Of a DNA stretch of 34,849 bases, positions 1-34,849 are shown piece after piece (position 1 is the stretch's first letter; the number at the start of each line of letters is the position of its first letter). The stretch comes from Oceanotoga teriensis (GTDB lineage: Bacteria; Thermotogota; Thermotogae; Petrotogales; Petrotogaceae): positions 1-34,849 of the forward strand of contig NZ_QGGI01000024.1 of the NCBI RefSeq assembly GCF_003148465.1, in the 5' to 3' direction. Position numbers and translations under genes: made by a program. The notes under the pieces were generated by a model, which searched no databases, was not told the DNA's origin, and was given only the letters and a program-made list of their open reading frames with translations.

Positions 1-257
1 TATGACACTTAGTATTCCACCAGATATTCCGATTTGAACACTAATTATTTTTAAACTTTAAAAAGATAATTCCACTATAAAATCCGAAGACCCAAAAAAT
101 TACAGAGCTTGCAGATTTACTTGGAACAAGTTATAGACATTTGAATAGAGTTATAAAAAAACTTTCTGAAATAGGAGTTATAAAAAGAGAAGATAATTTT
201 ATAAAAATTATAGATAGAGTTTATTTAGAGGGATTAGCAGGAGATATATATAAATAA
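1..257 (+). pseudogene. Decayed C-terminal remnant of a Crp/Fnr-family regulator
   Basis: From 99 to the TAA at 255-257 the sequence encodes a Crp-type winged helix-turn-helix end: ITELADLLGTSYRHLNRVIK followed by KLSEIGVIKRED and a short wing. The residues just before it (KDNSTIKSEDPK) lie in another frame, and restoring them needs one extra A in the A run at 94-99. That upstream frame also has stops at 35-37 and 59-61, so there are at least three lesions. No start or cyclic-nucleotide-binding domain is visible inside the window, although the gene may have begun left of it. I read this as a decaying pseudogene. A single sequencing error would not explain all the lesions. Confidence 0.65.
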
Positions 258-266
258 AATCAAACA

Positions 267-275
267 TGTTATAAT
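267..275 (+). promoter_or_regulatory. Extended -10 promoter for the HD-GYP gene
   Basis: TGTTATAAT is a TGn extended -10 with a perfect TATAAT, 11 bases upstream of an AAAGGAGGTG ribosome binding site. The -35 region is poor (TATATA at 247-252, 17-base spacer). The leader would be very short. Confidence 0.45.
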
Positions 276-296
276 TAATTTAAAAGGAGGTGAATG

Positions 297-2543
297 ATGT
301 TTAAAAGAATCTTCTTCTTTATTTCTTTTTTTTTAATCATGGGCTTTTCTTTTTCTGAGGATTTGAATATTCTAATATTAAATTCATATCATTCTGGATA
401 TAAATGGTCAGATGATATAACAAAATTTTTAGTTGATTATAATTTAAAGAATGATTATAATTATTTTATAGAGTATATGGATACAAAACATCATTATGAA
501 GATGATTTTTTTGTACATTTAAAAGAATTTTTTTCTGAAAAATATAAAAATACAAAATTTGATTATATATTCTCTATAGACGATAATGCATTGAAGTTTC
601 TTAGAGTTTTTGGTGAAGATATATTTGGAAATATTCCCATAATTTTTTGTGGTGTAAATAATTATAAGAATATAGATTTTTCTGAACTCAAAAATTATTA
701 TGGAATTTTTGAAGATATAGATATGAAAAATAATTTAAAACTTATAAAGGATATGTATTCAAATTTAAATTCTTTATATATAATAAATGATAATAAAAGT
801 GCAACTGGAATTATTTTGAAAGAAGAAATTCTAAAAGAGATTGAATTTTTTGATTTTAAAGAAATTAATTTTATTGAGAATGAAAATTTTAAAGATATAT
901 TTGATTTTGTCAAAAGTATTGATAAAAATTCTGCAATTTTTTTAATGGTTTATTTCGTGGATAAACAAGGTAAGTATATGGATCCTGTAGAATTTTCTAA
1001 AAGATTGGCTTCTGATAGTAAAGTACCTGTTTTTGTTCCATGGGATTTTTATTTGAATACTGGAGTGATTGGTGGTAAAGTTTTGAGTGGACAATCTCAA
1101 GCTGAAGAAATGATAAAAATATTTGAAAATTTGAGAAGACAAAAAGAATTAAAAGAACATTTGTATCAACCCCATCAAAAATTTATTTTTGATAATTATA
1201 TTCTCAATAAATTTAATATAAACAGAAAATATTTACCTTCAAATTATGAATTAATAAACAAATCAGAATCTTTTTTTATAAAATATAAATATTTCATTAT
1301 TTTGAATTTAATAATATTTTTGATTTTATTTCTTTTAATTTTTTATCTGAGATCAAGACTTTTAATAAAGAAAAAATATATAAAAAAATTAAAAAAACAA
1401 GAAGAAAAATTAAATGCTTCTTATGAAGAACTTGAAGCTTTAAATGAAACACTTGAAGAATCATATAATGAAAATGAAACTCTATTAAATAATCTTAAAG
1501 TTTTAATAGATTTTTCTATTCATAACTTTTCTAATTTAGATACTTTTCTAAAAGAAGTTTTTACAAAGATGAAATTTTTGATGCCAGAGGCCGATAATGG
1601 CGGGGTTCTTTTGTTTGAAGAAGATAAAATAAACATAGTAGAAAAATCTAATTATACTGATGAAATGCTTGAAAATTTTGATTTTAATGTAGAACAGTTC
1701 TATAATATGAGTAAAGTCTTTATTAAAGAGTATGATAAACCATTAATTTTTTCAGATTCTAAAGATGAAATAAAAGTGTATAAAACTATGAATATTTCTA
1801 TAAGGACAGAAAAAAAACTTTATGGAGTTATGATCTTTGATATATGCTCTGAAAATATGAATTTTTCAAATGAATCTATTAGATTTGCAAGATATTTTAA
1901 TAAAATTATGTTCAATTATCTAACTATTATGGAAAAAAACAAGGAAATTTTTGATTCATATGTAGATTTTAGTAATAAGCTTGCGATAATAGCAGAATCT
2001 TATGATCAAGAGATGGCGAATCATATATATAGAATTGGTGAACTTGCATATTTTATAGCAAAGAAGATGGATTTGAATTCGGATTTTTGTGAAAAGATAA
2101 AGATTTTTGCACCTCTTCATGATATAGGTAAAATTTTTGTGGATAAGAATATTCTAACCAAAAAAGAAAGTTTAACTACTGATGAATGGGAGGATATGAA
2201 GAAACATACATTATATTCTTCTTATTTGTTATCTGGAAATTCTAATTTTAAAATAGCTTATAATATAGCTTTATATCATCATGAAAAATTTGATGGTACT
2301 GGTTATCCATCAGGATTATTAGGTAATGATATTCCCATTGAAGCTCAAATAGTTAGCGTTGTTGATGTATATGATGCTTTGAGAAGCAAAAGATCTTATA
2401 AATCAGATTTTTCGCATGAAAAAACTATGGAAATAATTTTTAAAGGAGATGGAAGAACCTCTCCCAATCATTTTAATCCAGAAATTTTAAAGGTGTTAAA
2501 AGAAAATTCTGATGAAATTAAACAATTATGGTTCGATTTGTGA
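297..2543 (+). CDS. Membrane HD-GYP c-di-GMP phosphodiesterase with substrate-binding-like sensor and GAF domain
   Basis: The protein starts with a signal/anchor segment (KRIFFFISFFLIMGFSFS). Residues ~25-310 resemble the ABC_sub_bind type periplasmic domain (LNILILNSYHSGYKWSDD near the N-terminus). One membrane helix lies at ~330-352, then a charged coiled coil (~355-400), a GAF-like domain (~405-555) and an HD-GYP domain (~570-745). The catalytic HD is in HDIGKI (~608) and the GYP signature in HHEKFDGTGYPSG (~669); both are intact, so cyclic-di-GMP hydrolysis is the expected activity. It likely senses a small molecule outside the membrane and changes c-di-GMP inside. There are two candidate ATGs (294 and 297); AAAGGAGG at 283-290 is better spaced for 297. 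It is apparently monocistronic. The ligand is unknown. Confidence 0.85.
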   Translation: MFKRIFFFISFFLIMGFSFSEDLNILILNSYHSGYKWSDDITKFLVDYNLKNDYNYFIEYMDTKHHYEDDFFVHLKEFFSEKYKNTKFDYIFSIDDNALKFLRVFGEDIFGNIPIIFCGVNNYKNIDFSELKNYYGIFEDIDMKNNLKLIKDMYSNLNSLYIINDNKSATGIILKEEILKEIEFFDFKEINFIENENFKDIFDFVKSIDKNSAIFLMVYFVDKQGKYMDPVEFSKRLASDSKVPVFVPWDFYLNTGVIGGKVLSGQSQAEEMIKIFENLRRQKELKEHLYQPHQKFIFDNYILNKFNINRKYLPSNYELINKSESFFIKYKYFIILNLIIFLILFLLIFYLRSRLLIKKKYIKKLKKQEEKLNASYEELEALNETLEESYNENETLLNNLKVLIDFSIHNFSNLDTFLKEVFTKMKFLMPEADNGGVLLFEEDKINIVEKSNYTDEMLENFDFNVEQFYNMSKVFIKEYDKPLIFSDSKDEIKVYKTMNISIRTEKKLYGVMIFDICSENMNFSNESIRFARYFNKIMFNYLTIMEKNKEIFDSYVDFSNKLAIIAESYDQEMANHIYRIGELAYFIAKKMDLNSDFCEKIKIFAPLHDIGKIFVDKNILTKKESLTTDEWEDMKKHTLYSSYLLSGNSNFKIAYNIALYHHEKFDGTGYPSGLLGNDIPIEAQIVSVVDVYDALRSKRSYKSDFSHEKTMEIIFKGDGRTSPNHFNPEILKVLKENSDEIKQLWFDL

Positions 2544-2583
2544 AAAACAAAAAAATTTTAAAGAAAATTTTAAAGAATAATAT

Positions 2584-2589
2584 TATAAT
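2584..2589 (+). promoter_or_regulatory. Possible -10 element upstream of degV
   Basis: TATAAT lies 42 bases before the degV ATG. No convincing -35 is seen. A 13-base direct repeat (AAATTTTAAAGAA, twice) sits just upstream. Confidence 0.3.
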
Positions 2590-2630
2590 GTTTATGTGAA
2601 AAAAATTAATTACATGATAAGGAGATAAAT

Positions 2631-3490
2631 ATGTCAGTTAAAGTTATTACAGATAGTACCTCTTATATCCCTAAAAATATGGTAGAAGAATTAAGTATAG
2701 GGATAATTCCTCTTAGAGTTTCATTCGATGAAGAAACTTTTGTTGAAAATGAGATTACAAATGATTTTTTTATAAAAAATTAGATGAAAAAGGAGAAATT
2801 CCAATTTCTTCACAGCCATCTATTGATTTTTTTTATAATATGTTTGAAAAAGAAATAAAAATAGGTAATGAAATAGTTGGAGTTTTTATTTCAGCTGATA
2901 TGAGTGGAACTTTTTCAACAGCTGTAATGGTTAAAAATATGATTTTAAAAGAATATCCAAAGGCTAAAATAAAAATTTTAAATTCTAAGTCCAATAGTAT
3001 GCAATTGGGTTATGCGGCTATAGAAGGGGCAAGAATTTCTAAGGCTGGTGGGGCTTTTAATGATGTTGTTGAGACTATTGAAAATACAATAAAAAGAACC
3101 CGATTCCTTTTTATACCTGATACATTTAAATACTTAAAAAAAGGAGGAAGAATAGGTTCAGCTCAGGCACTTTTAGGATCTTTACTTAAAATAAAACCTA
3201 TTTTAACTGTAAATGATGGAAAAACAGATGTTATGGAAAAAATAAGAACAAGAAAAAAAGCAATTGAAAAGATGATAGATGTATTTTTAAAGGATATAGA
3301 ACAATATGGATTTAAAGATGCAATAATTCATCATATAAATTGTGATAATGATGCACAAGAATTCGCAGATTTAATAAAAGAACAAACAGGTAAGATAATA
3401 GATAAAATTCCTATAGGCCCAGTTATAGGAACTCATGTTGGGCCAGGTGCCATAGGTATAGTTTATTTAACAGAAAATGATATGATATAA
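2631..3490 (+). pseudogene. degV: degV-family fatty-acid-binding protein, interrupted by a frameshift
   Basis: AAGGAG precedes the ATG at 2631. The first frame gives a DegV start (VKVITDSTSYIPKNMVEEL) but stops at 2781-2783. The homology continues without loss one frame over (FFYKKLDEKGEIPISSQPS onward) to 3490, with typical DegV motifs: DTFKYLKKGGRIGSAQALLG and GPVIGTHVGPGAIGIVYL. DegV/FakB proteins bind a fatty acid for the fatty-acid kinase route. The join needs one more T in the seven-T run at 2765-2771. That run reads T TTT TTT in the first frame, a perfect -1 slippery heptamer, so slippage could still make full-length protein. Otherwise the gene is broken or the base is a sequencing error. 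An ATG at 2840 could start a 216-residue C-terminal fragment, but no good ribosome site precedes it. Confidence 0.8.
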
Positions 3491-3492
3491 AT

Positions 3493-3527
3493 AAAAAATA
3501 GTGTGATTAAAAATCACACTATTTTTT
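3493..3527. terminator. Bidirectional intrinsic terminator between degV and the tRNA cluster
   Basis: A 16-bp perfect stem (3493-3508 with 3512-3527, AAA loop) is built from GTGTGATT/AATCACAC flanked by A and T runs. It therefore has a U tract on both strands. It would stop degV transcripts and also the opposing tRNA transcript immediately after the tRNA-Met 3' end. Confidence 0.85.
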
Positions 3528-3603
3528 GGTGGCGAGGAAGAGATTCGAACTCTTGACACTACGGGTATGAGCCGTATGCTCTAGCCAACTGAGCTACCTC
3601 GCC
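3527..3603 (-). tRNA. tRNA-Met (CAT), elongator
   Basis: On the minus strand the cloverleaf has acceptor GGCGAGG/CCTCGCC, anticodon stem TACGG/CCGTA with loop CTCATAC, T arm AGAGTTCGAATCTCT, discriminator A and an encoded CCA. The anticodon stem lacks the three G:C pairs of an initiator, and the GCATACGGCTCAT context is typical of elongator Met. Confidence 0.95.
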
Positions 3604-3612
3604 AAAAAAATA

Positions 3613-3689
<77 letters not shown>

Positions 3690-3720
3690 CCAAGTAAAGG
3701 TACTTTGGAATTTTAAAAGA

Positions 3721-3808
3721 TGGTGCCGAGGGTCGGACTCGAACCGACACGAGCGAAATGCCCAATGGATTTTAAGTCCACAGCGTCTACCTATTCCGCC
3801 ACCCCGGC
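3721..3808 (-). tRNA. tRNA-Leu (TAA)
   Basis: The minus strand gives an 88-nt class II tRNA including CCA: acceptor GCCGGGG/CCTCGGC (one G:U), anticodon arm GTGGA-CTTAAAA-TCCAT with TAA anticodon, a long variable arm and T loop TTCGAGT. It is the first gene of the Leu-fMet-Met cluster. Confidence 0.95.
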
Positions 3809-3831
3809 ATCTTTCATTCATTCCGTAAAGA

Positions 3832-3860
3832 ATTTTATCATAAATATGATAAGTTGTCAA
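3832..3860 (-). promoter_or_regulatory. Sigma-70 promoter of the tRNA cluster
   Basis: On the minus strand, TTGACA (3855-3860), a 17-base spacer and TAAAAT (3832-3837) give a near-consensus promoter. It also has a TGA extension before the -10. It lies about 24 bases upstream of the tRNA-Leu 5' end. Confidence 0.85.
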
Positions 3861-3988
3861 GAGGGTATTGTTAAGAAAGTATTTTTTTTATATGTTGATA
3901 TAAATAATAATTATAAATAATAAATTAATGAGCTTCTTATTATTGATATATTTTTAAGAAAATGGATTCTATAAAAGTCATTTTTTTT

Positions 3989-3997
3989 TGTTATAAT
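3989..3997 (+). promoter_or_regulatory. Extended -10 promoter for the metallopeptidase-like gene
   Basis: TGTTATAAT (perfect TATAAT at 3992-3997 with TGn) lies about 34 bases before the likely start. The -35 is weak. Confidence 0.5.
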
Positions 3998-4030
3998 CGT
4001 TTAAAATTAATATAAAAGGTGGTTTGGGAT

Positions 4031-6463
4031 GTGAGAAAATATTTTATTATATTATTTGTTATTTTAATATCTTTCATTGGAATTTCAGGTATTATTTATC
4101 AACCTCCGGCTGATTTATATTTTGAAGAAACAGAACATTTTAAGTTTATATTTGAAAAAGACTTAAAAAATTTTTTTTATGAATTAAAAGATTTTTCAGA
4201 GTATATTTACTCTGAATATTCTGATTTTTACGGAGTTAGTCCAGAAAAAATAAAAGTTTATATTCTTGATGATGTTGATTATACGAATTCATTTGCCAAT
4301 GGAGCTTATAATTTTATAAGGCTTTATATAAATCCTCCTCAAGATAGCATAGGTCTTGGTGATAATGTAACTGATTGGCTTAAATTTGTTTTTACTCATG
4401 AACTTAATCATGTTTTTTATGGAAACTTAATAGAAGACCCTATTTTAAAGATTATTCCTTCAGACACAATAAAAAAATTAATTGGGGGATTATTTATACC
4501 AAGTTATATGCATGAAGGTGTATCCATATATATGGAAAGCAAGTATTTTAATGGGAGATATAGAGATGATATTTTTAATATGTATCTAAAACAAGAAGTT
4601 TTAAGTAAAGATTATCCAAGGTATTATTATGGCGGTGGAGCAAATATTGATATTTATTCGCCAGCAGGTTTTAATTATATGTATGGGGCTTTGATTACTA
4701 AAAATATTTATATAAAATATGGGGAAGAAGTTTTAAAACTCATAATAAAAGACTTAAATTCGAGTGTTTTGAATACCATAAGTGAATCATTTGAAGATAT
4801 TACAGGAGATAATTGGAATGAATTTCTATTCGATATAAAAAAATCTTATAAAAATTTGGAAATAGAGTTGAAAAATAAGGGATATACTAATAAATATTAT
4901 GAATTAGAAGGACCAAAATATAATACTGGAAATATTAAAGCCAGTGAAGATCATATATACTATTTTAAAAATCAAAAAAATGATATAAAAGGTCTTTATA
5001 AAGATGATATTTTAATAAAAAAGAATATAAGTAATTTTGATGTTTCTAAAAACGATTCTTTGATCTATACTGTTGGAAATAAAAATGATAATTATGTATA
5101 TAGTTTATATTTTGATTGTAATTGTCCAAAGGGAGATAGATTTATAGATGATAGGGTTATATCGTTTTCTTTTGTTGGAGAAAATAATATTGTCTATTCT
5201 AAGCTCAATAAAGGACAATCAGCTTTAATATTATATGATATTAAAAATAAAAAGAAGAAAGTTTTAAAAGATTATTCTAATATTGTTTTTAATTATATAG
5301 AATCATATGAAAATAAACTATATATAAGCATGAATATAAATAATATCAGTGATATTTATATGTATGATTTATTAGAAGAAAAATTTATTAAAATAACAGA
5401 TGATGAATATAAAGAATTGAATCTATTTGCATATGAAAATTATCTTTATTATTCTTCTAATAAAGAAGATGGAATATATAATATTTATCGTATGGATTTG
5501 AATGATTTTAAAACTTATAAATTGACAAACAGTATAAGTGGAGCTTTCAATCCAATTATTTATGATAATAAAATTTATTATTTAGTTTATGAATATGATG
5601 GTTATCATATTGCATATAAAAACTTAAATGATTTCGATTATAATATTTTTTATCAGCATTATTTAAAAGATTATGAATTTGAGATGGAATTTGAAAGTTT
5701 GGATTTAGAAAATAAAGAATTAAATAAATATTATGAATTACCTAAATTTTCTGTTTTTCCATATTTAGAATATGAAAAAAGTGAAGATAAAACTTTTTAT
5801 GGAATAGATTTAGGTTTTATGTCAGAAGCAATGAATTATTCTGGCGATTTTATTCTTTTATATGATTTTGATGAGTCTTTTAAATTTGATTCGATGATAC
5901 AATTTGATTTTTATACTCATAATAAGGTATATTTTAATTATTATAAAGGATATAATTATGGGTTTAATATTTCTGATGATTATGAATTTTACAATGGATT
6001 GAATAAATTTTTATTTATTCCTGAAATAGGAATAGATTTTTTTGATTATAATTTTAATAAAGTATCATTAAAAAATAATTTAATCATAGATCCATATTCT
6101 ATAAACCATTGGAATATATATACAGTGGGATTTTTTAGTTTATTTGAATATGATAAAACTTTAAAATATAGTTTAGCAATTGATAAACCATTTATTTTAT
6201 ATGACATCAAATTAGATCCTTTGATTGGATATAGAACAATAGGGGATTATAATGAATTATTTTTTGGTGGAAGTGTAGAAAAAGATTTATTGAGTTTAAA
6301 TTGGAGTATTTTTGATGGTAAGTTTAGATTGGATAAAATAATTTTGGGTGGTAGTTTTGATTATGGAACATTTAGCAAGTTGGATTATAAAATATATTTG
6401 AAATTTAATTCAGCTTTATTTTATTGGATAGATTTAGATATACCTTTTGTGTATCCATGGTAA
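4031..6463 (+). CDS. Exported HExxH metallopeptidase-like protein with propeller-like and beta-barrel-like parts
   Basis: A hydrophobic N-terminus (KYFIILFVILISFIGISGII) suggests export. A gluzincin/peptidase-MA-like domain follows: HELNH (~123-127) gives the zinc-binding HExxH, and MHEGVSIYMES about 40 residues later supplies the expected third-ligand region. Residues ~285-520 show repeated short strands of the kind IYYFKN, LYYSSN and NIYRMDL, like a TolB/WD40-type propeller. The last ~230 residues alternate aromatic and polar positions and end in a terminal Trp, as in outer-membrane barrels. GTG 4031 is preferred because AAAGGTGG (4015-4022) is well spaced for it; the earlier GTG at 4019 lies inside that site. 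The metallopeptidase call is good by motif, but barrel and substrate are inference. Confidence 0.7.
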   Translation: MRKYFIILFVILISFIGISGIIYQPPADLYFEETEHFKFIFEKDLKNFFYELKDFSEYIYSEYSDFYGVSPEKIKVYILDDVDYTNSFANGAYNFIRLYINPPQDSIGLGDNVTDWLKFVFTHELNHVFYGNLIEDPILKIIPSDTIKKLIGGLFIPSYMHEGVSIYMESKYFNGRYRDDIFNMYLKQEVLSKDYPRYYYGGGANIDIYSPAGFNYMYGALITKNIYIKYGEEVLKLIIKDLNSSVLNTISESFEDITGDNWNEFLFDIKKSYKNLEIELKNKGYTNKYYELEGPKYNTGNIKASEDHIYYFKNQKNDIKGLYKDDILIKKNISNFDVSKNDSLIYTVGNKNDNYVYSLYFDCNCPKGDRFIDDRVISFSFVGENNIVYSKLNKGQSALILYDIKNKKKKVLKDYSNIVFNYIESYENKLYISMNINNISDIYMYDLLEEKFIKITDDEYKELNLFAYENYLYYSSNKEDGIYNIYRMDLNDFKTYKLTNSISGAFNPIIYDNKIYYLVYEYDGYHIAYKNLNDFDYNIFYQHYLKDYEFEMEFESLDLENKELNKYYELPKFSVFPYLEYEKSEDKTFYGIDLGFMSEAMNYSGDFILLYDFDESFKFDSMIQFDFYTHNKVYFNYYKGYNYGFNISDDYEFYNGLNKFLFIPEIGIDFFDYNFNKVSLKNNLIIDPYSINHWNIYTVGFFSLFEYDKTLKYSLAIDKPFILYDIKLDPLIGYRTIGDYNELFFGGSVEKDLLSLNWSIFDGKFRLDKIILGGSFDYGTFSKLDYKIYLKFNSALFYWIDLDIPFVYPW

Positions 6464-6468
6464 TAAAA

Positions 6469-6500
6469 AAACGGAATTGAATTTGAATTCAATTCCGTTT
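6469..6500. terminator. Bidirectional terminator between convergent genes
   Basis: A 14-bp perfect stem (6469-6482 with 6487-6500, core ACGGAATTGAA, loop TTGA) is followed by a T run on the minus strand and a weaker T-rich stretch on the plus strand. The stop codon of the leftward RND gene lies inside it. Confidence 0.8.
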
Positions 6501-8900
6501 GTTATTATTTTTTTTATTCCATTCGCCAATAATCGATTTTCTTCTGAAAGAAGGGATTAGAACAACTGTGAATATCCAAGTTAAAACTATACCAAATACC
6601 ATAGTCCAAGCAAAAGCTTTTAAAAAATCTCCTTCAGATATTTGAAAACTTCCAAAAGTTAAGGCTGAAGTCAAGAAAGATAAAGTTACAGACTTTAATG
6701 TATGCCAATAATGTATTTTATCTTCATCTATTGAATGAAATAAATGTATAAATCCATCAGCACCTATACCAAATACAAGTGGGAAGGTCATTAGAGTTAC
6801 AAAGGTTGTTTCTATTCCAAAAAAATATCCAATACCAAATGATGCGGCTGATGCTGCAAATAGTCCAACAAATGCTTCAAAAGCTTCACCAATTTTTTTT
6901 CTTGAAATTAAAGTTAATAACCAAATAGAAGCAAAAGATACTATCATTGGAATTATGAATTTTTGTTTTACCATTGTCATTATTTTGAACATTGCTTTTG
7001 AAAGTCCAACAACTCTTTCTTGAGATTCTGGATTTAGTTCATCAAATAAAAGTTTTATACCATTATCTTTCCATAGTTCTATAGATGTATAAACATTTAA
7101 AATCATATATTTTTCATTATTTTTTTCGAATATAAAATTGCTTTTTACTGTTTCTGGAAGTATTTCAGATATGTTCAATGAAAATTGATATAGATCTTTC
7201 GATTTTGAAGCTATATTTATAAGATCAAGACTGTTATTATACATGTTATATTTTTTTAAAAGAGATACAACTATAGGATTTTTTACTATTTGTGAATATT
7301 CATTTATTTTTGATTTTAAGTCAGAAAAGTTTCCTATTTGGGATTTTATCATATCTGGTAAACTTTCAACTTTATCTACAAGCCCCGTAGATAAAAGATC
7401 TGCAGATATTTTATCGAAATTTTCATCTATTCTCATAATATATTTAGTAGATTTAAAGGTATTTGTCCCAAAAGCTTCTGATATTTTTTCTCCAACTATT
7501 ATAGATTCTGATTTTTCAGATATCATGCCTGGTGGAGTGTATGAAAAATTTATAATATTCATTATTCCGAATCCTATTAAAACTACTATTATTGGAATTA
7601 TAATATAACTTATGACATTTCCATGTTTTGGAATTCTGTACCCTAATTTTTTAAATAATCTGTTTATATATATGATGAAGTTACTGACTTTTATTTTATC
7701 TCTTATCAGATATATTACAGCTGGAACAAAAAATACCATCATAAAAAAGAAAATCAATAATCCATATGAACTCATCAAACCCATTTCTGTGAAAGCTGGT
7801 AATCCCATCAATGTCAAAGATAGAAATACTACAACAGTAGTTAAAACGCCAAATAATAAGGGTATAAAAGTATTTTTATATGTTATAAATAATGCTTGTT
7901 CAAAATCGTTCCTATTTTTATATTCATTTATTAATACAGTAACTATATGAATTCCATAATCTATACCAAGTCCGAGAGTTATTGCTATTACAAAAGTTGT
8001 TATTATATTTAAATTTGTAAAAAGTAATTGAGAAACTCCCATAGTCATAACCATTGATATTATTAGAGAAACAAAGACTACTATGGTTGTATAAATACTT
8101 CCAAAAGCTATTATAAATACTGTTATTATTAAAATAACAGATAATATAGTCGTTTTGCTAAAATCATTTGAAATCGCTTTATTTGATTCATATTGAGTTA
8201 CATAAGCATTGGTTAATCCAATTTCTATATCATATTTTTTTTCTAATTGATCACTTTGTTTTTTTATTTTTTGAACTATATAACTAGCATAATCAAGATC
8301 TGTAACTGGCTTTGTAAATGTAGAACCCATTATCATAACTTTTTTATCTGGAGATAAGGCATAGTAAGAGCTTATTTCTGTTGTTGCATTATTATTAGAT
8401 AAATTAGATTCAAGTTGATATACATTTTCTATTGCAGTATTTAAATATTCTATAGTTTTAAAATCGTATGGATTTGCAGATTTTGCAGCTTCAAAAAAAT
8501 CATTAATACTTGAAGAAATCGTTTCAAGTATATCAGTATCTCCTAAATAAACTAATCCAAATGAAAGTAAAAATGATAGATCAGTTTCTGTAAAATTATT
8601 AAATGTAGGTTCGTTTTGCATAAAATCATAAAAATCTAAAGCTATTTTTTCGGGGTCAGAATTTTCATTTAAAAAGAAACTCGTTATCATTATATCTGAA
8701 CTTGATAATTCTTTTTGTTCATAATTATATTCTTGTATTATAGGAGAATCTTGAGGTATTATTTTTAACAAATCGGAATCTATACCAATTTTCGTGGCTA
8801 AAAAAGAACTTATAGCAGTTAAAACAGCTACAATTATTATTATAATTTTAGAGTTTTTTATAACAAAGTTTGTCATCTTTTCATAAAAATTTTTATTCAT
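6489..8900 (-). CDS. RND-superfamily (MMPL-type) membrane exporter
   Basis: This ~803-residue protein has the duplicated RND layout: an N-terminal helix (~16-36), a large extracytoplasmic loop (~40-245), five helices (~250-400), a second loop (~455-635) and five more helices to the end. The motifs GLGIDYGIHI (~310-320) and FGIGADGFIH in the second half are the paired transmembrane acidic signatures of MMPL/SSD exporters. These use the ion gradient to move lipids or hydrophobic compounds, or hand them to other envelope proteins. ATG 8900 overlaps the upstream stop as ATGA and has GGTGG before it, so it is preferred over the TTG at 8912. It is the last gene of the csoR-protease operon, and its cargo is unknown. 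Confidence 0.85.
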   Translation of the reverse strand: MNKNFYEKMTNFVIKNSKIIIIIVAVLTAISSFLATKIGIDSDLLKIIPQDSPIIQEYNYEQKELSSSDIMITSFFLNENSDPEKIALDFYDFMQNEPTFNNFTETDLSFLLSFGLVYLGDTDILETISSSINDFFEAAKSANPYDFKTIEYLNTAIENVYQLESNLSNNNATTEISSYYALSPDKKVMIMGSTFTKPVTDLDYASYIVQKIKKQSDQLEKKYDIEIGLTNAYVTQYESNKAISNDFSKTTILSVILIITVFIIAFGSIYTTIVVFVSLIISMVMTMGVSQLLFTNLNIITTFVIAITLGLGIDYGIHIVTVLINEYKNRNDFEQALFITYKNTFIPLLFGVLTTVVVFLSLTLMGLPAFTEMGLMSSYGLLIFFFMMVFFVPAVIYLIRDKIKVSNFIIYINRLFKKLGYRIPKHGNVISYIIIPIIVVLIGFGIMNIINFSYTPPGMISEKSESIIVGEKISEAFGTNTFKSTKYIMRIDENFDKISADLLSTGLVDKVESLPDMIKSQIGNFSDLKSKINEYSQIVKNPIVVSLLKKYNMYNNSLDLINIASKSKDLYQFSLNISEILPETVKSNFIFEKNNEKYMILNVYTSIELWKDNGIKLLFDELNPESQERVVGLSKAMFKIMTMVKQKFIIPMIVSFASIWLLTLISRKKIGEAFEAFVGLFAASAASFGIGYFFGIETTFVTLMTFPLVFGIGADGFIHLFHSIDEDKIHYWHTLKSVTLSFLTSALTFGSFQISEGDFLKAFAWTMVFGIVLTWIFTVVLIPSFRRKSIIGEWNKKNNNKRN

Positions 8901-9298
8901 AAATACCACCAAACTATAAAAATATCAAAAATAGATCCTATTAACAATGAATAATAGTATTTTTGAGATATATCAAATTTTATTTTTATAAAAAAAACCC
9001 ATAAAATAGATATTATCAAAAAATATTTGTTGATTATTCCAAATATCAAAGGTGAAACCATAGAAATATGAGAATAATATTTAAACTTATTTTCAAAAGC
9101 ATATCTTAAGCCGGTACTTAAATAACTCAAACTCATAATAAAAATGATATTTTCTAAAAAAAGTGAGTTTAAAGGAGAAAGCTGATAAATAAAAAATATT
9201 ATCAGCGGTATAAAAAAACTTTCTTTAGTATTTTCTGATATTCGTTTAGGTTGAAATAATGTATCGAATATTATTATTGGAATATTTTGTAAATGCAT
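8897..9298 (-). CDS. Small multi-pass membrane protein of unknown function
   Basis: About 133 residues with roughly four hydrophobic helices (PLIIFFIYQL, ENIIFIMSLSYL, MVSPLIFGII, FLIISILWVFFI) and a C-terminal one (GSIFDIFIVWWYL). The N-terminal FDTLFQPKRISENT faintly recalls Yip1-like proteins, but I do not claim the family. ATG 9298 has AAAGGTG six bases before it, and the upstream stop ends one base earlier. The downstream RND gene overlaps it by ATGA, so it is probably a partner of that exporter. Confidence 0.6.
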   Translation of the reverse strand: MHLQNIPIIIFDTLFQPKRISENTKESFFIPLIIFFIYQLSPLNSLFLENIIFIMSLSYLSTGLRYAFENKFKYYSHISMVSPLIFGIINKYFLIISILWVFFIKIKFDISQKYYYSLLIGSIFDIFIVWWYL

Positions 9299-9299
9299 A

Positions 9300-9986
9300 T
9301 TATTCACCTTTAAAGTTTATGAACTCTAATTTATAGAATGTGTTCAAACCATTTTCTTTTAAAGCTTTTATTAGTTCGACAACATTTTTATATTCAAGTA
9401 ATTTTTCATCGAGTATTATACTTCCATACTCTTCTAAAGCACTTAATGTAACCTGATTAAAAGAATATCCTCTATAATCTTCATAAGATAAGAAAAAATA
9501 TCTTGTTTTTAAAAAATCGTACTCGAAATCGTTAAAATCATCTTTGTTCAATATATAAATTTTAGGTATCATTTTAAGTCTTATATTTTTTGTATAAAGC
9601 TGATAATAAGGAAGTTTCATTCCAAATAAATCATATTCGGACTTTTTTTCTTTATAATCATTATCTACAGCTAATATTATACTTTTTATATCTTCATAAT
9701 TATTTTTTGAAAAAGGACTTAAATACAAAACAGAATTGATTGGATCATATTTTATGCCTCCAACATATATGTCAGTATCCATAAGACCTGAAGTAAACTG
9801 GGAAACAGAAAATATGTTTCCCATTGAATTAAATTCATTTATCAAATTTTCTTTTTTATGGTATATTACAGGAGTTTTTTCTATATTTATTTTTTCAATT
9901 GAATTATCTAAAAAAACATAATTTAAAATAAGGGTTAAAGGAAAAATCACTATGAATATGACTAAAACCCAACCATATAGTTTCAA
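9300..9986 (-). CDS. Membrane-anchored extracytoplasmic protein of unknown function
   Basis: One N-terminal membrane segment (WVLVIFIVIFPLTLILNYVF) is followed by about 195 mostly polar residues predicted outside the membrane. No recognisable domain or catalytic motif was seen. It starts at TTG 9986 with AGGGGAG seven bases upstream, overlapping the protease stop as TTGA, which implies translational coupling. Its place between a C-terminal protease and an RND exporter suggests an envelope role, perhaps as accessory subunit or protease target. Confidence 0.6.
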   Translation of the reverse strand: MKLYGWVLVIFIVIFPLTLILNYVFLDNSIEKINIEKTPVIYHKKENLINEFNSMGNIFSVSQFTSGLMDTDIYVGGIKYDPINSVLYLSPFSKNNYEDIKSIILAVDNDYKEKKSEYDLFGMKLPYYQLYTKNIRLKMIPKIYILNKDDFNDFEYDFLKTRYFFLSYEDYRGYSFNQVTLSALEEYGSIILDEKLLEYKNVVELIKALKENGLNTFYKLEFINFKGE

Positions 9987-11263
9987 TTATTTTCTCCCCT
10001 AATTTTTTTTATTAATTCCTCTAAAGCTGTTTTTACTTGAATATCATTTATATCTACGGTTATATTATTAGTAGTTTCATTTAAGATTTCATCTATTTCT
10101 TTATCTGAGGTATCTGTAATAGATACAACATCTTTAACTTTTGCTTTTACTTCTATTTGAGGCTTTATACCTTTTAGATGAATATCCTCACCATTTGGAG
10201 TGAAATAATGTCCAATAGGAAGCCACACTTCTCCACCATTTGAAAATTCTATAGGCCTTTGAACAGCAGCTTTACCAAAGGTTGTTTCTCCTATTATGAC
10301 TCCTTTTTTGCTATCTCTGAGAGCTCCTGTAAGTATTTCTGAAGCAGATGCAGAACCGCCGTTTACAAGAACAACTATTGGAATATTTTCAAACATATTG
10401 AAGTATTTTCCAGGTTCTGGAGTTATTATTTCTTGCTGACCATTATAATATTTTACAGAAACTATTTTTCCTTTTTTTATGAACATCGAAGCAATATCTA
10501 TTACAACATTTAAATAACCACCAGGATTATTTCTCAAATCGAGTACAAAACCGTTTATTTTATTTTCTGATATTTTATTCAATGCTTCATCCATCTCGAA
10601 AGCACTTTTTTCACCAAATTCAGTGAGTCTTAAATAAGCAATATTATTATTTTCATAATTTAAGAATGTATATTTAACAGTTTTAGTTTCTATAAGTTCT
10701 CTTTTTATTTCAATTATTTTTGACTCTTCCCAACCCTGTCTAAAGAGTTCTATTTCTAACGTTGTTCCAGGTTTTCCTCTCATTAGATCGACAGATTCAT
10801 AATATCCTAAAGATTCAACTGAAGAACCATTTACACTTATTATATAATCTTTTGGTAGTATTCCCGCTCTTTCGGCAGGACTATTATGCATAGGTGCTAC
10901 GACAACTATAGATTTTGTTTTTGGATCATATTTTACTTTTATTCCAAGTCCACCGTATTCTCCAGATTCATTTATATTATTTTCTTTGGTTGTTCTTGCA
11001 TCAAAATACCAAGCAAAAGGATCATCCAATCCTTCTACAAGACCATTTAGTGTAGAATCAAGTATTTTATCATAATCAACATCATCTTTTTCATAGTATA
11101 AATTATCTATATAATATAATAATTTTACGATAGGAGTTTGAAAATCTTCAGTATATATTTGTTCTATTTCTCTTGCATCATTTTTAGCTCCGAATACCCA
11201 AGAAGATATTAATAAAATACTTATCAATAAGAGTATAAAAACTCTTTTATTTTTATGACTCAT
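9983..11263 (-). CDS. S41-family C-terminal processing peptidase with PDZ domain
   Basis: A signal anchor (VFILLLISILLISSWVFG) places it outside the membrane. A PDZ domain spans ~100-180 (GEYGGLGIKV to MRGKPGT). The protease core has the expected triad by alignment to Tsp/CtpB: Ser306 in GGSASASEI, Lys331 in GETTFGKAAVQ, and Gln335. Length 426 is typical of CtpA/CtpB. These enzymes trim C-termini of envelope proteins. AAAGGAG precedes the ATG. It follows the csoR-like gene by 21 bases and overlaps the next gene by four, so it is the first enzyme of this operon. Confidence 0.92.
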   Translation of the reverse strand: MSHKNKRVFILLLISILLISSWVFGAKNDAREIEQIYTEDFQTPIVKLLYYIDNLYYEKDDVDYDKILDSTLNGLVEGLDDPFAWYFDARTTKENNINESGEYGGLGIKVKYDPKTKSIVVVAPMHNSPAERAGILPKDYIISVNGSSVESLGYYESVDLMRGKPGTTLEIELFRQGWEESKIIEIKRELIETKTVKYTFLNYENNNIAYLRLTEFGEKSAFEMDEALNKISENKINGFVLDLRNNPGGYLNVVIDIASMFIKKGKIVSVKYYNGQQEIITPEPGKYFNMFENIPIVVLVNGGSASASEILTGALRDSKKGVIIGETTFGKAAVQRPIEFSNGGEVWLPIGHYFTPNGEDIHLKGIKPQIEVKAKVKDVVSITDTSDKEIDEILNETTNNITVDINDIQVKTALEELIKKIRGENN

Positions 11264-11284
11264 TTATAAAAAACTCCTTTCAAT

Positions 11285-11542
11285 TTAGATATTTTTTAAT
11301 TTTGAAATATTAGCTATTAGATCATCTAGTATTTTTTCATTTTGTGTTTTCTCATATTCTAATATGCAACCTTTTGTATATTGTTTAACTATTTGTTCTG
11401 CTGTTTTTTCTAAAGCACCTGTTATTGCAGAAAGTTGGGTTAAAACTTCTGAACATTGTCTATCTTCTTCAACCATCTTTTGAAGACCTCTAACTTGACC
11501 TTCTATTCTTTTTAGACGGTTTATTATATTTTTTTGGCTCAT
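11285..11542 (-). CDS. CsoR/CstR/RcnR-family (DUF156) repressor
   Basis: 85 residues, all helical, with the family start NRLKRIEGQVRGLQKM. The metal or thiol site positions are Cys30 (DRQC), Tyr55 and Cys59 (TKGC). Copper-sensing CsoR has Cys-His-Cys at these spacings (+25, +29), so the histidine is replaced by tyrosine here. Two cysteines 29 apart without the His is the CstR pattern, which senses persulfide, but this is inferred from spacing alone. GGGAG precedes the ATG. It heads the protease-RND operon and probably controls it and itself. Confidence 0.88.
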   Translation of the reverse strand: MSQKNIINRLKRIEGQVRGLQKMVEEDRQCSEVLTQLSAITGALEKTAEQIVKQYTKGCILEYEKTQNEKILDDLIANISKLKNI

Positions 11543-11574
11543 ATTCTCTCCCTTCCTATTTAAATATCTACTTA

Positions 11575-11583
11575 ATTATAACA
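11575..11583 (-). promoter_or_regulatory. Extended -10 promoter for csoR-like operon
   Basis: The minus strand reads TGTTATAAT (TATAAT at 11575-11580), 33 bases before the csoR-like ATG. No good -35 is seen. The adjacent dyad covers where a -35 would be. Confidence 0.5.
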
Positions 11584-11588
11584 TAAAA

Positions 11589-11608
11589 TTTAAATCAAAA
11601 GATTTAAA
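11589..11608. promoter_or_regulatory. Dyad, candidate operator of the csoR-like gene
   Basis: TTTAAATC-AAAA-GATTTAAA has perfect 8-bp arms with a 4-base spacer. It lies just upstream of the csoR -10, where repressor binding would block polymerase. It is AT-rich, unlike the G-tract operators known for CsoR, so assignment is tentative. Confidence 0.35.
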
Positions 11609-11655
11609 ATAATTGAAGCTATTCATTTTTAAGTTTTTTTTAAGTCGAATGAATA

Positions 11656-11675
11656 ATATATCTATATAGATATAT
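11656..11675. promoter_or_regulatory. Perfect 20-bp palindrome upstream of padR-like gene
   Basis: ATATATCTATATAGATATAT is a perfect palindrome ending 15 bases before the PadR-type ATG, next to the GGAG ribosome site. PadR-family proteins commonly bind AT-rich dyads in their own promoters, so autoregulation is likely. Confidence 0.5.
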
Positions 11676-11690
11676 AATGGAGAAGATAAT

Positions 11691-12149
11691 ATGGCTAAAC
11701 TTCCTTTTTTAAAATTTTTAATGATTCAATATTTGATAGAAAATGGAGAGATAACTGGATATTCTTTTATAAAGTTTTGTAAAAGAAAGGATATTCCTGT
11801 TTCTTCTGGAACTGTATATCCACATTTAAAAACTTTATCTGATAATGGTATAATAGATTTTAAAATTTATAAAAATAAAAAAATATATAGTTTTACAGAT
11901 TATGGTAAAGAATATTCAAAAGAAATGTATAAAAAATATGTTAATTTAAAAAAAGAGGTAAAAAAAATAGACATGTTTTTTACGAACATTCCAAGTAATT
12001 ATCCTGAAAATATAAAAACAGAATTTAATATATTATATAGTCTTTACAATTGTACAGATTATTATGATATAAAAGATTTAAAAAAAATAAAAGAAAAACT
12101 TTTGAATATATTGGATATAATAGATGCTGAAATTGAAAAAGATAAATAA
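11691..12149 (+). CDS. PadR-family transcriptional regulator
   Basis: 152 residues: an N-terminal winged helix with the PadR signature (ITGYSFIKF, then SSGTVYPHLKTLSDNGII, then a basic wing KIYKNKKIYSFTDYGKEY), followed by a helical C-terminal half that would form the dimer. GGAG stands eight bases before the ATG and a perfect palindrome lies just upstream. PadR proteins usually repress a neighbouring transporter or stress gene. The nearest export operon (from 14484) is two genes downstream beyond ftsH, so the target is uncertain. Confidence 0.85.
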   Translation: MAKLPFLKFLMIQYLIENGEITGYSFIKFCKRKDIPVSSGTVYPHLKTLSDNGIIDFKIYKNKKIYSFTDYGKEYSKEMYKKYVNLKKEVKKIDMFFTNIPSNYPENIKTEFNILYSLYNCTDYYDIKDLKKIKEKLLNILDIIDAEIEKDK

Positions 12150-12195
12150 TTTTATTTTTTTATAATAGATAAAAATGATACAATTAATATATGCA

Positions 12196-12224
12196 TTGAC
12201 TTTTAAATTTTTCTGTAATATAAA
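12196..12224 (+). promoter_or_regulatory. Sigma-70 promoter of ftsH
   Basis: TTGACT (12196-12201), a 17-base spacer and TATAAA (12219-12224) give a near-consensus promoter 51 bases before the ftsH ATG. Confidence 0.75.
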
Positions 12225-12275
12225 AATTATAAAATATATAAAAGTTATAAGAATATTCGTTCAAAGGAGGGTAAT

Positions 12276-14162
12276 ATGGATAAAAAACCTAAAAGAAGTT
12301 TAGGGCCTATATTTGTTTATTTAATATTGTTTGCAATAATAGTTTTTAGTATAAGCAGATTAAATGCCCCATCCAATAAAGAGATAGGATATACAGAACT
12401 TTTAAAGCAAATCGATAAAGGACAGATAATAAGACTGGAAATTGAAGACAGTGGTTTAGTTAGGGCGAAAACTAAAACAGGAGACATTCTCCAAGCTTAT
12501 GCACCTACCTTGTTACAGGATGAAGCATATACAAGAGCCCTTGTAAATGAAGGGATACAGATAAAATATATAAGGAGCACTGGATCGAGTTGGTGGGTAA
12601 GTCTTTTGATACATATGGCACCAATTTTAATAATGATACTTTTTTGGGTATGGCTTTTCAAAGGTGTCGGCTCAAGAGGAGGCGGTGGAGCTCCTGGAAT
12701 GAACTTTAAAAAAAGTCCGGCAAGAAAATTTGATCCCAAAAAAGCTAAAATAGGATTTAAAGATGTTGCTGGAATAGATGAAGCAAGAGAGGAACTTGAA
12801 GATATAGTAACCTTTCTTAAGAATCCTCAAGAATTTAATACTCTCGGAGCGAGAATGCCAAAAGGTGTCCTTCTAGTAGGACAACCTGGAACAGGAAAAA
12901 CTCTTATAGCAAGAGCTGTTGCAGGTGAAGCTGGTGTACCTTTCTTTTATATAAGTGGTTCTGATTTTGTTGAGTTATTTGTCGGTGTTGGAGCATCCCG
13001 TGTTAGAGAAATGTTTAATCAAGCAAAAGCTGAAGCTCCAGCAATAATATTTATAGATGAAATCGATGCTGTTGGTAGACAAAGAGGTGCCGGACTTGGT
13101 GGCGGACATGACGAAAGAGAACAAACTTTAAACTCTTTGCTTGTTGAAATGGATGGATTTGATCCTAAAGCAGGAATTATAGTTATGGCTGCAACAAATA
13201 GACCAGATATACTTGATAAAGCACTTTTAAGACCTGGAAGATTTGACAAAAAAGTTGTTATAGATGCTCCTGATTTAAAAGGAAGAGAAGAAATACTAAA
13301 AGTTCATATGAAAGGTAAAAAGATATCTAAAGATGTTGATCCGGAAGTACTTGCAAGAGGTACTCCTGGTTTTGTTGGAGCTGATTTAGAAAACTTGATC
13401 AATGAATCTGCTTTACTTGCAGCAAGAAATAAAAGGGAATTTATAACTATGGAAGATTGTTCAGAAGCAATTGAAAGAGTTATTGCAGGACCAGAAAGAA
13501 GATCCAGAAAACTTTCTGATAAAGAAAAGAAAATAGTAACTTATCATGAACTTGGTCATGCGATGTTAGGATATTTATTGCCAAATTCAGATCCAGTTCA
13601 TAAGATCACCATAGTCCCAAGAGGTCATGCTGCTTTAGGTTATACATTGCAATTACCATTAGAAGAAAAATTTTTAATGAGTGAAGAAGAGCTAAAAGAT
13701 AGGATAATCACTCTTTTAGGTGGTAGAGCTTCTGAAGATATAATTTTTAATGAAATAACTTCTGGTGCTGGTAATGATTTAAAAAGAGCCACAGAAATAG
13801 TTAAAAAGATGGTCACTCAGCTTGGAATGAGTAAAAAGATAGGACCTATTGCATGGGGAGAAGAAGAAGGCGAAGTCTTTCTTGGAAGAGAATTAACTAA
13901 AATGAAGAATTATTCTCAAGATACTGCAAAAGAGATAGATAATGAAATAAAAAACTTAATAATAGAAAGTTATGAAAGAGCAAAAAATATACTTGGTGAA
14001 AATAAGCAGAGATTAGATCTATTGGCAGCATATTTGTATGGAAAAGAAACTATAGATGGAGAAGAATTTAAAAAATTGATGGAAATGGATATAGATGATT
14101 TAAATAAAAAAATAATCGATGATGAAAATATAAAAATAAAAATATTAGATGTAAAAGCGTAA
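12276..14162 (+). CDS. ftsH: ATP-dependent zinc metalloprotease FtsH
   Basis: 628 residues, the usual length. Two membrane helices (~11-27 and ~107-128) flank a short extracytoplasmic domain. The AAA module has Walker A GQPGTGKT (202-209; Gln replaces the common Pro), Walker B IIFIDE (257-262) and the second region of homology [20 protein letters not shown]. The protease has HELGH (424-428) with the third zinc ligand Asp501 in [10 protein letters not shown]. It degrades membrane and regulatory proteins. GGAGG sits in front of the ATG. It has its own promoter and terminator, so it is a single-gene unit. Confidence 0.98.
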
Positions 14163-14174
14163 ATGAATATAATC

Positions 14175-14215
14175 AGTGCATTGAACTTTGTTTCAATGCA
14201 CTTTTATTTTTTTTT
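14175..14215 (+). terminator. Intrinsic terminator of ftsH
   Basis: An 11-bp stem AGTGCATTGAA/TTCAATGCACT (14175-14185 with 14192-14202) is followed by TTTATTTTTTTTT. Confidence 0.9.
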
Positions 14216-14222
14216 AAGTGAC

Positions 14223-14251
14223 TTGATTTATCATTGATAAAATGATATAAT
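14223..14251 (+). promoter_or_regulatory. Sigma-70 promoter of the export operon
   Basis: TTGATT (14223-14228), 17 bases, TATAAT (14246-14251), with a TGA extension. The leader to the first gene would be ~225 bases. A second TATAAT at 14442-14447 has a poor -35. The ~320-base gap between ftsH and the export genes holds this promoter and two dyads; no gene was seen in it. Confidence 0.6.
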
Positions 14252-14257
14252 AAAAAA

Positions 14258-14279
14258 GTGTTATATATAACTATAACAC
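14258..14279. promoter_or_regulatory. Dyad at the export-operon transcription start
   Basis: GTGTTATA-N6-TATAACAC has perfect 8-bp arms at the predicted start site. A nested palindrome (GTTATATATAAC, 14260-14271) overlaps it. The position immediately after the -10 suits a repressor operator. Confidence 0.45.
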
Positions 14280-14370
14280 AATAACAAATTCAATATTGAA
14301 TATATGATGAATTTATTAGATTTTGCTTGATTTTTTCACATAATAAATAATATAATCTAATAAATACTTA

Positions 14371-14392
14371 TAACTTACAAAAATGTAAGTTA
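14371..14392. promoter_or_regulatory. Second dyad in the export-operon leader
   Basis: TAACTTACA-AAAA-TGTAAGTTA has 9-bp perfect arms. It could be an operator for a second regulator or an RNA hairpin in the leader. No U tract follows, so it is not a normal terminator. Confidence 0.4.
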
Positions 14393-14483
14393 ATTATCTT
14401 TGTAGTAAGGTATAAAAATAGAATTTTATTAGAATAAAAAATATAATATATATTAGAAACAATATTAATTGGGAGGTAATGAT

Positions 14484-15482
14484 ATGAAAAAAGTTTTAAT
14501 TTTATTGGTATTAGTATTTACTATTATGAGTTTTTCTGCTACATTATTTGATGTTATAGAGTCTGCTAAAGCTACATCTACAACATATGAACTTTCAAAT
14601 TTGGAATATGTTTTGATGGAAATGGAATATGATAAGAATAAAATAATGGCAACAAATCAAAAGTCAGAGTTAAGTGCGGAAATAAATTTTTTAAATTCTT
14701 TAAAAGAAAATAAAAAAACTGTAGAAAGATTTTATACAGATACTATAAATACTTATTTTGATTACTTAATAGATAAACTCGACTATGAAAGTACTGAACT
14801 TAAAATCAAAAATGCAAGAATTGATTTAGAAAATAAGAAAAAATTATTCGAAAAAAAATTGATTTCTATTGATGAACTAAAAAATGCTGAATTAACTTTA
14901 AGTGATTTAGAAAATTCTATAACGAGTAAAAAAGTAAAAATGCTTGATTCAAAAAATGATTTAATAGAAATATATTCAAAAGAAATTTCTGAAATAAAGG
15001 TTAGTTTAATAGATTATGCCAATTATTTAGTTGATGATAAAGTTTATTTTGATAATAATTATGATTATAAAATATTAGAAAAGAATAAAGAATTAAATGA
15101 AGTTGAGATGAAGACATTACCTTCAAACTCATCAGAATTTGATATAAAAAATCTTGAATTAAAAAATAGAAAACTTGAAGTAAATATAAAAGACTCAGAG
15201 GATGCTTTGTATAAATCACATAGAGACTTAAAAAATCAATTAGAATCTTTTAAAATATCTATAAAAAATCTTGAAGAAAGAATAAATTTATCAAAAACAA
15301 CTTATGAAGATACAAATAATAAGTTTATAAATGGTTTAGCTTCAGAAGCTGAATTAAATAAATCTAAAGCTGATTATATCGATAGTTCAAAAACTTATTA
15401 TGAAACAATGAAGCAATATTTTAATTCTTTTGTTAAATATTTACTTGATACTGGAAGGAGACCTGAGGAGGTATTAAATTGA
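14484..15482 (+). CDS. TolC-like coiled-coil protein lacking recognisable barrel strands
   Basis: 332 residues with a signal sequence (KKVLILLVLVFTIMSFSA). The rest is almost entirely helical and shows the TolC internal duplication: KKLFEKKLISIDELKNAELTL in the first half and NNKFINGLASEAELNKSKADY in the second, the two helix-turn motifs of outer-membrane efflux proteins. The two LP-x-L-x-L stretches that normally form the membrane strands are missing and replaced by uninterrupted helix. ATG 14484 has GGAGG seven bases before it. It overlaps the next, strand-containing TolC homologue by four bases. I infer a helical subunit for a mixed TolC assembly; this is not a known arrangement to me. Confidence 0.65.
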   Translation: MKKVLILLVLVFTIMSFSATLFDVIESAKATSTTYELSNLEYVLMEMEYDKNKIMATNQKSELSAEINFLNSLKENKKTVERFYTDTINTYFDYLIDKLDYESTELKIKNARIDLENKKKLFEKKLISIDELKNAELTLSDLENSITSKKVKMLDSKNDLIEIYSKEISEIKVSLIDYANYLVDDKVYFDNNYDYKILEKNKELNEVEMKTLPSNSSEFDIKNLELKNRKLEVNIKDSEDALYKSHRDLKNQLESFKISIKNLEERINLSKTTYEDTNNKFINGLASEAELNKSKADYIDSSKTYYETMKQYFNSFVKYLLDTGRRPEEVLN

Positions 15483-16783
15483 GAAAGGTAATTTTAATAC
15501 TCTTTCTTTCTTTATTTTCAATAATTAGTTTCTCATCAGTTGAAGATATATTTAAGGAAGAATTGAACAAAAACATACAATTAAAAGAAAGTGAAAATAA
15601 TTTAAAAAATATAGAGATAAATATCAAAAAGAAAAATAATTTTTTTATTCCTTATATGTCTATAAAGTCAAGTCCTTTTGTCATGTTAAATAATCAAAAT
15701 TCTGATAGTATAAACTTCAATATATTAAATGTACAAAAGACTTTAAAAGATTATACTTATTCTACAAAGTTGTATTTGAATTTTACTGAATTATATGGTG
15801 CTCAACTTGGAATGACTTTACCATTTGGATATAATGAAGATGAAAATAAGTTTCAAATTGGTAATTTAGGTCTTTCTATTTCAAGGGATTTAAAAAAAGA
15901 ACCAGAAGTTGAAAAATTAAATTTAGAAGCTAATTATTATGATGCCATATATTCAATAAAAAAGACAAAAAACTCTATTTATATTAGTACAATAAATTCT
16001 ATAATAAATAAAAATAATAATGAAGAATTAATGAATCTTAATATGAAAAAACTTGAATTATTGGTAAAAAAATATGAATATTTAAAAGATGAAGATGAAA
16101 GAGAAAAAGTTGAATTAGACATTATAAAAACTAAAAAATCCATACAATCTTTAAAAGATAAACAAGAAAACTTCGATTATGATATAGATAAAAAAACTTA
16201 TGAAGAAGCATTAAATTTATTGAAAAAGTATGATGAAAAAATAAATATGAATTATATTCAAAGAGAAGATATAAAAGCTTTGAATAAAAGAGTAGAAGCA
16301 GCTAAAATACAAGAAACGTTTTGGTTTTTGCCATATTTGCCAGATATGTCTGTTGCATTTAATATAAATGATTTAGAGAATTTCAAATGGAGTTTGACAT
16401 TTGATTTAAACTTAAATGTACTTGATTTTGGCGAAAAAGAACAGCTTGCAAACACGAGAAAAAATAATTATAGTGATTTGAAAGTTAAAGAGAAAATTGA
16501 TTCAATAGAAAGAACCATAAAAAGTTATTTAAATGATATAAGAATTAATGAATTTGATAAAAAAATAAATGCATCTAATTTAAAACAGTCAAAAGAAAAT
16601 ATTTTAAAAAATAGAAAATTATTTGAAAATGGTTTTATGAGTGAACTCGATTATGATCTTTATGAAATAGATTATAGAATAAATGAAATAAACTTTGAAA
16701 GTTCAAATTTAACAGATAATTTTAACTATATGAATATAGCTTCTGAAAATGGTGAAGCATTATGGGGTGATTTAGTTGAGTAA
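15479..16783 (+). CDS. TolC-family outer-membrane efflux protein
   Basis: A signal sequence (VILILFLSLFSIISFSS) precedes ~415 residues of duplicated helix-strand-helix architecture. Candidate membrane strands follow FFIPYMSIKSSPF (~50-65) and continue through TKLYLNFTELYGAQLGMTLPF; the second pair is at FWFLPYLPDMSVAFNI and FKWSLTFDLNLNVLDFG, the typical TolC pattern. The late NRKLFENGFMSELDYDLYEID is the conserved helix-turn. It starts with TTG after GAGGAGG, overlapping the previous stop as TTGA. It should form the outer-membrane exit duct for the adaptor and ABC genes that follow. Confidence 0.8.
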   Translation: MRKVILILFLSLFSIISFSSVEDIFKEELNKNIQLKESENNLKNIEINIKKKNNFFIPYMSIKSSPFVMLNNQNSDSINFNILNVQKTLKDYTYSTKLYLNFTELYGAQLGMTLPFGYNEDENKFQIGNLGLSISRDLKKEPEVEKLNLEANYYDAIYSIKKTKNSIYISTINSIINKNNNEELMNLNMKKLELLVKKYEYLKDEDEREKVELDIIKTKKSIQSLKDKQENFDYDIDKKTYEEALNLLKKYDEKINMNYIQREDIKALNKRVEAAKIQETFWFLPYLPDMSVAFNINDLENFKWSLTFDLNLNVLDFGEKEQLANTRKNNYSDLKVKEKIDSIERTIKSYLNDIRINEFDKKINASNLKQSKENILKNRKLFENGFMSELDYDLYEIDYRINEINFESSNLTDNFNYMNIASENGEALWGDLVE

Positions 16784-17795
16784 AAAGAAAAGCAAAAAAT
16801 GGATCTGGATAATAATTATATTGATCATAATTATTGGAGGTTATGTTCTTATAAATAAATCAAAATCTGAAACAAATCCTGAAATAAATGCAAATATTCA
16901 AATACCAAATCTTGAATATAAAGTTCAAAAAAGAGACTTTGGAGATTATACGGAAATAGTTGGAAATGTAAATGCTGATACCAGAACTATATATCCACCA
17001 TTTAAAGAAAAGATAACAGATGTTTTTGTTGAAGAAGGCCAAAAAGTAGAAATAGGAGATCAGCTATTAAAGTTTGAAGATTTAACTTATAGAATAAATT
17101 ATATTTCAAAACAAATAGATTATGATAATTCATTGAACATGGCCGAAAAAATAAGAGAATTAAAAAAACTTCAACTCGAACAAGCAAAAGAAGAACTTGA
17201 AAAAACTACGCTTAAATCTCCTGTTAAAGGAACTATAGAAAAATTAGATATTGGTGTTGGAGATAATCCTCAATTGGATAAAGGTATGATGGTAATAGTT
17301 GATAATGAGTCTATGAGAGTAAAATCTTCAATAGATGAATTAGATTTGCCAAATATAAAACTTGGTATGAAAGCCATAATTGAATTTAATCAGCTTGGAG
17401 TATCTATACCTGGAGAGTTAACTCTTATAAATCCCGTTGCTGAAAGTTCTGGAGGCATAGTTTATATACCTGTAGAAATTAAATTTACAGAAGATCCATT
17501 GAAATATGGAATAATATCAGGATTAACTGCAAATGTAAAATTAGTAACTTTAGAACTTAAAAATTCAATAGCCATACCAAAAGAAGCTTTGAAAACAAGA
17601 GAAAATGGTACAAAATTTGTTTACATAAAAACTTCTGAAGGTAAAAAAGAAGTAGATGTAAAAAGTGGAAAAGAAACTAAAAAATATGTTGAGATTTTAG
17701 AAGGTCTTAAAGAAGGAGATATAGTTCTTTTGATACCAGATGGAGCTGAACTCCAAAGACTTCAAAATGTTAACGGTGTTCCGAGGGGATTCTGA
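16776..17795 (+). CDS. Periplasmic adaptor (membrane fusion) protein of a MacA type
   Basis: 339 residues: an N-terminal membrane anchor (WIWIIIILIIIIGGYVLI), a split biotinyl/lipoyl-like domain (ADTRTIYPPFKEKITDVFVEEGQKV ... LKSPVKGTIEKLDIGVGD, broken here by the hairpin), a short alpha hairpin (~110-140), a beta-barrel domain (~185-270) and a membrane-proximal domain. The hairpin is short for a MacA homologue. It starts at TTG overlapping the TolC gene by eight bases, and its stop overlaps the ATPase ATG by one. It should connect the inner-membrane MacB complex to the TolC duct. Confidence 0.88.
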   Translation: MSKKKSKKWIWIIIILIIIIGGYVLINKSKSETNPEINANIQIPNLEYKVQKRDFGDYTEIVGNVNADTRTIYPPFKEKITDVFVEEGQKVEIGDQLLKFEDLTYRINYISKQIDYDNSLNMAEKIRELKKLQLEQAKEELEKTTLKSPVKGTIEKLDIGVGDNPQLDKGMMVIVDNESMRVKSSIDELDLPNIKLGMKAIIEFNQLGVSIPGELTLINPVAESSGGIVYIPVEIKFTEDPLKYGIISGLTANVKLVTLELKNSIAIPKEALKTRENGTKFVYIKTSEGKKEVDVKSGKETKKYVEILEGLKEGDIVLLIPDGAELQRLQNVNGVPRGF

Positions 17796-18490
17796 TGAGC
17801 GTAATGAAACTTGAGGATGTTAAAAAAATTTATAAAATGGGGGAAATAGAAGTACATGCCCTCAGAGATATAAGTTTTGAAATAGAAGATGGAGATTATA
17901 TTGTCATCGTTGGGCCTTCAGGTAGTGGAAAATCTACACTTTTGCAAATTTTAGGATGTTTAGATAGACCTACCTTAGGAAATGTATACATAGAAAATTC
18001 TGAAGTATCTTCTATGCCAGATAAGAAATTGGCCGAAGTTAGGAATAAAAAAATAGGATTTATTTTTCAAAAATTCAATTTATTATCTCATTTAAGTGCT
18101 TTAGAAAATGTTGAATTACCAATGATATATGGAAATGTTCCAACAAAGGAAAGAAAAAAAAGAGCTAAAGAATATCTTGAACTTGTAGGACTAGGGGATA
18201 GAATGGATCATAAACCAACAGAGTTATCTGGTGGACAACAGCAGAGAGTTGCCATAGCGAGAGGTCTTGCGAATGAACCAGCTTTTTTATTGGCTGATGA
18301 ACCAACTGGAAATTTAGACAGTAAAAGTGGAAAAGAAATACTTCAAATATTTCAAAAATTAAATGATATGGGAAAAACTTTAGTTGTTGTAACCCATGAT
18401 CCTACAATGGAAAGTATAGGAAATAAAGTTGTGAGAATTCTTGATGGTGCCATAGAATCGATAGAGGTGAAAAAAAATGGAAATACTTAA
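17795..18490 (+). CDS. MacB/LolD-type ABC transporter ATPase
   Basis: 231 residues with Walker A GPSGSGKST, Q-loop FIFQKFNLL, signature LSGGQQQRVAIARGL, Walker B LLADEPTGNLD and switch His in VVVTHDPT. This is the MacB/LolD/FtsE class, which powers mechanotransmission and not substrate passage. The DEPTGNLDS and LGCLDRPT motifs are classic for it. GAGGGG precedes the ATG. The last 14 bases overlap the permease start, so the pair is coupled. Confidence 0.95.
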   Translation: MSVMKLEDVKKIYKMGEIEVHALRDISFEIEDGDYIVIVGPSGSGKSTLLQILGCLDRPTLGNVYIENSEVSSMPDKKLAEVRNKKIGFIFQKFNLLSHLSALENVELPMIYGNVPTKERKKRAKEYLELVGLGDRMDHKPTELSGGQQQRVAIARGLANEPAFLLADEPTGNLDSKSGKEILQIFQKLNDMGKTLVVVTHDPTMESIGNKVVRILDGAIESIEVKKNGNT

Positions 18491-19706
18491 AGAAACGATA
18501 AGATCTTTAAGATCTAATAAAATGAGAACTTTTCTATCGATGCTTGGAATAATAATTGGAGTAATGGCTGTTATTACAGTTGTGGCAGTTGGAGAAGGTG
18601 CAACAAATCAAATAAAGTCACAAATATCATCTCTTGGATCTAATATGATTTTTGTGCAAAGAGGATATTATGGTGGGCAAGGAGGAGCTGCGGTTAAAAT
18701 CGAGCGAAATCCATTTTCACTTGAAGATGCTGATAAAATAAATGAAATGGCTCCAAGTGTAAAAAATGCAGTGTCATTATTAGGATCTAGTTTTTTGGTT
18801 CAAGGTGGTAAAAATAATTCATATTTTACCGTTTATGGAGCATCAGAAATTTTTTTCGATTTATTAAGTGTAGATTTAATTTCTGGTAGGAATGTGAGTT
18901 ATGAAGACTATAAAAATGCTGAAAATAATGTAGTTGTTGGGTATAATATTGCCAGTAAATTGTTCCCAGGAGAAAATCCAATTGGAAAAACTATATACAT
19001 GATTCAACCTGGAAAAAATTTTACAAGAAAAGTAGCTTTTGAAATAATTGGATTGATGGAAAAATCTGGTAGTATAGGTTTTTTTGATGTTGATAATATG
19101 ATTTTAATGAATGATAAATTATCAGATGCAAGGCTTTTTCAATCAAATGGAAGAACTTCTATAATTGTGGCACAAGCAAAATCTGAAGAAACAGCTAAAC
19201 TTGCCATAAAAGAAATAGATCATTATATGTATGAAAAATTTGGAAATGATAAAACTTATGAAATCATGAGTCAAGATGCCATGCTCGAAACTGTAGGCCA
19301 AGTGACTAATATAATGAAATTTGTTTTAATATCAATAGCTGCAATTTCTTTGCTCGTTGGCGGTATAGGTATTATGAATATAATGCTTGTTTCTGTGACT
19401 GAAAGAACCAAAGAAATAGGTATTAAAATGGCTATAGGAGCTACCAGAAAAAGAATACTCAGTGAATTTCTTGTTGAAAGTGTTTTAATAACTTTTATAG
19501 CAGGAATAATAGGTGTTTTATTTGGTTGGGGACTTTCACAAATTATAACAATTTTTGGACAAGGAATAGGTCTTGTTGCTGAAATGACATTGGAAGCTAT
19601 TATAGTATCCTTTAGTGTTTCGGCTGGAGTGGGATTGTTTTTTGGAATATATCCTGCTAATAAGGCATCTAAGTTGAGTCCAATAGAAGCTTTAAGATAT
19701 GAATAA
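18477..19706 (+). CDS. MacB/FtsX-type ABC transporter permease
   Basis: 409 residues with the four-helix MacB layout: TM1 (~18-40, MRTFLSMLGIIIGVMAVITV), a large extracytoplasmic domain (~45-275, starting SSLGSNMIFVQRG) and three C-terminal helices (~280-395) bearing the FtsX signature ISLLVGGIGIMNIMLVSVTE and RTKEIGIKMAIGATRK. It carries no fused ATPase, unlike E. coli MacB. GAGGTGA lies before the ATG. With the upstream adaptor and TolC genes it forms a complete tripartite exporter, whose substrate (peptide, antibiotic or lipid) cannot be read from sequence. Confidence 0.95.
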   Translation: MEILKETIRSLRSNKMRTFLSMLGIIIGVMAVITVVAVGEGATNQIKSQISSLGSNMIFVQRGYYGGQGGAAVKIERNPFSLEDADKINEMAPSVKNAVSLLGSSFLVQGGKNNSYFTVYGASEIFFDLLSVDLISGRNVSYEDYKNAENNVVVGYNIASKLFPGENPIGKTIYMIQPGKNFTRKVAFEIIGLMEKSGSIGFFDVDNMILMNDKLSDARLFQSNGRTSIIVAQAKSEETAKLAIKEIDHYMYEKFGNDKTYEIMSQDAMLETVGQVTNIMKFVLISIAAISLLVGGIGIMNIMLVSVTERTKEIGIKMAIGATRKRILSEFLVESVLITFIAGIIGVLFGWGLSQIITIFGQGIGLVAEMTLEAIIVSFSVSAGVGLFFGIYPANKASKLSPIEALRYE

Positions 19707-19707
19707 T

Positions 19708-19740
19708 AAAAACGCTGAATTAATTCAGCGTTTTTATTTT
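19708..19740 (+). terminator. Intrinsic terminator of the export operon
   Basis: A perfect palindrome (arms 19708-19721 and 19722-19735, core ACGCTGAATT) ends in TTTTTATTTTT two bases after the permease stop. Confidence 0.92.
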
Positions 19741-19824
19741 TATTATTAACTTTTTATATAAACTTATATAAATCATATAATGTATAATTGAATTAAATAT
19801 AAAGAAAGATGGAGAGTGTATAAA

Positions 19825-20682
19825 ATGAAAAAAATGAAATTTTATGAGTATTTATATTCAATAAACTCTAATAAAGAAGATGAATTGATTGAATTTTTTT
19901 ATGATAATGAATTTAAAGATTATTATCTCGATAATGATTTTAAAACAAATCTTCAAGTTTTAAAGCTTTATACATCTTATGAAAACCCAAATGATAATAT
20001 AATCGATGAGTTAAATAATAAATTTAATTTTGAACTTTTATCTAAAAGTGTTGTAATTGAAAAAGATTGGTTAAAAGCTTGGCTTGATACATTAGAAGTT
20101 TTTGAATTTGTCAAAGATATTTGGATAAATCCATTTCCAGAAAAAGAATTAAAAAATAAAGAAAAAGTTATAAAAATAATTCCAGGAACGGCTTTTGGTA
20201 CAGGTCTTCATTCTACAACAAAACTTGCTGGTAGAATTTTAAATGATATGAATTGTGAAAATAAAACAGTTATAGATATGGGTTGTGGAACAGGAATACT
20301 ATCGATATTGGCAAAATTAAAAGGTGCAAAAGATGTTTATGCTTATGATTATGATGGTTTAGCAATTGAAAAAGCAATTGAAACTATTACAATAAACAAT
20401 TTGGATATAAAAATTAAACAATCAAATTTTTTAGAAAATGTAAATGAAGATATAAAAAGTGATATTTTTGTTTCAAATATGGTTGCAGAAATATTGATAG
20501 AGTTACTGAAAGATGAAAAATTTGATGGCATTATAAAAGAAGGATCTTATGTTATTTTTTCAGGTATTATGGACAAAAAAATAGATCTTATAATGGAAAA
20601 AATTAAAGAACATAATTTAGAATTGATAGAAAAAACGGAGGAAGGTTCATGGATAGGTTTAAAATTACAGAAGAAGAAGTAA
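19825..20682 (+). CDS. prmA: Ribosomal protein L11 methyltransferase
   Basis: 285 residues with the PrmA hallmark PGTAFGTGLHSTT (~120-132) and SAM-binding DMGCGTGILSI (~151), followed by the post-motif NMVAEILIELL. It methylates ribosomal protein L11 in the cytoplasm. The N-terminal ~100 residues match the L11-binding domain only loosely. Start ATG 19825 is preferred: GGAGAG (19811-19816) is ten bases away and overlaps the alternative GTG at 19816. A TATAAT lies ~45 bases upstream. It opens an operon with DUF501, uvrC and two unknown genes. Confidence 0.88.
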   Translation: MKKMKFYEYLYSINSNKEDELIEFFYDNEFKDYYLDNDFKTNLQVLKLYTSYENPNDNIIDELNNKFNFELLSKSVVIEKDWLKAWLDTLEVFEFVKDIWINPFPEKELKNKEKVIKIIPGTAFGTGLHSTTKLAGRILNDMNCENKTVIDMGCGTGILSILAKLKGAKDVYAYDYDGLAIEKAIETITINNLDIKIKQSNFLENVNEDIKSDIFVSNMVAEILIELLKDEKFDGIIKEGSYVIFSGIMDKKIDLIMEKIKEHNLELIEKTEEGSWIGLKLQKKK

Positions 20683-21176
20683 AGGTATTGAAAAAACAAA
20701 TGAAAAGAAAGATTGATGAAAAAGTAAAAATTATGAAATATTGCAAATATGGATATCCACAGATAATAAGAAATTATCCTTTAAAGAAGGATAAACCATT
20801 TCCTACTCTTCATTGGTTAAGCTGTCCTTTTTTAAATTCAGAAATTTCTAAATTAGAATCTATACAAGAAATTTCAAGAATTCAAAAGATAATAGATGAA
20901 GATGAGAATTTAAGAGCTGATTACTTTAAAGCACATCAAGAAGAAATAAAAATTAGATTAGAAATATTAGATGATGAAATAAATAAATTATCAAGTCCAA
21001 TAAAATTAAAGTTGAAGGAAACTGGAATTGGAGGAATAAAAAATTTTTCTAATATCAAGTGTTTACATTTACATGTGGCATCTTATCTTGGTGGAATAAA
21101 AAATCCTGTTGGAAAAATAGTTGTAGAGAGTCTTGAAAATTTAGAATGTGCTAATTGTATATGCTGTGACTTATGA
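20649..21176 (+). CDS. DUF501-family protein
   Basis: 175 residues with the DUF501 pattern: FPTLHWLSCPFLNSEISKLES, a central helical part with a histidine (KAHQEEIKIRLE), then KCLHLHVASYLGGIKNPVG. Conserved Cys and His residues suggest a metal or redox site, but no function is known to me. The C-terminus CANCICCDL is strikingly cysteine-rich. GGAGG sits before the ATG, and the gene overlaps the prmA end by 34 bases, so the two are coupled. Confidence 0.8.
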   Translation: MDRFKITEEEVKVLKKQMKRKIDEKVKIMKYCKYGYPQIIRNYPLKKDKPFPTLHWLSCPFLNSEISKLESIQEISRIQKIIDEDENLRADYFKAHQEEIKIRLEILDDEINKLSSPIKLKLKETGIGGIKNFSNIKCLHLHVASYLGGIKNPVGKIVVESLENLECANCICCDL

Positions 21177-21188
21177 GGATGGTTTAAA

Positions 21189-22913
21189 ATGGTAAATAGA
21201 GATCTTATAAAAAACATACCTGCAAAACCTGGTATTTATATATTTAAAGATAAAGATTTTAAACCCATATATGTTGGGAAAGCTAAGAGATTAAAAAATA
21301 GGTTAGGTTCTTATTTTAATCCTTCAAATCAATTAAAAAATGAAAAGACTTTGAAGATAATAAACGATTCAGAATATATAGATTACATTTTAACAGAAAG
21401 TGAAGATGAAGCTTTTGTTCTGGAAGCTAATCTCATATATACATATAAACCAAAATACAATATTTTATTAAAAGATACGAGAGTTTATCCTTATATACTC
21501 ATTACCGATGAAAAATATCCGACTATAAAATATGTTAGAATTAAAAATGAACAAAAAGGAACCTATTTTGGACCTTATCCAAATGTTAGATTTGTTAAAG
21601 AAGTTATAGAAGTTTTGCAAAGAGTATATAAGGTTAGATCATGTGAAAGAAATATGGATAGAAAAAGTAAACCTTGTTTTTTATATCATCTTGGAATGTG
21701 TTATGGACCATGTTATAAAGAAATTGATGAATCATCATATAAGAATGCAGTTAATGATGTTTTAAATTTTCTCAAAGGAAATGTTGAAAAAGTTAAAGAG
21801 TATCTTGAAAAGTATATGGAAGAATATTCTAAAATATTAAATTTTGAAAAAGCTGCTCAAATGAGAGATACACTTTTAAAACTTGATAGATTATTCATAA
21901 AACTTGGTGTTGAATTTAAACATAATAAAAACATAGATGTTATAGTCTATGAAGAACCTATTTATGTTTTATTGAAAATAAGAGAAGGATATTTAATATC
22001 AAAAGTTTCTTTTACCCTTGATTCCGATATAAATGAGTTTATACATCAATTTTATATAATAAGAAAAAATGAAATTCCACCACAAATATTTACACTTTAT
22101 GATGAAAATATAGATGAACAAATAAAAAATTATTTAAAAAATAATGGACTTAAAATGTTTAATAAATTAAGCAGAAGATCAAGCATATATTCATTAGCTT
22201 TTAAAAATTTGGAAGAAGAACTCAAAAGGTATACAGATCTTGGAAATACATTAAAACAAGCGAAAGAAATATTAAGTTTAAAAAAAATACCAAAAAAAAT
22301 AGAAGGTATAGATATATCACATCTTCAAGGAATGTATACGGTGGCATCTCTTGTGAACTTTGAAAATGGTAAACCAGAAAAAAGTGGTTATAGACGATAT
22401 AGACTCGATGAGTTTAAAGAACCTAATGATTTTGAAAGTATAAAAACTGTTATAAAAAGAAGATATAAAAAACATGAACTTCCCGATTTATTATTCATTG
22501 ATGGCGGTAAAGGACAGGTTAATTCTGCACTTAAAGCTCTAAATGAATTAGGTTATGATTTAAAAGACGTAGACCTTGTTGGTATTGCGAAAGAAGATGA
22601 AAGAGTTGTTTTTCCAGGAGAAATGGATGATTTACATCTTCCACTTGATAATCCAGTTTTAAGGTTATTGATATATATTAGAGATGAAACTCATAGATTT
22701 GCCATAGGATTTAATAGAAAATTGAGATCTAAAAGATTTGAAAAAACCAAATTAGATGAAGTTTCTGGTATAGGACCTGTTAGAAAGAAAAAACTTATAA
22801 CTCATTTTGGAGGATTAAATGAAATTTTGGAAGCTTCAGTAGAAGAAATAGCTGAAGTAATAAATAGTGAAAAAGTGGCAAAAAAGATAAAACAAGAATT
22901 GGGGGATAAATAA
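21189..22913 (+). CDS. uvrC: Excinuclease ABC subunit C
   Basis: 574 residues. The N-terminal GIY-YIG nuclease (KPGIYIFKDKDFKPIYVGKA, ~14-33, with the catalytic Glu region TESEDEAFVLEANLI) makes the 3' incision. The UVR motif (~195-235, EKAAQMRDTLLKL) binds UvrB. The RNase H-like half (IEGIDISHLQGMYTVASLV, LLFIDGGKGQVNSAL) makes the 5' incision, and the C-terminal helix-hairpin-helix (DEVSGIGPVRKKKLITHFG) binds DNA. A GAGGA site precedes the ATG. It is complete and typical, and part of nucleotide excision repair. Confidence 0.98.
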   Translation: MVNRDLIKNIPAKPGIYIFKDKDFKPIYVGKAKRLKNRLGSYFNPSNQLKNEKTLKIINDSEYIDYILTESEDEAFVLEANLIYTYKPKYNILLKDTRVYPYILITDEKYPTIKYVRIKNEQKGTYFGPYPNVRFVKEVIEVLQRVYKVRSCERNMDRKSKPCFLYHLGMCYGPCYKEIDESSYKNAVNDVLNFLKGNVEKVKEYLEKYMEEYSKILNFEKAAQMRDTLLKLDRLFIKLGVEFKHNKNIDVIVYEEPIYVLLKIREGYLISKVSFTLDSDINEFIHQFYIIRKNEIPPQIFTLYDENIDEQIKNYLKNNGLKMFNKLSRRSSIYSLAFKNLEEELKRYTDLGNTLKQAKEILSLKKIPKKIEGIDISHLQGMYTVASLVNFENGKPEKSGYRRYRLDEFKEPNDFESIKTVIKRRYKKHELPDLLFIDGGKGQVNSALKALNELGYDLKDVDLVGIAKEDERVVFPGEMDDLHLPLDNPVLRLLIYIRDETHRFAIGFNRKLRSKRFEKTKLDEVSGIGPVRKKKLITHFGGLNEILEASVEEIAEVINSEKVAKKIKQELGDK

Positions 22914-23704
22914 TGATAAATGATTTTATTCTATTGGGAGCAAAACAACTTTCAAAATATAAAAATAAACTTGCAGATGAATATGATCATCTCTTTCATG
23001 TTTGTATAGCTGATTCTGAAAATAAAGTTCCTTGTTTGAGCTATTTTGTAGATGAACAAGGCAGAGTTTTTAAAACTATAAGTGCTGAACCTCCAAAAAA
23101 GGTTATGAGTTGTTTGTATCCAGTAGATATAGATTTTAAAAATGAATTGAGTGATGAATATGAACTTTTTTTATTAAAAAATAATAAAGTTGCAAACAAA
23201 GTTTTTTACTCTGGAATAGTACAATCACCTTTTAAATTTTATCCATATATTTTAGAAGGTGATGAAAGATTAATAAAAAAAATGAAATTTAAAGAAAAAT
23301 TGAATGGAGAAAAAAACTTATCTTTTGATGAAATAATTGATGAAGATACTTTTGAACAAATAATGAAAAAATATAAGATAATATCAGATAATATATATTA
23401 TCATCCATATTTAGATAAAATACATATTGTTTTTTTATTACCAAAAAATATAGACATTGAAAAAAGAGGTCTTATGATAGAAATTTCAAGATGTTTGAAA
23501 AATAAGATACTAAAAAATTTTGACTTTTTGGAAACTTCATATAAAATGCCAGATATGAATTTAAAAGATCCTGCCCTATGTGCATTTAAACTCAGAGCAG
23601 ATTATATAAAAAATATCGATTTTGAAGATATTTATAAAAGTATGATAAATGAGATAAGAAAAGTTATTAATTATATAGATGATATAGATATAGGAGGAGA
23701 ATGA
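22913..23704 (+). CDS. Conserved-looking protein of unknown function after uvrC
   Basis: 263 residues, soluble, no signal or membrane segment. I recognise no domain; it may be one of the lineage-restricted families of Thermotogota. Features include several aromatic-rich stretches (SPFKFYPYILEGDE, ISDNIYYHPYLDKIHIVFLLP) and scattered cysteines (VPCLSYF, MSCLYPVD, ALCAFKLRADY). The ATG overlaps the uvrC stop by one base (TAATG), so it is translated with uvrC, and the next gene starts two bases after its stop. A repair role is possible by context only. Confidence 0.65.
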   Translation: MINDFILLGAKQLSKYKNKLADEYDHLFHVCIADSENKVPCLSYFVDEQGRVFKTISAEPPKKVMSCLYPVDIDFKNELSDEYELFLLKNNKVANKVFYSGIVQSPFKFYPYILEGDERLIKKMKFKEKLNGEKNLSFDEIIDEDTFEQIMKKYKIISDNIYYHPYLDKIHIVFLLPKNIDIEKRGLMIEISRCLKNKILKNFDFLETSYKMPDMNLKDPALCAFKLRADYIKNIDFEDIYKSMINEIRKVINYIDDIDIGGE

Positions 23705-23705
23705 A

Positions 23706-24230
23706 ATGGCTAAAATAGCTTTAGATCCTATAGAAGAAAAGAGAGAAGAAACGCCTAAAAAAATAAAAATAAATAAAAAATTTTCTCCTGGATCTATAAT
23801 ATTAGAAATGTTTTTGGGAACTTTTAATATAATATTTTCTATAGCCATATTAAGTTTTTCAATAATTTTAAATCTATTAAAATCTACTATACATCAAATA
23901 ATAGGTTCTCAATTTACTTTAGATATGAGACCATTGATTTTTATAACTATACCCATATTCCTTTTTGGAGTCTTTTTACATTTTTATTCTATTGAAAGGA
24001 TAGCAAAAAGATATTATAAGTTATATGGTCTTTTAATTTTTTTTAATGGTATTTTTATGTCTGGAATTATATTATTTTACATATATAAAATGTCTATAAA
24101 TTGGTTTGGTGTAAGCATATTTGGAAACACTTCAATAGGTTTAAATCAATGGTTTTATCTGCCTTCAATTTTATATATAATATATTCTATTTTTACGATA
24201 TATTATTCTTTAATTCTCATGAGAAAATAA
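23706..24230 (+). CDS. Four-helix membrane protein of unknown function
   Basis: 174 residues with a charged cytoplasmic N-terminus (EEKREETPKKIKINKK), then about four hydrophobic helices (IILEMFLGTFNIIFSIAIL, PLIFITIPIFLFGVFLHFY, LYGLLIFFNGIFMSGIILF, YLPSILYIIYSIFTIYYSL). No motif suggests an activity. GGAGGAG precedes the ATG. It is the last gene of the prmA-uvrC operon, followed at once by a terminator. Confidence 0.65.
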   Translation: MAKIALDPIEEKREETPKKIKINKKFSPGSIILEMFLGTFNIIFSIAILSFSIILNLLKSTIHQIIGSQFTLDMRPLIFITIPIFLFGVFLHFYSIERIAKRYYKLYGLLIFFNGIFMSGIILFYIYKMSINWFGVSIFGNTSIGLNQWFYLPSILYIIYSIFTIYYSLILMRK

Positions 24231-24257
24231 AATGGAGAGTATTAATACTCTCCATTT
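24230..24257. terminator. Bidirectional terminator between convergent operons
   Basis: A perfect 14-bp-arm palindrome (core GGAGAGTATT/AATACTCTCC) separates the uvrC operon from the opp operon. The minus side continues into TTTTATTTTC, a better U tract than the plus side. The OppF stop codon lies inside it. Confidence 0.8.
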
Positions 24258-25294
24258 AAAACTTTTTCTTCTTCATTATTTTTAATTATTTCTTCTATTC
24301 TTCTACATGCAGCGAAATGACCTTCATTAAATTCTTTTATTTCTGGTTCTTCCAAAGCCCAACATTCTTCCTTTGCGTATGGGCATCTTGGATGAAATCT
24401 ACATCCTTTTGGAATATTTGCTGCAGAAGGTATTTCACCTTTTATAGGGACTTTTTTTACTTTATTTACTTTTCCTGCAATTGGTTCGCATACAGCAGAT
24501 ATCAAAGCTTTTGTATATGGATGAAGTGAATTATCTATAACATCATCTGGTGTTCCCATTTCTACTATTTTACCAAGATACATAACAGCTATTCTATCTG
24601 TAAAATATCTTGCAGTTGATAAATCATGAGTTATGTATAAATATGTCAAATTTAACTCTTTCTGCACTTGTTTTAACATATGAAGGATTTCAGCCCTAGT
24701 TGATAGATCTATCATTGAAACTGGTTCATCTGCGACTAATAGTTTTGGAGATAGCATTAAAGCTCTGGCCGTTGAAGCTCTTTGCCTCTGACCACCAGAA
24801 AGCATATGCGGATATCTACCCATAAACTCTTCTGGGGGCATTAATCTAACTTTTTCCAATCCATTTTTTATTAGAATTTCTCTTTTTAATCTATCTTCTT
24901 CAATTTTATGAATTATCAAAGGTTCTTCCATAACATCTTTCACTTTAAATCTTGGATTCATAGATGCATAAGGATCTTGAAATATCATTTGTACTTCTGT
25001 TCTATATTTTTTTAATCTATCTTTAGATATATGAGTCACATCTTCATCATTGAATATTAATTGACCATCTGTAGGTTCATGAAGTTGCATGACCATTTTT
25101 GCTGTTGTAGTTTTACCACAACCAGATTCACCTATTAGACCGAATATTTCCCCTTTTTTAATACTGAAAGAAACCCCATCTACCGCTTTAACATATCTTT
25201 GCTGACCTGAAAAAAATTCTTTCATAGTTCTTTTTATTGGAAACCATTTTTTTAAATTTTTTATTTCAACTAAATTTTCAGTTTTCATCTGCAT
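24242..25294 (-). CDS. Oligopeptide-type ABC importer ATPase, OppF-like
   Basis: About 350 residues with Walker [11 protein letters not shown]-loop [13 protein letters not shown], signature [15 protein letters not shown], Walker [13 protein letters not shown] and H-loop YITHDLS. The C-terminal oligopeptide extension has the Cys cluster [15 protein letters not shown], typical of Opp/Dpp ATPases. DEPVS in place of DEPTS is a minor variant. The start is ATG 25294 or 25288; GGAGG lies four or ten bases upstream respectively, and the gene overlaps oppD's end. Last gene of the operon. Confidence 0.92.
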
Positions 25295-26270
25295 CACACC
25301 TCCAACATGCTACCTTATGTTCAGCTTCTATTTCTTTTAAAATAGGTTCTTCTGTTTTACATTTTTCAAAAGCATAAGGACAACGAGGATGAAATCTACA
25401 GCCTTTTGGAGGATTTAAAAGATTAGGAGGTGTTCCTTTAATAAAAGCTAATTCTTTTACATTTTCATGTAATTTAGGAGTTGCCGCTAATAGCCTTTCA
25501 GTATAAGGATGAGCAGGTCCCTGTTCACCATATATTTGTTGATTTGTACCTATTTCTACTATTTTTCCAGCATACATAACAGCGATTCTATCTGAAACTT
25601 CTGCTTCTGTAGCCAAATCATGAGTTATAAATATGAATGAAAGATTCAATTTTTCTTTTAAATCTTTCAAAAGATTTATTATTTGAGCTTGAACTACAAC
25701 ATCAAGAGCTGTTGTAGGTTCATCACATATGACTAATGAAGGTTCTAAAAAAAGTGCTGAAGCTATAGCAATTCTTTGTTTCATACCACCTGATAATTCA
25801 TGAGGATATCTTTTTAAAATATCTTCTGATAATCCAACATAGTTTAAATATTTTATCATAGTTTTTTTAGCCTCTGATTTACTCATAGGCTTATGCAATT
25901 GAAGAGTTTCCATCAATTGTTTTTCTATAGTGAAAACAGGTGTTAAAGAGTTCATAGCACCTTGAAATACCATAGAAACTTTTTCCCATCTTATATTTTT
26001 CCTCAATTCTCTTTCTGTTAATGGAACTATATCTTTACCATCTATTAATATTTGACCTCCAACGATTTCACCAGGAGGTGAAGGCATTTTTAATATTGAA
26101 AAACCTGTTGTGGTTTTACCACAACCAGATTCACCAACAAGACCTAAAGTTTCTCCCTTTTTTAATTTAAATGATATGTCATCAACTGCTTTTACATCAC
26201 CATTTTCGGTTTTATAATACATTTTAAGATTTTTAACTTCTAAAGCAATATCATTATTCAAAATAATCAC
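25278..26270 (-). CDS. Oligopeptide-type ABC importer ATPase, OppD-like
   Basis: 330 residues: Walker [11 protein letters not shown]-loop MVFQGAMNSLTPV (Gly replaces the usual Asp-Pro), signature LSGGMKQRIAIASAL, Walker B LVICDEPTTALD, H-loop FITHDLA and the Cys cluster [14 protein letters not shown]. It pairs with the OppF-like ATPase to drive uptake. Start GTG 26270 is four bases after the OppC stop with a weak AAGG site; TTG 26261 is an alternative. The closing residues CWRCDADEN overlap the next gene. Confidence 0.92.
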   Translation of the reverse strand: MIILNNDIALEVKNLKMYYKTENGDVKAVDDISFKLKKGETLGLVGESGCGKTTTGFSILKMPSPPGEIVGGQILIDGKDIVPLTERELRKNIRWEKVSMVFQGAMNSLTPVFTIEKQLMETLQLHKPMSKSEAKKTMIKYLNYVGLSEDILKRYPHELSGGMKQRIAIASALFLEPSLVICDEPTTALDVVVQAQIINLLKDLKEKLNLSFIFITHDLATEAEVSDRIAVMYAGKIVEIGTNQQIYGEQGPAHPYTERLLAATPKLHENVKELAFIKGTPPNLLNPPKGCRFHPRCPYAFEKCKTEEPILKEIEAEHKVACWRCDADEN

Positions 26271-26274
26271 AACC

Positions 26275-27675
26275 TTATCTTGTTTTTAGTTTAGGCATTA
26301 ATATTTTATCCATAGAAAAGCCAATAAATGCGAATGTCATTCCAACCACAGATATCATTAACCCAGGAGGAATAATCCACCACCAAATACCTTGAACCAT
26401 TGCTCCACCAGTTCTTGCATCTTGAAGGATTTGACCCCAAGTTACAATAGAGGCATCGCCAAGTCCTAAAACACTCATACCTGCTTCAGTAAGTATTGCT
26501 GCAGGTACAGATAAAGCCATGTTTGCAAAAGAATAAGGTACTAATAAAGGGATCATATGTTTAAAAATTATTCTTGAATTACTTGCACCTAAAGCTTTTG
26601 ATGCTTCTATATAAGTTTCTTCTTTTATTTGAAGACCCATACTTCTAACGGTTCTTACAGAACCAGTCCAATTTAATAAACACATCAAAATTATTAAAGT
26701 CCATATACTTGGTTTAAATATTGCAGATATGACTATTAATATTGGGATAAATGGAATATTTAAGAAAAATTCTAAAATTCTTTGCATAAAAGAGTCTACC
26801 CAACCACCATAATAAGCACTGGTTATACCATAACTAACACCTACTGTTACTGAAATAGCAGCTGTTAAAAGACCTATTAATAAAGCCCATTTTATTCCCG
26901 CAAGAACGCCACTCCAAAGGTCTCTTTTAAAATTATCGGTACCAAGTACACCAGAAACTTTTCCATTTATTTTAGCTAAAGGATTAGAGATCTCTCCTTC
27001 TCCTTTGGTAAAAATAGCTTGAACTGTTATTTTATAATCTCCTTTTAAAAATTCTGGAGATGATATAATATTTTCTTTTGCTTGTGAAAATATTATATTT
27101 AAAGGGTTTATAGTGCTCTTTAACACACTTGATGAGTTTTCATAATCTATTTTATTTGCAAATTTATATGCACCATCTTTAGCATCTGTACCAAGAGAAA
27201 TTCTTACATCAGATTTATTGCTCAGGTTTAAAGATTTTTTTGATAAAATTATTTTTTCTCCATCTGGGCGTATCAAATTAATACTTATAATTGGAGAACC
27301 AATTGCATCAAAATGTATTATAAAATCTTCTGGTGCAGTCGCAAAATCAAAGTTATAATCAAAATCAAAATTATATATTTTTAAAGCACCTTTAGAAATT
27401 TCTTCAAAGTTAGAGTTTTCTAATATTTGTGTTTCAGGCAATTTTTCTTTTCTAAACCAATTAGTCCAAACAGGTGCTGCACTTTTTGGATTGTCTTCCC
27501 AATAAGTTATATCTCTCCATCTGTTGGTTGCTTCTGGATAAGGAGAAATAATTGGTTCAAATATAGTTATTAGTATTAAGATTATCAATAGTACTAAACC
27601 AACCATACCAGATTTAATTTTTCTGAATTCAGTCCAAAATTCATTAAATGCATATGAAAAATCTTTCCATTTCAA
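26275..27675 (-). CDS. OppC/DppC-like permease with a large extracytoplasmic insertion
   Basis: About 466 residues; usual OppC/DppC is ~300. The first helix (MVGLVLLIILILITIFEPII) is followed by ~185 extra residues before the normal VLGTDNFKRDLWSGVLAGIK junction. The insertion starts with YPEATNRWRDITYWEDNPKS and includes strand-rich stretches (IISINLIRPDGEKIIL, DYKITVQAIFTKGEGE) suggesting a beta-sandwich outside the membrane. The remaining helices and the EAA loop (EASKALGASNSRIIFKHMIP) are standard. TTG 27675 has AGGTGG five bases before it and lies one base after the OppB stop; GTG 27684 overlaps that site. The insertion may contact the binding protein. Confidence 0.88.
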   Translation of the reverse strand: MKWKDFSYAFNEFWTEFRKIKSGMVGLVLLIILILITIFEPIISPYPEATNRWRDITYWEDNPKSAAPVWTNWFRKEKLPETQILENSNFEEISKGALKIYNFDFDYNFDFATAPEDFIIHFDAIGSPIISINLIRPDGEKIILSKKSLNLSNKSDVRISLGTDAKDGAYKFANKIDYENSSSVLKSTINPLNIIFSQAKENIISSPEFLKGDYKITVQAIFTKGEGEISNPLAKINGKVSGVLGTDNFKRDLWSGVLAGIKWALLIGLLTAAISVTVGVSYGITSAYYGGWVDSFMQRILEFFLNIPFIPILIVISAIFKPSIWTLIILMCLLNWTGSVRTVRSMGLQIKEETYIEASKALGASNSRIIFKHMIPLLVPYSFANMALSVPAAILTEAGMSVLGLGDASIVTWGQILQDARTGGAMVQGIWWWIIPPGLMISVVGMTFAFIGFSMDKILMPKLKTR

Positions 27676-27676
27676 A

Positions 27677-28717
27677 TCAACCACCTACTTTTATTCTAGG
27701 ATCAAGGAATCCATATATGAGATCGAGAATAACCAAGCCAATGATATAAATACCCGTAGTAAAAGCAAGATTTCCCATTAATACAGGAATATCATTTTGT
27801 TGATTTGCTATCAGGTAAAGGTTTCCCATTCCTGGCCAACTAAAGATTCCTTCAAAGATTAAAGAACCCCCAAAAGATGCAAGAATAGATAAAACTACCA
27901 TGGTTATTATAGGTGGTGCAGCTGTTCTCATAGTATGTCTGTATAGAACACTATTTTCACCTATACCTCTTGCTCTTGCAGCCATTATATAATCTTCTTG
28001 AAGTGTTCCTAAAACTATATTTCTAACAATAAAAGATACTCCCCAAAATCCCACTATTACATAAGTTATAACTGGTAAAGCGAGATGATGAAGATAATCT
28101 AAAAATAGTCCAAAAGATGTTTCAGGAGGAGGTACTCTGTGCATACCGCCACTTGGAAATATTTTTAAGCCATAACTAAATAACATTATAAACATCATTC
28201 CAACCCACCATTTTGGCATACCAAAAACTATCATTGTTATGACAGAAGTTGTTCTATCAAATTTGCCGCTTGGTTTTTGAGCTTTTTTCAGACCTATGAG
28301 CAAAGCTATTATAAGTATTATTACTTGAGATAGAGTGAATAATACAATAGTTCGAGGTAGAGCTTCAAGAACGATCTTTGTAACATCCTTTTCGCCAGAG
28401 CTCGAAGTTATATTTGTAGCCTGACCAAAATCAAATCTTATAGTTTTCCAAGTATTATTAAAAACTCTTTCAATATAACTTTTATCTAGACCATAAAGCT
28501 TTATATAATATTCTTTCCTGTTCTTAACAAAAGAAGAGGCATCAAATTTAGGGTTATTTTCTGATAATGATTTTACTTCCATTCTTATTTGTTCATTAAT
28601 GGTACCCATAGTTGTTTCTTCCATTACTTTGTTGAACAGGGCAGAGTATGTAAACATAAGAATTATAAACATTATTATACCGGCTATAATTCTTTTTATT
28701 ACATATTTCCAATACAT
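27677..28717 (-). CDS. OppB/DppB-like permease
   Basis: 346 residues: N-terminal helix (IIAGIIMFIILMFTYSALF), a periplasmic segment (~30-110), then five helices with the EAA-type loop ARARGIGENSVLYRHTMRTA and the closing GLVILDLIYGFLDPRIKVGG, both typical of OppB/DppB. AGGAG precedes the ATG. It is the first permease gene after the binding-protein gene and is separated from it by a hairpin that may lower permease expression. Confidence 0.93.
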   Translation of the reverse strand: MYWKYVIKRIIAGIIMFIILMFTYSALFNKVMEETTMGTINEQIRMEVKSLSENNPKFDASSFVKNRKEYYIKLYGLDKSYIERVFNNTWKTIRFDFGQATNITSSSGEKDVTKIVLEALPRTIVLFTLSQVIILIIALLIGLKKAQKPSGKFDRTTSVITMIVFGMPKWWVGMMFIMLFSYGLKIFPSGGMHRVPPPETSFGLFLDYLHHLALPVITYVIVGFWGVSFIVRNIVLGTLQEDYIMAARARGIGENSVLYRHTMRTAAPPIITMVVLSILASFGGSLIFEGIFSWPGMGNLYLIANQQNDIPVLMGNLAFTTGIYIIGLVILDLIYGFLDPRIKVGG

Positions 28718-28739
28718 ATGATCAACTCCTGTTTATGAA

Positions 28740-28762
28740 AAGGGGAGATAAAATCCCCCCTT
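28740..28762 (-). terminator. Hairpin between binding-protein and permease genes (probable attenuator)
   Basis: A 9-bp stem with one G:U (minus strand AAGGGGGGA-TTTTA-TCTCCCCTT) is followed by TTTT only. It is GC-rich for this genome and sits just after the binding-protein stop. It probably stabilises that mRNA end or partly terminates, giving more binding protein than permease. Confidence 0.6.
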
Positions 28763-28772
28763 AAGATTGTTT

Positions 28773-31259
28773 TTAATAAATAACTAAAGATCCTGTTTTT
28801 GTATCAACAAATAATCCATCAAGAGTTGCAGTTACAACATATATATAGCTACCTGAATCTAATTTTTCAGTAGCTGTTGATGGAATTAATCCCATAAATT
28901 CTCCAGGACCATAGTTCATAGCATCAAATTCTACTTCGCCTTCAGGAGTTACAAGTATTATTTTTACTTCTGCTTCATTTGCTAAAGCTGTTTCATCATT
29001 AGGGAAACTAACTTTAGAAACATTGATTTCAAATTCGGCATCTTCACCAGACATTGCTATATCAGGAGCAGTTAAACTATCTATTCTTGCTCTATCTTTC
29101 TTATAAATTTTTTCCCAATGTCCTTTTTCGAATGGATATGAAGCATCTCTGTATGCTGATAGTTCAACATAATTTGAATCTGTATCTATTTTTGTCAACA
29201 TGAATGGACCATACCCTATGAAAGCATGATTATATTTATCTATAAAATCTATAGCCATTTTATAATCTTTTATAGCTTCATCAGCAGTTATTAAACCATT
29301 CAATTCTTCAGGTATATATTTTCTATCTATCATTTGATTTAATTTAGCTCTTATATCCTTAACACATTTAGGAGTTTTTACATCTACTTCTTCAACGCCT
29401 TCTTCTTGATTGAAACCCCATTTAGTACCAGATTGACTATCATTTTCAATAACTAATAATGCCAATGCTTCTGCAATTTCCCAAGCAACACCTACTCCAG
29501 GATTTCTTGAACTTATTCTTAAAGAAGGAGCGTATCCTCCAGCCATATCTAATTTATTCATAGGGAAATTATAGTTTCCATATGTTCTTATAGTATTATC
29601 ATCTAATATTTCCCATGCAACATATACACTATCTATTGAATCTTTAAATTGCATTTCCATATGAGGATGATATTTTTTATCCTGATCATTAGCTTTAGTT
29701 GACCAATCAAATATAAAAGAATTAGCATAAATATAATCTCTTACATCCATCATTCTTCCATGATGCCATTTAAAGTAACTTAAATCCCAAGTAGCTTCAA
29801 ATACTGATTTAACACCATTTCCAACTGGAACATATTTTTTCTGATTTATATCATATATTTCTGCATCAGCTGGAACATTTATATTTCCTTTTATATTTCC
29901 TTCAGCATCTTTATAAGGTGCCGATTTGAAATCTTTAAGAGTTGCAACTCTTTCAACGGTAACTCCAAATGGAGTATCGATCATACTTCTTTCGAACATA
30001 ACTGTTGAAACATTACTTGAATAAGTATCTCCAAATCCATTATATCCTATTGGATCCCATGCATTCATAAAAAGATTACCTGCTGCAGAGAATTGAATTA
30101 TTTTTAAGATATTATCTTTAACTTTTGCATTTTCAAGACTCCATCTGTTCAAACCATCACCGAGTCCATAAGGCATTCTTTCAATAAATCTATCTTTGTT
30201 TGCAACATAAAAATCATTTTGATAAGTTATAAAAAGTCTTATTGAGTCATGAATTCCCAATTCTGTTGCTTTTGTTATTTTTTCCCAATATTCTTCTTCT
30301 GTTAAGAAATTACCATTCATAAAATCTGAAGCTAATTTATCTATTTCTGGTTGTTCATAGTTCCACCATGTGTCGAGTCCCCAACCTGGCATATTAGTTC
30401 CACGTGGTGCGAGATGTTGATTTACAGGAGTTCTCCACCAAACATATGTTGAACCAGCACCCCAACCTTCAGTATACATTTGCCATATGTAGTCAGCTGG
30501 ATCTGTGTTATAAACAGTATTAGAAGCTTTAGATCTATCCCATAAAAGTCTTTCAACTTTTATGCCTGCTTCTTCAACTAAATCAGAAACATAATTTCCC
30601 AGTTTAAGTCTACCTTCTGGGTCATCTACTCTTATTATGAATTTTATTGTAACTGGTTCATTGTTGAAATACCAGAAACCATCTTTTTTAACCAATTTAC
30701 CTTTGTTTTCTGGTATTTGTGAAGCTTTTTGCATGGCTGCTTCTATATCAGCTAAAGCTTTTTCTTTATCTCCTTCAGGAGTGATACCCATCTTTTGTGC
30801 TACCAAATCAACTTTCCAAGCATTTGGTTGACCTGGTGTTGCAGGTGTAAAAGAAGGTCCACCAGATCCGCCTTGTATTTCTTCAACAATATATTTTCTA
30901 TCAATTAAAAAGTTCATTGCAAATCTTATTTCTCTTATTGCAAAAGGATTAAAATATGTCTTTCCTTGAACTTCTACTTGATAAGGTGCGGCATTAGGTA
31001 TTGGGTTTAAAATCAAATCCCAACTTCCAGAAGGTACTGAATAAACATCGAGTTTATCTCTTGTAGCTTTATCTAACCCTTTAAACATTGATCCTGGAAC
31101 ACTATTCATGAAAAGGTCAAAAATACCTTCTGAAATATCTTTTACGGCGATATCTTGAGACATTCTCGCTCCAAAGTAAATTTTGTCAGGTTGTGGCCCT
31201 TTCACAGCGAATGATAAGACCATAACTAAGATAAATAAAAACAATAAAAACTTTCTCAT
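28773..31259 (-). CDS. Large, apparently circularly permuted SBP_bac_5-type binding protein
   Basis: 828 residues with a signal sequence (FLLFLFILVMVLSFAVK); usual OppA/DppA is 530-600. Motifs normally late come first: PDKIYFGARMSQDIAVKD (~25), SEGIFDLF, and FNPFAIREIRFAMNFLIDRK (~103-122). Motifs normally early come later: WDPIGYNGFGDTY (~401), KWHHGRMMDVRDYIYA (~497, like the WHDG-pLTAeDV block), GYGPFML (~682) and YRDASYPF (~703). Residues ~728-828 look like an Ig-type beta domain. GGGGGG precedes the ATG. It heads the operon and delivers substrate to OppBC. The ligand may be peptide or oligosaccharide, since Thermotogota use this family for both. The permutation is inferred from motif order. 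Confidence 0.88.
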   Translation of the reverse strand: MRKFLLFLFILVMVLSFAVKGPQPDKIYFGARMSQDIAVKDISEGIFDLFMNSVPGSMFKGLDKATRDKLDVYSVPSGSWDLILNPIPNAAPYQVEVQGKTYFNPFAIREIRFAMNFLIDRKYIVEEIQGGSGGPSFTPATPGQPNAWKVDLVAQKMGITPEGDKEKALADIEAAMQKASQIPENKGKLVKKDGFWYFNNEPVTIKFIIRVDDPEGRLKLGNYVSDLVEEAGIKVERLLWDRSKASNTVYNTDPADYIWQMYTEGWGAGSTYVWWRTPVNQHLAPRGTNMPGWGLDTWWNYEQPEIDKLASDFMNGNFLTEEEYWEKITKATELGIHDSIRLFITYQNDFYVANKDRFIERMPYGLGDGLNRWSLENAKVKDNILKIIQFSAAGNLFMNAWDPIGYNGFGDTYSSNVSTVMFERSMIDTPFGVTVERVATLKDFKSAPYKDAEGNIKGNINVPADAEIYDINQKKYVPVGNGVKSVFEATWDLSYFKWHHGRMMDVRDYIYANSFIFDWSTKANDQDKKYHPHMEMQFKDSIDSVYVAWEILDDNTIRTYGNYNFPMNKLDMAGGYAPSLRISSRNPGVGVAWEIAEALALLVIENDSQSGTKWGFNQEEGVEEVDVKTPKCVKDIRAKLNQMIDRKYIPEELNGLITADEAIKDYKMAIDFIDKYNHAFIGYGPFMLTKIDTDSNYVELSAYRDASYPFEKGHWEKIYKKDRARIDSLTAPDIAMSGEDAEFEINVSKVSFPNDETALANEAEVKIILVTPEGEVEFDAMNYGPGEFMGLIPSTATEKLDSGSYIYVVTATLDGLFVDTKTGSLVIY

Positions 31260-31478
31260 CCTATTCCCCCCTTTGAGTGATGTGAAAAAAGGTTAATTTT
31301 TCATTACATATGATAACAAAAAAATAAACTATAAATATATGACTAAAGTCATGTTTATTGAAATAATTTGTAATTTTTTAACTTTAAATTAATTATTTTT
31401 ATATTTTGTTTACAGATAATTATTTTATCATAATAAAATTAATTTTGAAATATTAATTTTTCAAACAGAAATTAAACG
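31260..31478. promoter_or_regulatory. Divergent intergenic region, binding-protein side
   Basis: No gene was found here. It holds two candidate operators for the binding-protein operon: TGAAAAA-N7-TTTTTCA (31283-31303) and ATGAC-TAAA-GTCAT (31339-31352). A Thermotogota-specific motif cannot be named from one copy. I could not find a convincing -35/-10 pair on the minus strand. Confidence 0.3.
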
Positions 31479-31490
31479 TTTGATATAATA
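31479..31490 (+). promoter_or_regulatory. Upstream candidate promoter of the histidine-kinase operon
   Basis: TTTGATATAATA contains TGa plus TATAAT (31484-31489). TTCAAA at 31460-31465 (18-base spacer) is a moderate -35. The same 12-mer recurs at 31604. Confidence 0.4.
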
Positions 31491-31525
31491 AAGTTAATAA
31501 GAAGTGAAAAAATACGATTCTTAAA

Positions 31526-31546
31526 TTTTTCTTATGTTAAGAAAAA
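31526..31546. promoter_or_regulatory. Dyad upstream of the histidine kinase
   Basis: TTTTTCTTA-TGT-TAAGAAAAA has perfect 9-bp arms between the two candidate promoters. It could be a binding site for the response regulator of this operon. No U tract follows, so it is not a terminator. Confidence 0.35.
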
Positions 31547-31603
31547 ATTAAAATAAAACGATTAAAATATTTTTGTTCTATGATAAAGTAATATGACTCT
31601 GTA

Positions 31604-31615
31604 TTTGATATAATA
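31604..31615 (+). promoter_or_regulatory. Proximal extended -10 promoter of the histidine-kinase operon
   Basis: TTTGATATAATA (TGa extension, TATAAT at 31609-31614) lies about 22 bases before the ATG. No good -35 is seen, so activation from the upstream dyad is plausible. Confidence 0.5.
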
Positions 31616-31635
31616 GTTATATAATGGAGGTCTAT

Positions 31636-32817
31636 ATGAATAAAAAAATATTTTTTTATGGAATCACTATAAGATTGTCTATATATGCAGCTTTAATATT
31701 TAGTTTAATAGAAGAGTATCATTATTTTCCAAATGATTTAATAAAATATTTGATAATAGTTGGATTTATATTTGTCAATGATATTTTTAGATATATGATT
31801 AAATCAAGAAGAGTATTTTTTATAATATCTTTTATATTTTCTATAATCATATCTGTATTTCTCACGGCTTATGTTAGTAATGATTTTTTGATATATTTCT
31901 TCTTTTTAACTTATGAATTTATAATAGATGAAAGTGGTATTTATTCTTTCTTGATAGGTATTTTTCATTTTTTATCTTTTACATATATATGGCTTGTAAA
32001 TAGTGGTATGAATTTAATAAAAGATAAAAATATATTTGAATTGATCATTTATAATAGTACGGATTTTTTTACAAATATATTCATATATTTTGTAATAGTC
32101 GCAATTTTATTTTTAATAAAGAGATTAATAAATGAAAGAAATAAGGTCATGAAATTAAATGAAAAGCTAAAAAATTCTTTAGAAGAAATAGAAATTTTAA
32201 CTATACAAAATGAAAGAAACAGACTTGCACAAGAAATACATGATTCAATAGGACATTCTATAGCTGGATTAATAATGCATTTAGATTATTTAGAAAAAAT
32301 ATATAAAAATAATAGTAAAGAAGTTGAAAGTATAATAGAAAAATCTCAAAATCTTGCAAGAAATTCTATGAAGGATTTAAGAAAGGCTGTAAATACTTTA
32401 AAGGAAGATTTAAATATAAATAACTTACAAGAAAGTATAGAAAATTTGATAGAAAATGTGAGTACTAAAGAAAAAGTAATAGAGTATATTTTTGATGGGA
32501 ATATAGAAAATATGAATCAAAATATTAAATATACTGTTTTTAGAATATCACAGGAATTGATAACTAATTCTTTGAAGCATTCAAAAGGAAATAAAATATA
32601 TTTATATATAAAAAATGATGGTGATTTTATTGAAATAAAAGAATCTGATAACGGATTTTTTAATGGAATATTTGAAAAAGGAAATGGATTGAAGGGTATA
32701 GAAAAAAGAGTTAAAAGTGTTAATGGTGAAGTAATTTATGATTATGAAAAAAATTTTTCTATTTTAATAAAGATACCTCTGGAGGGTGTATATAATGATA
32801 AAAGTTATGATTGTTGA
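31636..32817 (+). CDS. NarL-class sensor histidine kinase (LiaS/DesK-like)
   Basis: 393 residues. The N-terminal ~165 contain five or six membrane helices with almost no extracytoplasmic domain, as in intramembrane-sensing kinases. A coiled linker (~165-190) leads to a HisKA_3 box with phospho-acceptor His202 (RLAQEIHDSIGHSIAGL). The ATPase has the N box ELITNSLKHSKG and a glycine box GNGLKGIEKRV. GGAGG (31626-31630) is five bases before ATG 31636; the ATG at 31624 overlaps that site. It overlaps the response regulator, and a DUF4097 gene follows, recalling Lia-type envelope-stress systems. Confidence 0.9.
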   Translation: MNKKIFFYGITIRLSIYAALIFSLIEEYHYFPNDLIKYLIIVGFIFVNDIFRYMIKSRRVFFIISFIFSIIISVFLTAYVSNDFLIYFFFLTYEFIIDESGIYSFLIGIFHFLSFTYIWLVNSGMNLIKDKNIFELIIYNSTDFFTNIFIYFVIVAILFLIKRLINERNKVMKLNEKLKNSLEEIEILTIQNERNRLAQEIHDSIGHSIAGLIMHLDYLEKIYKNNSKEVESIIEKSQNLARNSMKDLRKAVNTLKEDLNINNLQESIENLIENVSTKEKVIEYIFDGNIENMNQNIKYTVFRISQELITNSLKHSKGNKIYLYIKNDGDFIEIKESDNGFFNGIFEKGNGLKGIEKRVKSVNGEVIYDYEKNFSILIKIPLEGVYNDKSYDC

Positions 32818-33454
32818 TGATCAACCTTTGATAAGAGATGGTATAAAAATGATATTATCCTTGAATGAAGATATAGAAGTGATGGCAGAAGCTGAAAATG
32901 GAAATGAAGCTATTCAAAAATTAAATGAATTGAATATAGATGTCATATTGATGGATGTAAGAATGCCTGTTTTAAATGGAGTTGAAGCTACTAAAATTAT
33001 AAAAAAGAATTTTAAAAATATAAAAGTTATAATTTTAACAACTTTTAAAGATGATGAATATTTATTTGAAGCTTTAAAAAATGGGGCTGATGGATATATT
33101 TTAAAAGATGTTAAATCTGATGAAATAATAGAAGCTATAAAAACAGTTTATTCAGGAAATCTATTAATCCAATCGGAAATGGCGAGTAAAATGGTTAAAT
33201 TTTTTAATAACTCTCAAAATAGCATAAAAGAAAAAGAAGAAATTAAAATAAAAGGGCCATATGAAAATTTGACTCAAAGAGAAATAGAAATTGCGATACT
33301 GATTTCAGAAGGTAATTCAAATAAAGAAATATCTGAAAAATTGTTTATAACAGAAGGAACGGTAAAAAATCATTTAACAAGAATATTGTCAAAACTTCAA
33401 TTAAGAGATAGAACTCAACTTGCTTTATATATAAATAAGACATTAGAAAGTTAA
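32795..33454 (+). CDS. NarL/LuxR-family response regulator (LiaR-like)
   Basis: 219 residues. The receiver domain has acidic pair Asp8-Asp9, phospho-acceptor Asp54 (LMDVRMPVLNG), the Thr switch (ILTTFKDDEY) and Lys in YILKDV. The C-terminal LuxR helix-turn-helix (LTQREIEIAILISEGNSNKE, then ITEGTVKNHLTRIL) binds DNA. GGAGGG is eight bases before ATG 32795, which overlaps the kinase end by 23 bases. It is the cognate partner of that kinase, and the dyad upstream of the operon is a candidate site. Confidence 0.95.
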   Translation: MIKVMIVDDQPLIRDGIKMILSLNEDIEVMAEAENGNEAIQKLNELNIDVILMDVRMPVLNGVEATKIIKKNFKNIKVIILTTFKDDEYLFEALKNGADGYILKDVKSDEIIEAIKTVYSGNLLIQSEMASKMVKFFNNSQNSIKEKEEIKIKGPYENLTQREIEIAILISEGNSNKEISEKLFITEGTVKNHLTRILSKLQLRDRTQLALYINKTLES

Positions 33455-33459
33455 GATAT

Positions 33460-34404
33460 ATGAAAAAAATTTGTACATTTATATTTATAATTTTTAGCCT
33501 TATTCTTTTTTCTAAAGAATATAATTTAATAGAAGTTTATGATATACCGCTTTTTAACTATAAAAATTTAAAAGCGGATTTAAATTTTGTTGATATAAAT
33601 TTATATTATTCTATGAAAAATAATATAAAAATGACTTTGAAAAATAATGAAAGATTATTTCCAGATATTTCTTTTAAACCGTATTTAAATACATTTAATA
33701 TAAACGAAAATCTTTTTGATAATTCTAAAACTTTTTCATTATTTAAAAAGTTACTTATAAATAATGAACATCTGATAAGTAGTTGGAATGGCAGTGGTAG
33801 AATAACAATTTATACTACAGCTAAGTTTGATAATGTTATCTTTTCGAATTATTCTGGAAATATAAATATAAAAGATATAAATGTCAAAGAAAATTGTGTT
33901 TTGAAAAGTGTTAATGGAAATATATCATTAAAAAATTTAAATGTACATGATTTAGATATAAATAATATTCAAGGGAATATAGAATCACAAAATATCATGT
34001 CATCTGGAAGTATAAACATGAATTCAAAATCATCCAATATAATTTTGAAAAACGGAATATATTTTGAAAATTATTTTAATATACTTACTCAAGAGTCTGA
34101 TATTTATATAGAAAATTTATATGGTGAATATACAGATATAAGATCTAAAAAATTAAAACTTGTAATTATGAGTGAAAAAATAAAAAAAATAGATATAGAA
34201 TCTGATTTTGGTGATATAAAAATATTTGTTAAAGATAAAAATTTTTCTATAAATTTAGAAACTCAAGATGGTGATATATCATATTTTGGAGAAAAACATG
34301 ATAAAACTTTAAAAAAACAAAAAAATAATACAAATAATTTTTTAAATATAAAGATTAAGTCTGGAAATATATATATAGAGGATATATCGAATATAAAAGA
34401 ATAA
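33460..34404 (+). CDS. Secreted DUF4097-like beta-helix protein
   Basis: 314 residues with a signal sequence (KKICTFIFIIFSLILFSKEY). From ~115 on it shows repeated strand units with the DUF4097 feel: NVIFSNYSGNINIKDINV, CVLKSVNGNISLKNLNV, INNIQGNIESQNI, NMNSKSSNIILKNG, IDIESDFGDIKIFV, LETQDGDISYFG, IKIKSGNIYIEDI. It should fold as a right-handed beta-helix outside the inner membrane. DUF4097 modules occur in LiaG/LiaF-type partners of Lia systems. It starts five bases after the regulator stop with no clear ribosome site, so it may depend on coupling. Confidence 0.7.
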   Translation: MKKICTFIFIIFSLILFSKEYNLIEVYDIPLFNYKNLKADLNFVDINLYYSMKNNIKMTLKNNERLFPDISFKPYLNTFNINENLFDNSKTFSLFKKLLINNEHLISSWNGSGRITIYTTAKFDNVIFSNYSGNINIKDINVKENCVLKSVNGNISLKNLNVHDLDINNIQGNIESQNIMSSGSINMNSKSSNIILKNGIYFENYFNILTQESDIYIENLYGEYTDIRSKKLKLVIMSEKIKKIDIESDFGDIKIFVKDKNFSINLETQDGDISYFGEKHDKTLKKQKNNTNNFLNIKIKSGNIYIEDISNIKE

Positions 34405-34419
34405 AAAATAATATATAGT

Positions 34420-34530
34420 ATATTACTTTAGTAATTGTGAGTAAATAATTACCATAGTCACTTAAATAATCTATATATTAGTAGTAAAATTTAAGTGCCT
34501 CAACCCTCTGAGAGGACTTTCTCTTTATAA
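34420..34530 (+). other. Dyad-rich non-coding stretch, possible structured RNA
   Basis: No ORF is seen. Nested inverted repeats occur: ATTAC-TTTA-GTAAT near 34420-34440, GTAATT/AATTAC around 34432-34453, CACTTAAAT (34459-34467) with ATTTAAGTG (34489-34497), and CCTCT-G-AGAGG (34505-34515). The last lies in an unusually GC-rich patch for this genome. A terminator follows. It could be the 3' UTR of the DUF4097 gene, a small RNA or a mobile-element relic. I do not recognise a family. Confidence 0.35.
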
Positions 34531-34535
34531 TATAT

Positions 34536-34572
34536 AAAAAATAAGAACAATTGAATTTGTTCTTATTTTTTT
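34536..34572 (+). terminator. Intrinsic terminator upstream of the rrn promoter
   Basis: A 15-bp stem (34536-34550 with 34557-34571, core ATAAGAACAA/TTGTTCTTAT, six-base loop) has its descending arm merging into a T run. It insulates the upstream unit from the rRNA operon. Confidence 0.9.
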
Positions 34573-34654
34573 ATTTATATTTAATTTAAAATAAAAAATA
34601 ATTAATTGATTGATGGATTAACGAATAATTAAGGAATAGTTCAAACAAAAGAAA

Positions 34655-34683
34655 TTGACAGAATAAAAATAATATGATATTAT
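34655..34683 (+). promoter_or_regulatory. Strong rrn operon promoter
   Basis: Perfect TTGACA (34655-34660), 17-base spacer and TATTAT (34678-34683) with a TGA extension. An AT-rich stretch upstream may act as an UP element. The predicted start is near 34690, leaving a ~105-base leader before 16S. Confidence 0.85.
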
Positions 34684-34794
34684 TAGACACAGTTAAGCAA
34701 GAAATAAAAGCTATTTGAAAAGTGGATAGAAGAAAGCCAATAAGGTAAGGAAGAAAAAGACGTCAGAGAAAGAACTGAAGAAGGACAAACCATA

Positions 34795-34849
<55 letters not shown>

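Follow-up and report, generated by a model that had tools for sequence, protein, structure and literature searches.

A natural circular permutant of the class II oligopeptide-binding protein fold in Oceanotoga teriensis and the four circular orders of its family

Circular permutation is usually regarded as exceptional, something that happened once between two proteins. Among the binding proteins of ABC transporters, a natural circular permutant has been described in TpMglB-2 (Tp0684) of Treponema pallidum, a glucose-binding protein of cluster B that was termed "Type Ic / Cluster Bc", keeps its ligand binding, and is related to proteins of treponemes and Gram-positive bacteria (PMC4990184). Another circular-permutation family, which was found by structure at less than 24% identity, unites CysB with the proteins that bind glycine betaine and molybdate (PMC2395249). 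Permutation by duplication is exemplified by saposin/swaposin and DNA methyltransferases, for which more than one order of a fold, or duplicated intermediates, occur in nature (PMC3320104). For the protein described here, a relative of the same family has been solved, namely OppA of Thermococcus kodakaraensis (7fi3), whose ligand is an endogenous pentapeptide according to the PDB title. More broadly, the class II (cluster C) proteins of PF00496, such as OppA, DppA, and NikA of E. coli and TM1223, share with it the fold of both halves and the linkage to OppB, OppC, OppD, and OppF. In a literature search confined to open-licence papers, which is weak evidence of absence, no report was found of permuted Opp/SBP_bac_5 proteins or of repeated re-permutation within one binding-protein family. 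Permutation of binding proteins is already known in other clusters, and the notable new aspect of the present family is its repeated re-permutation.

The window analyzed in this study, a stretch of 34,849 nucleotides of O. teriensis (contig NZ_QGGI01000024.1), carries on its minus strand an intact open reading frame with an ATG start (28773..31259), encoding the substrate-binding protein of 828 aa. A strong Shine-Dalgarno-like sequence, AAAGGGGGGA (31265..31274, minus strand), was read directly from the DNA immediately 5' of this ATG. Residues 1–18 (MRKFLLFLFILVMVLSFA; 31206..31259, minus strand) form a putative signal peptide, for which the structural model gives a helix at residues 2–15 and which contains no lipobox Cys. 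Full-length relatives were present in 39 of the 61 related genomes searched, a count that includes weak partial matches, and many genomes of the same class encode full-length homologues with 40–49% identity.

The initial annotation had read this gene as a circularly permuted class II oligopeptide-binding protein on the basis of motif positions, and the motifs indeed lie where it placed them (FNPFAIREIRFAMNFLIDRK at residues 103–122, WHHGRMMDVRDYIYA near 498, and GYGPFML near 682). This reading was borne out by phmmer, by profile comparisons, and by the predicted structure. In the Pfam search, the protein matched PF00496 with 42.2 bits, passing the SBP_bac_5 cut-off of 32.4, and the match was split into two stretches, the better of which aligned residues 103–270 with profile positions 210–350 of 368. 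When the sequence was rotated at residue 378, a single continuous stretch covered profile positions 100–350 with 47.8 bits, a modest gain that was not relied on. The HMM and profile alignments of the native chain were non-collinear, and the normal N-to-C order of the SBP_bac_5 profile was recovered only after rotation. A phmmer search against the PDB gave 7fi3_A as the sole match (E 4.7e-69, about 30% identity), in which residues 33–285, 319–377, and 381–704 of the window protein corresponded to residues 331–585, 663–720, and 3–304, respectively.

For profile–profile comparison, 44 non-redundant relatives were aligned against ten ordinary SBP_bac_5 proteins, of which eight came from the genome of the window itself and the rest from related genomes. 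The block equivalent to the normally C-terminal half (C-block) matched columns 257–548 of the ordinary proteins with an E value of 1.6e-23, and the N-block matched columns 67–144 (E 6e-5) and 225–268 (E 0.001). Pfam returned no match for the N-block alone, nor for the tail of residues 721–828 alone; given this result and the weak similarity to ordinary proteins (the former E value), the identity of the N-block rests on 7fi3 and the structure. No NCBIfam equivalog was assigned to the binding protein, whose score against Opp5A_nikA was 11.2 bits, compared with a cut-off of 600. Furthermore, Pfam and Foldseek placed the protein with SBP_bac_5/Opp, not with the sugar-binding fold of cluster B (type I). 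TpMglB-2, with its cluster B (type I, glucose/galactose) fold, a different cut site, and one reported circular order, belongs to another branch of the superfamily, and the members of the glycine betaine/molybdate/CysB family are much smaller class II proteins outside the peptide/Opp family, among which serial re-permutation was not shown. The window protein is accordingly a member of SBP_bac_5 by homology and fold, with a permuted topology, and chance was excluded as the source of the permuted pattern.

An AlphaFold model of the whole protein, built with 34 aligned family members, had a pLDDT of 90.8 and a pTM of 0.87. In this model, the equivalent of the C-terminal half (residues 19–382; 30114..31205, minus strand), which was delimited by structure alignment and by the C-block profile match, was superposed with VIA-align on residues 335–754 of 7fi3 (Z 31.7, rmsd 2.5 over 356 residues) and, with Z about 20–22, on the corresponding halves of many OppA/DppA/NikA chains. 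Residues 379–828 were predicted separately with a pLDDT of 90.3, and the equivalent of the N-terminal half within them (residues 379–719; 29103..30125, minus strand) was superposed on residues 34–346 of 7fi3 (Z 32.7, rmsd 2.2 over 306 residues). A fold unlike class II was not seen: the predicted models have the class II binding-protein fold, as judged from 7fi3 for both halves and from OppA/DppA/NikA for the first half. Foldseek with the whole model matched the first half alone, as a collinear aligner would give.

The former C- and N-termini are directly fused at residues 377–384 (30108..30131, minus strand), where the phmmer blocks stop at 377 and resume at 381. The new ends fall in the loop that joins the 'NPxYW' segment of normal proteins to their 'VDxI' segment, at about residue 213 of 1b52. 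A cut at the hinge crossing was also considered and was ruled out, because the structural ranges place the cut earlier, in that loop. In addition, the 12 residues 335–346 of 7fi3 were matched at both the start and the end of the permuted core, which may represent a small terminal redundancy of the kind left by duplication and subsequent trimming. Beyond the core, residues 721–828 (28776..29099, minus strand) were modeled as all-beta and resembled several Ig-like and filamin domains with Z up to 10.6; the beta domain that had been noticed at the end of the protein is thus predicted to be an added Ig-like/filamin-like beta sandwich. Both blocks are homologous to the halves of the parent fold, their positions are swapped, the old ends are fused, and the new ends lie elsewhere, so that the protein is a full circular permutation of the class II (cluster C, SBP_bac_5) fold with an added Ig-like domain. 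It differs from 7fi3, whose halves stand in the normal order and which lacks an Ig-like tail, and from ordinary class II proteins in the reversed halves, a core of about 730 instead of about 500 residues, the tail, and the partner OppC, which possesses an extra domain.

Directly 3' of the binding-protein gene, and likewise on the minus strand, stand oppB-, oppC-, oppD-, and oppF-type genes (28717 to 24242). The first encodes an OppB-type permease of 346 aa (27677..28717, minus strand; PF00528 8.3e-32, Opp2B 4.2e-50) and the second an OppC-type permease of 469 aa (26275..27684, minus strand; PF00528 and OppC_N, Opp4C 3.1e-60). The length of the latter is due to an extracytoplasmic insert of about 190 aa (residues ~51–240; 26965..27534, minus strand) that separates the first membrane helix from the permease core, as OppC_N covers residues 14–54 and the permease domain begins at 282. 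Two ATPases of the OppD type (25278..26270, minus strand) and the OppF type (24242..25297, minus strand), each with ABC_tran and oligo_HPY domains, complete the operon. A terminator-like hairpin lies between the binding-protein gene and oppB (28743..28760, minus strand), and a hairpin terminator at 24230–24257 overlaps the end of oppF, the last gene; terminator-like hairpins occurred at 7 sites in the region, compared with 2.6 expected. The window gene thus combines an export signal, as read from its sequence, with linkage to an Opp/Dpp-type importer.

The operon together with the OppC insert was found again in nearly all family loci that reach oppC, bacterial and archaeal alike, and also in a normal-order Thermococcus locus (L039; OppC of 473 aa, insert match E 1e-15). 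The permuted protein thus belongs to a distinct and old transporter subfamily. The OppC insert, conserved alongside the permuted family in both domains of life, is a candidate docking partner. In five loci (L071, L072, L084, L087, and L112), the OppC partners were 641–811 aa long compared with the usual ~470. Meanwhile, the stored flanks of ten Brachyspira loci with permuted binding proteins (L088, L094, L096, L099–L104, and L109) gave no oppB/oppC match. Elsewhere in the window, on the plus strand, genes for an outer-membrane efflux protein, an HlyD-type fusion protein, an ABC ATPase, and a MacB/FtsX permease constitute a MacAB-TolC-like export cluster (14469–19706), which is preceded by FtsH (12276–14162), and a NarL-type two-component pair followed by a DUF4097 protein (31624–34404, plus strand) is divergent from the opp operon.

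The distribution of the family was examined by scanning 84,980 genomes with a query alignment without bias to circular order, which yielded 80 loci in Thermotogota, Atribacterota, Bacillota, Spirochaetota, one genome labelled Deltaproteobacteria, Nitrososphaerota, Thermoproteota, and other archaea. Denoting the normally first half as N and the normally second half as C, the order of the window protein, C then N (type A), was observed at every locus but two, both in Thermococcus, and type A was thereby shown to be the prevailing form of this family in both domains. These proteins, of about 820–870 aa, were full-length with identical boundaries in several dozen independent genomes, some of them assembled as single-contig chromosomes. 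Such recurrence leaves next to no room for explaining the permutation by faulty assembly or by a chance pattern of HMM matches; draft genomes may hold mis-joined tandem genes, but the further orders described below also recur across many genomes at the same cut sites. Two loci, L035 and L036, represent a second, very divergent subfamily, found in the same taxonomic class, that keeps the permuted order and a beta tail, with L035 at about 24% identity.

In the Thermococcales and Archaeoglobi, several orders coexist. Besides type A and the N-then-C order of 7fi3 (type N), type B begins with the final ~75 columns of N, continues with C, and ends with what is left of N, and in type C the final ~75 columns of C are followed by N and by the remaining C; the set comprised 29 type A, 21 type N, 21 type B, and 8 type C genes. 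When mapped on the window model, the cut sites were the chain ends for A, residues 377–384 for N, a position near 646–658 for B, and one near 298–318 for C. Moreover, a single reading frame of 2077 aa (L187 in G127) was found to read C-N-C-N, i.e., two whole permuted copies in tandem (type D), with an Ig-like stretch after each copy and a long C-terminal region at the end of the whole frame, and a second, partial tandem double copy was found in L211 (G158). In the Thermococcales, the ring has therefore been cut at no fewer than three further sites beside A, namely N, B, and C, and also occurs as the tandem double copy D. The count of four cut sites is robust. L187 may also be viewed as a double-headed binding protein.

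Signal peptides and C-terminal anchors were near-identical around differently cut cores, for example in L181 (type B) and L195 (type C), and B and C genes showed up to 78% identity over 626 columns. Among L181, L195, L215, L208, L039, and L060, signal peptides of the form MKKALGLFIMGLMLFS.. and anchors of the form ..TTTYVVVGLVIIIIAGAAWYFTKKK or GGGICGPA..PLLLRRRK were common to different circular orders. Very long or unusual C-terminal regions were seen in L188 (1448 aa), L212 (1447 aa), L196 (1221 aa), L185 (1048 aa), and L193/L203/L204 (about 955 aa), and in the L193-type proteins a terminal domain of unknown kind (..SDIPLPGSSQGDTSGFSAGDDITIVAMG) replaces the usual membrane anchor.

A tree of 86 proteins, all rotated to a common order, was constructed. 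Type A formed the background of this tree, and the normal-order proteins formed one clade (100) beside the type A protein of Geoglobus (95). The window protein fell within a bacterial clade of 31 rows (SH-aLRT 100) that comprises Thermotogota, Bacillota, and Spirochaetota, all of the same order and apart from the archaeal proteins. Long homologues do exist in hyperthermophilic archaea, as the initial annotation had stated when it considered lateral transfer; archaeal homologues share the order of the window protein, and gene exchange between archaea and Thermotogota is known. A recent lateral transfer from a hyperthermophilic archaeon to the bacterium of the window is nevertheless very improbable given the clade placement and the identities, as the best relatives are bacterial proteins about 50% identical and the archaeal 7fi3 is near 30%. 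An ancient exchange between the domains is possible.

The normal order found in the Thermococcales could in principle be ancestral and retained, type A having been made once from N. Ordinary cluster C proteins have the normal order, so the most distant ancestor had it as well, and this reading saves one event. However, the normal-order clade (100/100) is nested among type A proteins of Thermococcales and Archaeoglobi, and stands beside the one of Geoglobus (support 91/87 to 95). When the tree was rooted on ordinary SBPs with the C-block columns only, this clade remained nested and the root fell near the thaumarchaeal and other type A proteins, a placement that involves distant outgroups on long branches. 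Holding the normal-order clade with the outgroup, i.e., with normal order at the root, was rejected (AU p 0.025), although the rejection is modest, being based on about 380 columns and distant outgroups. Taken together, the phylogeny argues that the Thermococcales probably regained the normal order from type A, and we regard its retention from the ancestor as a doubtful, though conceivable, reading.

In the Thermococcales tree, evaluated by bootstrap and SH-aLRT, eight changes of order were needed, and the B, C, and D proteins together with some A proteins formed one mixed clade (100/100). In sliding windows, however, the best similarity switched between B and C partners. Such patchy similarity points to gene conversion, by which the tree-based count of seven to eight order changes may be inflated; seven or eight independent changes were thus demoted to an upper reading. 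With this reservation, it appears likely that an ancient permutation, now found in bacteria and archaea, was followed in the Thermococcales by a return to the original order and by at least two more cut sites, with the signal peptide, the anchor, and the permease being kept.

As for the route, the permutations probably proceeded via in-frame tandem duplication of the core and subsequent loss of opposite ends, with the signal peptide and C-terminal anchor retained. The tandem frames of L187 and L211 have the form of the intermediate expected for permutation by duplication, and traces of duplication are seen both in them, as a late Thermococcales branch and not as the ancestor of type A, and in the 12-residue overlap of the core ends. 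Alternatively, a new order could have arisen without tandem duplication, the gene splitting into two halves that then fused the other way round. This is a known route to circular permutants (PMC3320104), and the good separate prediction of the N-block plus tail (pLDDT 90.3) is consistent with it. Among the loci read, no free-standing half genes were seen, the half matches being contig-end cuts or ordinary SBPs, whereas double-copy frames do exist and the overlap at the two core ends fits duplication. Fission and fusion is thus the weaker rival of duplication, and we consider it unlikely. The several orders and tandem copies are reminiscent of saposin/swaposin and the DNA methyltransferases; here, one ring appears in four orders at orthologous positions of the operon, and two of these orders share as much as the 78% identity given above.

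All these observations are very probably best explained if the protein is exported and serves an OppBCDF-type ABC importer as its substrate-binding subunit, its chain being a naturally permuted version of the class II (cluster C) fold. After export, the two lobes would close on an oligomeric substrate, most likely peptides by analogy with 7fi3. The loaded binding protein would then dock on OppB/OppC and pass the substrate over, with OppD/OppF providing ATP hydrolysis. Chain order need not affect such docking, as the folded surface would be unchanged. Members of each order, A, N, B, and C, were found adjoining oppB, and this shared linkage supports that view.

Annotation by collinear HMMs mislabels or half-detects such proteins in many genomes, including those of abundant marine Thaumarchaeota and of host-associated Brachyspira and Treponema. 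With a solved structure, a conserved operon, many sequenced members, four orders, and a tandem intermediate, this one family makes it testable whether functional double copies serve as the route, whether reversion occurs, and which loops tolerate ends in a two-lobed protein of 700 residues, as well as whether docking on the membrane permease depends on where the anchored end sits relative to the lobes. As one ring is cut at four places in orthologous operons, the interest of the finding exceeds the single gene of the window: if true, nature would already have explored systematically, by re-permutation, at which positions a large two-lobed protein tolerates new chain ends.
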